Positions 1 to 64,000 of a stretch of 64,000 bases of DNA are shown piece after piece. Position 1 is the stretch's first letter. Each line of letters begins with the position of its first letter. This DNA is from Polyangium jinanense (lineage in GTDB: Bacteria > Myxococcota > Polyangia > Polyangiales > Polyangiaceae): positions 1-64,000 of the forward strand of contig NZ_JAGTJJ010000023.1 in assembly GCF_028435365.1 (NCBI RefSeq), in the 5' to 3' direction. The position numbers were made by a program, and so were the translations under genes. Under the pieces are notes generated by a model. That model made no database searches. It was not told the origin of the DNA and saw nothing but the letters and a program-made list of their open reading frames with translations.

Positions 1-791
1 TCGTCTTCCTCAACAAGTGTGACGCGGTGGACGACCCGGAGATGCTCGACCTCGTCGAGATGGAGGTCCGCGAGCTCCTCAACAAGTACAACTTCAACGG
101 CGACAACGCGCCGGTCGTCCGTGGTGCGTCGCTGCCTGCGCTTCAGGGTGACCCGAAGTGGGAGGCGAAGATCGGCGAGCTGCTCGACGCGCTCGACAGC
201 TACATCCCGGAGCCGGAGCGCGCGATCGACAAGCCGTTCCTCATGGCGATCGAGGACGTGTTCTCGATCAAGGGCCGCGGCACGGTGGCGACGGGTCGTA
301 TCGAGCGTGGCGTGGTCAAGGTCGGCGAAGAGGTCGAGATCATCGGCTTCAAGGACACGCGCAAGACCGTGGTCACGGGCGTCGAGATGTTCCGGAAGCT
401 GCTCGATCAGGGCATCGCCGGCGACAACGTCGGTTGCCTCCTGCGCGGCGTCGAGAAGGACGACATCGAGCGTGGCCAGGTCCTCGCGAAGCCGGGCTCG
501 ATCACCCCGCACACGGAGTTCTTGGGCGAGGTGTACGTCCTGAAGAAGGAGGAGGGCGGCCGTCACACGCCGTTCTTCACGAACTACCGCCCGCAGTTCT
601 ACATCCGGACGACGGACGTGACGGGCACCGTCAAGCTCCCCGAGGGGGTCAAGATGGTGATGCCGGGCGACAACATCACGATGAACATCGAGCTCATCGC
701 GCCGGTCGCGCTCGAGGAGCAGATGCGGTTCGCGATCCGCGAGGGTGGCAAGACCGTCGGCGCGGGCATCGTGACCAAGATCCTCAAGTAA
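1..791 (+). CDS. tuf: Elongation factor Tu, 3' part (5' end outside window)
   Basis: This is the C-terminal two thirds (about 262 codons) of EF-Tu, the GTPase that delivers aminoacyl-tRNA to the ribosome. The reading frame begins at base 3 and opens at the G4 motif NKCD of the GTPase domain. Domains 2 and 3 follow, with typical segments such as [13 protein letters not shown] and ending GIVTKILK. Full-length EF-Tu is about 396 aa, so roughly 135 residues lie upstream of the window. Oddity: where EF-Tu normally has the G5 sequence SAL, this copy reads ASL (bases 126-134). Identity is secure from sequence and from the tuf-rpmG-trnW-secE-nusG order. Confidence 0.98.
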
Positions 792-800
792 CGAGGCGTG

Positions 801-998
801 ATGTCGGTGCAGGGCGGCGGTTCCCGTGGCTCCGGTGGGGCCACGGGAGAACGAGGGACACGCATCCCGGTCTCGCTGGCCTGCACCGAGTGTACGGCGA
901 GGAACTACAAGACGACCAAGTCTCCCGGGGATTACGTAGAACTGAAGAAGTTCTGCAAGCAGTGCAAGAAGCACACGCTGCACCGGGAGACGAAGTAG
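801..998 (+). CDS. rpmG: 50S ribosomal protein L33 with N-terminal extension
   Basis: L33 is a small zinc-ribbon protein of the large ribosomal subunit. The four zinc-binding cysteines are visible as CTEC and CKQC around the conserved ARNYKTTK segment. The protein ends [11 protein letters not shown]. Starting at ATG 801, with GAGG at 793-796 as a close ribosome binding site, gives 65 aa; a GTG lies directly before it at 798. The L33 core only begins near residue 21, so there is an unusual Gly/Ser/Arg-rich leader of about 20 residues. No ATG, GTG or TTG lies between 810 and the core. It starts 9 bases after the tuf stop and is probably cotranscribed. Confidence 0.93.
822..848 (+). other. 9-bp perfect hairpin inside the rpmG leader codons
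   Basis: TCCCGTGGC (822-830) and GCCACGGGA (840-848) are perfectly complementary around a 9-base loop, just downstream of the tuf stop. No T-run follows, so it is not a classical intrinsic terminator. It may be a processing or attenuation hairpin that overlaps the non-conserved N-terminal codons of rpmG. Confidence 0.6.
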
Positions 999-1059
999 TC
1001 GGATCCGAAGTAGACGAACCGCTCGGCTCGTGGCATCTGTCCCGGGTCGAGTAGGTTGA

Positions 1060-1132
1060 AGGGGTATAGCTCAGCTGGTAGAGCAGCGGATTCCAAATCC
1101 GCAGGTCGGGAGTTCGAGCCTCTCTGCCCCTG
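1060..1132 (+). tRNA. trnW: tRNA-Trp (CCA)
   Basis: The cloverleaf can be drawn fully. The acceptor stem pairs 1060-1066 with 1125-1131 and includes one G-T pair. The D arm is GCTC/GAGC. The anticodon stem GCGGA/TCCGC encloses loop TTCCAAA, with anticodon CCA at 1093-1095. The T arm is GGGAG-TTCGAGC-CTCTC. The discriminator is G1132, and the bases after it (CCC) do not encode the 3' CCA. A tRNA-Trp before secE is the conserved position in many bacteria. Confidence 0.97.
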
Positions 1133-1187
1133 CCCTCAAGGGCCCCTCCTTTCGCTGTCCGTTCAGCACCAGGTGGGGCCGCACGAA

Positions 1188-1227
1188 ACGCCTCGCTCGA
1201 TCTCGCGAAAGCGAGCGGGCGAGGCGT
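1188..1227 (+). other. Branched hairpin between tRNA-Trp and secE
   Basis: ACGCCTCGC (1188-1196) pairs perfectly with GCGAGGCGT (1219-1227). Nested inside is CTCGC-GAAA-GCGAG (1202-1215), a 5-bp stem closed by a GNRA tetraloop. No T-run follows. This could be an RNase III processing site or leader structure that frees the tRNA from the secE-nusG mRNA. Confidence 0.6.
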
Positions 1228-1279
1228 AGATGTCGGTGACGCTGCTCGAAGCGGGATCCGGCACGTTTGGGAAACGGCG

Positions 1280-1939
1280 ATGGCGACACGACGAGAGAAA
1301 GACGAGGCACGGAAGGCCCAGAAAAAGGGCTCTGCGCCGGACTCCGCCCCGGATTCGGGTGCGGATGCTTCGCTTGCGGTGCGCAAGGGAATCGATCTCG
1401 ACGTGGCGCCCGACGCGGACGAAGTCGGCGAAGAGCACGACGAAGCTGCTGCAGAGGGCCCGGAAGGGCAGGCTCCTGGCGAAGAGGCCGGGGAAGACGG
1501 CGAGGTCGCGGCGGCGCGGCAGCTCGGGACCGACCGCTACGTGATGGCGGGGTTCTTCGGGGCGGCGATCCTCGGCGCGTACGTGCTTGGCAAGGCCATC
1601 CACGGGATCTGGAGCAACCTCTCGAACCGGGATTGGTTCAGCCGGGCGGTGCCTGCGCTCGCGGCGGTTGTGGATGAGGACAAGGCGACGTATGCGACCG
1701 TGATTGCGGGCGTCGTCGCGGTCATCGTCACGCTGCGGACCTATCGGCGTCCCGACGTGCGGGAGTGGACGGACGAGGTCGCTTCGGAGCTGATCAAGGT
1801 CAAGTGGCCGACCAAGAAGGACGTCACGAACTCAACCGTGGTGGTCATTGCGGCGAGCGCCGTGGCCACCCTTTATCTCGCGCTGCTCGACAGGTTGTGG
1901 TCGTTCGTGACGGGCATCGTCTACGGCACTGGAAGCTAG
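1280..1939 (+). CDS. secE: Preprotein translocase subunit SecE
   Basis: SecE clamps and stabilises the SecY channel in the inner membrane. The conserved region is at the C-terminus: an amphipathic segment with ELIKVKWPTKKDV followed by a transmembrane helix. At 219 aa it is longer than the 60-130 aa common for SecE. It has a charged, Asp/Glu/Ala-rich N-terminal tail of about 80 residues and two further hydrophobic segments (about residues 90-108 and 133-150), so it looks like a three-helix SecE. It lies between tRNA-Trp and nusG, the usual place. Confidence 0.95.
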   Translation: MATRREKDEARKAQKKGSAPDSAPDSGADASLAVRKGIDLDVAPDADEVGEEHDEAAAEGPEGQAPGEEAGEDGEVAAARQLGTDRYVMAGFFGAAILGAYVLGKAIHGIWSNLSNRDWFSRAVPALAAVVDEDKATYATVIAGVVAVIVTLRTYRRPDVREWTDEVASELIKVKWPTKKDVTNSTVVVIAASAVATLYLALLDRLWSFVTGIVYGTGS

Positions 1940-1961
1940 GGCCGTTCGGGAGCCACGCGCC

Positions 1962-2492
1962 ATGGCGAAGAAGTGGTACGTCATTCATACCTACTCGGGC
2001 TACGAGGCAAAGGTGCGCGATGCGCTCCAGCAGCGAGCGAAGCAGCACGGCCTCGAGGACAAGATTGGCGAGATCTTGATCCCGAGTGAAACGGTCACGG
2101 AGAACCGTCCGGGGGGCAAGCAGCGGGTTCGCCAGAAGCTCAGCTTGCCTGGCTACATCTTCGCCGAGATGGAGATGAGCGAGACGGTGTGGCACCTCGT
2201 GAAGGACACGCCGAAGGTGACGGGCTTCATCGGCAACCAGACGCCGCAAGAGGTCCCGGCCCCGCAGATCGAGAGTCTGCGTCGAGGCATCGTGGAGGGC
2301 GCGGTCAAGCCGAAGCCCAAGCTCACGTTCGAGGTCGGCGAGGAGGTTCGCGTGCTCGACGGCGCGTTCGCCAACTTCACCGGGACCGTGGACGACGTGA
2401 AGATGGACAAGCAGAAGCTGAAGGTCAAGGTGTCGATCTTCGGCCGTCCGACCAGCGTGGAGCTCGATTTTTCTGCGGTAGAGAAGCGCTGA
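1962..2492 (+). CDS. nusG: Transcription termination/antitermination protein NusG
   Basis: NusG binds RNA polymerase and links it to Rho or to the ribosome. The 176-aa protein opens MAKKWYVIHTYSGYE, the hallmark NGN-domain start. It has the PGYIFAEM segment, then a C-terminal KOW domain (about residues 124-176, including VGEEVRVLDGAFANFTG). The ribosome binding site before ATG 1962 is weak (CGGGAG). It follows secE after 22 bases. Confidence 0.97.
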   Translation: MAKKWYVIHTYSGYEAKVRDALQQRAKQHGLEDKIGEILIPSETVTENRPGGKQRVRQKLSLPGYIFAEMEMSETVWHLVKDTPKVTGFIGNQTPQEVPAPQIESLRRGIVEGAVKPKPKLTFEVGEEVRVLDGAFANFTGTVDDVKMDKQKLKVKVSIFGRPTSVELDFSAVEKR

Positions 2493-2547
2493 GCGACGCT
2501 CCGGGTCGGTACGAACAAGGTAGACGCAGCACAGAACGGGTAAAGCA

Positions 2548-2991
2548 ATGGCGAAGAAGGTCACCGGGTACGTCAAGCTTCAGCTTCCTGCGGGGAAGGC
2601 CAACCCCTCGCCGCCGGTCGGTCCTGCGCTCGGCCAGCACGGCGTGAACATCATGGCGTTCTGCAAGGACTTCAACTCGCGGACCGCCTCGCAGGGCGAC
2701 ATGATCATCCCGGTGGTGATCACGGTCTATTCGGACCGGTCGTTCACGTTCATCTTGAAGACGCCGCCCGCGTCGGTCCTTCTCAAGAAGGCCGCGGGGC
2801 TCGAGACGAAGAAGAAGCCTGGCTCGGGTTCGAAGGAGCCGAACAAGGTGAAGGTCGGCCAGGTGACGCGCAAGCAGCTCCAGGAGCTTGCGCAAATGAA
2901 GATGCAGGACATGAACACGACGAACCTCGATTCGGCGATGCGCAGCATGGCGGGTACGGCCCGCTCGATGGGCATCACGATCGTCGACTGA
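2548..2991 (+). CDS. rplK: 50S ribosomal protein L11
   Basis: L11 forms part of the GTPase-associated centre with 23S rRNA and L10/L12. The 147-aa protein has the family's normal length and the signature segments [31 protein letters not shown] (here [12 protein letters not shown]) near the N-terminus, and a C-terminal rRNA-binding half ending [10 protein letters not shown]. It is 55 bases after nusG and starts at ATG 2548. Confidence 0.97.
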
Positions 2992-3054
2992 GTTCGTCCT
3001 TCGCGCGCTCTGTCGCATCTCCGTTTGTCGGAGAAGCCGGCGACGGGCACGCGA

Positions 3055-3074
3055 CCGCGTGAAAGCGCGGTTTT
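3055..3074 (+). terminator. Terminator-like hairpin between rplK and rplA
   Basis: CCGCG (3055-3059) and CGCGG (3066-3070) form a stem around TGAAAG, followed directly by TTTT and an AT-rich stretch. It has the form of a weak intrinsic terminator or attenuator within the 170-base gap, and could lower expression of rplA-rplJ-rplL relative to rplK. Confidence 0.5.
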
Positions 3075-3106
3075 ATAAGAGCACCCCCCACGTTGGGAGG
3101 AGAGCA

Positions 3107-3131
3107 CCACGGTTAAAACGGCGCACCGTGG
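3107..3131 (+). promoter_or_regulatory. Hairpin in the rplA leader
   Basis: CCACGG (3107-3112) pairs with CCGTGG (3126-3131) about 30 bases before the rplA start. Flanking GGGAGGAG and GGGAGGCGTAA tracts lie nearby. Autogenous control by L1 usually uses an mRNA mimic of its rRNA site, and this leader could be such a site. I cannot match it to the known L1 motif by eye. Confidence 0.35.
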
Positions 3132-3161
3132 GAGGCGTAAGCCGATACAACAGGAGGGCAG

Positions 3162-3872
3162 ATGCCGAAAGTCGCCAAGAAACGCGCTGCGGCCCAGGCC
3201 ATGGTGGACCGCACGCGCAAGTACACGCTCCAAGAAGCGTGTGCGCTCGTAAAGCAGGCCGCATCGGCGAAGTTCGACGAGACCGTCGATATCGCTGTGC
3301 GGTTGGGCGTGAACCCGCGTCACGCGGACCAGATGGTTCGCGGCGCCGTGGTCATGCCGGCCGGAACGGGCCAGTCGGTCCGCGTCCTCGTCTTCGCCAA
3401 GGGCGAAAAGGCGAAGGAAGCGGAAGCGGCGGGCGCCGATTTCGTCGGTGAGGCCGACCTGGTGAACAAGATCCAGGAAGGCTTCATGGACTTCGACCGC
3501 GTGATCGCTACGCCCGACATGATGGGTTTGGTCGGTAAGCTCGGTCGTATCCTCGGTCCGCGAGGCCTCATGCCGAACCCGAAGGTCGGCACCGTCACCG
3601 TCGATGTGAAGACGGCGGTGTCCGAAGCGAAGGCCGGCAAGGTGGAGTACCGCGTCGAGAAGGCGGGCATCGTGCACGCTCGGATCGGCAAGGCCTCCTT
3701 CAAGGAGGACGCGCTCGCCAAGAACGCGGAGGCCTTGATTCAGGCTCTCATTCGCGCGAAGCCGTCGACGGCGAAGGGGGTGTACCTCCGGAGCATCACG
3801 TTGTCTTCGACGATGGGGCCGGGCGTCCGGATTGACCCGGTGCACCTCAGCGACAAGGGTGAGGAGGGCTGA
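3162..3872 (+). CDS. rplA: 50S ribosomal protein L1
   Basis: L1 builds the mobile L1 stalk of the ribosome and often represses its own operon. The 236-aa protein is of normal length. It contains the two-domain L1 fold with the hallmark segments [23 protein letters not shown] and [13 protein letters not shown] in order. ATG 3162 is preceded by the strong site CAGGAGGG. rplJ begins two bases after its stop, indicating translational coupling. Confidence 0.97.
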
Positions 3873-3874
3873 TC

Positions 3875-4411
3875 ATGGAGCGCACGGAGAAAGAGGCTCT
3901 GGTCGGCGAGGTCAAGCAGCGATTCGATCGCATGACCTCGGCGGTCTTCCTCGACTTCACGGGGCTCAACGTCGCAGTGGTCACGAAGCTGCGCGACGAG
4001 TTCCGGAAGGCGGGCGTCGAGTATCGAGTCGTGAAAAACACGCTCGTTCGTCACGCGATCAAGCATCACGCGTGGTCGAAGAAGCTCGACGACACGCTGG
4101 TCGGGATGACCGGGATCGCCTGGAGTTACGAGGATCCCAGCGCCGCCGCGAAGGTCGTAAAGGCCTTCCGCAAGGACAAAGAGCACGAGAAGCTGAAGAT
4201 CAAGGCGGGCCTCATCGAGGGCCAGATTCTCGACGCCGAAGGCGTGGAGAATCAGCTCGCGTCGATGCCCGGCAAGGACGAGCTCAGGGCGACGCTGCTT
4301 GCCACGTTGCAGGCGCCTCTCCAGCAGTTCTTGCAGCAGCTCAACGCGCCTCTTCAGAACTTCGCGTACCTGTTGAAGGCCAAGGAGGACGCGGCGGGCG
4401 GGGCGGGCTGA
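3875..4411 (+). CDS. rplJ: 50S ribosomal protein L10
   Basis: L10 anchors L7/L12 dimers to the ribosome. The 178-aa protein has the N-terminal rRNA-binding domain (EKEALVGEVKQRFDRMTSAVF, FRKAGVEYRVVKNTLVRHA) and a C-terminal helix rich in Leu/Gln that carries L12. GAGGAGGG precedes ATG 3875, and the start overlaps the end region of rplA, so the two are very likely translated together. Confidence 0.97.
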   Translation: MERTEKEALVGEVKQRFDRMTSAVFLDFTGLNVAVVTKLRDEFRKAGVEYRVVKNTLVRHAIKHHAWSKKLDDTLVGMTGIAWSYEDPSAAAKVVKAFRKDKEHEKLKIKAGLIEGQILDAEGVENQLASMPGKDELRATLLATLQAPLQQFLQQLNAPLQNFAYLLKAKEDAAGGAG

Positions 4412-4449
4412 GCCCACGTTCCGGGTCCGATCGTGGTCGGGGCGAAGGG

Positions 4450-4517
4450 GGACCGGAGGTGGTCCGGAGCTCCAAACGCTCGACCAGTGAGAAAGGGCAT
4501 TGCGCCCTTCGGGTTTT
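4450..4517 (+). promoter_or_regulatory. Two hairpins between rplJ and rplL
   Basis: GGACC (4450-4454) pairs with GGTCC (4461-4465). Downstream, AAGGGC (4493-4498) pairs with GCCCTT (4504-4509) and is followed by CGGG and TTTT (4514-4517), giving a weak terminator-like form. The 173-base gap is long for these two genes, whose products are needed at about 1:4, so a stability or attenuation element fits. Confidence 0.4.
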
Positions 4518-4584
4518 GATCTACAGACGCGCCCCGGGGTACTCATCCCACCGCGGCGCGCAGACGGTTTGAAGGAGTCTCGTC

Positions 4585-4977
4585 ATGGCTGAGATCACGC
4601 GGGAGCAGGTCGTCGATTACCTTTCCAACCTGCCGGTCATCCAGATCGCCGAGCTCATCAAGGAGCTCGAGAACAAGTGGGGCGTGAAGGCTGCTCCGGC
4701 GGCGGTGGCGGTTGCTGCTGCTCCTGGTGGCGGTGGTGGTGAGGCTGCGCCCAAGGCCGAGGAGAAGACCGAGTTCGACGTCGTGCTGGCGAACGCCGGC
4801 GCGAACAAGATCGCGGTCATCAAGGCGGTCCGCGAGATCACGGGCCTTGGCCTCAAGGAGGCGAAGGACCTGGTCGAGGGCGCGCCCAAGAACGTGAAGG
4901 AAGCGGTCTCCAAGGCCGACGCCGAGGAGATGAAGAAGAAGCTCACCGAGGCAGGTGCGACGGTCGAGCTCAAGTAA
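4585..4977 (+). CDS. rplL: 50S ribosomal protein L7/L12
   Basis: L7/L12 is the multicopy stalk protein that recruits translational GTPases. The 130-aa product shows an N-terminal dimerisation helix, an Ala/Gly hinge ([20 protein letters not shown]) and the conserved C-terminal domain with [19 protein letters not shown] and [19 protein letters not shown] lies before ATG 4585. Confidence 0.97.
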
Positions 4978-5018
4978 GGATCCGAGCTTCCCGTTCAGGG
5001 ACAGCGCGATCCGCCATG

Positions 5019-5061
5019 CGACGGCGGCAGGGGCGAACGTCCCTGCCGCGCGTCGAGTTTT
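5019..5061 (+). terminator. Attenuator-like terminator between rplL and rpoB
   Basis: CGACG plus GCGGCAGGG (5019-5032) pairs with CCCTGCCGC and CGTCG (5041-5055), giving a 14-bp stem with a single bulged G, an 8-base loop, and AG-TTTT after it. In E. coli the same gap holds a partial terminator that makes ribosomal protein synthesis exceed RNA polymerase synthesis. The position and form here match that role. The remaining 190 bases to rpoB show no gene. Confidence 0.8.
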
Positions 5062-5249
5062 GTCTTTGGGGGGTTTGCTGCTGCGTCTGTCGCGTGATTC
5101 GAGCGCGTCTTCCAGGTCGCGGTAGCGCAGCCGAGTTTGTCCGTCGCCGGGACCTTTGATGGCTGTTTCGTAGCTTCGAGGCTGATGCTCGGTTCGTGGA
5201 GCGCGCGGGGAACGAGCCCTGCGCACCCGTAGGAGCCGGAGGAATATCG

Positions 5250-9377
<4,128 letters not shown>

Positions 9378-9383
9378 TGCCGA

Positions 9384-13715
<4,332 letters not shown>

Positions 13716-13766
13716 GCTGCAGGGTAGGGGGGTCGTCGTCGCCGACGGCCTCCTGACCCCAAAGCC

Positions 13767-13806
13767 GCACGCCCGCCCTGTCTTCAGGCGCGGGCGTGCG
13801 CTTTTT
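13767..13806 (+). terminator. Strong intrinsic terminator after rpoC
   Basis: GCACGCCCGC (13767-13776) pairs perfectly with GCGGGCGTGC (13790-13799). The loop can itself fold as CCTG-TCTT-CAGG, giving a 14-bp arm with one bulge, and TTTTT follows at 13802-13806. Confidence 0.92.
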
Positions 13807-13913
13807 GTTCGGCCAGGCACGCGCCGTCCCCTGTCGATCCGCCGGAGGACTGCTGCTTCGGCGGGTCTTGGGATACCCCGTCGTTGCGGACATGTACTAT
13901 CTCTGCACTCGCG

Positions 13914-16091
13914 ATGTCCGTGCTCGGCACCAACCAGCGTGTCGCTGATCGCCTGCTCTCCGACGGCCGGATCGCGGCCGAGGAGCATCGGCGCGCCGTG
14001 GATCACGCGAGCCGTCAGCGCGGCCGGATCGAGGATTCGCTCATCGAGCTCGACATCCTGCCCGAGGGAGATCTCCTCAAGTACGTCGCGACGCTGCACA
14101 ACACGCGGTTCGTCTCGACCGAAAAGCTCGCGAAGGCCGCGATCGAGCCGCGCGTGCTCGGACGCGTCTTGCCGAAGACCGCGAAGATGCACGGCGTCTT
14201 TCCGGTGCTGCTCGACGAGGCGAAGTCGGTGCTCTCCGTCGTCACCGCGGATCCCGACAACGACGCTGCGATCCACGAGGTGAAGCTCGCGGCGGGCGTG
14301 CGCGAAGTGCGCGCGCTCGTGGCTCGGCCGGCCGCGGTGCGCGCTGCGATCGCGCGGCATTACTTCAAGGAGGTTTCCGCCTTCGAGGCGCTCCTCCGTC
14401 CGGTCGCGACGAACGCCCAGACCGGCGACTTCATCGACATCGAGCTCGGCCCCGCGCCGGCGCGCCCTGCGACGGGGCCCATTCCTTCGCCGGCTGCGTC
14501 GCCGCGCAACCCGGGCGTGCAGGCGCCGCCGCCGCCGCGCGCGCCGATGCCCACGTCTCCCTCCGCGACCGGACAAACCAGCCCCACCGGCGCGCGTGAG
14601 CAGACGCAGCCCTCGGTGCACACGGGCAGCACACAGCCTTCCCTGAACGGCGGCCACGCGCCGATCACGGCGACCGCGCAGACGTCGCCGAGTGGAGGGC
14701 AACCGCCGACCACGCAGGTGCGTGCGTTGACGGGGACCGCGCCTTCGCCCACGCCGCCGCCGCCTCCGGTCCCGATCCTCACGCCGATCGAGACGCACGA
14801 GTACATCGAGACGCTCAACGTCCTCGTGAGCTTGCTCGAAGCGAACCGCCAGGATCTGCGTGGTCACTCGGCTGTCGTCGCGCGCCTCTGCCGCCGCACG
14901 TGCGAGCGCATCGGCCTCGCGCCTGCGCACGTCGCCGCGTTTGTCGTGGCTGCGTACCTGCACGATCTCGGCAAGATGGGCGCGTATCACCTCACCGCGC
15001 TGAACGTCGCCGAGTACGAGGGACATCGCGTCGCGGGCCTCAAGGCCGTCGCGCTCCCGGCGCAGCTCATGGGGTCCGTGGGCCTGCCGGCGGAGACCGT
15101 GGCCGCGCTCCAGGCCATGTACGAGCGGTACGATGGCCGCGGCTTGCCGCATGGCCTCGCGGGCAAGGAGATCCCGCTCGGCGCGCGTATCCTCGCCGTC
15201 GCGGACACCTACGCCGACCTCACGCAGAACCCGCGCAACCCCTTCCGCAAGATCCTCCGCCCGGCCGAGGCGTGCGACGTGCTCGCCGGGTATCGCGGCA
15301 CCGTCTTCGATCCGAACATCGTCGACCTCTTCCGTCACGAGGTCACGGGCGACGACATGCGCGCGCGGCTTTTGTCGGAGCGGTACACGGTGCTCGTCAT
15401 CGATCCGGATCCCGAGGAGACCACGGTGCTCGAGCTTCGCCTCATCGAGCAGGGCTTCGAAGTGCGCGTCGCGCGGACCGTGGCGCAGGCGTGGCGCGAG
15501 CTCGAAGGCGGCGAGATCGCGGCCGTCGTCAGCGAGATCGACCTCGAGGAGCCGGAGATGGGCCTCGCGCTCCGTGCCGACGCGCAGAAGGAGTCGTGGG
15601 GACGCGGGATCACGTGGGTGATCCTCACGCGCAAGAACGACCGCCACAGCGCGCAGAAGGCCTTTGATCTCGGCGTCGACGACTTCGTCTCGAAGCCGAC
15701 GTCCGCGGACATCTTCGCGGCAAAACTCCGTCAGCTCGTGGAGCGCCGTGTCGCGCGCGGCGGTGGGCGCGGCGTGACCGGATCGCTCGCGGAGATGAGC
15801 ATCCCGGACATGGTCCAGGTTCTCTGGCATGGCCGCAAGACGTGCGCGCTCCGGATCCAGACGGGCAAGGGCACGGGCGAGATCCACTTCGCCGAGGGGC
15901 AGGTCGTGGACGCGCGCTGGGAGCAGGTCGTCGGCGAAGAGGCCTTCTACCGGATGCTCGCGCTGAACGAGGGCGAGTTCCGGCTCGAACCGGGCGTCGA
16001 GCCTTCGGGGCGCACGATCGCCGTATCGCCCGAGGCGCTCTTGCTCGAAGGCATGCGCCGCCTCGACGAGGGCATGCTGCACGCTCCGTAA
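13914..16091 (+). CDS. MshEN / HD-GYP / receiver / DUF4388 signalling protein
   Basis: This 725-aa protein is a composite signalling protein, not assigned to a named gene. Domains in order: an MshEN-like domain (residues 5-160), as found on type IV pilus and secretion ATPases and able to bind c-di-GMP; a Pro/Thr/Ser linker (170-295); an HD-GYP-like domain (300-480) with HDLGKMG and ERYDGRGLPHGL; a receiver-like domain (490-615); and a DUF4388/PATAN domain (620-710, GSLAEMSIPDMVQVLWHGRK). The GYP motif reads GLP. HD-GYP proteins usually hydrolyse c-di-GMP. I prefer ATG 13914 over the upstream TTG 13884, which adds an uncharacteristic leader. Confidence 0.8.
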   Translation: MSVLGTNQRVADRLLSDGRIAAEEHRRAVDHASRQRGRIEDSLIELDILPEGDLLKYVATLHNTRFVSTEKLAKAAIEPRVLGRVLPKTAKMHGVFPVLLDEAKSVLSVVTADPDNDAAIHEVKLAAGVREVRALVARPAAVRAAIARHYFKEVSAFEALLRPVATNAQTGDFIDIELGPAPARPATGPIPSPAASPRNPGVQAPPPPRAPMPTSPSATGQTSPTGAREQTQPSVHTGSTQPSLNGGHAPITATAQTSPSGGQPPTTQVRALTGTAPSPTPPPPPVPILTPIETHEYIETLNVLVSLLEANRQDLRGHSAVVARLCRRTCERIGLAPAHVAAFVVAAYLHDLGKMGAYHLTALNVAEYEGHRVAGLKAVALPAQLMGSVGLPAETVAALQAMYERYDGRGLPHGLAGKEIPLGARILAVADTYADLTQNPRNPFRKILRPAEACDVLAGYRGTVFDPNIVDLFRHEVTGDDMRARLLSERYTVLVIDPDPEETTVLELRLIEQGFEVRVARTVAQAWRELEGGEIAAVVSEIDLEEPEMGLALRADAQKESWGRGITWVILTRKNDRHSAQKAFDLGVDDFVSKPTSADIFAAKLRQLVERRVARGGGRGVTGSLAEMSIPDMVQVLWHGRKTCALRIQTGKGTGEIHFAEGQVVDARWEQVVGEEAFYRMLALNEGEFRLEPGVEPSGRTIAVSPEALLLEGMRRLDEGMLHAP

Positions 16092-16156
16092 GGGGCGTTT
16101 CCCCTCCGCTTTCTTTTGCGAATCTCCAGCCGTTGTCGGTCCGTGGAGCGTCGAGA

Positions 16157-16180
16157 CGCGTAGAGTGAAAAGGCTACGCG
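16157..16180 (+). other. Hairpin upstream of the DUF2330 gene
   Basis: CGCGTAG (16157-16163) pairs with CTACGCG (16174-16180) around AGTGAAAAGG. A further GCGTAG follows at 16195-16200. It could be a leader structure or an operator; no T-run follows. Confidence 0.35.
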
Positions 16181-16252
16181 CCTTCATGGGGGGTCGCGTA
16201 GCGGAAGCGTCCCTCGCTCGGCCTTGCCGGGCCCTTGCCTTGGAGGATCGTG

Positions 16253-17626
16253 ATGAAGCTCCTTCGCGCCCTCGCCTTGTCCTTGCCCTTCCTCGTGGTG
16301 CCCGCCCTCTACGCGACCGATTCGAATGCGTGTGGCGGGTGCTTCATCACCCAGCAGGAGACCACGCAGGTCACGGGCCACCGCATGGTTCTTTCGATCT
16401 CGAACGATCGGACGACCCTTTGGGATCAAATCACCTACGCGGGGGATCCGTCCTCGTTCGCGTGGCTCCTGCCGATCAAGGGGCAGGTCGACATCGGGCT
16501 CTCGTCCGACGCGGTCTTTGGCGCGCTCGAACAGGCCACACAGGTCTCGGTCCTCTCGCCCTCGATCAACTGCCTTCCGCCCGACTGCGTGGGCGCGCCG
16601 AGCGCGGGCGGCGACAACGACTCGGGCTCGGGCGGCGCGGGCGGCGGCGTCGAGGTCATCGCCGAGGAGGTCGTCGGCCCGTACGCGACCGTGCAGCTCT
16701 CGTCGCAGGATCCGAACGCGCTCGCGAACTGGCTGCTCTCGAACGGCTACAACATCCCGCCCGACATCAAGCCGATCGTCGACGCGTACGTGAACGAGGG
16801 CTTCGACTTCCTCGCCCTCAAGCTCGTGCCTGGCCAGGGCATCAACTCGATGCGCCCCGTGCGCGTCACCTCGCTCGGCGCGGTCCCGGTCCTGCCGCTG
16901 CGCATGGTCGCCGCGGGCACGGGCGCGCTCACGCCGATCACGCTCTGGGTCCTCGGCGAGGGCCGCTACGAGCCGACGAACTTCCCGAGCTTCCAGATCA
17001 AGCCCGCGGATCTCGTGTGGAACTGGGACACGCAATCGAGCAACTACAAGGACCTCAAGCAGCAGAGCTTCGACACGTCGGGCGGCAAGGCGTGGCTCGT
17101 CGAGGCGGGCGAGCCGCTCTCGCGTTACTGGATCGAGGACAATCTCAAATACACGGCCGAGTTCGACCCCGAGAACAGCGGCTACGGCGGCGATCCGATG
17201 GGCCCGAGCGCGCTCGAGGAATGCGTGGAGGACATGGCCGCGCTCTTCGGCGCGATCCCCGAAAACAACCTCTGGGTGACTCGCATCCACGCGGAGCTCT
17301 CGCGCGAGGCGCTGAAGACCGACCTCACGCTGGGCGCGTCGAACGACCAGTCGTACGTCGAGCGATGGCTCCAGGTCACGACCGCCGTCGGCACGCCGCC
17401 CGCGTGTCCGCCGCCGCCGGAGTGGTGCTCCGACCCGGGCGGGCCGATCACCGACCCCGACGTGAACCCCTGGGACAATGGCTTCGGCGTGGGCGAGGAC
17501 GACCCGAACCCGGGCTCGAAGAGCGCGGGCTGCGCCGTCGGCGGCGAGGCGGGCATGCCCGCGGCGCTCGGGCTCCTGGGCGGCGCGATGTTGCTTTCGG
17601 TCGCGCGCCGCCGTCGCCGCCGGTGA
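16253..17626 (+). CDS. DUF2330 surface protein with MYXO-CTERM-like tail
   Basis: This is a 457-aa exported protein of the DUF2330 family. ATG 16253 has GGAGG 6 bases upstream; it starts with a signal peptide (MKLLRALALSLPFLVVPALY) and then the family's conserved CGGCFI segment. The C-terminus is a sorting-type tail: a Cys followed by a hydrophobic helix and a final run of seven basic residues (SAGCAVGG, then LLGGAMLLSVA, then arginines). Such MYXO-CTERM-like tails occur on myxobacterial surface proteins that are cleaved and anchored. DUF2330 has no settled function. Low-complexity Gly/Ser around residues 120-135 forms a linker. Confidence 0.85.
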   Translation: MKLLRALALSLPFLVVPALYATDSNACGGCFITQQETTQVTGHRMVLSISNDRTTLWDQITYAGDPSSFAWLLPIKGQVDIGLSSDAVFGALEQATQVSVLSPSINCLPPDCVGAPSAGGDNDSGSGGAGGGVEVIAEEVVGPYATVQLSSQDPNALANWLLSNGYNIPPDIKPIVDAYVNEGFDFLALKLVPGQGINSMRPVRVTSLGAVPVLPLRMVAAGTGALTPITLWVLGEGRYEPTNFPSFQIKPADLVWNWDTQSSNYKDLKQQSFDTSGGKAWLVEAGEPLSRYWIEDNLKYTAEFDPENSGYGGDPMGPSALEECVEDMAALFGAIPENNLWVTRIHAELSREALKTDLTLGASNDQSYVERWLQVTTAVGTPPACPPPPEWCSDPGGPITDPDVNPWDNGFGVGEDDPNPGSKSAGCAVGGEAGMPAALGLLGGAMLLSVARRRRRR

Positions 17627-17776
17627 CGTCCCATCGCGCGGGTTTTTCCGGGTCATCCCGGCGTGCAGCCCGCGCGATTTTTTCGCGGATCGCGCGTCTT
17701 GCCGTTTCGTTCGGGTCGCCCTAGCCTCGTTCGTAGGCGTGGACCGCGTCCATGCGGCCGCGACCCGGAGGAAATC

Positions 17777-18718
17777 ATGTACGGTCCCAAAGGTCAGAGC
17801 AGTGGCGGTGGACGTCCGTCTGCGGCTCCCAAGAAGATCACCGTGCCGGACATTCGCGCGCGGAAGGCAGGCGGGCCGCCGATCGCGATGGTGACGGCCT
17901 ACGACTTCACGATGGCGCGACTGCTCGACGAGGGCGGCGCGGACATGCTGCTCGTCGGCGATTCGCTCGGCATGGTCGTGCAAGGGCACCCGACGACGCT
18001 GCCTGTGACGGTCGAGGAGATTTGCTACCACGGCCGCGCCGTCGCGCGCGGGGCGCGGCGCGCGCATGTGGTCGGGGACCTACCGTTCATGAGCTTCCAG
18101 CTCTCGCCCATGCAGGCGCTCGAGAGCGCGGGCCGCTTGATGAAGGACGGCGCGTTCGAGAGCGTGAAGATCGAGGGCGGCGAGGAGGTGGCCGAGCACG
18201 TGCGCCGCATCGTCACGGCGGGCATTCCGGTGTGCGCGCACATCGGGCTCACGCCGCAGTCGGTGCACGCGATGGGCGGCTTCAAGGTGCAGGGCAAGGG
18301 CGACGACGCCGCGGCGCGGCTCGTGCGGGACGCGCAGGCGCTCGACGAGGCTGGCGCGTACGCGATCGTGCTCGAAGCGATCCCGCCGGATCTCGCGGAG
18401 GAGATCACGGCGGCCGTGTCTGTCCCGACGATCGGCATCGGCGCGGGCGCGGGGTGTGATGGGCAGGTGCTCGTCTGTTACGACATGCTCGGCATGTACC
18501 CGGATCTGCGCCCGCGCTTCGCGAAGCGTTTCGCCGAGGTGGGCGAGCAGATCATGGCGGCGACGCGGGCGTACGTGGAGGAGGTGCAAGCGCGCACGTT
18601 CCCCGGCGCCGAGCACAGCTTCAAGCCGAACGGCCCGCGCCGCATTCCGCCGCCGGCCGAGCCCGCGGCCGCGACCGCGGTGCTGGAGGAGATCCCTCCG
18701 CACTGGCAGACGCATTGA
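17777..18718 (+). CDS. panB: 3-methyl-2-oxobutanoate hydroxymethyltransferase (PanB)
   Basis: PanB converts alpha-ketoisovalerate and methylene-tetrahydrofolate to ketopantoate, the first step of pantothenate and coenzyme A synthesis. The 313-aa protein carries family segments MVTAYDFTMARLLDEGGAD, LLVGDSLGMVVQGHPTTLPVT, HIGLTPQSV and PTIGIGAGAGCDGQVLV. ATG 17777 follows GGAGGAAATC. An extension of about 35 residues precedes the core, and the Pro/Ala-rich C-terminus is longer than usual. No other pan gene is nearby. Confidence 0.95.
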   Translation: MYGPKGQSSGGGRPSAAPKKITVPDIRARKAGGPPIAMVTAYDFTMARLLDEGGADMLLVGDSLGMVVQGHPTTLPVTVEEICYHGRAVARGARRAHVVGDLPFMSFQLSPMQALESAGRLMKDGAFESVKIEGGEEVAEHVRRIVTAGIPVCAHIGLTPQSVHAMGGFKVQGKGDDAAARLVRDAQALDEAGAYAIVLEAIPPDLAEEITAAVSVPTIGIGAGAGCDGQVLVCYDMLGMYPDLRPRFAKRFAEVGEQIMAATRAYVEEVQARTFPGAEHSFKPNGPRRIPPPAEPAAATAVLEEIPPHWQTH

Positions 18719-18724
18719 GGTTTG

Positions 18725-18759
18725 GCGGGGGCGGGCCCGGGATCGGAGCCTGCCCCCGC
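18725..18759 (+). terminator. GC-rich hairpin between convergent panB and the Cys-rich gene
   Basis: GCGGGGGC (18725-18732) pairs with GCCCCCGC (18752-18759), followed by GCTTTC. It sits in the 51-base gap between two convergent genes and may end transcription from both sides. Confidence 0.55.
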
Positions 18760-18769
18760 GCTTTCGGCG

Positions 18770-19789
<1,020 letters not shown>

Positions 19790-19831
19790 GTCCTCACGCC
19801 TCCGAAGCGAGAACGGCGATGCTACCGCGGT

Positions 19832-21865
19832 TCAGACCGTCGTGGACGCCGAACCCTCGCGCTTTTGCCCCACCGCGCGCAGGAACAGCTCCAGCACGAC
19901 GAGCCCGAGCAGCCCGAGCGCGACGTAGGGCGACGCGTCGATCGAGGGCACGACGCCGCCGAGCGCCTCGGCACGCGCCGCGTCGATCACGCGCCGCGGG
20001 CGCAGATCGATCTCGCGCTCGGGGACGGTCGCGACGCGGATCGCGCGCTCGCCGTCGAGACGCACCTCGTACCGACCCCGCAGCGGCGCCACGGCGCGGC
20101 GGCGTCCGTCCTGCTCCACGACCGGGATCGGCCGCCGCGCTTCGCCTGTGCGGAGCGGCAATCGCTCGATCGACACGTCCTTGAACCCGTCGAACGTGAA
20201 CGCGTCGCCGACGTCGATCTGCCGCGCCCCGCCCCGCGCCCGCGCCGTGCCCACGAAGCGGTCGAGCAGGGCGAGGAATGCCGGCCGCAGGACGAAGTCG
20301 CTCTCGTCCACGGTGAGCGGCAGCGAGAGCGCGAAGACGGCGCCGCGGCCGAGCGAGCGGCGCAGGAGCAGGGGCGCGCCGTCGTCCCAGCGCGCGAGCA
20401 TGTCCGCGTTCGTCGCGGCGGCCGGATCGAAGGACGCGCGTCCGTCGGGCGAGAGCTTGCCGAGGCCCTCCGCGCTCGGCCCGAAAAACACCGCGCTCGC
20501 GGGATCGGCGCCCTGGGACGGACTCGGCCCCCAGCGCACCACGCCTGGCACGAGCGGATCGAACCCCGCCCCGAGTGGCGCTGTCGCCGCGCGCGGCCCG
20601 AACGTCAAGAGCAGCACGCCCCCGCGCTCGACCCACGCCGAAAGCGAGCGCCGACCCTCCGGCGTGAAGCCCGGCACGTCATCGACGATGAGCCCGGCAA
20701 ACGCGGCGAGCTCATCCGCGTGGTCCGGCACCGCGGGCAGCGGCCGCACCTCCGCGTCGAGGTGCATCGCCGTGAGGGCCTGCTCGATCGGCGGCGGCCC
20801 GCCCGTGGCCACGTGCGTCGAGGCCACGTCCACCACGACCGCGATTGGCAGCGCCCCGCCGGCCGGCACGACCGGGGCCTCGTCGTCCTCCAGGATCGCG
20901 TCGCCCGGCGTCAGCCCGACCGTCAGGTCCTCCGGCGCTCCTTCCGGCACGTCGAGCGCGACCTCCTCGGCGCGGACGGACGGCCCGAGCGGCGCCGACG
21001 CGAGCACCTTCCCCTCGGCCCGCAGCTCCACCGCGCGGCCCGCCGAGGCCGAGATCACCGCCGCGCCCTCGCCGGCCGGCCGCGCCTCGGGGCTGCACAC
21101 GACCCGCGCCCGCACCTTGCCCGAGCGCAGATCCGCGCGTGTCACGGCGCAATCGCGGTCTGTGGCTTCGAGCTCCGGCAGCGGCACCCACAACGTCGTG
21201 TCCGAGCCGCCGCCGAGGGGCGTGGCGTTCGGCGCTCCATCGGCGAGGTCGCTCAGGAGCACCACCCGCCGATCGGCGTGCGGAACGCTGCGCAGAAGCT
21301 CCCGCGCCAGGGCCAGCGCGCCATCCAGATCCGTCGCGCGATCCGACGGCTCGATCCCATCGAGCGCGCCCGTCACGGCCGCCATGTTCGTCGTGGACGC
21401 GAGTGCCACGCGCGCGGGCGCGCCCCCGAGGACCACGGCCACCGCATCGCCGCTGCGCAGGCCCGTGGCGAGCTCGCGCGCCGAGGCGAGGGCCCGATCG
21501 AACTTCGTCCGTTTCCCCGGCGCGGCCGTTCCGCCCTCCAGCGGCGCGCGCATGCTCAGCGAATCGTCGATCACGATCGCGAGCGCCACCGAGGCTCCGT
21601 CTTTTCGCTCCAGGCCGAGCCGCGCGCACCGCACGAACGGCGTCGCGCCGAGCACCGCGAGCAAGAGCACGCTGAGCGCTCGCACCGCGAAGAGCGAGCG
21701 ATCCTCCAGCATGCTCCGCCGCCGGGCCAATGGCTTCGTCGGCGGAACGAGCTTCGCGGGCGGGAAGGGTTGCTCCTCGGCTTGCCTTCGCCGGAGCAGG
21801 TGCGCTGCGACCGGCGCGGCGACGAGCAGCGCCACGAGCAGCGCGGCGATCGTGGCGAAGCTCAT
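19832..21865 (-). CDS. BatA-like protein with VWA domain
   Basis: This 677-aa membrane protein has two N-terminal hydrophobic segments (about residues 3-22 and 58-75), as in BatA/aerotolerance proteins. A von Willebrand A domain follows with MIDAS motif DDSLSM near residue 95, then a second domain similar to GATase-like folds (FAGLIVDDVPGF, GVLLLTFG), and a C-terminal membrane helix near residue 650. Its start overlaps the stop of the DUF58 gene by four bases, so they are translationally coupled. These pairs usually occur with a MoxR AAA+ ATPase, which is absent here. Confidence 0.8.
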   Translation of the reverse strand: MSFATIAALLVALLVAAPVAAHLLRRRQAEEQPFPPAKLVPPTKPLARRRSMLEDRSLFAVRALSVLLLAVLGATPFVRCARLGLERKDGASVALAIVIDDSLSMRAPLEGGTAAPGKRTKFDRALASARELATGLRSGDAVAVVLGGAPARVALASTTNMAAVTGALDGIEPSDRATDLDGALALARELLRSVPHADRRVVLLSDLADGAPNATPLGGGSDTTLWVPLPELEATDRDCAVTRADLRSGKVRARVVCSPEARPAGEGAAVISASAGRAVELRAEGKVLASAPLGPSVRAEEVALDVPEGAPEDLTVGLTPGDAILEDDEAPVVPAGGALPIAVVVDVASTHVATGGPPPIEQALTAMHLDAEVRPLPAVPDHADELAAFAGLIVDDVPGFTPEGRRSLSAWVERGGVLLLTFGPRAATAPLGAGFDPLVPGVVRWGPSPSQGADPASAVFFGPSAEGLGKLSPDGRASFDPAAATNADMLARWDDGAPLLLRRSLGRGAVFALSLPLTVDESDFVLRPAFLALLDRFVGTARARGGARQIDVGDAFTFDGFKDVSIERLPLRTGEARRPIPVVEQDGRRRAVAPLRGRYEVRLDGERAIRVATVPEREIDLRPRRVIDAARAEALGGVVPSIDASPYVALGLLGLVVLELFLRAVGQKREGSASTTV

Positions 21866-22797
21866 GCGCGCGCCTCGGCCACGGCGCGCACCACTTCGCG
21901 CACCACGTCGGCGGGAGGCTTGTCCGTGACAGACTCCACCCAGCGCCCGCCCCTTCCGGAAAGCTCCGTCGACCAGCGCTCGGCGATCCCGGCGAGCCGC
22001 TCGCGGTAGACCGCGCGCACCTCCTCGGCGTCGGTCTCCACGACCACGTCGCCCTCGCTCGCGCGGAGCCGCACGTGCCCGGAGAAGCCGAGATCCGCCT
22101 CGTTCGGGTCGAGCACCCGCAGCGCCACGAGCGAGCGCCCGCCGGCTGCGAGCGCCGAAAATGCCGACAGCGCCCGCTCCGGCAGGTCCACGAAATCGCT
22201 CACGAGCACGATCACCGCGCCTCGCCGCGCCCGCCGTGCCACCGGGGCGAGGGCCCGCTCCATCGCCGCCTCGTCCGTGCTCGCGTCACCCGCGGCCGCG
22301 GCCCCTTCGAGCGCCCCGGCCACCCGATCGAACGCCTCGCGCCCGCTCGACGCTGGCAGCGGCAGCGTCCCGCGCCCGCCGATCCACGCGAGGCCCACGG
22401 GATCCCCCGTCGACAGCGCCACGCGTGCCAGCGCCGCGGCCACGAGCGCCCCGTAGGCGAGCTTCGCGCCTGGGGCCCGGCTGCTGCGGTAGGCCATCGA
22501 CGCCGTCGCGTCCACACAGAGCCAGAGCGCGCGATCCGTCTCCGTCTCGAACTCGCGCACCATCATCCGGTCGTGCCGGAGCAGCGCGCGCCGGTCGAAG
22601 AACCGGAGATCGTCGCCGGGCACGTAGGGCCTGTGCCCGCCGAACTCCACGCCGGGCCCTTTGCGCACGCTCCGGTGCCCGCCGGCGTAGACGCCCTCGG
22701 CCAGCGTCCGGGCCCTGAGGCGCAGCGGCGCGAGGCTACCCCAGTCGATGGGGATCCCATCTCTTCCGGAGCGCGACGAAGGGCGAAGCTCGGCCAT
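21862..22797 (-). CDS. DUF58 domain-containing protein
   Basis: This 311-aa soluble protein shows the DUF58 signature (GGHRSVRKGPGVEFGGHRPY, then DDLRFFDRRALLRHD) and a C-terminal VWA-like part with DATASMAYRS and VLVSDFVD. It is the first gene of a two-gene - strand operon with the BatA-like gene. I chose the ATG at 22797 because the conserved part begins soon after and the upstream extension is low-complexity. DUF58/VWA proteins are thought to work with MoxR chaperones. Confidence 0.85.
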   Translation of the reverse strand: MAELRPSSRSGRDGIPIDWGSLAPLRLRARTLAEGVYAGGHRSVRKGPGVEFGGHRPYVPGDDLRFFDRRALLRHDRMMVREFETETDRALWLCVDATASMAYRSSRAPGAKLAYGALVAAALARVALSTGDPVGLAWIGGRGTLPLPASSGREAFDRVAGALEGAAAAGDASTDEAAMERALAPVARRARRGAVIVLVSDFVDLPERALSAFSALAAGGRSLVALRVLDPNEADLGFSGHVRLRASEGDVVVETDAEEVRAVYRERLAGIAERWSTELSGRGGRWVESVTDKPPADVVREVVRAVAEARA

Positions 22798-22863
22798 GGG
22801 GACGGTTGAATTAGCCCAACACGACGGGCCCGCCACGACAAAACTTGTGGCAAGGAGAGGACC

Positions 22864-23265
22864 GTGCGCGTGTTCTTCTGCGGCCCTTTCCGCGTGTTCC
22901 TCCTCGCCGCGTTCCTCCCGGCGTGTCGCGGCGGCGACGCCCCCGAGGCCACGCCCGCGCCCGCTCCCCCCGATACCGCATTCTCCGCCGCGCCCTCGGC
23001 CGCGCCCCCGCGCCGCCCGACGATTCGCCATTACCTCGCCCGCACGGCCGAGCGATGCGAGGTTCATTCGGTCGACCGGGACGTCGTCTCCCCGGCCACG
23101 CAGACCCCTTGCCCGCAGGATTTACAGGTCGGCGAGCGCATTCGCGTGATGGGGAAATCGTGTTTGCGGGAGGGGAGCACCGAGCGGACGCAGCCGGTGG
23201 TTTGTCCGGGGGCGCTGCTTTCGGCGGCGCGGGAGCCTCCGGGTCCGGACGGCGGGGCGCCCTGA
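22864..23265 (+). CDS. Small putative lipoprotein
   Basis: A 133-aa protein starting at GTG 22864 with AAGGAGAGG just upstream. The N-terminus is hydrophobic and ends FLPAC, a possible lipobox at Cys 21. An Ala/Pro linker follows, then a compact region with Cys pairs (ERCEV, PCPQDLQVGERIRVMGKSC). I do not recognise the family. It lies between divergent DUF58 and a convergent lipoprotein that ends one base after it. Confidence 0.65.
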   Translation: MRVFFCGPFRVFLLAAFLPACRGGDAPEATPAPAPPDTAFSAAPSAAPPRRPTIRHYLARTAERCEVHSVDRDVVSPATQTPCPQDLQVGERIRVMGKSCLREGSTERTQPVVCPGALLSAAREPPGPDGGAP

Positions 23266-23266
23266 A

Positions 23267-24268
23267 TCAGCACCCCCCACGCAGCGCCAGGCGGAGCGGC
23301 TTCGCCACGGAGTCCGCGCCGAACCGGCGTGTTTCGATGATGGGCGAGTCGCACTCCACCAGCATGACCTGATGCACCAGCGCGCCCTCGCCGGTGCGCA
23401 CCACAGTGCTCTTCAGCCGCGTCGCGCGCCAGGGAACCCAGGCCTCGGCGCCGTCGTCGCAGCGCACGGGGGCATAACGCAGCATGAACGGACGGATCAA
23501 GTCCTTGTGCGACGCCGAGAACACGCGTCCACGGGGGAGCTTGCAGCGCGACTCTAGCGCCGCAATGGCACGCTCCCGCCGCTCTCTCTGTTCGGGCAGG
23601 CTGACCCATTTCTGCGCGAGTGCCTCGTCGAGAGCCTCTTCGGTCTTCTCGAGATCTTCTTTCGAGAACGCGGCCGTATCCTCGGCGAGCTCGACCGCGC
23701 TTGAGCGACTGTCCTTCGGCTGGATTTTTCGCGACGCTGCGTCCTCGGGCGAGGCGAGCTCGACGAGCTCGGTCGGACCGGACAAGCGCGCCTGATATTG
23801 CTCGGCCTGGTCCTTGCGCTCGAAGAGCCCAGCCACGACCGCGAGCCCTTTGCGCTTGGGATCGGCGAGCGGCAGATCGTCCAGCGTCGTGACGAACGGG
23901 TATCCCGTCGCGAGCTCCCCGGTCCCCCCGCTGCGGAGTGCCGCTTCGGCCGCATGGGCGTCGACGGCGACGCCGAGGAAGAGTGCATAACGCGGCGCGC
24001 TTTTCTTGCATTCCTCGTCGAGATAAACATCGAGGTGGCAGAAGCCAGCCGGCAAGACATCCTCGGCGGGGATGGGGCGCAGCGCCAGCGTGGGTGCTGG
24101 AGGCGGAGCGGTCGCGGCGGACGCCGGCGCGGCGCTGGTCGTGGAAGCGGTACTCGGCAGGGTTGCTGCCCTGGGGACGACCTGCTGTCCGGCATTGGAT
24201 GACGAGCACGCCGACAGGGACAGGGATACGCACAGCACGACGGTGAATGGCAGGGCAGGTCGATCCAT
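23267..24268 (-). CDS. Putative lipoprotein of unknown function
   Basis: A 333-aa protein; ATG at 24268 gives a signal peptide (MDRPALPFTVVLCVSLSLSAC) with a lipobox. A Thr/Ala/Pro linker follows, then two segments resembling SPOR-type repeats (RYALFLGVAVDAHAAEAALR and KRKGLAVVAGLFERKDQAEQY), and a Cys-containing C-terminus ending RLALRGGC. The SPOR comparison is by eye only. The stop is one base from the stop of the + strand gene at 22864. Confidence 0.7.
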   Translation of the reverse strand: MDRPALPFTVVLCVSLSLSACSSSNAGQQVVPRAATLPSTASTTSAAPASAATAPPPAPTLALRPIPAEDVLPAGFCHLDVYLDEECKKSAPRYALFLGVAVDAHAAEAALRSGGTGELATGYPFVTTLDDLPLADPKRKGLAVVAGLFERKDQAEQYQARLSGPTELVELASPEDAASRKIQPKDSRSSAVELAEDTAAFSKEDLEKTEEALDEALAQKWVSLPEQRERRERAIAALESRCKLPRGRVFSASHKDLIRPFMLRYAPVRCDDGAEAWVPWRATRLKSTVVRTGEGALVHQVMLVECDSPIIETRRFGADSVAKPLRLALRGGC

Positions 24269-24324
24269 GAGGAAAGGCGCTACCACGAGAGATCGGGGAG
24301 CGCAATTCTCACGCCTTGCCACGG

Positions 24325-24359
24325 CTCACGAGAGCAGCTACCCACCTCGCATGCGCGTC
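24325..24359 (+). repeat. 35-bp repeat, copy 1 (second copy 25037-25071)
   Basis: This segment around the start of the gene at 24351 recurs at 25037-25071 with two mismatches in 35 bases. Both copies include CTCACGAGAGCAG and the ATG start (24351 and 25063). The second copy starts only a 12-codon open frame, so it looks like the remaining 5' end of a deleted paralog. Confidence 0.75.
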
Positions 24360-24968
24360 GCTTCCGTTCTGCTGTTGCTCGCGGGCGTCTTTTCCTGCGC
24401 AATCACCCCCCCGGCCAGCGCTCCCCCGCGTTCCCGCGGGTCGGGGATCGAGCCCGCGACACGAGCATCGCCCGAGGTCCCGGCCGATGAGGTCCGCTTT
24501 CGTCTCCCGCTCCCGCCGCCGGAAACGGGCCGCCTCGTCTTCTTCGATGTCCGCCCCGACCCGCTGCACAGCTTTCCTGCCGTCGCGATCGAGAGCGCCG
24601 GACGTCCGGTGCAGACGGTCGTGCTCGACGGCCCTGACAACGAGCAAATGGGTTGGGAGGCCGTCGCGCGGGCCGGCGAGGCTTCCCGCGAGGTCATCGG
24701 CGTCCTGGACAATCGAATCGAGTCGCCGGGCTGGGACCTGGTCATCGTTGCTTCGACCGATTCCGGCCGCACCTGGGCGCGCCGTGCGACCCTCCGCAAG
24801 GTCTACTACATGGCAACGGTGGAGTCGCTGATTGCGCGATCGCGGGATCATTTCGATCTCGTCCTCCGGCTCGACGACGACTATGGCGCAGGCGTCGCGC
24901 CCGGCCGATATGTCGCTTCGACCGAGGACCGGGGATCTTCGTGGTCTCCGTTCGTCATTGCGCGTTGA
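24351..24968 (+). CDS. Putative lipoprotein of unknown function
   Basis: A 205-aa protein with signal peptide MRVASVLLLLAGVFSC and lipobox Cys 16, then a Pro/Arg linker and a globular part with VRPDPLHSFPAVAIES and ASTDSGRTWARRATL; the last motif resembles the Asp-box of BNR repeats (SxDxGxTW), seen twice (also STEDRGSSWSPF). That suggests a beta-propeller-like fragment. I cannot assign a family. A truncated relic of its start lies 710 bases downstream. Confidence 0.65.
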   Translation: MRVASVLLLLAGVFSCAITPPASAPPRSRGSGIEPATRASPEVPADEVRFRLPLPPPETGRLVFFDVRPDPLHSFPAVAIESAGRPVQTVVLDGPDNEQMGWEAVARAGEASREVIGVLDNRIESPGWDLVIVASTDSGRTWARRATLRKVYYMATVESLIARSRDHFDLVLRLDDDYGAGVAPGRYVASTEDRGSSWSPFVIAR

Positions 24969-25638
24969 CGCCAGACTTCCAGCCATGTCGCCCCTGAAGG
25001 CGAAGGCCAGGAAAGAACGCCCCGCTGTCCGGCATTCTCACGAGAGCAGCGACCCGCCTCGCATGCGCGTCCGCTCCCTGTTTTCACGCTGGACTGCGTA
25101 GGCCTCCCGCTCCCGCCCTACGCTGGTTCGTGGAACACACGCCCGGGCCACCCGGCCGCCCCCTGTTTCGCGGAAAAGCTCTGACCGTCGTCGCGTCCGC
25201 CGACGGTTCGGCTCCGTGACCGTCCCGGGCTCGACCTCCGCGCTGGAATTCCTTTGCGAAACAGCGCCGGGCCGTCTCGCCAGCCAGCCGTTGTTTTCCG
25301 CAACCACGCCGGGACGCGGACGCGGCCCATCGTTGTTTCTGCCGGAAGCGACGAGGGCCCGAGCGCCGATCCTGTCCTGCCGCGGAACGATTCCCGGCCC
25401 GCCGCGCTTCTCCCCGTTCGGCAGCCGAACAGGCCCCGTCCTCCGAGGCCCGAGCCAGTCTGGGCGGCTTCGAAAGGATGTGCTCGGCGCGCCGTTGCTG
25501 TCTCACGGGCTCGCTTCCCTCGACATCAACGGAACACGATAGCGTCCCATGCTCTGCACCCACCCACGCCGAGCTGGCGTGGCGTGGTCCGTCACATTTG
25601 TCTTGACCGTCCATGGCGGCCTGGGTAGCGTCCCCACG
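24969..25638 (+). other. 670-base region with duplication scars, no gene
   Basis: No convincing gene is present. The left end holds relics: 24994-25021 matches the 3' end of the coiled-coil gene at 26491-26518 in 26 of 28 bases, with the stop TAA changed to GAA. Directly after it, 25037-25071 copies the start of the gene at 24351. The rest (25102-25638) is high-GC with no codon pattern I trust. A possible promoter for the next gene was not identified. Confidence 0.6.
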
Positions 25639-26514
25639 ATGGCAGCTCGCATTCTTTCCTATCGCATCGGTCTTTTCACGCTCCTCCGGGAGCTGCAATA
25701 CACCCTTTCCCACGCGCGCCAGGAGCCTCTCGCCGCGGTTTATGTGCCGGTCTTCCAGGAGCTCCGCGAGGAATGGAAGCTCGTCCTCCTCGAAGAAATC
25801 GAGATCCTCGATGGGATGTCGCAGGCGCAAGCCGCCGTCGACAAGGCCGACGGCGGGCTCGACGTCTTCGCCGGGCGTGCCTCGCGTGGCATTGACGACA
25901 CCACCGAAGGCCCTACGCGCAAGCAGCTCCGCACCGCGCTTTTCAAGAACAAGCCGCTCGGGAAGTTCCGCCGGCCCGTCCTCGCCGGACAGCTCGACAA
26001 CATGAGCGACTGGGCCGAGACGCTCGCGAAATGCGGCGTGCCCGCGCTCGTGGCCATGGCGCCCGAGGCGGAGACGCTCGTATCCGCGGGCAAGGACGCC
26101 GAACAATTGCGAAAGACCGCGCAGTCGAGCAATCGCGATTTCCGCGATGTCGGCAAGCGCAAGCAGTTCATCGACAAGGTCAACGCCGCCCGCAAAGAGG
26201 CGCACGGCGGGCTCGGAAAGCTGCCCTTCCAGAACCCCGCGCTCCCGCAGGACTTCGCCGACGGTTTCTTCTACAGCGAGCCGCCTCGCGAGCAGGAGGA
26301 GACGATCGACGAGGTCAAGGCGGCGATCGCCGAGCTCACCGCCCAGCTCGAAGAGCGCAACGCCCTCCTGAAGAAGCTCGAAGAAGAAGCCGAGGCCGAG
26401 GCCCGCGCCGCCGAGGAGCGGCAGGCCCGGGCGCAGGCGGCCGAGGAGCTCGAAGCGCAGGCGAAAGCGCTGCTCGAAAAGGCAGCCGCGCTCAAGGCGA
26501 AGGCCAGGAAATAA
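25639..26514 (+). CDS. Coiled-coil protein of unknown function
   Basis: A 291-aa soluble protein, unrecognised. I chose ATG 25639; the longer frame from 25549 has an unsupported leader. The N-terminal 180 residues are helix-rich and mixed-charge (LYTLSHARQEPLAAVYVPVF-like region). The last 80 residues (about 210-291) are a long Glu/Ala/Lys heptad coiled coil. It precedes the kinase operon by 45 bases. A copy of its last codons is found upstream of it (24994-25021), so it once existed in more than one copy here. Confidence 0.75.
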   Translation: MAARILSYRIGLFTLLRELQYTLSHARQEPLAAVYVPVFQELREEWKLVLLEEIEILDGMSQAQAAVDKADGGLDVFAGRASRGIDDTTEGPTRKQLRTALFKNKPLGKFRRPVLAGQLDNMSDWAETLAKCGVPALVAMAPEAETLVSAGKDAEQLRKTAQSSNRDFRDVGKRKQFIDKVNAARKEAHGGLGKLPFQNPALPQDFADGFFYSEPPREQEETIDEVKAAIAELTAQLEERNALLKKLEEEAEAEARAAEERQARAQAAEELEAQAKALLEKAAALKAKARK

Positions 26515-26559
26515 CGCCTCGCGCCCTGCCCTCCTCACAGCCCTTGCCCGCCACGCGCG

Positions 26560-27717
26560 ATGGCGCGTACCCTCGCAACCTTGGCGATCAGGGTTCAGGG
26601 GAAAATCGGCGACAAATACGAGCTCTCCGCCGTCCTCGGGGAGGGGACGATGGGCACGGTTTACGCCGCGAAGAACCTGCGAACCGGCCGGCGCGTGGCG
26701 ATCAAGTCGCTGCGGGGGAACGTCCTCGACCCGCGGGATCCCGAGCTTTTGCGCTTCGACCAGGAGGCGCGCATCGCGGGTTCGCTCGAGTCGGAGCACA
26801 TCGCCCAGGTGCTCGACATCGAGCGGGATCCCGCCACGGACGCCCCGTTCCTCGTGATGGAACTGCTCCGCGGGGAGGACCTGCAATCCCTCCTCGACAG
26901 GGTCGGCCCCTTGCCGGTCGACGTGGCTTTGCGGATCGCGGCGCAGGTTTGCGCGGGGCTCGCGGCGGCGCATGCGGCGGGCGTGGTGCATCGGGACATC
27001 AAGCCCGGCAATCTCTTTCTCGCGCGGCGGGAAGGCGGCGCAATCGTGGTCAAGATCCTCGATTTCGGCCTCGCCAAGATCCGGCGCCTCCCGCCGGATC
27101 ATTCCACGAGCGCCGCGCCTTCGGCCCTCTCGGCACCGCAGCTGTCCATGACCGAGACGGGGCAGCTCCTCGGCTCGCCGCTTTACATGTCGCCGGAGCA
27201 GCTCGACGGCGCGAAAGGCATTGACGCACGCAGCGACCTGTTTTCGCTGGCGGTGACGCTGTTCGCGATGCTCACCGGAAAGCCGCCGCATGCGGACGTC
27301 AAATCGTTCCCCTTGCTGCTCAACCATATCGCGACGAAGCCGATGCCCACGGTGCGCGAGGTCGTGCCGGGGGTCGGCCCCGACGTGGAGGCGCTCCTCG
27401 AACGGGCGTCACGGCTTTCGCGTGAAGAACGGTTCTCCAGCGCGGCGGCGATGCTCGAAGCGATGAAGCCCCTCTTGCCGGGAGGCATGGCGCTGCGGGA
27501 GGACATGCTCGTCGGCCGCAGGGACGCGCCCAGCGAGGTGGGCATGACCCACATGGAGAGCGCTCCGTACGCCGTGATCGAGCGCGCGGTGGCCGAGGAA
27601 CGGGCCCCGACGGAGGCGACGGTCTCGTCGCGCCCCCGGCGATGGCCTGTGTGGCTCGGGATCGCCGTCGTCCTCGTGGCGGCGGTCGTGATGGCCCTCG
27701 GGCTCCTTGGGCGCTAA
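26560..27717 (+). CDS. Serine/threonine protein kinase, membrane-anchored
   Basis: A 385-aa Hanks-type kinase. The Gly-rich loop GEGTMGTVY (about residue 30), invariant Lys in VAIKSL, catalytic HRDIKPGN (145) and DFGLAK (167) are all intact. The P+1 region reads MSPEQL. A C-terminal membrane helix (about 360-382) anchors it with the kinase domain in the cytoplasm; there is no extracellular sensor after it. It lies 8 bases upstream of a sigma-54 activator gene and is probably cotranscribed with it, so the activator is a plausible phosphorylation target (inference). Confidence 0.9.
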   Translation: MARTLATLAIRVQGKIGDKYELSAVLGEGTMGTVYAAKNLRTGRRVAIKSLRGNVLDPRDPELLRFDQEARIAGSLESEHIAQVLDIERDPATDAPFLVMELLRGEDLQSLLDRVGPLPVDVALRIAAQVCAGLAAAHAAGVVHRDIKPGNLFLARREGGAIVVKILDFGLAKIRRLPPDHSTSAAPSALSAPQLSMTETGQLLGSPLYMSPEQLDGAKGIDARSDLFSLAVTLFAMLTGKPPHADVKSFPLLLNHIATKPMPTVREVVPGVGPDVEALLERASRLSREERFSSAAAMLEAMKPLLPGGMALREDMLVGRRDAPSEVGMTHMESAPYAVIERAVAEERAPTEATVSSRPRRWPVWLGIAVVLVAAVVMALGLLGR

Positions 27718-27725
27718 GGAGGGGC

Positions 27726-29444
27726 ATGAACCAGCGGGAAATCCTTGCTTTTATCGACCGGCTCCGGAAGGCGAGGACCTTCGAGGACGCCGCGCACACC
27801 TTGTTGCGCGCGATGCTCGACGCGGCGCTCGCGGCGCTCGCGGAGAGCAGCTTCGCCGGCCGCGGCAAGATCCTCCGCGGCATGGCGCACTGGCGGCCCG
27901 GCGACGGCTACCGGCGATTGGTCCTCCTCGACGATACGCAGCGCGGCGGCGAGCCGACCATCAACTATTTGCCGTCCGTGAGCGCGTGGCGCTGGGTCGT
28001 CACGCGAGCATGCCCCATTGCGATCGACGTCCCGCTCGGCCGCGTATGGACGCGGCAAAACGAATCCGCGAACGTGTTCCAGGAGGGCGGATTTTCCGGT
28101 CAGGACAGCGTGCTTCGGCTGACGAGCCGCGACACGAGCCACCTCTACGCGATCCCGCTGCGCACCCTGCACGGCGCGATCGAGGGAATGGCCACGGTCG
28201 AGGCGGGGTGCCCGAGGGCCGTCGGCGACGATTTCATCTTCCCGGCCATTCACGAATCACTGGAGCTCCTCGCCGACCTCGCGGCGCCTTACCTCGCGAC
28301 CCTTCCGCCCCGGCCCGCGGCGACTGGCGCGACCGACGATCTCTTGCCCGTCATGGGCCAGAGCATGGCGGGCTTGATCGACATGCTCCGCGTCTTCGCG
28401 CAGCAGGAGGAGACCCTGCTCATCGGCGGTCCCACGGGTGCGGGCAAATCGCGCCTCGCGCGCTGGTGCCACGCGCGATCGGTCCGGCGTGAGGCGCCCT
28501 TCGAGGTCCTCGACCTCATCGCCGTGCCCGAAGAGCTGCAAATGGCGGAGCTCTTCGGCTGGAAAAAGGGCGCGTTCACGGGCGCGGTGCGCGACACGCC
28601 CGGGTGCATCACGCGGGCCTTCAAGGGGACGTTGTTCATCGACGAGATCGACAAACTCTCGCTGAAGGCGCAGGCGGGATTGCTCCAGCTCCTCGAATCG
28701 CGCACGTATCGCCCGATCGGGGACGGCGCGCGCGAGCAGCAGGCGAACGTGCGTTTCATCGTGGGGAGCAACGTCGACCTGTACGACCAGGTGAAGGCCG
28801 GACGGTTCCGGGAGGATCTTTATTATCGGATCAACGTGCTCCCGGTGCAGATCCCCCCGCTCGACGAGCGCCGGGACGAAATTGCGGAATGGGCGCGCTT
28901 CATGGCCTCGAGGCGCCATCGCGAATCGGTGCCGGGCGGGGAAGCGCGGATCGCGGCGGGCGTGGAGACGCTTCTCGGTGAGCATGCCTGGCCGGGCAAT
29001 TTGCGTCAGCTCGACAACGTCGTTCGCCGGGCCTATGCGCTCGCGCTCATGACGCACGGTGAGGCAGGGTCGGAGATCTTGCTGGAGGAAAAGCATTTCG
29101 CGCGCGCCCTGAGCTACGAGCGGGGGAGCGGGCGAAGGTCGACGCTCGACGACCTGCGCGTCGCGGCGGGCGCGATCGTGGAAGAGGCCGAGCGGCAGCA
29201 GGGAAAGGGCCTCGTGTTCGACCTGGATCTCTGCGATGCATTCCGCGGCCTCGTGCTCGGCACGGCGGTGGAGCGGCTCGGTAGCCGGGACGCGGCGTTC
29301 CGGCTTTTCGGGAAGGGCGCGCAGGTGCAGGCGCGCAATCACCACAAGATGCTGCGGCGCGAGCTGGAGAAGGTCGAGGCGCTTTGCAAGGCGCTCGGGG
29401 AGGAGAGCGGGCCCTTTCGGGAGCTGAGGGACGACGAGGCCTGA
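27726..29444 (+). CDS. Sigma-54-dependent transcriptional activator
   Basis: A 572-aa enhancer-binding protein. ATG 27726 is preceded by AAGGAGGGG. The N-terminal 210 residues look like a GAF-type sensor. The AAA+ domain has Walker A GPTGAGKS (235), the sigma-54 contact loop GAFTGA (about 282), Walker B TLFIDEID (302) and the arginine-finger segment FREDLYYRINVLP. There is no receiver or FHA domain. The C-terminus (residues 500-560) probably holds the DNA-binding helix-turn-helix but is divergent. Such activators are numerous in myxobacteria and control developmental and stress genes. Confidence 0.9.
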   Translation: MNQREILAFIDRLRKARTFEDAAHTLLRAMLDAALAALAESSFAGRGKILRGMAHWRPGDGYRRLVLLDDTQRGGEPTINYLPSVSAWRWVVTRACPIAIDVPLGRVWTRQNESANVFQEGGFSGQDSVLRLTSRDTSHLYAIPLRTLHGAIEGMATVEAGCPRAVGDDFIFPAIHESLELLADLAAPYLATLPPRPAATGATDDLLPVMGQSMAGLIDMLRVFAQQEETLLIGGPTGAGKSRLARWCHARSVRREAPFEVLDLIAVPEELQMAELFGWKKGAFTGAVRDTPGCITRAFKGTLFIDEIDKLSLKAQAGLLQLLESRTYRPIGDGAREQQANVRFIVGSNVDLYDQVKAGRFREDLYYRINVLPVQIPPLDERRDEIAEWARFMASRRHRESVPGGEARIAAGVETLLGEHAWPGNLRQLDNVVRRAYALALMTHGEAGSEILLEEKHFARALSYERGSGRRSTLDDLRVAAGAIVEEAERQQGKGLVFDLDLCDAFRGLVLGTAVERLGSRDAAFRLFGKGAQVQARNHHKMLRRELEKVEALCKALGEESGPFRELRDDEA

Positions 29445-29454
29445 GCGCCCCGGG

Positions 29455-29559
29455 CTCCGCGTCCACGGATGACGCACGCGCGTACCTACGTTACGCGCGC
29501 CGAGCCTCGCTCGGGCCCCGCGTCCGAGCGAGGCTCGGGTGCACGCAGCTCTCGCGTGT
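29455..29559 (+). repeat. 105-bp direct repeat, left copy, with two hairpins
   Basis: The segment recurs at 31453-31557 and the two copies bracket the metalloprotease gene. Hairpin 1: CGCGCGTA (29477-29484) with TACGCGCG (29492-29499). Hairpin 2: 14 perfect base pairs, 29501-29514 with 29524-29537, loop GCCCCGCGT. No T-run follows. It lies just after the sigma-54 activator stop. Confidence 0.85.
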
Positions 29560-29639
29560 CGGCATGCGGGTTGCTTTGCGGCTATCCGCACCGCGAGCAA
29601 CGCGGCCCAACACAGTATCCCGCTGGAGCTTCGACACCC

Positions 29640-31430
29640 ATGAAACGTTATCATTCCATGGCGATTGCCATCGCGTCGGTCCTTGCCGTTTCCTACTCGT
29701 CGACCGGCTGCTCTGGCCCGGCCGAACCCTCCGCCGAGGAAAACGTTCAGACGGACGTGGCCCCGCTTTATGTAGCCTCGTCGAAGCTGTGGAGCGGAGA
29801 GTCCGTCCAGGTCTGCTGGGAAAACCCCAGCGCGGCGCCTCAAGCCGAGAGAGACTGGGTCAGACAAGCCGTCCTCGCGTCGTGGGACGCCCACACGCGG
29901 GTGGATTTCAATGGCTGGGGTACATGCACCAGCTCGTCGAATGGAATTCGCATCCGAATCTCCGATGAAGGCCCACACACAGATGGCCTCGGCACCGATC
30001 TCGACGGCGAAACGGATGGTATGGTATTGAACTTTACCTTCCAAAACTGGTCCCCGGACTGTCAGAACTCGCGCCGGTTCTGCATCGAAGCAATCGCGGT
30101 GCACGAGTTCGGGCACGCGCTCGGATTCGCTCACGAGCAGAATCGGCCCGACACCCCGTCGTGGTGCGATGAGGAGCAGGGGAGCGACGGTGACCTCACG
30201 CTAAACTTGTGGGATCTGGATTCGGTGATGAATTACTGCAATCCGGAATGGAACGGCAACGGCACGCTCAGCGAGAGCGACATCCAGGGCGCGATCCAGA
30301 TGTACGGCACTCCGCGATGGATAACGGAGTACGGCTATGTTCAGGGATGGCGTGTGGACAAGCACCCGCGTATGATGGCGGACGTCGACGAGGATGGAAA
30401 GCAGGATGTCGTCGCATTCGGCGATGCGGGGACGCTCGTGTCCAGGTCCACCGGGACCGGCTTCATGGCGCCGGAACTATGGGTGGACCAATATAATTAC
30501 AATCACGGCTGGCGCACCGAATATCACGAGCGGATGATGGCGGATGTCAACAACGATGGGAAGCCGGACGTGGTCGGCTTTGGGGACGCAGGCGTGCTGG
30601 TCTCGCTCTCGACGGGAAGCTCGTTTACGGCGCCGTCACTCTGGGTCGGCGATTATGGCTGGAATCAGGGCTACCGCGTGGACAAGCACCCGCGCATGAT
30701 GGCCGACGTCAACAACGATGGGAAGCCGGACGTCGTCGCTTTCGGGGACAATGGCGTGGTGGTCTCGCTCTCGACGGGAAGTTCGTTCACGGCGCCGTCG
30801 CTCTGGCTCGCCAATTACGGCTACAATCATGGCTATCGCATCGACCAGCACCCACGCATGATGGCCGACGTCAACAACGATGGGAAACAAGACGTCGTCG
30901 TCTTTGCCAACAACGGCGTGTACGTGGCGCTCTCGACGGGAAGCTCCTTCTCGACGCCATCGCTTTGGGTCGGGAATTATGGTTACAACCACGGCTACCG
31001 CGTGGACATGCATCCGCGGATGACGGCCGATGTCAACGGCGACGGGAAGCAGGACATCGTTGCCTTCGGTGACAACGGCGTGGTCGTGTCTACCTCGACG
31101 GGAAGCTCCTTCACGACGCCCCAGCTCTGGGTCAACAGATTCGGGTATAATCAAGTCGGATGGCGCGTGGAACAGCACCCGCGCATGATGGCGGATGTAG
31201 ACAATGACGGGAAAGATGACGTGGTCGGCTTTGGGGGCAACGGCGTTTATATCTCGCGCTCTACCGGGAGCTCGTTCGAGCTGCCGAGCCACCTGGTAGA
31301 AGGCTTCGGTTATGATTTCGGATGGCGCGTGGACATGCACCCGCGCATGATGGCGGATATCAATGGTGATGGAACGCAGGACGTGGTCGGCTTTGCAAAT
31401 GAAGGCGTCTTCGTCAGACAGACCTACTGA
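29640..31430 (+). CDS. Astacin-like zinc metalloprotease with FG-GAP repeats
   Basis: A 596-aa secreted enzyme; ATG 29640 gives a signal peptide ending in STGC, a likely lipobox. The protease part (about 40-225) has HEFGHALGFAHEQNRPD, the HExxHxxGxxHE zinc site of metzincins, and a Met-turn SVMNYC; the combination is closest to astacins. The rest is six complete and one truncated FG-GAP/VCBS-type repeats of 54 residues, each with a calcium-type loop DVNNDGKPDVV; together they should form a beta-propeller. Repeat DNA is nearly identical, unit 162 bp. Confidence 0.9.
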   Translation: MKRYHSMAIAIASVLAVSYSSTGCSGPAEPSAEENVQTDVAPLYVASSKLWSGESVQVCWENPSAAPQAERDWVRQAVLASWDAHTRVDFNGWGTCTSSSNGIRIRISDEGPHTDGLGTDLDGETDGMVLNFTFQNWSPDCQNSRRFCIEAIAVHEFGHALGFAHEQNRPDTPSWCDEEQGSDGDLTLNLWDLDSVMNYCNPEWNGNGTLSESDIQGAIQMYGTPRWITEYGYVQGWRVDKHPRMMADVDEDGKQDVVAFGDAGTLVSRSTGTGFMAPELWVDQYNYNHGWRTEYHERMMADVNNDGKPDVVGFGDAGVLVSLSTGSSFTAPSLWVGDYGWNQGYRVDKHPRMMADVNNDGKPDVVAFGDNGVVVSLSTGSSFTAPSLWLANYGYNHGYRIDQHPRMMADVNNDGKQDVVVFANNGVYVALSTGSSFSTPSLWVGNYGYNHGYRVDMHPRMTADVNGDGKQDIVAFGDNGVVVSTSTGSSFTTPQLWVNRFGYNQVGWRVEQHPRMMADVDNDGKDDVVGFGGNGVYISRSTGSSFELPSHLVEGFGYDFGWRVDMHPRMMADINGDGTQDVVGFANEGVFVRQTY

Positions 31431-31452
31431 GGTCCGCTCCCATCGCCCGGAG

Positions 31453-31557
31453 CTCCGCGTCCACGGATGACGCACGCGCGTACCTACGTTACGCGCGCCG
31501 ATCCCCGCTCGGGCCCCGCGTCCGGGCGAGGATCGTGTAGACGCAGCTTTCACGTGT
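31453..31557 (+). repeat. 105-bp direct repeat, right copy, with two hairpins
   Basis: This is the right-hand copy of 29455-29559. Hairpin 1 is unchanged (31475-31482 with 31490-31497). In hairpin 2 (31499-31512 with 31522-31535) one G-C pair has become T-A on both sides, one T-A has become a T-G wobble and one has become a C-A mismatch. It follows the metalloprotease stop by 22 bases. Confidence 0.85.
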
Positions 31558-31644
31558 GCCTTTCGGGCCTGAAGCACCTCCGGACGACCTCTGGCACGAC
31601 GGGTGCAATGTCCGTGATCGTCACCTTCGACAGGAGGCTCTCTC

Positions 31645-32571
31645 TTGAACCCTGGAACCACGCTGCTTCGTTGTGCTTCGCCGTTCGTGTTCATCGCCAT
31701 GAGCCTCTATGGCCTGGGTTGCATGGCAGACCCCGAGGATCCGGGTTGGGATCCCGAGGGTGAGGTGCTCGGGGAGGCTCATCTCGGGTCAGGTGGCGAT
31801 CCGGGGACCACCAATCACTTGAGGTATCGGGTCACCCATAATCATGGCGTGCAGCGGACCGTTCGTGTGATCGGTAATGCCGCGCTGGCCCCTTCCGGCT
31901 TCCTGCCCAGCATGCCCGACATGCCATCGCCCAGCGCGGCGGGTGAGTGGGCAGGCGCCAGGGTCGAGTTTCTGGAGAAGCTCATCGGTTGCGCCTTGGC
32001 CGAGGGGACCACCGTGGGGGACACGGGACATATTGTCGGGTACATGACGAGTGGGGGGTTCTCCGTGCCCGTGTTCCAGCAGTACCATGGTGAGATCGGT
32101 CTTGCGCCGGACTGGAGCACGCGCGCGCTCACGACGGATGAAAAGAGGTGGGTCACGGCCTGCGTCGTGGCGCGCACCAACCGCTACGGCGCGACGATCA
32201 ACATCCTGCTCGGAGGCGCTCACCCGGAGATCACCTATCGAGCCAGCGAGGCCTACCCCTACACGGTGCCGGAGTCGACGGTGTGGGGCAATATGTTCGA
32301 TTCTACAATGCCGCTGGGTAGCAACACCGATAGCACTCCAGCGTTCAATGCGTACATCTGTAGCGACGTGACGTTCTGCAGCTCTGCCGAGGGGGCGACC
32401 CTCCGGGCATGTGACGCGACGTATACGCCCTGCGGCTTCAGCTACATGGGACTCTGCGACACCTTCGATGCCTTCTGCAGCGATCCGTTGCATTCGACGT
32501 TCGAGGGCTGCTCGAACCGCTCCTACGCGATTCACAGCTACTTGAAGGCGAGCGACGCGACTTGCCCTTGA
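31645..32571 (+). CDS. Lipoprotein of the FWGNLWG family (fourth member)
   Basis: A 308-aa putative lipoprotein starting at TTG 31645 with CAGGAGG 7 bases upstream; signal peptide ends SLYGLGC. It aligns with the three lipoproteins at 50650-53462 across the body: IGCALAEGT, HGEIGLAPDWST, RWVTACVVARTNRYGATINI, ESTVWGNMFD and a Cys pair region. It lacks the pentapeptide stalk of the other three. The C-terminal half is Cys-rich (ACDATYTPCGF and others). Function unknown. It is convergent with a kinase-TPR gene 43 bases away, as the other members also lie beside kinase genes. Confidence 0.8.
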   Translation: MNPGTTLLRCASPFVFIAMSLYGLGCMADPEDPGWDPEGEVLGEAHLGSGGDPGTTNHLRYRVTHNHGVQRTVRVIGNAALAPSGFLPSMPDMPSPSAAGEWAGARVEFLEKLIGCALAEGTTVGDTGHIVGYMTSGGFSVPVFQQYHGEIGLAPDWSTRALTTDEKRWVTACVVARTNRYGATINILLGGAHPEITYRASEAYPYTVPESTVWGNMFDSTMPLGSNTDSTPAFNAYICSDVTFCSSAEGATLRACDATYTPCGFSYMGLCDTFDAFCSDPLHSTFEGCSNRSYAIHSYLKASDATCP

Positions 32572-32613
32572 GCGCCCGCTCCGTCCGACGTTCCTGCGTT
32601 GCCGGACACTCGC

Positions 32614-35600
32614 TCACTCCATTCCCTTGGCCTCCTGAATGTTCGCCTGATGCGCCGCCGCGAGCCGCGGGTTTTCCCGGATCGCTGCCACGAACGCCTC
32701 GCCCGCCGCGCGCGCGGCTTTCTTTCGATCCTCTCCGCGTGAGACCCTCGCCCGTACCAGGAGGAGCTCCCCCTTCGCCACGAACGCTTGCGCGCTGTGC
32801 GGGTGAATGGCGAGCGCCTTCTCTGCGAATTCGAGCCCCACGTCGACATCAGCGTTCGCGCTTTTCTCGTGCCCATCCAACCACGGGGCCTTTTTCGCGT
32901 GAATCTCGGCGAGCATCTGATAGGGCCGAGGGTCGTTGCGCTCCTTCGCGACGAGAGGTCGCAGGACGGCCGCCGCGGCATCGAATCCTTGCTCGCGCGC
33001 CTCGCCGCTCACCGCGCGCGCGCGGGCGGCGAAGAGGTGGAGCCTGGCCAGGATATGGTGAGAATCGATGTCCCACGTGTCCTCCTCGGCGACCTTCTCC
33101 ACGCGGTCCCGCACCGAAAGGAGCTCGGGGACGGGCAGGAGGCGGTTGGAGAGTGTGTGCTCGGCTTCGAGCAGCCGGAGCTCGGCGACCTCCATCAACA
33201 AGAAGCCCGTCTCCGTGCCTGGCGTCGCGAATGCATGGATCTTCTCCAGGCCTGCGGCGATCGAGGCGCGAGGATCCTTGCCGACCGAGAGCTCGTACGC
33301 AGCCCGAACCCGCAACGATTTGGCCGCGTAGTAGGCGGGTAGAAAGCCTCCGAGGCTCCGCTGTTCGACCAGGGCTACGGCGTTCGAGAGTGCATCCACG
33401 CTGCTCTGCGCTTCGAGCCCGTGCTCGGTCTCGTACACGAGCCTGTAGATGGCAGCGCGGATCTTGCCGAACATGGGCAAGGTGAAGCTCGGGTCCACTT
33501 CGATGGCTTGATCGAACCGCTGCGATGCGCTCCCGAGGAGCTGGCGAGGATCCTCGCCGTGGAGACGGTCGAACTCCGCTTTTATCAGATACGTTTGTCC
33601 GAGTTCGTTCAGCGCCCAGGTAAACCGAGGCTCGACGTCGAGGACGCGGTGGAACGCCGCTATCGCATCCTCGGCGGTCACGCGCTCGCCGCGCGCGGCC
33701 TGCCGCGCTGCCCGGACGTTCAATGTGGCAGCCAGCGCGTAAAGCGCCATCGCGTCCCGAGGGCGGACGCGTACGGCCTCTTCCACGGCCTGGAGGACGG
33801 CTTGCTGAGCCGCGTCCGCGTCATTCGCCTGGGCATTTTCCGTGAAAAATCGGTAATAAAGCGCGAGCGCACGTTCGACCCGCGCGGCGCCATCCAGGCT
33901 GCTTGATTGTACCGCCCGGGCGCAGGTGGCCTCCGCGTTACCGAACTCGATCTGCGCAGGTTTTCCCAGCGCTCCTGCCGCGAGCCCCATCTTCTCCCAA
34001 AGCTCACACTCCGCCCGATGCACCTCCGGATCACTCTCAGCCATCTCCGCCGCGACCTTGTACGCCTCGGCCGCCGGGCCAAACGACAGCATCATCTTGT
34101 CCCAATCGAACGCCGCGTCGTGCCGATACTTGCTCCCCTCCGCGAACAATGCATCCGCCTCGAGCTTCTTCGCCTCATACATCCATGGCGCCTGCTCGAA
34201 GGCCTCCCGCGCCTTCGCCCGCGCCTCCTCGTTTTTCCCCTCGTACAACGCGATGAGCCCCTCCACGTACGCCGGCGCCTCGATCTCCGCCCCCGACGCC
34301 GCCCTCAAATGACCGAGCGCCGGAGCTCGCAGCGCCGCCGCGAGCTCCGCCTCCCGCTTCTTGCGCTCCTCCGCGTTCGTGATCCGCTTCGTCTTCGCGA
34401 GCGCCCGCCGATAAAGCTCCCCGAGCGTCCGCCCCAGCGCGTATTCGAGCTCCGGCGATCGATACCCCGCGCCGACCGCCTTCTCCAGATGCTCCCGCGC
34501 CTTTTCCGGATCCCCCAGCGCGAGATATCCCCGCCCGAGCGCGTAATGCCCCGGGCCCTCGCCCACGCGCCCCGCCTCCTTCATCCGCTCCTCGATCGCC
34601 GAGAGCTTCCGCCGCACCACGTCCCGCTCGCGCTCCACGTCGTGCAGCGGCAGCTCGTAGGCCGCGCGCAAGAAGAGCTCCATCTCCTTCACCCGCTCGC
34701 CGAGCTCCTGCGCGATCCTCGCCTCGGCTGCCGCCTGCTGCCGTGCCTTCCACCACACGCCGGCGAGCGCCAGCGCCGCGACGAGGAGCACGCCGGAGAC
34801 CGCCGTCGCGAGCTTGTGTTTCCGCGCCTTCTTCCACAGCACGTACCCCACCGACGCCCGCCGCGCCAGAATCGGCTCTCCGTCCAAAAACCGCTGCAAA
34901 TCCTCGGCGAGCGCCCGCGCCGATTCGTATCGCCGCCCCGGATCTCGCTCCAGGCATTTCATCACGATCGTCTCGAGATCCGCCGGCACCCCTTTCTTCA
35001 CCTTCCCCAGCGCAGGCGCCTCCTCGAAGGCGACCATCATCAAAAGCTTCCACGTGTGTGGCGCGACGAACGGCGGCCGCTCCGCGACGACGTCGTAGAG
35101 CGTCGCGCCGAGCGAATATACGTCCGAGCGTCGATCCAGCGCTCGCACGTCGCCCTTTGCTTGTTCCGACGACATGAACGCCGGGGTCCCCAGCACCGCC
35201 CCCGTCACCGTCTCTCCTTTGTCCGCGACCTCCCGCGCCAGACCGAAATCCATCACGTAGGGCTTGATGTCCCCGTCCGCGCTCCTTTCGACCATGATGT
35301 TGCCGGGCTTGATGTCCCGGTGAATGAGCCCGAGCCGGTGCGCTTCGTGGACCGCGGCCGAGACCTCCCGCATCAGCTTCACGCGTTGTTCGAGCGATAG
35401 CTGTCCGGCCATTTTCGAGAGCGGTTCACCCTCGATGTATTGCATTGCGATGAAAGGCTCGCCGTCGGCCTCTCCGGCCTCGTAGATCCGGCAAACGTTC
35501 TCGTGCTGGACCTTCGCCTGCGACCGCGCCTCCTGGAGGAAACGCCGCCCGAGCTCCGGATCGCTGCCCTTGAGCAGCTTGAGCGCCACCGTGCGTCCGA

Positions 35601-35817
35601 GCCGCGGATCCCGGCCGCGATAGACGGTCCCCATCCCGCCTTCGCCGAGGAAATGAATGTCCTCGTACCGTTCCGCGAGGGACGGGGGCACGCTGCGACG
35701 CTCCGACCGGAGCTCCAAAGGAGGGCCGAGTTCCGTCTGCGCGAGCGCGGGATCGACCAGCACCGTGCTGCTCTCCACGTCGACGTCCACCTCGGGCGAC
35801 GCACGAACGACCCTCAT
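32614..35817 (-). CDS. Serine/threonine kinase with TPR-rich C-terminus
   Basis: A 1,067-aa kinase. The kinase domain (about 50-315) has GEGGMGTVYRG, ALKLLKG, HRDIKPGN and DFGLAR, all intact, and an activation loop with TPAFMSSEQ. A membrane helix near residue 340 (SGVLLVAALALAGVWW) follows. The remaining 700 residues are helical repeats resembling TPR, e.g. ALGRGYLALGDPEKAREHLE. Such proteins couple signal-binding repeats to kinase activity. The upstream 180 bases are shared divergently with the oxidoreductase gene. Confidence 0.9.
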   Translation of the reverse strand: MRVVRASPEVDVDVESSTVLVDPALAQTELGPPLELRSERRSVPPSLAERYEDIHFLGEGGMGTVYRGRDPRLGRTVALKLLKGSDPELGRRFLQEARSQAKVQHENVCRIYEAGEADGEPFIAMQYIEGEPLSKMAGQLSLEQRVKLMREVSAAVHEAHRLGLIHRDIKPGNIMVERSADGDIKPYVMDFGLAREVADKGETVTGAVLGTPAFMSSEQAKGDVRALDRRSDVYSLGATLYDVVAERPPFVAPHTWKLLMMVAFEEAPALGKVKKGVPADLETIVMKCLERDPGRRYESARALAEDLQRFLDGEPILARRASVGYVLWKKARKHKLATAVSGVLLVAALALAGVWWKARQQAAAEARIAQELGERVKEMELFLRAAYELPLHDVERERDVVRRKLSAIEERMKEAGRVGEGPGHYALGRGYLALGDPEKAREHLEKAVGAGYRSPELEYALGRTLGELYRRALAKTKRITNAEERKKREAELAAALRAPALGHLRAASGAEIEAPAYVEGLIALYEGKNEEARAKAREAFEQAPWMYEAKKLEADALFAEGSKYRHDAAFDWDKMMLSFGPAAEAYKVAAEMAESDPEVHRAECELWEKMGLAAGALGKPAQIEFGNAEATCARAVQSSSLDGAARVERALALYYRFFTENAQANDADAAQQAVLQAVEEAVRVRPRDAMALYALAATLNVRAARQAARGERVTAEDAIAAFHRVLDVEPRFTWALNELGQTYLIKAEFDRLHGEDPRQLLGSASQRFDQAIEVDPSFTLPMFGKIRAAIYRLVYETEHGLEAQSSVDALSNAVALVEQRSLGGFLPAYYAAKSLRVRAAYELSVGKDPRASIAAGLEKIHAFATPGTETGFLLMEVAELRLLEAEHTLSNRLLPVPELLSVRDRVEKVAEEDTWDIDSHHILARLHLFAARARAVSGEAREQGFDAAAAVLRPLVAKERNDPRPYQMLAEIHAKKAPWLDGHEKSANADVDVGLEFAEKALAIHPHSAQAFVAKGELLLVRARVSRGEDRKKAARAAGEAFVAAIRENPRLAAAHQANIQEAKGME

Positions 35818-36001
35818 TCAACCACCCCTTGCAGGCAGGGCATTCCGAGCAAGAAGCTTACCAGCCGGGCGGGCGGCGCGAAAGCCGTCATCCGCTCGTC
35901 CGTTCCGTCCGCGCCTCGCCTGTTGCTCGACGAAATGTCATGCCCCCGCAACACCGCCTCCCCCCTCCGACATCCAACCCGAGATCGAGGAGGATCTTCC
36001 G

Positions 36002-37654
36002 ATGGAGCGCTGGGACACGATCGTCGTTGGGTCGGGCGCGGGGGGGCTCACGGCTGCGCTCGCGCTCGCGCGCGCGGGGCAGCGGGTGCTCGTCCTCGAA
36101 CAGCATTACTTGCCGGGCGGCTGGACGCACAGCTTCGCGCTCGAAGGGTATCGATTCAGCCCTGGCGTCCATTATATCGGCGAGCTCGGCCCCGGCCAGT
36201 CCGCCCGCGCGCTCTACGAAGGCCTCGGCCTCGGCTCGGACCTCACGTTTCACGAGCTCGCGCCGGACGGCTTCGACCATTTCCTCCTCGGCGGCGAGCG
36301 CTTCGATGTCCCGCGTGGCTTCGATCGCTATTTCGAGCGCCTCGTCTCCCGCTTCCCCCACGAGCGCAAGGGGCTCGCGCGATACTTCGACGTCATCGGC
36401 CGCATTGTCGAGGGCACCCTCCGCTGCGAGGAGCTCCTCGTCTCCCCGCGCGGCGCCCTCGAGCTCCCGTTCCGCTCGAAAGACCTCTTCGTGTGGGGCC
36501 TGCGCACCCAGCACGCCCTCCTCGACAGCACCATTCGCGACCCGCTCCTCCGCGGCATCCTCGCCGCGCAATCGGGCAACCATGGTTTGCCCCCATCGCG
36601 CGTCTCGCTCCCCCTCCATGCCCGCATGATCAACCATTACTACGACGGCGGGTATTATCCGCGCGGCGGCGCCAAACGCATTCCGATGGCCATGATCAAG
36701 GCCCTCCGCAGGCGCGGCGGCGAGATTCGTCTCCGCACCCGGGTCCGCCGCATCCTCGTCGAATCCGGCCGCGCGGCCGGCGTCGAACTCGAATCGGGCG
36801 AGCGTATCGCCTCCCGCGCCGTCGTCTCCAATGCCGACCCCGCGATCACCTTCGGCAAGCTCCTCGAACCGCCGCACGGCGAGCGCGAGCGCCGGAAGAC
36901 CGGCCGCATGGAATACTCCGTCGGCATCCTCAGCGTCTTTTGCGCTACCGACCTCGACCTACCCGCGATGGGCCTCGATTCGGGCAATTACTGGTGTTAT
37001 CGCACCCTCGACGTGAACGGCGTCTACGAGCGCGCCCTCCACGCGCTCCCCCACGGAATCATCGAGGGTCTCTTCCTCACCGTCACCACCCTGAAGGACC
37101 CCGGCCACGCACCGAAGGGCCACCATACCCTGGAGCTCTTCACGTTCGTCCCGTACGAACCCTTCGAACGCTGGGCCGGCACCGCGGCGGCGCGCCCCGA
37201 GGGATACCGCGACCTCAAGGAGCGCCTCGGCGACGCCCTGATCGCCGCGGCCGAGCGTGTGATCCCCGGACTCGGCAAGAACCTCACCTTCCGCTCCGTG
37301 GGCACGCCCCTCACGAACGATTTTTATTGCGAGACCCACCGCGGCTCGAGTTATGGCACGGCGAAGAGCCCCCTCCAGCTCGGCCCCTTTTCCTTCCCCA
37401 TTCGTTCCAGTGTCCCCGGCCTTTACAGCGTCGGCGCGAGCACGCTCAGCCATGGCGTCGCGGGCGCGGCCACCTCCGGCCTCTTCGCGGCCCGTGACAT
37501 CCTCGGCGTCCGCCACATCGCAGACCTCCTCGCCCCGCCCGACGGCTCGCTCCAGATCGTCCCGGCCGCCGAGCTCGCGCCCGCCTCCAGGACCCGCGTA
37601 CACGCGCCCGCCGCGGCGCACGACGACGACACCGAGGACGCCCTCGCTTCCTGA
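36002..37654 (+). CDS. CrtI/retinol-saturase-like FAD oxidoreductase
   Basis: A 550-aa flavoprotein of the phytoene desaturase/carotenoid isomerase/retinol saturase group. I chose ATG 36002 after GGAGGATC, since the FAD-binding motif VVGSGAGGLTAALALARAG begins at once. The C-terminal signature YSVGASTLSHGVAGAATSG is intact. Between these lie conserved GGWTHSF and GGYYPRGGAKRIP segments. The substrate could be a carotenoid or another polyene; no other carotenoid gene is near. A low-complexity His/Asp tail ends the protein. Confidence 0.88.
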   Translation: MERWDTIVVGSGAGGLTAALALARAGQRVLVLEQHYLPGGWTHSFALEGYRFSPGVHYIGELGPGQSARALYEGLGLGSDLTFHELAPDGFDHFLLGGERFDVPRGFDRYFERLVSRFPHERKGLARYFDVIGRIVEGTLRCEELLVSPRGALELPFRSKDLFVWGLRTQHALLDSTIRDPLLRGILAAQSGNHGLPPSRVSLPLHARMINHYYDGGYYPRGGAKRIPMAMIKALRRRGGEIRLRTRVRRILVESGRAAGVELESGERIASRAVVSNADPAITFGKLLEPPHGERERRKTGRMEYSVGILSVFCATDLDLPAMGLDSGNYWCYRTLDVNGVYERALHALPHGIIEGLFLTVTTLKDPGHAPKGHHTLELFTFVPYEPFERWAGTAAARPEGYRDLKERLGDALIAAAERVIPGLGKNLTFRSVGTPLTNDFYCETHRGSSYGTAKSPLQLGPFSFPIRSSVPGLYSVGASTLSHGVAGAATSGLFAARDILGVRHIADLLAPPDGSLQIVPAAELAPASRTRVHAPAAAHDDDTEDALAS

Positions 37655-37699
37655 GCGACGACAAACCCCCTTTCCCGCGCCCACCCTTTCCGCTATCGA

Positions 37700-38314
37700 A
37701 TGGGCGCGCCGATGCCCGATCCCCGCCCTGCCTGGTCGCTTTTCCTCGACGTCCTCCGTGGCCCGCGCGCCGCCATGGCGGGCGTCGCGGCGCGCGCGGA
37801 CGCGCGGGAAGGGCGGGCGGCGATGCTCGTGCTCGGCGCCTTGCACACCGCGTTTTCCCTTCTCCTTTTCCTTTCGGGCCATGCGCCGAGGTTTGGCCTG
37901 CCGGGGCTCGGGCGGGAGCGGCATTACCTCGTCCAGGCCCTCCTCGCCGTGCCGCTTTACCTCGTCCTCTGGCGCGTCGGCGGCGGCATCACGCATGCCA
38001 TCGCGCGCCGCGCATCCCCGCCGGGCGGGGAGGGGAGCCGGCAGGATGCGTCGCTCGCGGTATTCGGCGTGGCGTATGCCGTGCCGATGACGCTCCTCTT
38101 CATCGTGCCCGATATCGCCGTCTATTTCGCCCTCGGCTTTTCGGCCATCGGAAAGGCCATGCGGTATTACGCGCCGCTCGCCGCGGCCTCTTGCCTCGCG
38201 CTCGGCACGATGGGTTTGTCACGGGCGCACCATCTCCGCACGCGGACGGCCCTCCTCGCCACGCTCGTCGGATTCGTGGCGCAGGCCCTTCTCGGCGCAT
38301 TTTTCCTGCGGTAG
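37700..38314 (+). CDS. Membrane protein, Yip1-like
   Basis: A 204-aa integral membrane protein. The N-terminal FLDVLRGPRAAMAGVAAR segment and five hydrophobic helices (about 44-62, 75-93, 120-150, 155-170, 180-203) resemble Yip1-domain proteins. The start could be ATG 37700 or ATG 37712. It is 45 bases after the oxidoreductase stop and 8 bases before the SDR gene, so the three may form one operon. Confidence 0.65.
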   Translation: MGAPMPDPRPAWSLFLDVLRGPRAAMAGVAARADAREGRAAMLVLGALHTAFSLLLFLSGHAPRFGLPGLGRERHYLVQALLAVPLYLVLWRVGGGITHAIARRASPPGGEGSRQDASLAVFGVAYAVPMTLLFIVPDIAVYFALGFSAIGKAMRYYAPLAAASCLALGTMGLSRAHHLRTRTALLATLVGFVAQALLGAFFLR

Positions 38315-38322
38315 GAGCGATC

Positions 38323-39156
38323 GTGGACGCCTCGGAAACACTCGTCATCCTCGGCTGTGGTTTTACGGGAACGTTCGCCGCCAAGCAGGCCCTCGCCGCG
38401 GGGATCCGCGTCGTGGGCACGACCCGCTCCCCCGAGCGCGCCGCCGCCTTGTCACGGCTCGGCGTCGACGTCCGCCTCGTGCCCCGCCTCGACGAAGCCC
38501 TCGTCGCGCCGCTCCTCCGCGAGGACACGCGCGTCCTCGTCACATACCCGCCCGACGACGCGACCGACGCCGCCCTCTTGCCCCTTCTCTCCCGCGCCGC
38601 GTCTGCGGTCTACATCTCCTCGACCGGCGTGTATGGCAGCGCCGCGGGCCGGATCGACGAGGAAACTCCGGTGGATCCCCGTGAACCTCGCGCCGCCGCC
38701 CGCCTCCGGGCCGAGGCCCTCGTGCGCGCGGCCGGCGGGATCGTCCTCCGCGCGGCGGCCATTTACGGCCCGGGTCGGGGCCTACACGTCCGGCTCGCGC
38801 GGGGCGAACACAAGATCGCCGAAGGCGGCCACGCCGTCATCAGCCGCATCCACGTGGAGGACCTCGCGCGCCTCGCCCTCGCCGCGCTCGCGCGTGCTCC
38901 GAAAGGCGAGGTCTTCGTGGTCGCCGACGATGCGCCCGTCCCTCAGTCCGAGGTCATCGACTGGCTCTGCGCTCGGCTCGGCGTCCCGCGACCCACCGAG
39001 GTCCCGAGGGATCACCTTCCCCCGACCCTCCGGAACGACCGTCGCGTCGACGCCGGGAAGATTCGACGAGAGCTAAGGGTTTCCCTCGATTACCCGACGT
39101 ATCGCGAGGGGTTCGTCGCCTGCCTTGCCGCGGAGGCCGACCCCACGACCTCGTAA
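38323..39156 (+). CDS. NAD(P)-dependent epimerase/dehydratase (SDR family)
   Basis: A 277-aa protein starting at GTG 38323 with TAGGAG upstream. It has the Rossmann motif LVILGCGFTGTFAAKQA, and SSTGVYG in place of the usual SDR Tyr-x-x-x-Lys region. It resembles the YeeZ-like extended SDR group, whose substrate is unknown. A YxxxK pair is not evident, so catalysis is uncertain. It follows the Yip1-like gene by 8 bases. Confidence 0.75.
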   Translation: MDASETLVILGCGFTGTFAAKQALAAGIRVVGTTRSPERAAALSRLGVDVRLVPRLDEALVAPLLREDTRVLVTYPPDDATDAALLPLLSRAASAVYISSTGVYGSAAGRIDEETPVDPREPRAAARLRAEALVRAAGGIVLRAAAIYGPGRGLHVRLARGEHKIAEGGHAVISRIHVEDLARLALAALARAPKGEVFVVADDAPVPQSEVIDWLCARLGVPRPTEVPRDHLPPTLRNDRRVDAGKIRRELRVSLDYPTYREGFVACLAAEADPTTS

Positions 39157-39172
39157 GAATTTAGTTTGCGTT

Positions 39173-39215
39173 GCCAACTATTTCGTTGGCTCACCAATTA
39201 CGTCTGGTCTATCTT
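39173..39215 (+). promoter_or_regulatory. Hairpin and possible promoter before the carbonic anhydrase
   Basis: GCCAAC (39173-39178) pairs with GTTGGC (39185-39190) in an AT-richer stretch. TTGGCT (39186-39191) and TATCTT (39210-39215) sit 18 bases apart, resembling a weak housekeeping promoter ending 8 bases before the start codon. Both calls are from pattern only. Confidence 0.3.
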
Positions 39216-39223
39216 CGGCGGTC

Positions 39224-39910
39224 ATGGAAAAGCTGATCCGCGGCCTCATCGACTTCCGCAAGAACAAGCTCCCCGGCCTGGCTCCGCTCTTCAAGCAGCT
39301 CGCGGAGCGGGGGCAGAAGCCGGACGTCCTCTTCTTTGCTTGCGCCGACAGCCGTGTGGTCCCGAACCTGATGGTCTCCACCGACCCGGGGGACCTCTTC
39401 GTGGTTCGGAGCGTCGGCAACCTGGTCGCGCCGGCCACCGCGTCCGGCATCTCCGTGGGCGACGTCTCCGAAGCCTCGGCCATCGAGTTCAGCCTGGCCA
39501 AGCTCAAGATCAGGCACATCGTCGTCTGTGGTCATTCTCGCTGCGGCGCCATCGAGGCCATCCTCAACGGCCGCGAGAACTACAGCGCCTTGCCGAACCT
39601 CAAGGCGTGGCTCGCGCACGGCGAAGCTGCCTTTGCGCGCCTCGTGCGCTCGCCCTTCATCAAGGACGACCTGTCGGCTGTCGATCGCCTCTCCCAGGCC
39701 AACGTCCTCCAGCAGCTCGAGCACATCGCGAGCTACGCGAACGTCCGCACGCTCGTGGACGAGGGCGCGATCACGCTGCACGGCTGGTGGTTCGACGTCG
39801 CGACGGGCGACGTGCACGTCTACGATAGGGAGCGCGGCGGCTACATCCTGCTCGACGAGACCGAGGCCGAGCGCGTGCTGGCCGGCCAATCCGCGTTTCA
39901 GCATAGCTGA
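39224..39910 (+). CDS. Beta-class carbonic anhydrase
   Basis: A 228-aa enzyme that interconverts CO2 and bicarbonate. Zinc ligands are visible: Cys in FACADSRVVP (with the Asp-Arg dyad) and His/Cys in CGHSRCGAIEAI. The length is typical. ATG 39224 gives MEKLIRGLIDFR, the usual start. The protein ends in a helical segment. It is an ordinary metabolic enzyme in an otherwise unrelated neighbourhood. Confidence 0.93.
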   Translation: MEKLIRGLIDFRKNKLPGLAPLFKQLAERGQKPDVLFFACADSRVVPNLMVSTDPGDLFVVRSVGNLVAPATASGISVGDVSEASAIEFSLAKLKIRHIVVCGHSRCGAIEAILNGRENYSALPNLKAWLAHGEAAFARLVRSPFIKDDLSAVDRLSQANVLQQLEHIASYANVRTLVDEGAITLHGWWFDVATGDVHVYDRERGGYILLDETEAERVLAGQSAFQHS

Positions 39911-39922
39911 CGGCCAGGCCGA

Positions 39923-39977
39923 GGGCCTCACGCCGGGATCAACCCGGAGTGAGTAAGGAGGCCCGGGTGCGCTTTTT
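39923..39977 (+). terminator. Nested hairpins after the carbonic anhydrase
   Basis: CTCAC-G-CCGGG (39927-39937) pairs with CCCGG-A-GTGAG (39943-39953). Alternatively GGGCCTC (39923-39929) pairs with GAGGCCC (39958-39964). TTTTT follows at 39973-39977, about nine bases after the alternative stem. It plausibly terminates the carbonic anhydrase transcript. Confidence 0.5.
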
Positions 39978-39992
39978 CGTTCACATCGCGCC

Positions 39993-40100
39993 CGGAGTGA
40001 CTCTCCATCGGTGGAGGTCCCCACATGGCAGAGGAACAAAGCAAGGCGGAGTGACTCTCCATCGGTGGAGGTCCCCACATGGCAGAGGAACAAAGCAAGA
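39993..40100 (+). repeat. 54-bp tandem duplication of ribosome binding site and start codon
   Basis: Two adjacent 54-base units, 39993-40046 and 40047-40100, differ at only one position near the end (AAGGC versus AAGAC). Each contains GGAGGT, an ATG and the first codons of the DUF418 gene. A third CGGAG starts at 40101 but does not continue. Confidence 0.9.
40025..40054 (+). CDS. Nine-residue leader ORF upstream of the DUF418 gene
   Basis: The left duplicated unit contains its own GGAGGT and ATG 40025, and reads MAEEQSKAE then TGA at 40052. The second unit then starts the real gene at 40079. The two initiation regions are essentially identical, so ribosomes should translate both. Whether the leader has any effect is unknown; it may simply be a by-product of the duplication. 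Confidence 0.45.
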   Translation: MAEEQSKAE

Positions 40101-41380
40101 CGGAGGGCGCCCCACCGCTCACACCCGTCGCCCCGGAGGAACGCAACCCGCTTCTCGACGTCCTTCGCGGGTTCGCCCTGCTCGGCATCATCGTGATGAA
40201 CATGCCGGGCTTCAGCGTGCCCGACGGCATCCACGCGCTCGACGAGCACTACTTCCCGCGCTTCTACGACCGGGCGGCCGAGACCGTCACGTCGATCGTG
40301 TTCGCGGGCAAGGCCAACTCCATCTTCTCGTTCTTGTTCGGCCTCGGGCTGACCGTCCAGATGCAGCGCGCCGAGGCGAGCGGCGCGCGCCTCACGCCTC
40401 TCTACCTGCGACGTGTCGCCGTGCTTTTCCTCGTGGGCGCCGCGCATGCGATCTTCCTCTGGAACGGGGACGTGCTGCACACGTATGCGGTCCTCGGGCT
40501 CTTCTTGCTCGCCTTGCGCCGCGCCTCCGATCGGCTCGTCTTCGGGCTCATCGCGATCGCGTTCCTCGCGCCGACCGTGCGCAGCATGATCGGGCTCCTT
40601 CTGCAAGAAGCGCCCCCGCATCCGAGATCCTTCTGGGTCGCCATGGCGCATGAGCACATGCGGATCTACTCGACGGGGACCTATCTCGAGCAAATCGGGG
40701 CGCGGCTCGCGGTTTTCGCGGATGCGTACGCCATGATCCGGATCGGCCACGGCATGATCTGGTGGTATCTCTCGGTGTTCGTCACGATGCTCCTCGGGCT
40801 CTACGCGGGCAAAAAGCGGCTGCTCGAGGACGTCGCGGAGAACCTCCCGCGGATTCGCAAGGTCCTCTGGATCTCGCTGAGCCTCGGAATCGCCGCGTCG
40901 GTGGGTTTTTCTCTGCTCTTCGAGTTCCGACCCATGCCCCCGCCGGAAGGCTGGACCTGGTACGGCTTCTTCGCCGAACTGCTCTTCCGGGTGAACCGGC
41001 CCCTGCTCTGCATCGCTTACATCGCGGCGATCGCGCTCCTGCTCCAGACCGACCGCGGCAAGCGCGTGCTCCTCGTGCTCGCGAGCCCGGGCCGCATGCC
41101 GCTGACGAATTACCTGACGCAGAGCCTGATCGCGACCACGCTCTTTTATAGTTACGGATTTGGCTGGTACGGCAAAGTCGGCCCGCTCCTCGGGACCGGG
41201 ATCGCGGTGGCGATCTTCGCCGTGCAGGTCGTCTGGAGCCGATTCTGGCTCGCGCGTTTCCGCTATGGCCCGCTCGAATGGCTGTGGCGCGCCGCGACGT
41301 ACGGCAAGCTGCCGCCGATGCGCCTCGCGCAAACCCCGGCGGCGCCTGTGCCGGTCAGCCCCACCGCGTCGGGTTCGTAA
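40079..41380 (+). CDS. DUF418 membrane protein (YeiB-like)
   Basis: A 433-aa polytopic membrane protein. The N-terminal segment LLDVLRGFALLGIIVMNMP and the C-terminal DUF418 region (SPGRMPLTNYLTQSLIATTL) are typical. About ten hydrophobic helices are visible. DUF418 proteins are predicted transporters or acyltransferase-like membrane proteins without a settled role. Its upstream start region is duplicated in tandem. It converges with the MFS gene, with only 7 bases between stops. Confidence 0.85.
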   Translation: MAEEQSKTEGAPPLTPVAPEERNPLLDVLRGFALLGIIVMNMPGFSVPDGIHALDEHYFPRFYDRAAETVTSIVFAGKANSIFSFLFGLGLTVQMQRAEASGARLTPLYLRRVAVLFLVGAAHAIFLWNGDVLHTYAVLGLFLLALRRASDRLVFGLIAIAFLAPTVRSMIGLLLQEAPPHPRSFWVAMAHEHMRIYSTGTYLEQIGARLAVFADAYAMIRIGHGMIWWYLSVFVTMLLGLYAGKKRLLEDVAENLPRIRKVLWISLSLGIAASVGFSLLFEFRPMPPPEGWTWYGFFAELLFRVNRPLLCIAYIAAIALLLQTDRGKRVLLVLASPGRMPLTNYLTQSLIATTLFYSYGFGWYGKVGPLLGTGIAVAIFAVQVVWSRFWLARFRYGPLEWLWRAATYGKLPPMRLAQTPAAPVPVSPTASGS

Positions 41381-41387
41381 AACCCTC

Positions 41388-42638
41388 TCAGCCCGCGGCC
41401 CCGCCCGGCAGCCCCGTCGGGTCCGGGTCGTTCACGTCTTTCGCGTCCCGCCGTCGCCGCGCCGCCGGATCGTCGTACATGAAGATCACGGTGAACAGCA
41501 CGAACGCGGCCCACATTGCCACGTGGTGGTAAAGCATCGCGACCCCGCCGAGGCGCTGGAAGATCTGGCTCGCAACGAGCGGGCCCGAGAGGATGCCCGC
41601 CGCGTAGAACATGTTGTAGATCGAGTTCGCCCGGCTGTAATCGCGCGGCTCGACGATGACGCCCGTGAGCGCGAGCGCGACCGGCGACATCGACGCGAAC
41701 GACCCGCCCGTCCCGAAGACGATGGCGAGCATGAGCCAATAGTTGTCGGCGTAGATGAAGCCGGCCACGCAGCAGAGCCCGATGAACGAGAGCACGCGGA
41801 CCGCGCGCAGGTGCCCCACGCGGTCCGCGACCCGGCCCGCCACGTTCGAGAAGATCATCATGCCGAGGCAAAACAGCCCCGGCAGCACGATCGTGCGGTT
41901 CTCGGGAATCCCCTTCGACTCGATGAGGTAAAGCGGCAGGAAAATCACCACGGCCGCCTGGAAGTAGCCGTACGAGAACGAGGCGAAGCACGACGTCTTG
42001 ATACGCCACAGGATCGTGGCGGCCGAGAGCTCCGAGCCCTTTTCGCCCTCCGTCTCCTCATCCGCGCTCGCGCCCTCGACGGGCGGCGCCGGCGGCATCT
42101 TCAAGGCCACGTAAAGGCCGGCGCTGAGCGCGAACAGGGCGGCCACGCCGAACGAGACGGTCGCAGGAACGAACCGATCCATGCCCGTCGCCATGAGCGG
42201 ACCGGCCACGTATCCGCTCGCGAGCCATATCGCATAAAGGGTCGTGAGGTACGCCTTGTGCTCCTTCCGGGCTTGCGCGAGCAGCACCGTCTCGGAGCTG
42301 ACCCATATGCCGATCGTGAACAGGCCGTCGACGAAGCGCACGCCCGCGACCTGGGCGAAGGTCTTCGCGAACGGGAAGGCGGCGAGGCAGCCCGCGTACC
42401 CGACGAGCGACGCGGAAAGGACTCGCTCGGCCGAAAACCGTCGAATGATCGCCCCGACCGGGAGCGCGAAGGCCACGAGCCCCGCGCCGAAGAAGAGGGC
42501 CAGAAAGCCGATCGAATCCTTCGAGTACCCCAGCCGGTTCAGGTGCACCGCCGTGAGACCGATCGAGATGCCGCACGCAATCCCGAACGGTAACGTGGTC
42601 GCATAGAGACGGCGGAGCTGGGGGGTGACAGGACTCAC
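41388..42638 (-). CDS. MFS transporter
   Basis: A 416-aa protein with 12 predicted helices and a charged middle loop (about 205-222) rich in Glu. The first half has RLYATTLPFGIACGISIG and VGAIIRRFSAERVL (the loop 2-3 type motif), and the second half repeats the pattern with AGRVADRVGHLRAVR. The substrate cannot be predicted. Upstream (42639-42835) is the gap shared with the following - strand lipoprotein's end. Confidence 0.85.
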   Translation of the reverse strand: MSPVTPQLRRLYATTLPFGIACGISIGLTAVHLNRLGYSKDSIGFLALFFGAGLVAFALPVGAIIRRFSAERVLSASLVGYAGCLAAFPFAKTFAQVAGVRFVDGLFTIGIWVSSETVLLAQARKEHKAYLTTLYAIWLASGYVAGPLMATGMDRFVPATVSFGVAALFALSAGLYVALKMPPAPPVEGASADEETEGEKGSELSAATILWRIKTSCFASFSYGYFQAAVVIFLPLYLIESKGIPENRTIVLPGLFCLGMMIFSNVAGRVADRVGHLRAVRVLSFIGLCCVAGFIYADNYWLMLAIVFGTGGSFASMSPVALALTGVIVEPRDYSRANSIYNMFYAAGILSGPLVASQIFQRLGGVAMLYHHVAMWAAFVLFTVIFMYDDPAARRRRDAKDVNDPDPTGLPGGAAG

Positions 42639-42835
42639 GCACGGCCTCTACCATGGCGGCCGCGCGTGGGCTATGTGCCTCTGCTGCGAACGACTTTTCT
42701 CATCGGCCGCCGCGTCGCAGCATGAACGCCCGCCTGCCGAAGCGTCGATCCAGAGCCGCGCTTTTGTGTTGACAGGAAGGGCCCGCGCGGACCCGCGAGC
42801 GGGCGAGCCCGGCGCGTGTCAATGGCGGTATCGGA

Positions 42836-43735
42836 TCAAAACCCGTCGCAGTCGCCGGGCACGACCTCTCTCAGGTGCACGACCTCGCCGTCGAAGCGGC
42901 AGATCACGCTTCGATCCGGGTTGAGCGGGCTGTTCAAGAGGCAGTTGTCGAGCGCCTCCTCGCATGAGCTGTCCGGCGTGTGCATCGAGCCGCCCTGGTC
43001 CCAGCAGAACTTGAAATCGTAAACCCCGGGCGCCTCCTTGCCCGCGCACGAATCCGCGCCCTCCGGCTCGTCGTCGCATTCGAGCATGCCCTCGGCCACG
43101 TGGCTCGTCTGCGTGTAGCCCTGCTCGATTGCACACGACGAGTCGGCCTGGAGGTCGTCGTGCAGCGTGAAGTGCGTGGCCTGATAACAGCCGTGGAACG
43201 AGGTCAACGCGCGCCCCGTCAGGTTCTCGACCGCGGCGACGAGCGTCTGCGTATCGCTCCCGCCCTCGGCGTGCGGCCATGCATAGCCATACGCGCCGAG
43301 CGAACCGTCCGGGCCGTCGTGAATCTCGACCGCCACGCCCGCGGGCACGTCGGCCGTTTGATCGTGATAGCCGTTCAGGATCACCTTTTCGAGCGTGACG
43401 CCTTCGGCCGCGGTGACGGTCCAGTGCACCGGCTCGTACGACGAGAGGACCAGGATCGAGCTCGATTGCCGCTCGACGTGCACCGAAGCCGCGCCGGGCG
43501 GGTGCACGCCGCCGCCGTGATTGCCGTGTGATTCGTAGATGCCGATGAGGTGCAGCTCCGAGCCGCAGACGGGGGGCGGGTTCACGACGCCGCCGGGATC
43601 ACCCGGGCCAGGCTGACCAGGCTGGCCGTCCTCGCCGCCGCCCCCGATCACGACCGTACCCTTGCAGCCCAAAAGACCGAGCGTGCCCGTGAGAACGAGA
43701 CCCGCGAGCGTCCGCCCGAAATACGATAAGGTCAT
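42836..43735 (-). CDS. Putative lipoprotein of unknown function
   Basis: A 299-aa protein. GGAGGA then 6 bases then ATG 43735 (MTLSYFGR) fits best; an ATG six bases upstream touches the ribosome binding site. Lipobox LGLLGC gives a lipidated Cys, followed by Gly/Pro-rich linker. The body has HGNHGGGVHPPGAASVHVER, VHWTVTAAEGVTLEKVILNG and a Cys-rich end (CDDEPEGADSC and others). I do not recognise the family; similar proteins occur in myxobacteria, as far as I recall. Confidence 0.75.
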   Translation of the reverse strand: MTLSYFGRTLAGLVLTGTLGLLGCKGTVVIGGGGEDGQPGQPGPGDPGGVVNPPPVCGSELHLIGIYESHGNHGGGVHPPGAASVHVERQSSSILVLSSYEPVHWTVTAAEGVTLEKVILNGYHDQTADVPAGVAVEIHDGPDGSLGAYGYAWPHAEGGSDTQTLVAAVENLTGRALTSFHGCYQATHFTLHDDLQADSSCAIEQGYTQTSHVAEGMLECDDEPEGADSCAGKEAPGVYDFKFCWDQGGSMHTPDSSCEEALDNCLLNSPLNPDRSVICRFDGEVVHLREVVPGDCDGF

Positions 43736-43875
43736 TTCCATTCCTCCGCGCGAAAGCGATGCGACGGGGAACGTAGCACGCGTGGAATGGCTGGAGAAGT
43801 GTCGACGCGCCGCCCGCCGGGATTTTGGCAGAGATCCGCCTACACCTGCTGCGGCGCGTCGATCGCCGTCGCTCG

Positions 43876-46269
43876 TCAATGAACCGCGCGCACTTCGCCG
43901 CCCGTCTCCGCGTCGTTGCCGAGCGGGACGGTCTCTTCGTCGGCCGGCCGATCTTCCAGCGCTGCGTGGATCACCTGGCTCATGTCCTCGGCGAACACGA
44001 ACGTCAGCGAGCTACGCACCTCCTCCGGCACCTCCTCGACGTCGCGCGCGTTCTTTTGCGGCAGAATCACCCGCTTGATGCCGGCCCGATGCGCGGCCAT
44101 CACCTTCGCTTTGATCCCGCCGACGGGGAGCACGCGCCCACGCAGCGTGCATTCGCCGGTCATGGCCGTATCACTGCGCACCCGCCGCGACGAGAGCAGC
44201 GAGGTCAGCGCCGTGAACATCGTCACGCCCGCGCTCGGCCCGTCCTTGGGCACGGCGCCCGCGGGCACGTGAATGTGCAGGTCCTCCTCTTCGAGCTTCG
44301 ACGTATCCACGCCGAGCTCCGCCGCGTGGCTCTTCACGTACGAAAGCGCCGCCTTTGCCGATTCCTTCATCACGTCGCCGAGCTGCCCCGTGATTTCCAC
44401 GCGGCCTCGGCCCGGCATCCGGCTCGTCTCGATGAACAGAATGTCGCCGCCCACCGGCGTCCACGCCATTCCCGTCGCAACGCCCGCCGACGCCGTCCGC
44501 TCCGCCACCTCCGCGAAAAACTTCACCTTGCCGAGGTATTTTCCGAGATCGCTCTCCTCCACGTGCAGGTTCGGCTTTTCGTCCTTCGCCCGCGCCACCT
44601 CCAGCGAGAGCGCGCGGCAGAGCTTCTTGATTTCCCGTTCGAGCTGACGAACGCCCGCCTCCCGCGTGTAATCGCGCACGATGGCCCGGAGCGCGTCGTC
44701 CGTGATCGTCAACGTGCCCTCGGGGATCCCGTGCGCCGCGAGCTGCTTCGGGATCAGGTGCCGGCGCGCGATCTGCGCCTTCTCGTCCGGCGTGTATCCG
44801 GGGACCTCGATGATCTCCAATCGATCGCGGAGCGGCGCCGACAGCGTGCCGAGGTCGTTCGCCGTGCAGACGAAGAGCACCTCGGACAGGTCGAACGGCA
44901 GCTCTAGGTAATGGTCCTGGAACGTCTTGTTTTGCTCCGGATCCAGCACCTCGAGCAGTGCCGCCTCGGGATTGCCCGCCCAGCCCACCGCGAGTTTGTC
45001 GATCTCGTCGAGCAGCACGACCGGGTTCTTCACCTTCGCCTTCTTCATCCCGTGCACGATCCGGCCCGGGAGCGCCGCCACGTACGTGCGCCTATGCCCG
45101 CGGATCTCCGCCTCGTCGCGCACGCCGCCGAGCGCGATCCGCACGAACGGCCGCCCCGTCGCGTCCGCGATCGATTGCCCAATGGAGGTCTTGCCAACCC
45201 CGGGCGGGCCCGCGAGGCAGAGAATGCTGCCCTTCGCCGTGCCCTTCAATTTCAGCACTGCGATGTGCTCCAGGATCCGGCGCTTCACGTCGCCGAGGCC
45301 GTAATGGTCCTCGTCGAGCTTCTTGCCGACCGCGTCGATGTCGTCCTTCGCGTCGGCGCGCTGGCTCCACGGTAGCTCCGCGATCCAGTCGAGGTACGTC
45401 CGGATCACGTTGTATTCGGCCTGCTGCGGCGAAAGCGCTTCGAGCCGCTTGATCTCGCGATCGGCGACCGTGCGCACCTCCTCGGGCAGATTCGCCTTTT
45501 CGAGCCGCTCGCGCAGCTTGCCCGTCTCGTCGTCCGAGCTTTCCTCGCCGAGCTCTTTCTTGATGGCCCGGAGCTGCTCGCGCAGGATCGCCTCGCGCTG
45601 GTGATTGCCGATCTCGCGGCGCACGTCCTGCTCGATTTTGCGCTTCACCTCGGAGAGCGATTTCTGCTCGATGACGAAGCCCGCGACGATACGCAGCCGC
45701 TCGACCACGTCGAGCGCCTCGAGCACCCGCATGTCCTTGTCCGACGTGAGCCCGAGCAGCGCCGAGACCCGATCCGCGAACAGGCCCGGATCCTCCTCGG
45801 CGAGCGACGGCTCGATCGAATTCTCGATTCCACGGCCGAGCTCGCGCACCTGATCGAAGAGCGCGCGGGCGAAGAGCTTGGCCTCCTCGCTCGATTCGCT
45901 CGTCTCCGCGGCGACCTCGCCCTCCGCGAGCCAGAATGGATCCCGACGCACGATACGACCGAGGTGCATGCGGCCCACGCCCTCGATGACGAGCTTCATG
46001 TCCCCGCTCGGCAGCCTGCCCGTCTCCACCACCCGGGCGAACGTCCCGAGGCGATAGAGATCCGACTCGGCCGGATCCCCGAGGTTGCGGTCTTTCTGCG
46101 TGAGGACGCCGATCACGTCCCCCTTGTTCAGCGTGCGGACGAGCGCCACCGAGCGCTCGCGGCCGATGGGAAGAGCGATCACCGCGCCGGGAAAGAGCAC
46201 CCCGTTGCGGAGCGGAAGCACCGGAAATGGAGAAGAGGGCGCGCGGGCCCCGTCGCGGAGGGTCGTCAT
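43876..46269 (-). CDS. lon: ATP-dependent protease Lon
   Basis: A 797-aa cytoplasmic protease of normal Lon length. It has an N-terminal substrate-binding domain (1-200), a central AAA+ domain with Walker A GPPGVGKTSIGQS (about 353) and DEIDKL, and a C-terminal protease domain with catalytic Ser in DGPSAGV (about 676) and the partner Lys 43 residues on. AAGGAG precedes ATG 46269. Lon degrades misfolded and short-lived proteins; myxobacteria often carry two, one essential for development. A candidate operator overlaps its promoter. Confidence 0.96.
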   Translation of the reverse strand: MTTLRDGARAPSSPFPVLPLRNGVLFPGAVIALPIGRERSVALVRTLNKGDVIGVLTQKDRNLGDPAESDLYRLGTFARVVETGRLPSGDMKLVIEGVGRMHLGRIVRRDPFWLAEGEVAAETSESSEEAKLFARALFDQVRELGRGIENSIEPSLAEEDPGLFADRVSALLGLTSDKDMRVLEALDVVERLRIVAGFVIEQKSLSEVKRKIEQDVRREIGNHQREAILREQLRAIKKELGEESSDDETGKLRERLEKANLPEEVRTVADREIKRLEALSPQQAEYNVIRTYLDWIAELPWSQRADAKDDIDAVGKKLDEDHYGLGDVKRRILEHIAVLKLKGTAKGSILCLAGPPGVGKTSIGQSIADATGRPFVRIALGGVRDEAEIRGHRRTYVAALPGRIVHGMKKAKVKNPVVLLDEIDKLAVGWAGNPEAALLEVLDPEQNKTFQDHYLELPFDLSEVLFVCTANDLGTLSAPLRDRLEIIEVPGYTPDEKAQIARRHLIPKQLAAHGIPEGTLTITDDALRAIVRDYTREAGVRQLEREIKKLCRALSLEVARAKDEKPNLHVEESDLGKYLGKVKFFAEVAERTASAGVATGMAWTPVGGDILFIETSRMPGRGRVEITGQLGDVMKESAKAALSYVKSHAAELGVDTSKLEEEDLHIHVPAGAVPKDGPSAGVTMFTALTSLLSSRRVRSDTAMTGECTLRGRVLPVGGIKAKVMAAHRAGIKRVILPQKNARDVEEVPEEVRSSLTFVFAEDMSQVIHAALEDRPADEETVPLGNDAETGGEVRAVH

Positions 46270-46577
46270 CGTGGGACTCCTTGGGACTTCAGGAAAGAGC
46301 GCCTCGCCACGGTCGGCGTCGCCGGTCCGGTGGCCCGAGGCGTGAACGAACCATAAATCCGTTCACTGCTCCGTCAACGGGGGGACGTGCGAAGGGGTGA
46401 CGGGACGGTACGGGAGGCTCGTGGGGGGCCTTCCGCCCAGGGGCGCCACACGTGTGACGTTCGTCATGACCGCGTAGAGAAGATGATCCGCGCCCCGCCG
46501 ACGCGTATGCTGGTAACGGTGCGGGCAAACGGGACCTCGACGTCGTCGGACCACGCTCTTCGCAAACCGCCTTCGGG
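46270..46577 (+). other. 308-base divergent control region between lon and a kinase gene
   Basis: No gene is present. On the - strand it carries the lon promoter and leader (about 75 bases, with AAGGAG before the lon start). Nearer the + strand kinase gene, TGACG-TT-CGTCA (46455-46466) is a short palindrome that could be an operator. I see no recognisable promoter boxes for the kinase gene. Confidence 0.55.
46342..46377 (-). promoter_or_regulatory. lon promoter with overlapping inverted repeat
   Basis: On the - strand TTGACG (46377-46372) and TATGGT (46355-46350) are separated by 16 bases, a good sigma-70 match. GTGAACG (46342-46348) and CGTTCAC (46360-46366) are perfect inverted repeats with 11 bases between them; the -10 box sits inside that spacer. 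This arrangement fits a dimeric repressor that blocks RNA polymerase. It is not the HrcA/CIRCE sequence. Confidence 0.6.
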
Positions 46578-49500
46578 ATGAGAGTCGGGCAGGTCCTCGC
46601 GCAGAGATTCCGCGTCGACGCCCAGGTCGGGGGCGGCGGCATGGGGCAGGTCTATCGCGCCTTCGATCTCTCCAGCGGCGAGATCGTGGCCGCGAAGATC
46701 CTGAACGACACGGCGCCCGAGACCGTGGCGCGGTTCGAGCGGGAAGGCCGGGCGCTCGCGCGGCTCTCGCACCCCGGCATCGTCCGCTACGTGGCGTACG
46801 ACGTGATGCCGGACGGGCAGCCATTCCTGGTGATGGAGTGGCTCGAAGGCGAGGATCTCGCGCAAAGGCTCGCGCGCACGCACCTCACGGTCCCCGAGAC
46901 GATCACGCTCGCGACGCGCGTGGCCGAGGCGCTCGGCGCCGCGCACGCGCAGGGCATCGTCCACCGTGACCTCAAGCCCGGCAATGTCTTTCTCGTTGGA
47001 GGTCGAAGCGAGTCGCCGAAGATCCTCGATTTCGGCATCGCGTTTTTCGGCGGCAGCGCCCGCATCACCGCGACCGGCACGATGATGGGCACGCCGAGCT
47101 ACATCGCGCCCGAGCAGGCGCGCAGCGGCGGCGTGGTCGACGCCTCGGCCGACGTGTTTTCCCTCGGATGCCTGCTCTTCGAGTGCCTCTCGGGCCGGCC
47201 TCCTTTCCAGGGCGATCACTTCGTCGCGGTGCTCGCGAAGGTCATCTTCGAGGAGGCGCCGCGGCTCCACGAGCTCGGCGTCGTCGTGCCCCCGTGGCTC
47301 GACGAGCTCGTCGCGCGCATGCTCTCGAAGGAGCCCACGCGGCGGCCGCGCGACGGCGCCACGCTCGCCCGCGCCCTCGAAGCCGAGACGATCGACGACG
47401 ACGGCCTCGACGACGTGCCGCCGCGCTCGCTCGGCAAGCGTGAGCGGCGCTTCCTCGGCGTCGTGCTGCTCGGCCCGCCCGCGTCCGCGCCGCCCATCAC
47501 CTCGACCTCGAAGACGCTCGCGGTCTCCACGCCCGACACGATGCGCTCGGTGGTCACGCGGTTCGGCGCGCACCTCGAGCTCCTCGCCGACGGCACGGCC
47601 GTCGTGATCCTGGACCACACGAGCGTGCCGACGGACATCGCCGCGCAGGTCGCCCGGTGCGCGCTCGCGCTGCGCGAGTTTTTTCCGGGGGTGCCCATCG
47701 CTGTGACCACCGGGTGGTGCGAGCTCGGTCGCGGCCTGCCGGTCGGCGAGGCGATCGAACGGGCGATCTGGCTCCTGCACATGGAGGGACCCGTCCCCGG
47801 GCCACGCGTCGCGATCGACGAGACCACGGCGGGCCTGCTCGACAGCCGCTTCGACTTCGTCGAGCTCGCGCCCGGCGGCTGCGAACTGCGCGGCGAGCGC
47901 GTCTCGGCCGAGGCCTTCCGCCCGCTGCTCGGCAAGCTCACGCCATGCGTGGGGCGCGAGCACGAGCTTGCCCTGCTCGAACAGAGCTTCACGAACGCCG
48001 AGAACGAACCTGCGGCGCTCGCCGTGGTGGTCACGGGATCTGCCGGCATCGGCAAATCGCGCCTCGTGCACGAGTTCATCGAGCGTCGCAAGCGCGCGGC
48101 CGCGCCCGTCGAGATCCTGTGGGGCCGCGGGGATCTGCAGCGGGCCGGCTCCACGTTTGGCCTGCTCGCCGACGTGCTCTGGCGTGCGGCCGAGGTGAAG
48201 GGCGGCGAGCCGATCGAGGTGCGGCGCGAGCGCCTCGCCGCGTTCGTCGCGCGGCACGTCCCCGAGCGCGACCTGCGCCGCGTGACCGAGTTCCTCGGCG
48301 AGCTCTCGGGCATCCCGTTCCCCGACGAGGACAGCCTCCCGCTCCGCGCCGCGCGCCAGGACCCCGAGCTCTGCGGCGAGCAGATACGACGCGCATTTCG
48401 TGATTTCCTACGCGCTCTTTGCGCCGAGCGTCCCGCGCTCATCGTCGTCGAGGACGTGCACTGGGGCGATCGCGCCTCCGTCTCGGCGCTCGAAGCGGCG
48501 CTGCGCGAGCTCGCGGACGAACCCATCTTTCTCGTCGCGACCGCGCGTCCCGAGGTCGAGCAAGTGTTTCCGCAGCTCTGGGTCGAGTGTGGCCGCCAGG
48601 AGATCCGGCTGAAGCACCTCTCCGTGAAGGCGAGCGCCCGGCTCGCGCGCAAGGTGCTCGGCGACGCGGCGGAAACGCCTCTCATCGAGCGGCTCGTGAC
48701 CCTTTCCGAGGGGCATCCGTTTTTCCTGGAAGAGCTCGTCCGGGCCGCATCCGAGGATTCGCTCGGCGAATCCTTGCCGGAGACGATCGTGGCCATGGTG
48801 CAGACGCGCCTCGAGCGGCTCGAACCGCGCGCGCGTCGGGCTTTGCGCGCGGCGAGCATCCTCGGCGAGGTCTTCTGGCGTGGCGCCGTCGTGCACATGG
48901 TCGGCGAGGGCGATCCGAGCAGCGATCCGCTCGCCGCGCTCGTCGCCGGCGAGATTTGCTCGAAGCATCGGGAGAGCCGTTTTCCCAAGGACGAGGAGTA
49001 CGCCTTCCGCCACGCGCTCCTCCGCGAGGGCGCGTATGCGCTCCTCACGGACGACGATCGGGAGCTCGGCCATAGGCTCGCCGGCGAATGGCTCGAACGG
49101 GCGGGCGAGACCGATCCATTGATCCTCGCGAACCACTTCGAGCGCGGCGGCCGGCTCGATCGGGCGGGCACGATGTACATCCGCGGCGCGGAACAAGCGA
49201 GCGCGCGGCGCAATTACCCGGACGCGGAGCGTTACTTCGCGCGCGCCGACGAGCTGCTCTCCGGTTTGCCCGCGGTCGCGCGGCGCGCGCGTGGCCTCGC
49301 GCGGTTTCGGCGGGGCCAGTACGAGGACGCCGTTACCGAGCTTGCGGCCGCGCGGGCCCAGGCCGAGGCGGCGGGAGATGTCCTCTTGCAGGTCGAGCTC
49401 TTGCTCGACGAGTCCATCGTCTTCGACTGGATGGGCGACGTGAAGCGCGCCGAGGAGCTCGTCCTCGACGCGAAGGCGCGGTATGTCGAGGGCACCTCGC

Positions 49501-50396
49501 CGCTCGTCGACGCGCGCCTCCTGCTCGGGCTCGGGCGCTCCTCGCACCGCGCCGACCGCAACGAAGAGGCGGCGCGGGACCTCCTCGCCGCGGCGGAGAG
49601 GGCGGCGGAGCTCGGGGAGGAGGGCTACGAGACGCGGACGATCGCGCTCCTCTTGCTCGGGTTCATCTTGCCGGGCCTCGGGCGCTCCGACGAGGGGGCT
49701 GCCGTTCTCGACGAGGTCATTCATGGCTGCGAGGTCCGCGCCGACCTCCTTCACCTTGGCGGCGCGCTCGCCAACCGGGGCCTCGTCCGGGCTTGCCGCG
49801 GCGATCGGGCCGGGCTCATCGCCGATTACGAGCAAACCATTGCCATCGGCCGCGAGATCGGCCAGCCCACGCTGGAGCTCATCGGGCATTACAATCTGGG
49901 TGAATATCTTTACCTGATGGACGACCTCCCCGCGGCCGAGCCATACATCCGCTCCGCCGCGGCCTCGTTTCCGCGGCCGAACATCGGGGCGCACCCTGCG
50001 ATCGTCAAGTTGCTCGAAGCCCGGGTTCACCTTTATCGCGGCGACGAGGCTTCTGCGGCGGCGATCATAGCGGCCATTCGCAAGGAGCAGGTGGAAGCGC
50101 GGGCACAGGGGACCGAGATTTTGGCGCCCTCCGAGGAGGTCCTCTGCGCCATGGTCGAGCTTGCCACGACCGACGCGTCGGCGGAGCGCTGGGACGAGCT
50201 CGAAGAGCGCTCGACGCGGTGCTCGGTGGGACAGGAGCGGCTCGAGGTCCTCGAAGCGCGGGCGCTCACGGCGCTCCGCCGGGGCCGGCGCGACGACGCT
50301 GCGCGGCACCTCGAGGCCGCGCTCGACGTGGCCTCGCGGGTTGCGAACGTCATGACGCCGCGGCTCCGGCGTGCGCTCGTCGCGGCGAAGGGTTGA
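46578..50396 (+). CDS. Kinase / pseudo-cyclase / AAA ATPase / TPR signalling protein (1)
   Basis: A 1,272-aa protein. Kinase domain (1-270): GGGGMGQVYRAF, HRDLKPGN (128), DFGIAF, TPSYIAPEQ. Next, 290-455 resembles a class III nucleotide cyclase domain but lacks the metal-binding residues. Then an AAA ATPase with Walker A GSAGIGKS (486) and Walker B VVEDVHWGD (622), and C-terminal TPRs (860-1250). The architecture is like proteins often annotated PknK or TOMM-system kinase/cyclase fusion. Its paralog lies at 53613, with three lipoprotein genes between. The gap to the first lipoprotein is 250 bases. Confidence 0.88.
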   Translation: MRVGQVLAQRFRVDAQVGGGGMGQVYRAFDLSSGEIVAAKILNDTAPETVARFEREGRALARLSHPGIVRYVAYDVMPDGQPFLVMEWLEGEDLAQRLARTHLTVPETITLATRVAEALGAAHAQGIVHRDLKPGNVFLVGGRSESPKILDFGIAFFGGSARITATGTMMGTPSYIAPEQARSGGVVDASADVFSLGCLLFECLSGRPPFQGDHFVAVLAKVIFEEAPRLHELGVVVPPWLDELVARMLSKEPTRRPRDGATLARALEAETIDDDGLDDVPPRSLGKRERRFLGVVLLGPPASAPPITSTSKTLAVSTPDTMRSVVTRFGAHLELLADGTAVVILDHTSVPTDIAAQVARCALALREFFPGVPIAVTTGWCELGRGLPVGEAIERAIWLLHMEGPVPGPRVAIDETTAGLLDSRFDFVELAPGGCELRGERVSAEAFRPLLGKLTPCVGREHELALLEQSFTNAENEPAALAVVVTGSAGIGKSRLVHEFIERRKRAAAPVEILWGRGDLQRAGSTFGLLADVLWRAAEVKGGEPIEVRRERLAAFVARHVPERDLRRVTEFLGELSGIPFPDEDSLPLRAARQDPELCGEQIRRAFRDFLRALCAERPALIVVEDVHWGDRASVSALEAALRELADEPIFLVATARPEVEQVFPQLWVECGRQEIRLKHLSVKASARLARKVLGDAAETPLIERLVTLSEGHPFFLEELVRAASEDSLGESLPETIVAMVQTRLERLEPRARRALRAASILGEVFWRGAVVHMVGEGDPSSDPLAALVAGEICSKHRESRFPKDEEYAFRHALLREGAYALLTDDDRELGHRLAGEWLERAGETDPLILANHFERGGRLDRAGTMYIRGAEQASARRNYPDAERYFARADELLSGLPAVARRARGLARFRRGQYEDAVTELAAARAQAEAAGDVLLQVELLLDESIVFDWMGDVKRAEELVLDAKARYVEGTSPLVDARLLLGLGRSSHRADRNEEAARDLLAAAERAAELGEEGYETRTIALLLLGFILPGLGRSDEGAAVLDEVIHGCEVRADLLHLGGALANRGLVRACRGDRAGLIADYEQTIAIGREIGQPTLELIGHYNLGEYLYLMDDLPAAEPYIRSAAASFPRPNIGAHPAIVKLLEARVHLYRGDEASAAAIIAAIRKEQVEARAQGTEILAPSEEVLCAMVELATTDASAERWDELEERSTRCSVGQERLEVLEARALTALRRGRRDDAARHLEAALDVASRVANVMTPRLRRALVAAKG

Positions 50397-50649
50397 GGGC
50401 GAGCACCCTTTCGTTTCGTAAGGGCCGCATCAGGTTTTTACTGTATGCAATGCGTCGCGATCGTGCGCCGACGCACCCTTCTTATTTGGCGTCGCGTGGC
50501 ACTTGCGCATGTTGAGCAATTTCGGCGCAGTGGTTTCGCCATTTTTGTGCTTGCTTCGTTCTTGGAATGCATCTAGACATAATGGAATGTCCGGAAACTC
50601 TGCGACATTCGGCTCCGTTGGTTTCTTGCTGCAGGAGCGGAGGTCAATC

Positions 50650-51486
50650 ATGCGTGTTCTCGGTCGAGGGGCTCAGCTCGTGGTTTTGGCGGCGGCTCTT
50701 GGAGGGTGCACCGCGGAGGTGGGGCCGGAGGAGGATGCGGTCGGGGTTGCGGAGGGCGAGATCGTCAAGACCAATGCGCTCAACGTGAATGCGCTCAACG
50801 TGAACGCGCTCAATGTGAACGCGCTCAACGTGAACGCGCTCAACGTGAACGCGCTCGATCCGGATTCGCTCTCGGCGATCCGGAATCCTGGGGCGAACGG
50901 CGACCTCGCCCGCGAGTTCGTCAAGTACGCCGTGAGCTGCGCGCTCAATGCGGGCCAGACGTTCGAGTTCTCCTGGACCGACGCGCAGGGCGTCGAGCAC
51001 CCCGAGGTTTACGTGGGTGCGCTCGGGCTCTCACCGGACTGGCACACGGGCCCGCTCGACCTGACGGGCCAGCGCATGGTGAGCGCTTGCCTCGCGGGGC
51101 TCACGAATTACTACGGCACGCACGTCACCATCTCGATGCGCGCGCCCGAGGTGCCTTTGAAGGTCATCGACCCGGCCGAGCTCACGAACTACCCGAACAT
51201 CGAGGGCGCGTTCTGGGGCAACCTCTGGGGCGATACGTCCTATGTCCACGCCTGTTACAACGCCGATACGATCGCGAACTCCCGCGCCCATTCTCGCGAC
51301 TGCGCCGCGGGCCACCTGAACCCCGACAACTCCATCGACGAGTGCGGCCTCATCGATATCGTGGGTCCGTGCAGCGAGGTCTGCGAGCCGGTGAACGGTG
51401 AGACGGGCGCGTACCCCTCGTGCATCGTGCACCCGGGGCAGGATCCCACCATGACCGAGCACATCATCACGACCGCGCTGCCCTGA
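50650..51486 (+). CDS. FWGNLWG-family lipoprotein 1 with NALNV pentapeptide stalk
   Basis: A 278-aa putative lipoprotein. ATG 50650 follows GGAGCGGAGGT; lipobox AALGGC. After an acidic stretch come five NALNV and one NALDP pentapeptide. The body follows: RNPGANGDLAREFVKYAV, SCALNAGQTFEFSW, LGLSPDWHTGPLDLTGQRMV, EGAFWGNLWGDT, ACYNADTIANSRAHSRDCA, and GLIDIVGPCSEVC. Eight or so Cys suggest disulfides outside the cytoplasm. No known domain is recognised. It is the first of three tandem paralogs between the two big kinases; the long in-frame leader from 50503 is not needed. Confidence 0.85.
   Translation: MRVLGRGAQLVVLAAALGGCTAEVGPEEDAVGVAEGEIVKTNALNVNALNVNALNVNALNVNALNVNALDPDSLSAIRNPGANGDLAREFVKYAVSCALNAGQTFEFSWTDAQGVEHPEVYVGALGLSPDWHTGPLDLTGQRMVSACLAGLTNYYGTHVTISMRAPEVPLKVIDPAELTNYPNIEGAFWGNLWGDTSYVHACYNADTIANSRAHSRDCAAGHLNPDNSIDECGLIDIVGPCSEVCEPVNGETGAYPSCIVHPGQDPTMTEHIITTALP
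50773..50862 (+). repeat. 15-bp coding repeat, six units (NALNV pentapeptides)
   Basis: Five units code NALNV (50773-50847) and one codes NALDP (50848-50862). Units differ only by AAT/AAC swaps. It is the only one of the three paralogs whose pentads are DNA-identical, which suggests recent homogenisation. Confidence 0.9.
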
Positions 51487-51666
51487 ACGGGCCCTTTCCC
51501 ACCGGCACCGTCCCGTACACCCCCCCTCCATCGCGCGCGACCGGCCCGATGCTCGCGCCGCGCAACGCGTTGTGCCCTCCGATCATCCAAGCACGAACCC
51601 GTCGGCGATCCGTCCGGCACTCGAAGCGGTCGTCCACGGGGTTCGAATCCGTACAAGGGAGGGCTT

Positions 51667-52494
51667 ATGCAAGTTTGGTTCAGGACGATAGGGCTCCTGG
51701 TTTGCTTATCGGGTTGTGCAGGGGTCGGCGAGATCTCCGAGGACGTACTCGAGGCCGAGGGCGTGCTGGTGCAGGGTAACAAACTGGCCGCGAACTCGCT
51801 CGCGTTGAACTCGCTGGCGCTGAACGGAATTGCCCTGAATGGGATCGGGCTGAATTCGATGGATCCGACGTCGCTTTCGGCCATCCAGGACGCGGGCGTG
51901 AAGGGCGCGCGTGCGCGCGCGTTCCTTCGTTACGCGATCGGCTGCGCCTTCGCGCCCTCGCAGAGCTTCGCGTTCACCTGGTGGGACGCGGCGCGCGTCG
52001 CTCACGAAGAGACGTACCACGGGGAGCTGGGCGTCGCCCCCGGCTGGTCCACGGGGCCCCTCGACCTCCAGGGGCAACGCATGGTGAGCGCCTGCGTGGC
52101 TGCGCGGGTCAACTATTACGAGGTGCCGGTGCTCATATCGATCCGATCGACGCAGCCGCCCCTCGAGGTCCCCGGGGACAAGGAGCTCGACCATTTCCCG
52201 GACGTCGAGGGCGCGTTCTGGGGCAACCTCTGGGGCACCGCGCCCGCCATCTACGCTTGCTACAACAGCGAGACCGTCGCGAACTCCCGCGGGTGGAGCC
52301 GCGACTGCGCCGCAGGGCATTTGCGCGACGACGGCACGATCGAGGAGTGCGGCATGATCGACATCGTCGGCCCCTGTAGCGCCGTGTGCGGACCTTTGAT
52401 CAGCGGCGGTCGATACTACCGATTATGCGGCGACAAACCTGACGGGAAAGGCAAATCGAAAACGAACCTCGTCGTGACGACCGCGCTGCCCTGA
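51667..52494 (+). CDS. FWGNLWG-family lipoprotein 2 with pentapeptide stalk
   Basis: A 275-aa putative lipoprotein, ATG 51667 with AAGGGAGGG upstream; lipobox LVCLSGC. Its six pentads are NKLAA, NSLAL, NSLAL, NGIAL, NGIGL and NSMDP. The body is clearly paralogous to lipoprotein 1 (YAIGCAFAPSQSFAFTW, WSTGPLDLQGQRMVSACV, VEGAFWGNLWGT, NSRGWSRDCAAGHL, MIDIVGPCSAVC). It ends in VVTTALP, as the first does. It follows 180 bases after lipoprotein 1. Confidence 0.85.
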   Translation: MQVWFRTIGLLVCLSGCAGVGEISEDVLEAEGVLVQGNKLAANSLALNSLALNGIALNGIGLNSMDPTSLSAIQDAGVKGARARAFLRYAIGCAFAPSQSFAFTWWDAARVAHEETYHGELGVAPGWSTGPLDLQGQRMVSACVAARVNYYEVPVLISIRSTQPPLEVPGDKELDHFPDVEGAFWGNLWGTAPAIYACYNSETVANSRGWSRDCAAGHLRDDGTIEECGMIDIVGPCSAVCGPLISGGRYYRLCGDKPDGKGKSKTNLVVTTALP

Positions 52495-52631
52495 TCGCCG
52501 CTCCGACCCGGACACCTTTCCGCGCAGCGTGCGACCGAGCCGCGCAACGCATTCCAGCCAGAGATCATCGAAGCCCGATACCCCCCGCGGACGAACCGCC
52601 CCGGGGAGAATGCCGTTCCTTGGAGGTGGAC

Positions 52632-53462
52632 ATGCGAGCTTGGTCGCCGTTGATGATGCTCTTCGCGTTGACCCCCGGTTGTACCGCTTACATCGACGAG
52701 ACTTCTGATGACGTCATGGAGGCGGAGGTCGCGCTGGTGCAGGGAAACCACCTGTCTTCGAACGCGCTCGCGCTCAATTCGCTCGCGCTGAACGGGATCG
52801 CCCTGAACGGGATCGCGCTGAATACCCTCGACCCGAAGGCCCTCACGGCGATAGAGGACCCGGGGTCCAATGGCACGCTTGCCCGTCGTTTTCTCAAATA
52901 TGCGGTCGGCTGCGCCTTCACCACCTCGCAGAGTTTTTCCTTCTCCTGGACCGACGCGTCGAACGTGGTCCACGACGAGACGTATTGGGGCGAGCTCGGC
53001 GTCGCGCCCGGCTGGGCCACGGGGCCGCTCAACACACAGGGGCAGTACATGGTGAGCGCCTGCCTGGCGGCCCGCGTCAATTATTACGAGGTGCCCGTCG
53101 TCATTTCGATCCGATCACTCACCGAGCCCTTGAAGACGCTCAGCGGCAGCTCGGAGCTCGCCGCGTATCCGGACGTCGAAGGCGCGTTCTGGGGCAACCT
53201 GTGGGCGCCCACGCCGTTCCTTCACGCCTGCTACAACAGCAATACGGTGACGAACTCCCGATCCTGGAAACGCGATTGCGCCGTGGGGCACCTCGTCGCC
53301 GGCGGAGGTGTCGAGGAGTGCGGGATGATCGACATCGTCGGTCCCTGCTCCACGGCGTGTCAGACCTTGAACGGCGCGGGTCAGTATTATCCGTCCTGCA
53401 CCGAAAGGCCCGGCCAGAGCTCGACGACCACGAAGTTCGTACTTACCACTGGATTGCCCTGA
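52632..53462 (+). CDS. FWGNLWG-family lipoprotein 3 with pentapeptide stalk
   Basis: A 276-aa putative lipoprotein. ATG 52632 is preceded by TTGGAGGTGG; the ORF track-type extension adds only MEVD. The lipobox is LTPGC. Pentads: NHLSS, NALAL, NSLAL, NGIAL, NGIAL, NTLDP. The body is closest to lipoprotein 2 (HDETYWGELGVAPGWATGPL, RVNYYEVPVVISIRS, VEGAFWGNLWAPT). Its 3' end is 150 bases before the second large kinase gene. Confidence 0.85.
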   Translation: MRAWSPLMMLFALTPGCTAYIDETSDDVMEAEVALVQGNHLSSNALALNSLALNGIALNGIALNTLDPKALTAIEDPGSNGTLARRFLKYAVGCAFTTSQSFSFSWTDASNVVHDETYWGELGVAPGWATGPLNTQGQYMVSACLAARVNYYEVPVVISIRSLTEPLKTLSGSSELAAYPDVEGAFWGNLWAPTPFLHACYNSNTVTNSRSWKRDCAVGHLVAGGGVEECGMIDIVGPCSTACQTLNGAGQYYPSCTERPGQSSTTTKFVLTTGLP

Positions 53463-53612
53463 TACCACCCCGAAAGTGCAGTCTCTCTTTCCACGCCTTC
53501 CTCCGTTCCAGGCGGGCTCCACACCATTACATTCGACCCGGTCGGATATCGATTGTCGTTTCCTTCCCGATGGCCCCTGGACGCGGGAAATCCTAGGGTT
53601 ACGCTTCCCCTT

Positions 53613-56600
53613 GTGCGGCCGGGAGAAGTGCTCGGTGGGCGCTTCCGCGTCGAGGCGCGTGTCAATGCAGGGGGGATGGGCGAAATCTTTCGCGCCATAG
53701 ACCTCGTGACCGGTCACGTCGTCGCCGCGAAGATCCTCGTCGCCGTTTCTCCCGAGAGCCTTTCGCGCTTCCGTCGCGAGGCGCAGATCCTGGAGCGCCT
53801 CTCGCATCCCGGCATCGTCCGCTACGTCGCCTACGACACGTCCTCGGCGTCGAGCCCGCTGCTCGTGATGGAATGGCTCGAAGGCGAGGACCTCGGGCGC
53901 AGGCTCGCCCGCGGGCCGCTGTCGCTCCGCGAGACCCTCACGCTCGGCCAGCGCCTCGCCGAGGCCCTCTCCGTCGCGCACGACGCCGGCGTCGTGCACC
54001 GCGATCTCAAGCCGCAAAACGTCTTCCTCGTCAACGGTGCCGTCTCCGAGCCGCGGATCCTCGACTTCGGCATCGCGCATTGTGGTGAAGCTTCGCGCAT
54101 CACGCAGACCGGCACCGTCATCGGCACGCCGAGCTACATGGCGCCCGAGCAGGTCCGCAGCGGCAGCATCGTCAAGGCGAGCGCCGACGTCTTCTCGCTC
54201 GGATGCCTGATGTTCGAGTGCATCACCGGCGCGCCGCCCTTCCGCGCCGATCACACGATCGCCGTCCTTGCGAAGATCATCTTCGAGGACGCGCCCCGCC
54301 TCGCCGAGCGCGCGCCCGCTGTGCCCTCGTGGCTCGATGGCCTCGTCGCCCGGATGCTCGCCAAAGACCCGCTCGGGAGGCCACAAGACGGCGCGGCCGT
54401 GGCGTTCGCGCTCGCCGCCGAGAAGGACCTCGAGCCCCCGAGCTCGGAGGCCCCACGCTCCTCCGCGCCTCGATCGACGCTCGGGGAGGGCGAGCGGAGG
54501 TTCCTCGGCGTCGTGCTCCGCGGCCGCCGTGATACCGCGCTCGGCCCGTTCGGCCCGGCGACCACGCTCGCCTGCAACTCGCCCACGGACGACCTCGGCG
54601 CGATCGCCGAACGCTTCGGCGGGCACCTCGAGGTCTTCGCGGACGGCACCGCGGCCGTGGTGATCGATCGGACGCGCGTGCCCACCGACGTCGCGGCCCA
54701 CGTCGCTCGCTGCGCGCTCGCGCTCTGGGAGCGCGCGCCCGGGGCCGCCATGGCCGTCGCCGCGGGCTTTGGCGAGCGCGCGCGGGGCGTGCCCGTCGGC
54801 GAGGCCATCGACCGCGCCGCGCGCCTCCTCCACGCGCGGAGCGGCGAGGCCCGTATCGCCCTCGACGAGACCACGGCGGGCCTGCTCGACGCGCGCTTCG
54901 ACGTCGAGGCCCAAAAGCGCGGCGGCTTCGCGCTCCTCGGCGAGCGCGCGAGCTTCGAGGTCTCGCGGCCCCTGCTCGGCAAGGCCACGCCTTGCGTCGG
55001 CCGCGAGCACGAGCTCGGCCTCTTCGACCTCACCTTCGCCGCCTGCAAAAGCGAGCCGGCCGCGCGTGTCGTCGTCGTCTCCGGCCCCGCGGGCATTGGC
55101 AAATCGCGCCTGCTCCACGAGTTCGTCGAGCGCCAGCGGGCCGCCGTCGAGCCCGCCGAGATCTGGTTCGGCCGCGGCGATCCCTTGCGCGTCGCTTCGA
55201 GCTTCGGCCTGCTCGCCGAGGTCCTGCGCGGCGCCTCGGGCATTCGCGGCGGCGAGCCCCTCGCGCGCCGCCGCGAGTTGCTTTCCGCCCGCGTCGCGCG
55301 CCGCGTCCCCGAGCGTGATCGCCGCCGCGTCGCGAGCTTCCTCGGCGAGCTCGCGGGCGTGCCTTTTCCGGACGACGAGGACTTGCCGCTCCGCGCCGCG
55401 CGGCAGGACCCCGAGCTTTGCGGCGAGCAAATGCAGCGCGCCCTCCGCGATTTTCTGCGCGCGGAATGCGGGGACAAACCCTTGGTCCTCCTCCTCGAAG
55501 ACGTGCAATGGGGCGACCGCGCCTCGCTGCTCGCGCTCGACGCCGCGCTCGAGGGCCTCGCGTTCGAGCCGATCTTCCTCCTCGCCTCGGCGCGCCCCGA
55601 GATTGACGAGCTCTTTCCCGGCCTCTGGTCGAGCCGCGGCCGGCAGGACGTGCGCCTCCGGCAGCTCTCGCCGCGGGCGTGCGTGCGCCTCGTTCGCCAC
55701 GCGCTCGGCGAGCTTCGCTCTGGGCTCGAAGAGCGCCTCGTCGCGTCCTCCGAGGGGCATCCGTTTTTCCTGGAAGAGCTCATTCGCGCCGAGGCCGAGG
55801 GGCGCGGCGGCACCCCGCCCGGGACGGTCGTGGCCATGGTGCAATCACGCCTCGAACGATTGGAGCCGCGCGCGCGCCGCACCTTGCGCGCCGCGAGCAT
55901 TCTCGGCGAGGTCTTCTGGCGTGGCGCGGTCGCGCGCCTCGCGGGCGAGGACGACGAATCCGTCGCGCGTGACCTCGCGGCCCTCGTCTCGCACGAGATC
56001 GTCACGCGCCAGCGCGAGAGCCGCATTCCTGGCGAACCCCAATATGCGTTCCGACAGGCGCTCTGGCGCGAGGGCGCATATGCGATGCTCACGGACGAAG
56101 ATCGCACGCTCGGCCATCACCTCGCGGCCGAATGGCTGGAGGAGAAGGGCGAAGCCGACGCGCTCGTCCTGGCGGAACATTTCGAGCGCGGCGGCGCCTC
56201 GGCGCGGGCGGCCTCGTTTTACCTGGCCTCGGCCGAGCAATCGGCGGCCCGCAAGGATTACCTCGACGCCGAGCGATGTTATGGCAAGGCCGAGGCGCTC
56301 TGGGGCGAGCTCCCAACGCGCGCGCAGCGCGGCCGTGGCCTCTCGCGTTTTCGCCTCGGCCGCTTTCACGATGCGCTCACCGAGCTTGCGCGGGCGCGCG
56401 AGGGCGCGGCGCGGCGCGGGGAGGCGTCGCTCATCGTGGAGCTTTACCTCGACGAGGCCATGGTGCTCGACTGGATGGGCGAATATCGCGAAGCCGAGCG
56501 CCGCGTGCTCGCCGCGCGTATCGAGGAGCAGGCCCTCCCTTCGCGCTCGCCGCTCCTCGAAGCGCGCCTTTTGCTCGGCGTCGGCCGCTCGGCATTGCGT

Positions 56601-57452
56601 GCCGAGCGCGAGGAGGAGGCCGCGGACGAGCTTTCGCGCGCGGCCGAGCTCGCGAGCCGCCTCGGCGACGAGGGATACGAGACCTACGTGATCGCGCATC
56701 TGCTCCTCACCTACCTTCTGCCCTTGCTCGGCCGGGTCGACGAGGCCGCGGCATTGCTCGACGAGGTCATTCGCCGCTGCGAGGAGCGCGGCGACCTTTT
56801 GCACCTCGGCGCCGCGTGGAACACGCGCGCCATGGTCCGGGGCATTCGTGGCGATCGCGAGGGCATGATCCGGGACTTCGAGCGCACGAGTGAGCTCGGC
56901 CGCGAGCTCGGCCAGCCGACGATGGAGCTTGCGGGTCATTACAACCTGGCCGAGCACCTGTACTGGATGGACGACGTCGAGGCCGCCGAGCCCATGATTC
57001 GCGCGGCGCTGGCCGTCGCGGCGCGGCGTGCCGGCTGCGTGCGTCCGGCCATGCTCGCCCTGCTCGACGCGCGTATTGCCCTCGCCCGCGGCGATGCGCG
57101 GACGGCGCGGGCCATTGCCTCTGCATTGCGCGGGGGCGCGGCCGAGATGTCGCCCTCGGAGGACGTGCTTTGCACGATGATCGAGCTCGCGACGGGGGAC
57201 GACGGGGGCTCCCTTTCCGACATCGAATCGGCGTGGGAGGCGCTCGAAGCCCGTTCGGCGCGCGCGAGCGTGGGGCAGGAGCACATCGAGGTGCTGGAGG
57301 CGCGGGCGCTGCATGCATCTCGCCTCGGCCAGCGGGAGCGGGCGATGCGTCAGCTCGAGAAAGCCATTGCAGCGGCGTCGCGGATTCCGAATGTGATGAG
57401 CGAGCGTCTGCGGCGGAGGCGGGACGAGCTTGCGTGCCTGGGCGCGGCTTGA
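53613..57452 (+). CDS. Kinase / pseudo-cyclase / AAA ATPase / TPR signalling protein (2)
   Basis: A paralog of the protein at 46578, 1,279 aa from GTG 53613 (MRPGEVLGGRFRV, matching MRVGQVLAQRFRV of the first); an extended frame from 53553 is possible. Kinase residues intact (GGMGEIFRAI, HRDLKPQN, DFGIAH, TPSYMAPEQ). The cyclase-like domain (about 290-455) lacks catalytic residues here too. ATPase: Walker A GPAGIGKS (489) and LLEDVQWGD (628). TPRs follow. Its last 60 bases are duplicated at 58833. Confidence 0.88.
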   Translation: MRPGEVLGGRFRVEARVNAGGMGEIFRAIDLVTGHVVAAKILVAVSPESLSRFRREAQILERLSHPGIVRYVAYDTSSASSPLLVMEWLEGEDLGRRLARGPLSLRETLTLGQRLAEALSVAHDAGVVHRDLKPQNVFLVNGAVSEPRILDFGIAHCGEASRITQTGTVIGTPSYMAPEQVRSGSIVKASADVFSLGCLMFECITGAPPFRADHTIAVLAKIIFEDAPRLAERAPAVPSWLDGLVARMLAKDPLGRPQDGAAVAFALAAEKDLEPPSSEAPRSSAPRSTLGEGERRFLGVVLRGRRDTALGPFGPATTLACNSPTDDLGAIAERFGGHLEVFADGTAAVVIDRTRVPTDVAAHVARCALALWERAPGAAMAVAAGFGERARGVPVGEAIDRAARLLHARSGEARIALDETTAGLLDARFDVEAQKRGGFALLGERASFEVSRPLLGKATPCVGREHELGLFDLTFAACKSEPAARVVVVSGPAGIGKSRLLHEFVERQRAAVEPAEIWFGRGDPLRVASSFGLLAEVLRGASGIRGGEPLARRRELLSARVARRVPERDRRRVASFLGELAGVPFPDDEDLPLRAARQDPELCGEQMQRALRDFLRAECGDKPLVLLLEDVQWGDRASLLALDAALEGLAFEPIFLLASARPEIDELFPGLWSSRGRQDVRLRQLSPRACVRLVRHALGELRSGLEERLVASSEGHPFFLEELIRAEAEGRGGTPPGTVVAMVQSRLERLEPRARRTLRAASILGEVFWRGAVARLAGEDDESVARDLAALVSHEIVTRQRESRIPGEPQYAFRQALWREGAYAMLTDEDRTLGHHLAAEWLEEKGEADALVLAEHFERGGASARAASFYLASAEQSAARKDYLDAERCYGKAEALWGELPTRAQRGRGLSRFRLGRFHDALTELARAREGAARRGEASLIVELYLDEAMVLDWMGEYREAERRVLAARIEEQALPSRSPLLEARLLLGVGRSALRAEREEEAADELSRAAELASRLGDEGYETYVIAHLLLTYLLPLLGRVDEAAALLDEVIRRCEERGDLLHLGAAWNTRAMVRGIRGDREGMIRDFERTSELGRELGQPTMELAGHYNLAEHLYWMDDVEAAEPMIRAALAVAARRAGCVRPAMLALLDARIALARGDARTARAIASALRGGAAEMSPSEDVLCTMIELATGDDGGSLSDIESAWEALEARSARASVGQEHIEVLEARALHASRLGQRERAMRQLEKAIAAASRIPNVMSERLRRRRDELACLGAA

Positions 57453-57457
57453 TTCAG
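57389..57457 (+). repeat. 69-bp kinase 3' end, first copy (second copy 58833-58901)
   Basis: The last coding bases of the second large kinase gene and its stop, plus a few following bases, recur at 58833-58901 with three mismatches in 69 bases. The two copies are 1,444 bases apart, with the lipoprotein gene at 57708 between. Confidence 0.85.
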
Positions 57458-57532
57458 CCCTCGTGGCCGCGTCGTCTGGCGTGTCTCGTGGAGCAGCCCC
57501 GCGAGCTTCTGCGCGGCGGGCAGGAGCCCGCC
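57458..57532 (-). pseudogene. Remnant of the 58898 gene's C-terminal part
   Basis: On the - strand this reads GGLLPAAQKLAGLLHETRQTT, closely matching GELLPASQKLTELLHETRQTT in the intact gene 58898-59374. At DNA level 57471-57532 matches 59082-59143 at 56 of 62 bases. The rest of the gene is missing, including a deletion between TCGTGGCCGCG and GTCGTCTGGC. It sits directly after the duplicated kinase 3' end. Confidence 0.75.
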
Positions 57533-57664
57533 GGTGGTCCGTTCATGGGACGATCCGGGCTCGCCGGAAGCTGGGTGCAGGGATCGCGGGTATGGGTGGG
57601 TCGAGCCCGACAGCCGTGGGCGCCCCAATCACGGGGGCCATCCACCGTGAGGAGGACCACGGAC

Positions 57665-57694
57665 GGCGCTGTGGCCGTCATGGGCCACAGCGCC
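57665..57694 (+). terminator. 12-bp perfect hairpin downstream of the 57708 gene
   Basis: GGCGCTGTGGCC (57665-57676) pairs perfectly with GGCCACAGCGCC (57683-57694) around GTCATG. It lies 14 bases beyond the - strand gene's stop codon. There is no clear T-run on either strand, so it may be a stability hairpin as much as a terminator. Confidence 0.6.
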
Positions 57695-57707
57695 ACGTGG
57701 GTGGAAA

Positions 57708-58388
57708 TCAGTTGACGTTCGTCGCTTCGTCGTAGAAGCGGAGCTGCGCCACCTTCAAGCCGTTGTTGTCGTAATCCCAGAGGAAATTCTCGTATCCATC
57801 GGCGAAGAGCGGCACACGATCGATGTCGCCGTCGCCGTCCACGTCCGCGTACACGTAGAGCAGCTCCTTCGAGACGTTCGTGAACGTCTGCTTGCCCTTC
57901 GTGCGATCGAGCTCCATCGAATAAACGCTGCAGTACTCCTCCGCCTCGTCCGTCGGGCTCGTCACCGTCTCGGTCATGCACGTCGTGGTCGTCGATGAGC
58001 CGCCGGGCGTACCGAGCGGGCGCGCGAACACCGAATACGAGGTAATTCCGTCGTTATCGGCGTCGGCCGCGGGGAGCTCGAATTTCGCGCCGTTGGCGTC
58101 GGTGCCGTTGGCATCGAGCACGTTGAAGGACGGACCCTCCGCGAGGTAAATCTGCGCCGGTCCGTCGAGCGGCACGAAGATGCGGCTGCCACTGTTTCCC
58201 GTCATATCCGGGTTCTTGCCCTTCGGAACGCCGATGATGTTGAGCGTGTGATGCGAGCCGCTCGGGGCGCCATTTCCGTTCGCCTGCTCCGCCACGCCGA
58301 GATCTCTTTCCTCGTGCAGTTCGGACGCGCAGCCGAACAGGAGAGCGCAGAGAGGAAGAGCAGCAAAAGTGAATTTGATCGTGTTCAT
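57708..58388 (-). CDS. Putative lipoprotein of unknown function
   Basis: A 226-aa protein. Start ATG at 58388 (MNTIKFTF); lipobox LCALLFGC. The body includes HHTLNIIGVPKGKNPDMTG and IFVPLDGPAQIYLAEGPSF, then an acidic calcium-type DADNDGITSYSVFARPLGTP segment, and near the end YADVDGDGDIDRVPLFAD. EF-hand-like loops (DVDGDGDID) suggest calcium binding. Unrecognised family. AT-rich sequence (TATAAA at 58466-58471 on the - strand) lies in its upstream region. Confidence 0.75.
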   Translation of the reverse strand: MNTIKFTFAALPLCALLFGCASELHEERDLGVAEQANGNGAPSGSHHTLNIIGVPKGKNPDMTGNSGSRIFVPLDGPAQIYLAEGPSFNVLDANGTDANGAKFELPAADADNDGITSYSVFARPLGTPGGSSTTTTCMTETVTSPTDEAEEYCSVYSMELDRTKGKQTFTNVSKELLYVYADVDGDGDIDRVPLFADGYENFLWDYDNNGLKVAQLRFYDEATNVN

Positions 58389-58897
58389 TGGGGGACGGCC
58401 TCCTTTTTGGGAGCCGGGGGCTCCATGTGTTGGCGCATTCTCCCATGGCACCAGCCATACCAAGTTTTATATGTTTTCCTCGCCGTCCGGACGCGCGCCC
58501 TATGTGCAATGCAAGCGCGGTGGTCATTCAGCTGTGCATGAGCTGCCTTCTATGGTCTGATTGCACGGCGAAGTGACCACCAAGTGATGTGACCCACGTG
58601 CTCACAGGGGAGAGGTTACGCTGAGATCGTGCTCTGCGAGCACTGGGCGGTTGCCCCGGACGGGGAGGGGAACGGCGAACCACGCATTTCGCCGCGAGCG
58701 ATTTGGCCATTTGTCGACGTCGTCACGATGCTCATGAGCTTCCTCAGCGTTGGAGACGGAAGCTCACGAATCGCCCAGGAGCGTTCGGAGGGAAAGGACG
58801 ACGAGGAAGCAGACGATCGATGGTTCGATCGGGAATGTGATGAGCGAGCGGCTGCGGCGGAGGCGGGACGAGCTTACGTGCCTAGGCGCGGCTTGAT
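58389..58897 (+). other. 509-base gap between two - strand genes
   Basis: No credible gene. The left part contains the promoter region of the 57708 lipoprotein (with TATAAA on the - strand at 58471-58466). The middle is ordinary GC-rich DNA. From 58833 on, the sequence is the second copy of the kinase 3' end (58833-58901). Confidence 0.6.
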
Positions 58898-58901
58898 TCA
58901 G
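58833..58901 (+). repeat. 69-bp kinase 3' end, second copy
   Basis: This is the partner of 57389-57457. Its kinase TGA is at 58895-58897, and the stop of the - strand gene begins directly after it at 58898-58900. Confidence 0.85.
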
Positions 58902-59374
58902 ACTTCCTGCTTTGGCTCCTTGGCTTTTTCTTTCGTGGCCGCGGCCTTGTTGGCCGGCCCATACTGGTAGTCCATCAAGGGCGCGACGGGACCGAGCACC
59001 TCGGCGCCATTCTGCACGCGGTCTGCCCTGCGCTTGGCCTGCGCGGCGTTCTCGGCGAGGATCGTGGCGATCTCGTGCCGTGTCGTCTGGCGCGTCTCGT
59101 GGAGCAGCTCCGTGAGCTTTTGCGAGGCGGGCAGGAGCTCGCCGATTCGCTGATCCCGGGCGAAAGCAGCGGCGAGCCGCTCCTTGTCTTTCTCGTTGAG
59201 CCCTGCGCGGTCGGCGTCTTCGGGCTTCAGTCCGAGGAGATTCTTGACGGCGGCCTCGAATCCGTCGCGTAGCTTCGTGAGCTTTTGAATCTGCTCCGGC
59301 GTGATGTCCGTTACCTTGATATCGCTTGCGTCGATGAAGAGGTCGCCGACCTCGGGGTACTTCGGGGTGCCCAT
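58898..59374 (-). CDS. Helical protein of unknown function
   Basis: A 158-aa soluble protein, start ATG 59374 with GGGAGG upstream on the - strand. It is mostly helical and charged: ITPEQIQKLTKLRDGFEAAV, ARDQRIGELLPASQKLTELL, HEIATILAENAAQAKRRADR. It resembles four-helix-bundle proteins common in myxobacteria; no known motif. It ends with a Lys-rich tail (KEKAKEPKQEV). Its C-terminal region also exists as a remnant at 57458-57532. The stop abuts the kinase 3' end copy. Confidence 0.8.
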   Translation of the reverse strand: MGTPKYPEVGDLFIDASDIKVTDITPEQIQKLTKLRDGFEAAVKNLLGLKPEDADRAGLNEKDKERLAAAFARDQRIGELLPASQKLTELLHETRQTTRHEIATILAENAAQAKRRADRVQNGAEVLGPVAPLMDYQYGPANKAAATKEKAKEPKQEV

Positions 59375-59836
59375 GACCGCCTCCCTTTCTGTTCTACGGC
59401 GCTCGGCCGTTTGGTGTAGACGAATGCACAACGCTGGCGGACGTTCAAACCTTCCAAGCCGAGGGCGGCATCCTCGGAGGCTCGGGCGAGATGCCTGGGG
59501 AGGGGAGGCGGAGCCGTCGCGAGGAGGGCCCGCGGCTCCGAGCGTGGGCGGCTCGGGGTGGTGGGGCGGCGGATGGCCCTGGAGGGCATCGGGATAGCCT
59601 TGGAGGGTCGTGAGACATGCTCCAGGGCCATGGGCGAGCCGTGGAGGCCATGGGGATAGCCTCGGAGGGTCGTTGCCGACCGTTGGAGGGTATCTCGCTT
59701 TCGTGGGGACCCTGGGCGATGGGCTCCACGAATGCGGGGATGTGCTTCGGGGGTGGGTCGGTGGGCTGCGCGGGTCGGGGCCTCGGGTCGGGGATTGTTG
59801 GCCCTGTCGGGGAGGGTCTGGCAAGGAGGATTTCAC
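59375..59836 (+). other. Gap of about 460 bases with a 61-base-period repeat
   Basis: No credible gene on either strand. A block repeats: 59586-59611 and 59647-59673 share GGGATAGCC, GGAGGGTCGT and neighbours, 61 bases apart. At 59823-59830 AAGGAGGA precedes an ATG at 59837 that opens a frame running into the body of the next feature. Confidence 0.5.
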
Positions 59837-59888
59837 ATGCGCGGGGGTGACGCGCGGGCGCTGCAGGCAGCGGCAGACAGGGGATGTG

Positions 59889-60385
59889 TATGCAGAGGGT
59901 CGTTGTCGGGGTCTTGGTCGCGTGGGGGGTTCTGTTCGGGGTGGGGTGTGAGAGCAAGTGCCGAAACCCGAAAACACACTGATCTTGGTGGGGTCGAAGG
60001 CCCCGCCATTCAGTGTAACGTCACCATTATATGCCCGAATCAGGCAGGGCGTCCTGATTCCGTGGAGCATTTGCAGGGGAACGTGGATCCGGTCATTCGC
60101 GATCATGGCTCCTGGAATCAAGGCATGTGCAAGAAGGAAGCCATGAAAATAAGGACCTACGAGACAGAGATAAAATGCGAGTTCGAGGCCGCTCCCGCGT
60201 TGATCTGCCTCGACGGCGCTGGCACTTCGAACGGGCCCGACTACACGGGGCCGACCGGCGGGACCCTCGTCACGATCGGGGTGGGCGTTGGCACCGGGGA
60301 CTATTGGTTCGACGAGGAGGAGGGGGCAGGCGGAGAAGGGGGCTTCGATGCCCACCCCGGGGAGGGAGGCCACGGCGGGACCTGA
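59889..60385 (+). pseudogene. Frameshifted putative lipoprotein
   Basis: From ATG 59889 a lipoprotein signal peptide reads MQRVVVGVLVAWGVLFGVGC and then ECKCRNPKTH before a stop at 59979. The downstream body (CNVTIICPNQAG, MCKKEAMKIRTYETEIKCEF, and a Gly/Glu-rich end) is in another frame, shifted by one base, and stops at 60385. The body frame also has its own start at 59837 with AAGGAGGA, but that reading lacks a signal peptide. A lost base in the A-rich stretch near 59962-59975 would explain it; so would a sequencing error. Confidence 0.45.
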
Positions 60386-60395
60386 AGTCCAGCCT

Positions 60396-60968
60396 TCACC
60401 GCGGCGAAGATGATTGTGCGCCTGGAGTGGGAGCGCGTGCAGGGATGGTGCGTTTACGAGGGATGGGCGTGACGGCGTCGAAGCGGGCCAACCAATCGGT
60501 TCGGGCGAGAGCCGGGCAGTGTTGCTCGACATCCACGGGGAAGCATTCATCGAAGGCGCGATACATCGCCTGATACGTCGCCTCCGTGGGGTCGTCCAGC
60601 AACACAAAGAACCCGGCCTTGTGTCCGCACCGGGAGCGAGCCGCATCGACGTTGCGCCAGAAGGCGGCGCCCTGCATGTCGTCACAGGGGGCGCAAAACA
60701 TGGGGTCGAGGCCCGTGCACTCGGCTTGCTTCGGGCAGATCGCGCGCACGCAACCAGCGACGCACGCGTCCACGAACTCTTCGTCCACGTACGGACAGAC
60801 GTCCCATTCATGGCAGCCATCGAAGACGTACCCGAGGTCATCCTCGCAGTGCTTGTACATCGGGTCATCCTCGTCCGGGCCGCGCGCCCCCAGGATGAGC
60901 GCTGCGGCGGCGGCGATGACGAGGGCGGCGAAGGCCGCGCGGCGTGTCTTCGGGCTCGGAGCTCTCAC
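60396..60968 (-). CDS. Cys-rich membrane-anchored or secreted protein
   Basis: A 190-aa protein from GTG 60968, preceded by AAGGTG; a GTG at 61034 would add 22 residues. The N-terminus RRAAFAALVIAAAAALILG is a signal anchor. The rest is Cys-rich (CHEWDVCPYVDEEFVDACVA, ECTGLDPMFCAPCDDM, CGHKAGFFVLLDD, FPVDVEQHC). It shares the CTxLDPxxC...C-type stretch with the + strand relic at 61110, so the two are paralogs in opposite orientation. Function unknown. Confidence 0.7.
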   Translation of the reverse strand: MRAPSPKTRRAAFAALVIAAAAALILGARGPDEDDPMYKHCEDDLGYVFDGCHEWDVCPYVDEEFVDACVAGCVRAICPKQAECTGLDPMFCAPCDDMQGAAFWRNVDAARSRCGHKAGFFVLLDDPTEATYQAMYRAFDECFPVDVEQHCPALARTDWLARFDAVTPIPRKRTIPARAPTPGAQSSSPR

Positions 60969-61109
60969 AAGGGTGCACCTTACATCATCGGAGCCGGGAT
61001 CGCGAGTCGGTTCGTTCTTCCCGGTTGTCTCCACGCCCCGCCTGGCTCAGCGTCCCTCCACCGAACCGGGGCCGACCCCGGAGCCGGGGGCCAAGGCGGG
61101 ATCTGAGGG

Positions 61110-61428
61110 TTGTCGAGGAACACATGCACGGAGCTCGACCCGATCTGGTGTGGAATTCCCTGCGAGGACACTACGGGGGCCACGTTCTGGGCCCACATGC
61201 ACGTCGTCCAAGGCCGGTGCGGCCATCTTTTCGACGATCTCGATGGATCTCGATGGCAACGGCAAGCTCGACGAGTACGAGCACGATTCCTTCCTCCTTT
61301 GCACCGACGCCGAAAGCAAAAAGCTTTGCCCTGCGGTCCTTACGTGGCGGGACGAGCTCAACGAAGAAGAGCAAGAAGAACTCAGACGAAGGAGCATCGC
61401 TCCCGGGACGCCCAGCTCGGCCCAGTAA
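61110..61428 (+). pseudogene. Truncated, frameshifted paralog of the 60396 gene with EF-hand
   Basis: In one frame 61110-61245 reads CTELDPIWCGIPCEDTTG and FWAHMHVVQGRCGHLFDDLDG, matching the Cys-rich protein at 60396. The continuation (GNGKLDEYEHDSF, then a Cys-containing Glu-rich end, stop at 61428) is in another frame. The shift equals one extra 10-bp unit (61236-61255). Removing one unit gives DLDGNGKLDEYE, a full EF-hand loop. An in-frame stop at 61104 and the absence of a signal peptide show the 5' end is missing. Confidence 0.7.
61236..61255 (+). repeat. 10-bp tandem duplication GATCTCGATG x2
   Basis: Two exact adjacent units, 61236-61245 and 61246-61255. With two units the downstream EF-hand half is out of frame; with one unit it is in frame. 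Confidence 0.95.
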
Positions 61429-61728
61429 CGTTCCCCGTCGCCGCCCGCGCCCCCTCCCGCAGCCCCCCTCCCGTTTGTCCCGATCCCTCCTCCCCACCCG
61501 CCCGGCCAAGAACAAGTTTTTCCGGGTACGTCCACTTTTCCTCTTGCCTTTCGCCCTCTCCTCGGGCAAACCTTTTTGCAGGAGGACGGGCCCACGCTCC
61601 GCGCACCTGCGGCTCGCGAGCACCCACCCGGAAGCACCGGGAGACGGGACCGAGCAAAACCCAAAAAAACAAATTGTGTGGACCTCGTGGGAGTGCGGTC
61701 CTCCGTTTTTTTTAGACCATCGTACCTC

Positions 61729-61761
61729 GTTCGTCCCGGGATCCCGGGACGAACCTTTTTT
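61729..61761 (+). terminator. Strong terminator: 26-base perfect palindrome plus T6
   Basis: GTTCGTCCCGGGA (61729-61741) is followed by its exact complement TCCCGGGACGAAC (61742-61754), giving a 26-base perfect palindrome with a two-to-four base turn; C then TTTTTT (61756-61761). It ends transcription on the + strand ahead of the 61808 gene. Confidence 0.85.
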
Positions 61762-61771
61762 GTGGATCGGG

Positions 61772-61801
61772 TTGCCTTGTCGGTGACAACCCCGGTATGC
61801 T
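61772..61801 (+). promoter_or_regulatory. Promoter-like boxes before the 61808 gene
   Basis: TTGCCT (61772-61777) and TATGCT (61796-61801) are 18 bases apart. The ATG at 61808 is only seven bases after the -10 box and no ribosome binding site is visible, so the mRNA may be leaderless. TTGTC-GGT-GACAA lies between the boxes as a possible operator. Confidence 0.45.
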
Positions 61802-61807
61802 TGCGGC

Positions 61808-63013
61808 ATGCGCAAGGTAGTCGGGTTCTTGTTGGTGATCGCGGCGGGGTGGGCCGGCGCGGTTGGTGTTCTGTCCTGCGGCCTGGACAACGACCCCGGT
61901 GGCGATTGTCCTCCGGAGGTTCCGAACCGGTGTTGCCCTTGTCCCTTTCCAGAGGCGTGCTCTGATCCGGACCGTCCGTGGATCTACACGCCGAAACCCA
62001 TCCCGTGGGACTGCCCGAACGCCTGTGATGGTCCGCCCCCGCTCCCCCCGAAGTGCTCGGATGGGGGAGCGGATGGAGGGATGTCGTCGCTTTGTCCGGG
62101 CGGCGGCGAATGTGTAGACGAATCTCCGAAAAACTGGACGCTCGTCGCGTTTTTCTCCGACTGGCGCGAGCCGCCGCCGTGCCCCGACGACGCGCCGATT
62201 CTCGCGTTCGAAGGGATCCCCGCGCCCCCTCCTCTTCTATGTGGCGAGTGCTCGTGCGAGGAGCCCGAGGGGTCGTGCAAGCTGCCGCAGACGTGGACCG
62301 TCAGCTCCACCGGCTGTGATGATCCCGGGGGCGGTGTCAAGACAAACTTCGATCCGTCGACAAACTGGGACGGCACCTGCAACCAGGACAAAGCGATCCC
62401 TTCCGCCACGCTTTGCGGCGGCGTGCCGTGCGTCCGGTCGATCACCATCTCGCCTCCGGTGATCGAGGAGCAGCCTTGCAAGGCACATACAAAAGGAGAT
62501 CCGGGGCAGGAGATCCCCAAGGTCTGGAACGGTGGACCCGAGACCCCCCTCGGCCGGGTGTGCACGCGCGCCGAGCCCTGGCCGGTCTGCCACGGGCAGA
62601 GCGAAAAGGTCTGCGGGCCGGCGGGGGACGACTACTCCTCTTGTATCTTCCGGGAGGGCGAGCACCTCTGTCCGGAGGGGTGGACCGGGGAGCGGCACGT
62701 CCTTTACGGCGTGGTGAAGGACGAGCGCGAGTGCTCGGCTTGCACGTGCGAAGCGCCGACCGGCGGGATGTGTGAGGTGCTGATCTCCGCCTGGAGCAGC
62801 CAAGGTTGCTCCCAGGTCGCCATCGCCCGTCCTATCTCTGCGGGGATGGTCGCTCCGTGTGACGACTTCATGCCCGGCACCCAGCTCAGTGGGAAGACGG
62901 CGGAGCTCCTCAACTACACGAAGGGCACGTGCACCCCGAGCGGGGGCCAGGTCGTCGGCGAACTGACCCTTGACAAACCCGTAACGGTATGTTGCCGGGC
63001 GGCTACGTCCTGA
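61808..63013 (+). CDS. Large Cys-rich lipoprotein of unknown function
   Basis: A 401-aa protein with signal peptide MRKVVGFLLVIAAGWAGAVG and lipobox Cys 24 (VLSC). It has more than 30 Cys residues, with segments CCPCPFPEAC, CGECSCEEPEGSC and CSACTCEAPTGGMC. The last two form a repeated pattern CxxCxCxxPxGxxC that occurs twice, suggesting two homologous halves (about residues 110-240 and 260-395). No known domain recognised. Promoter and terminator elements lie directly upstream. It is convergent with the - strand gene at 63018, four bases away. Confidence 0.75.
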   Translation: MRKVVGFLLVIAAGWAGAVGVLSCGLDNDPGGDCPPEVPNRCCPCPFPEACSDPDRPWIYTPKPIPWDCPNACDGPPPLPPKCSDGGADGGMSSLCPGGGECVDESPKNWTLVAFFSDWREPPPCPDDAPILAFEGIPAPPPLLCGECSCEEPEGSCKLPQTWTVSSTGCDDPGGGVKTNFDPSTNWDGTCNQDKAIPSATLCGGVPCVRSITISPPVIEEQPCKAHTKGDPGQEIPKVWNGGPETPLGRVCTRAEPWPVCHGQSEKVCGPAGDDYSSCIFREGEHLCPEGWTGERHVLYGVVKDERECSACTCEAPTGGMCEVLISAWSSQGCSQVAIARPISAGMVAPCDDFMPGTQLSGKTAELLNYTKGTCTPSGGQVVGELTLDKPVTVCCRAATS

Positions 63014-63017
63014 CTCG

Positions 63018-64000
63018 CTAGAACGTGAACGCGAGCGATGTGGTCACGCTCATCGCCAGCGGGAAGGGATCCGAGAAGCGTACGCCGTTCACCGTAAGCT
63101 GTCGGGCGAGGACGAACCCGAGCGCGTCCACGTCCGATCGCCACGTCACTCGCTCCCACACGGGGATTTCGGCCGCGACGCGCCCACCCAGCCCAAGCAA
63201 GGGGGACGCGTAAGGATTCCCGTACAGCCGGTTCGTCCCACTCCCAAGCAGCACGCCCCCCGCCAAGAGGCCACACGTCATGAACCGCCCGAACCGGTAA
63301 CACCCCGCCACCGTCCCCAGGTATGTCTCCACGTCCACCGACGTGGGCCCGTCCTGCGGGTTCGCCGTCATCCACGGCCACGCCGCGACGTCCAGCCCGA
63401 CGACCCACCGGGGCGCCACGTTCCACCCCGCCGACACCCGCGGCGCGAGGAACGGCTCGGGCGCCACGTTCAGGAAGGCCCCAACCCCCGCACCCAGAAA
63501 AAACCGCTTCGGAAGCGGAGGCGGCCTCGGCAGCGGAGGCGGAGACGGCCGCGGTTGTGGCTGCGGAGGCGCTGGCGGACACGGAGGCGCCGGCGGCTGC
63601 GGAGGCGGCGGCGGTTCCGGCGGCTCGAACGCGCCGAGCAGCTTCGCCGCCTCGAACGCCGTCGCGTAGAGCACCTCGAAGCACTCCGTCGCCGGCTCGT
63701 AGCTCCGATGCACCTCCTCCGCGACGTCCCCAGCCTCGTCCACGATCGTCACGTCGGCGAGCTTGGCCGCGTCGGGCGCGCGCCGGATGCGCACGGTGAG
63801 CGTCCGCGCGGCCGGCGGGTCGAACGTGGACACGGACACCCAGTTCGTGAGGATCGCCATGAAGACGAGCGGCCTGTCGCAGAGGGGCAGCGCGCGATCC
63901 ACCCTGAAGTCCAGGCGATGCCGCGGGACGTCCGCATGCGCCCGCGCCTCCGGGAAGAGCGCCCCGAAGGCGAAGCAGGCCGCGGCGAGGCCGCGCCGTG
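63018..64000 (-). CDS. Proline-rich envelope protein, 5' end cut by window
   Basis: The frame continues past 63902 to the window end with no stop; the upstream part reads as a signal peptide (RRGLAAACFAFGALFPEARAHA, then DVPRH), so the real start lies just beyond base 64000. The mature protein has an N-terminal domain (LTNWVSVSTFDPPAARTLTV), a proline-rich linker (a run of Pro with Glu, Gln, Ala, Arg) and a C-terminal part of alternating hydrophobic strands ending in FTF, as in outer-membrane beta-barrels. Such linker-barrel proteins are common in myxobacterial envelopes. Confidence 0.75.
   Translation of the reverse strand, partial: RRGLAAACFAFGALFPEARAHADVPRHRLDFRVDRALPLCDRPLVFMAILTNWVSVSTFDPPAARTLTVRIRRAPDAAKLADVTIVDEAGDVAEEVHRSYEPATECFEVLYATAFEAAKLLGAFEPPEPPPPPQPPAPPCPPAPPQPQPRPSPPPLPRPPPLPKRFFLGAGVGAFLNVAPEPFLAPRVSAGWNVAPRWVVGLDVAAWPWMTANPQDGPTSVDVETYLGTVAGCYRFGRFMTCGLLAGGVLLGSGTNRLYGNPYASPLLGLGGRVAAEIPVWERVTWRSDVDALGFVLARQLTVNGVRFSDPFPLAMSVTTSLAFTF

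Follow-up and report, generated by a model that had tools for sequence, protein, structure and literature searches.

A Polyangia lipoprotein family is recurrently encoded beside kinase genes, suggesting a paired signaling device

The window analyzed here is a 64,000-nucleotide stretch of the Polyangium jinanense genome (contig NZ_JAGTJJ010000023.1, positions 1 to 64,000). A check of open reading frames (ORFs) places five genes, all on the forward strand, between positions 46578 and 57452, in the order kinase A, lipoproteins 1, 2, and 3, and kinase B. Counted from the likely gene starts, the spacings between them are 253, 180, 137, and 150 bp. According to the ORF list, no further gene fits between the five, in agreement with a sequence-only reading of this stretch which held that nothing else is encoded between the bracketing kinases. 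A Lon protease gene lies upstream of the cluster on the opposite strand. The features of the cluster are as follows.

46578..50396, forward strand: kinase A (Ser/Thr kinase domain at amino acids [aa] 12-258, AAA_16 at aa 457-653, TPR-like C terminus)
47424..47945, forward strand: weakly cyclase-like region of kinase A, between the kinase and the ATPase
50576..50591, forward strand: inverted repeat GACATAATGGAATGTC, 16 bases, in the conserved leader of lipoprotein 1
50650..51486, forward strand: lipoprotein 1 (family profile E = 7e-117)
50776..50856, forward strand: 15-bp tandem repeat coding for the Asn-pentad (ALNVN) repeats of lipoprotein 1
51667..52494, forward strand: lipoprotein 2 (family profile E = 3e-115)
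52632..53462, forward strand: lipoprotein 3 (ORF opens at 52620; family profile E = 6e-129)
52815..53459, forward strand: Cys-rich core domain of lipoprotein 3 (AlphaFold pLDDT 95.2, pTM 0.90)
53553..57452, forward strand: kinase B, a paralog of A by Pfam domains, motifs, and identity (probable start, GTG 53613)

The ORF of lipoprotein 1 opens at TTG 50503; its likely start is ATG 50650, which is conserved and preceded by GGAG. Sigma-70 and terminator scans across the five-gene cluster yielded nothing useful.

Kinases A and B are 60% identical. Both contain Pfam Pkinase and AAA_16 domains together with HRD, DFG, Walker A, and Walker B motifs, and their TPR matches fall under the curated Pfam cutoff. 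The region between kinase and ATPase weakly resembles class III nucleotide cyclases; it matches no Pfam family, and a 29-row profile of the region reached adenylate cyclase chains in the PDB at E values of 0.066 and 0.37, ranking below a disulfide isomerase match (E = 0.01) that is probably due to chance. Thus, the kinase-cyclase-AAA-TPR arrangement proposed from the sequence holds for the order of parts, which is the same in A and B, whereas its cyclase label is weak. The best NCBIfam match of both proteins is TIGR03903 (TOMM system kinase/cyclase fusion), in two stretches each, yet the scores (264.5 bits for A and 252.0 bits for B) lie far under the cutoff of 705.75 bits. Members of TIGR03903 occur in the context of nearby TOMM biosynthesis genes, and no such gene was found among the 27 window proteins scanned with Pfam. 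PknK- and MalT-like STAND regulators place a TPR-like sensor region after a nucleotide-binding switch, with an N-terminal kinase in PknK; unlike these regulators, kinases A and B carry a cyclase-like insert and have a lipoprotein gene as partner.

Pairwise identities among lipoproteins 1 to 3 are 50, 51, and 62%, and each matches the family profile at E = 3e-115 or better, which bears out the earlier view of three tandem, same-strand members of one family. Lipoprotein 3 has 206 homologs at E ≤ 0.001. The four lipoproteins of the window (the fourth is described below) have no match in the Pfam, NCBIfam, or PHROG families, and no PDB sequence was matched by the family profile. In members, a lipobox cysteine is combined with an acidic tether, a short run of Asn-pentad repeats, and, as the core, a Cys-rich domain; from this anatomy they are predicted to be lipoproteins, which should be lipid anchored outside the cytoplasm. 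The lipobox Cys is present in 37/37 diverse members and in 102/104 members of a larger aligned set; a crude lipobox rule applied to raw ORFs detects 60/113, partly because ORFs open upstream of the true start. The repeats follow the pattern N-x-[L/I]-x-x, with a median of 6. They have a five-residue period in common with the Pentapeptide-repeat and GLTT families (5/104 aligned members match GLTT and 1/104 matches Pentapeptide [PF00805] at E = 0.022) but are short and lead into a separate Cys-rich core. For the core of lipoprotein 3, the confident AlphaFold model has no convincing structural match.

A fourth family member and its neighbor lie elsewhere in the window.

31645..32571, forward strand: fourth, distant member of the lipoprotein family (family profile E = 2e-41)
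32614..35817, reverse strand: partner kinase of the fourth member, with a kinase domain, then a hydrophobic segment at about residue 336, then TPR

The fourth member is distant, with 30% identity over 116 aa. The two genes are tail to tail and 42 bp apart, as expected from the proposal that this member lies next to another kinase-TPR gene, and no AAA part was found in this kinase with Pfam.

The five-gene order recurs in 6/6 other Polyangium genomes compared, providing the homologous clusters in relatives that the sequence-only reading had called for. In comparisons of Polyangium genomes with the window, pN/pS was 0.21-0.29 for kinase A, 0.15-0.24 for kinase B, and 0.37-0.60, 0.42-0.50, and 0.27-0.52 for lipoproteins 1, 2, and 3, respectively, the value for lipoprotein 1 taking in some leader 5' of its likely start. 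All five genes are under purifying selection, the lipoproteins less so than the kinases. The presence of two kinases bracketing the lipoproteins looks like a local duplication; the commoner unit elsewhere is one lipoprotein and one kinase.

We also searched eight genomes for a 21-base site that contains the inverted repeat of the lipoprotein 1 leader. It occurs once in each of six Polyangium genomes, in one of them (G002) with three mismatches that disrupt the repeat, and is absent from two non-Polyangium genomes when up to 3 mismatches are allowed. The repeat is confined to this cluster, and its reading as a shared operator was rejected. Two other leader pieces occurred once or at near-chance frequency in the window.

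A single-sequence query identified family members in 8/39 relatives. With the family profile (E ≤ 1e-5), members were found in at least 60/289 Polyangia genomes and, in a wider sample of the phylum, in at least 9/282 genomes, 4 of them outside the class Polyangia; in both searches eight candidates were scored per genome, which makes the per-genome numbers, and possibly the genome numbers too, lower bounds. Hosts include Polyangium, Sorangium, Minicystis, and Chondromyces; several paralogs per genome are found, and tandem arrays occur.

We then compared the gene neighbors of family members with those of other genes. The set comprised the window, 25 loci, and 60 regions chosen from family search lists, with 20 regions at round coordinates in four genomes as background; genes were called with the family profile at E < 1e-5 and with a kinase profile at E < 1e-15. 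This yielded 113 family genes in 35 genomes, one of them inside a background region. A kinase ORF lies within 500 bp of 81/113 family genes and within 1.5 kb of 96/113, and pairs at the latter distance are present in 31 of the 35 sampled genomes. By comparison, a kinase lies within 500 bp of 9/280 non-kinase background genes, 16/424 genes of the family loci that are >5 kb distant, and 2/27 and 0/43 other lipobox genes. The association is significant (Fisher P < 1e-45, with related genes treated as independent), and when related members are collapsed, 45/62 clusters at 60% identity, 17/27 at 50%, and 11/19 at 45% are paired. The sequence-only reading had proposed this comparison and named random placement relative to kinases as the outcome that would refute it; 81/113 against 3-4% of controls excludes random placement. 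Strain So0157-2 is reported, in the portion of its genome paper available, to have 508 kinases among 11,599 genes (PMC3696898), counts that would place a kinase beside about 8.6% of genes if order were random; six of the eight members examined there are paired, and at least 10 family matches were tallied in that genome.

Seventeen of the 113 members lack a kinase within 1.5 kb. Of these, four lie at contig ends (L050, L057, L137, and L047, the last with a cut-off cyclase-like/AAA/TPR gene as its neighbor), and about 13 look like true orphans. Sixteen short stretches surrounding members that are longer or distant, kept outside the 113-gene counts (two overlap counted loci), contain a kinase ORF in 7/16 cases. 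Conversely, 20/20 other kinase-AAA loci, drawn from unpaired kinase matches in two genomes, contain no family member. The lipoprotein predicts a kinase; the kinase does not predict the lipoprotein.

Crude gene calls within 7 kb of the pairs were clustered in a search for a third conserved gene, and no group was present in more than 8/35 genomes. The largest groups contain 15 genes in 8 genomes and 10 genes in 7 genomes, of which the latter may come from kinase genes read in antisense; in 4 genomes, the pair has a protein of approximately 215 aa as its neighbor. No export-gene family recurs in these crude calls, and the export control guessed at earlier found no support. The absence of a recurring immunity-like gene from the calls counts against a conflict or defense module, in which the lipoprotein would be a kinase-controlled toxin, whether delivered or self-directed. 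Several paralogs per genome and tandem arrays would suit a module of this kind, and PADLOC models match the kinase domains. However, what these models match is the generic kinase domain, no match was obtained for lipoprotein 3 (the only lipoprotein scanned with them), and the Polyangium cluster is syntenic and conserved rather than hypervariable; scans against phage and defense families likewise gave generic matches for the kinases and no match for the lipoproteins scanned. We regard a defense role as very improbable. The SitA lipoprotein toxins of outer membrane exchange are similarly described, in the partial accounts at hand, as several lipoprotein paralogs in a myxobacterium; unlike SitA, the family studied here has a kinase as partner and no immunity gene was seen, a distinction drawn from description and not from sequence.

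Most pairs are codirectional (72/81); the kinase follows the lipoprotein in 42 of these and precedes it in 30, and the median gap is 92 bp. We compared the lipoprotein and kinase-domain trees for 73 pairs, leaving out 8/81 with short cores or domains. The trees agree (r = 0.466), a value reached by none of 2,000 free shuffles of the pairing (up to 0.159) and none of 5,000 within-genome shuffles (at most 0.305); inside single genomes, agreement is weak (r = 0.15-0.48, with 3/6 genomes below 0.05). Tree agreement indicates that the loci are inherited as units and does not by itself imply function. Unit inheritance would also be seen if kinase genes multiplied by duplication and simply carried a neighbor along, and both the very large number of kinases (228 and 235 strict kinase motifs in two genomes, in addition to the published So0157-2 count) and the tandem copies at this locus are in keeping with that idea. 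Against it, the pairs span several kinase architectures with the kinase on either side, pairing persists among clusters at 50 and 45% identity, other genes do not keep beside kinases to this degree, and in Polyangium purifying selection acts on both partners. Linkage without function therefore appears unlikely.

By hydropathy alone, a crude test for membrane segments, 58/81 partners are large AAA/TPR-type kinases in which no hydrophobic segment is strong (19-residue mean, ≤1.99). The other 23 are kinase only by the profiles used; 10 have, at 333-351, a segment of ≥2.1 that immediately follows the kinase domain, and 3 have a hydrophobic segment at the C terminus. Some partner kinases pass the Pfam cutoff for TPR. 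An HRD/HGD-x-K-xx-N motif is present in 74/81 partners (one of the seven others is a fragment) and DFG in 68/81; the partners in which one of these motifs is missing (13/81 for DFG) may include inactive kinases or may have been missed by the pattern.

The recurrent pairing of genes for a predicted exported lipoprotein and a kinase, maintained across a bacterial class, suggests a paired signaling device. The reading that we favor, to which we assign a probability of roughly 40%, is a coinherited kinase-lipoprotein signaling pair in which the lipoprotein core senses the outside and tunes its own kinase. The lipoprotein is probably the outward-facing sensor: its core domain would bind an extracytoplasmic ligand and thereby alter the activity of the kinase encoded beside it. 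With a membrane-spanning partner, direct contact could occur outside, through the TPR part; with a soluble STAND-type partner, a membrane relay would be required, and the TPR part would take up the signal inside. We favor this arrangement because the kinase is the factor common to soluble and membrane partners, because the TPR part of membrane partners should face the side of the lipoprotein, and because in the GlnH-GlnX-PknG system, as far as its available description goes, a lipoprotein senses for a soluble kinase-TPR protein (PMC6069109). Envelope sensing, an earlier guess at the role of the lipoproteins, is in this light plausible. For the 58/81 partners with no strong membrane segment by crude hydropathy, direct transmembrane contact is ruled out, and the main weakness of the sensor reading is that no conserved relay gene was seen for soluble partners in the crude gene calls. 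The approximately 13 orphan members and the 20/20 family-free kinase-AAA loci also count against a dedicated pair.

Nearly as likely is the opposite direction of control, in which the kinase governs the making or display of its neighbor as a surface effector, for example, an adhesin or lectin-like protein directed at prey, kin, or substrate. The predominance of soluble partners would suit a cytoplasmic regulator, a conserved leader of its own, bearing a cluster-private inverted repeat, precedes lipoprotein 1, evolution is faster in the lipoproteins than in the kinases, and 2/10 longer family members scanned carry ricin-type lectin domains. However, the kinases have no DNA-binding part, no transcription factor family recurs beside the pairs in the neighbor clustering, and the membrane kinases, whose TPR part should lie outside, suggest contact there.

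The logic of a sensing lipoprotein and its kinase has precedent. In the accessible parts of the published accounts, the GlnH lipoprotein gene of Actinobacteria is co-conserved with a soluble Ser/Thr kinase ending in TPR, PknG, whose TPR domain links the detection of a signal to phosphorylation (PMC6069109, PMC8546545, PMC9769921). In Polyangia, too, a lipoprotein gene is paired with a kinase that is mostly of the soluble AAA/TPR type (58/81). GlnH, however, is a solute-binding protein, and the Polyangia family has no such Pfam match among the 4 window members or the 104 aligned; no gene at all lies between the five genes, and in the crude gene calls no GlnX-like membrane gene was seen to recur and no neighbor family exceeds 8/35 genomes. 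The partner kinases also differ from PknG in that most carry an AAA/STAND part.

We found no account of the kinase-lipoprotein pair in the open full-text literature, to which subscription papers mostly do not belong, consistent with the earlier remark that no described system with this content was known; the protein family itself is undescribed in the literature searched. One paper on kinase-phosphatase gene pairs (PMC2887360) does not use the word "lipoprotein" in the main text available. Sorangium and its kin carry Ser/Thr kinases by the hundreds: So ce56 is reported to have 317 and M. rosea 353 (PMC8436480). Which stimuli activate bacterial kinases is named as an outstanding question in a PknG study (PMC6069109). 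We tentatively propose that the pairs form a large signaling class in Polyangia, made up of parallel channels of one lipoprotein and one kinase, with input specificity set by the new domain and with some channels routed to soluble STAND-type kinases. The core domain, which has no recognized structural relative, is a target for structure determination. Each lipoprotein encoded beside one of a subset of these numerous kinases supplies a named candidate for the input or output of that kinase, and the family thus offers a way to ask what some of the very numerous kinases of the soil-dwelling Polyangia respond to.

Within the tandem cluster, lipoprotein 2 (window 51667-52494, +) shares 64-68% identity, at a dS of 0.57-0.71, with the genes at the same position in six other Polyangium genomes, and it has diverged further from its positional counterparts than its neighbours have from theirs. 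This excess divergence may reflect replacement of the gene or conversion among the tandem copies. Two repeats are associated with lipoprotein 1 (window 50650-51486, +):

50576-50591, 16-base inverted repeat in the conserved leader, 5' of the gene
50776-50856, near-perfect 15-bp tandem repeat (5.4 copies, 95% matches) encoding Asn-pentads

Across the genomes searched, the inverted repeat was found at this cluster only. The tandem repeat is a likely site of length change.

The window also carries these genes:

26560-27717, short Ser/Thr kinase ORF, overlapping the start of the next
27642-29444, sigma-54 activator ORF
29469-31430, protein matching matrixin/astacin-like metalloproteases and bearing FG-GAP repeats; its gene precedes that of the fourth, distant family member (window 31645-32571, +) on the upstream side

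In loci sampled from other genomes, many pairs of a lipoprotein-family gene and a kinase-AAA-TPR gene are adjoined by a second kinase, short and divergently transcribed, giving a three-gene module:

L058:8068-9693, short divergent second kinase; similarly placed in L056, L059-L064, L115, L121 and L122

A protein of ~215 aa also recurs near the pair in four genomes (L140, L142, L143 and L144). Kinase-AAA genes at loci lacking the family sometimes adjoin other lipobox genes (L215:7610-9268, L225:7248-8855).

The family domain itself occurs fused to ricin-type lectin domains (L188:922-2172, L184:131-1981). Among the partner kinases, the HRDxKxxN motif was unmatched in L061:4252-8259, L061:12461-16462 and those of L063, L064, L101 and L129; judged by this motif, these proteins are possible pseudokinases.
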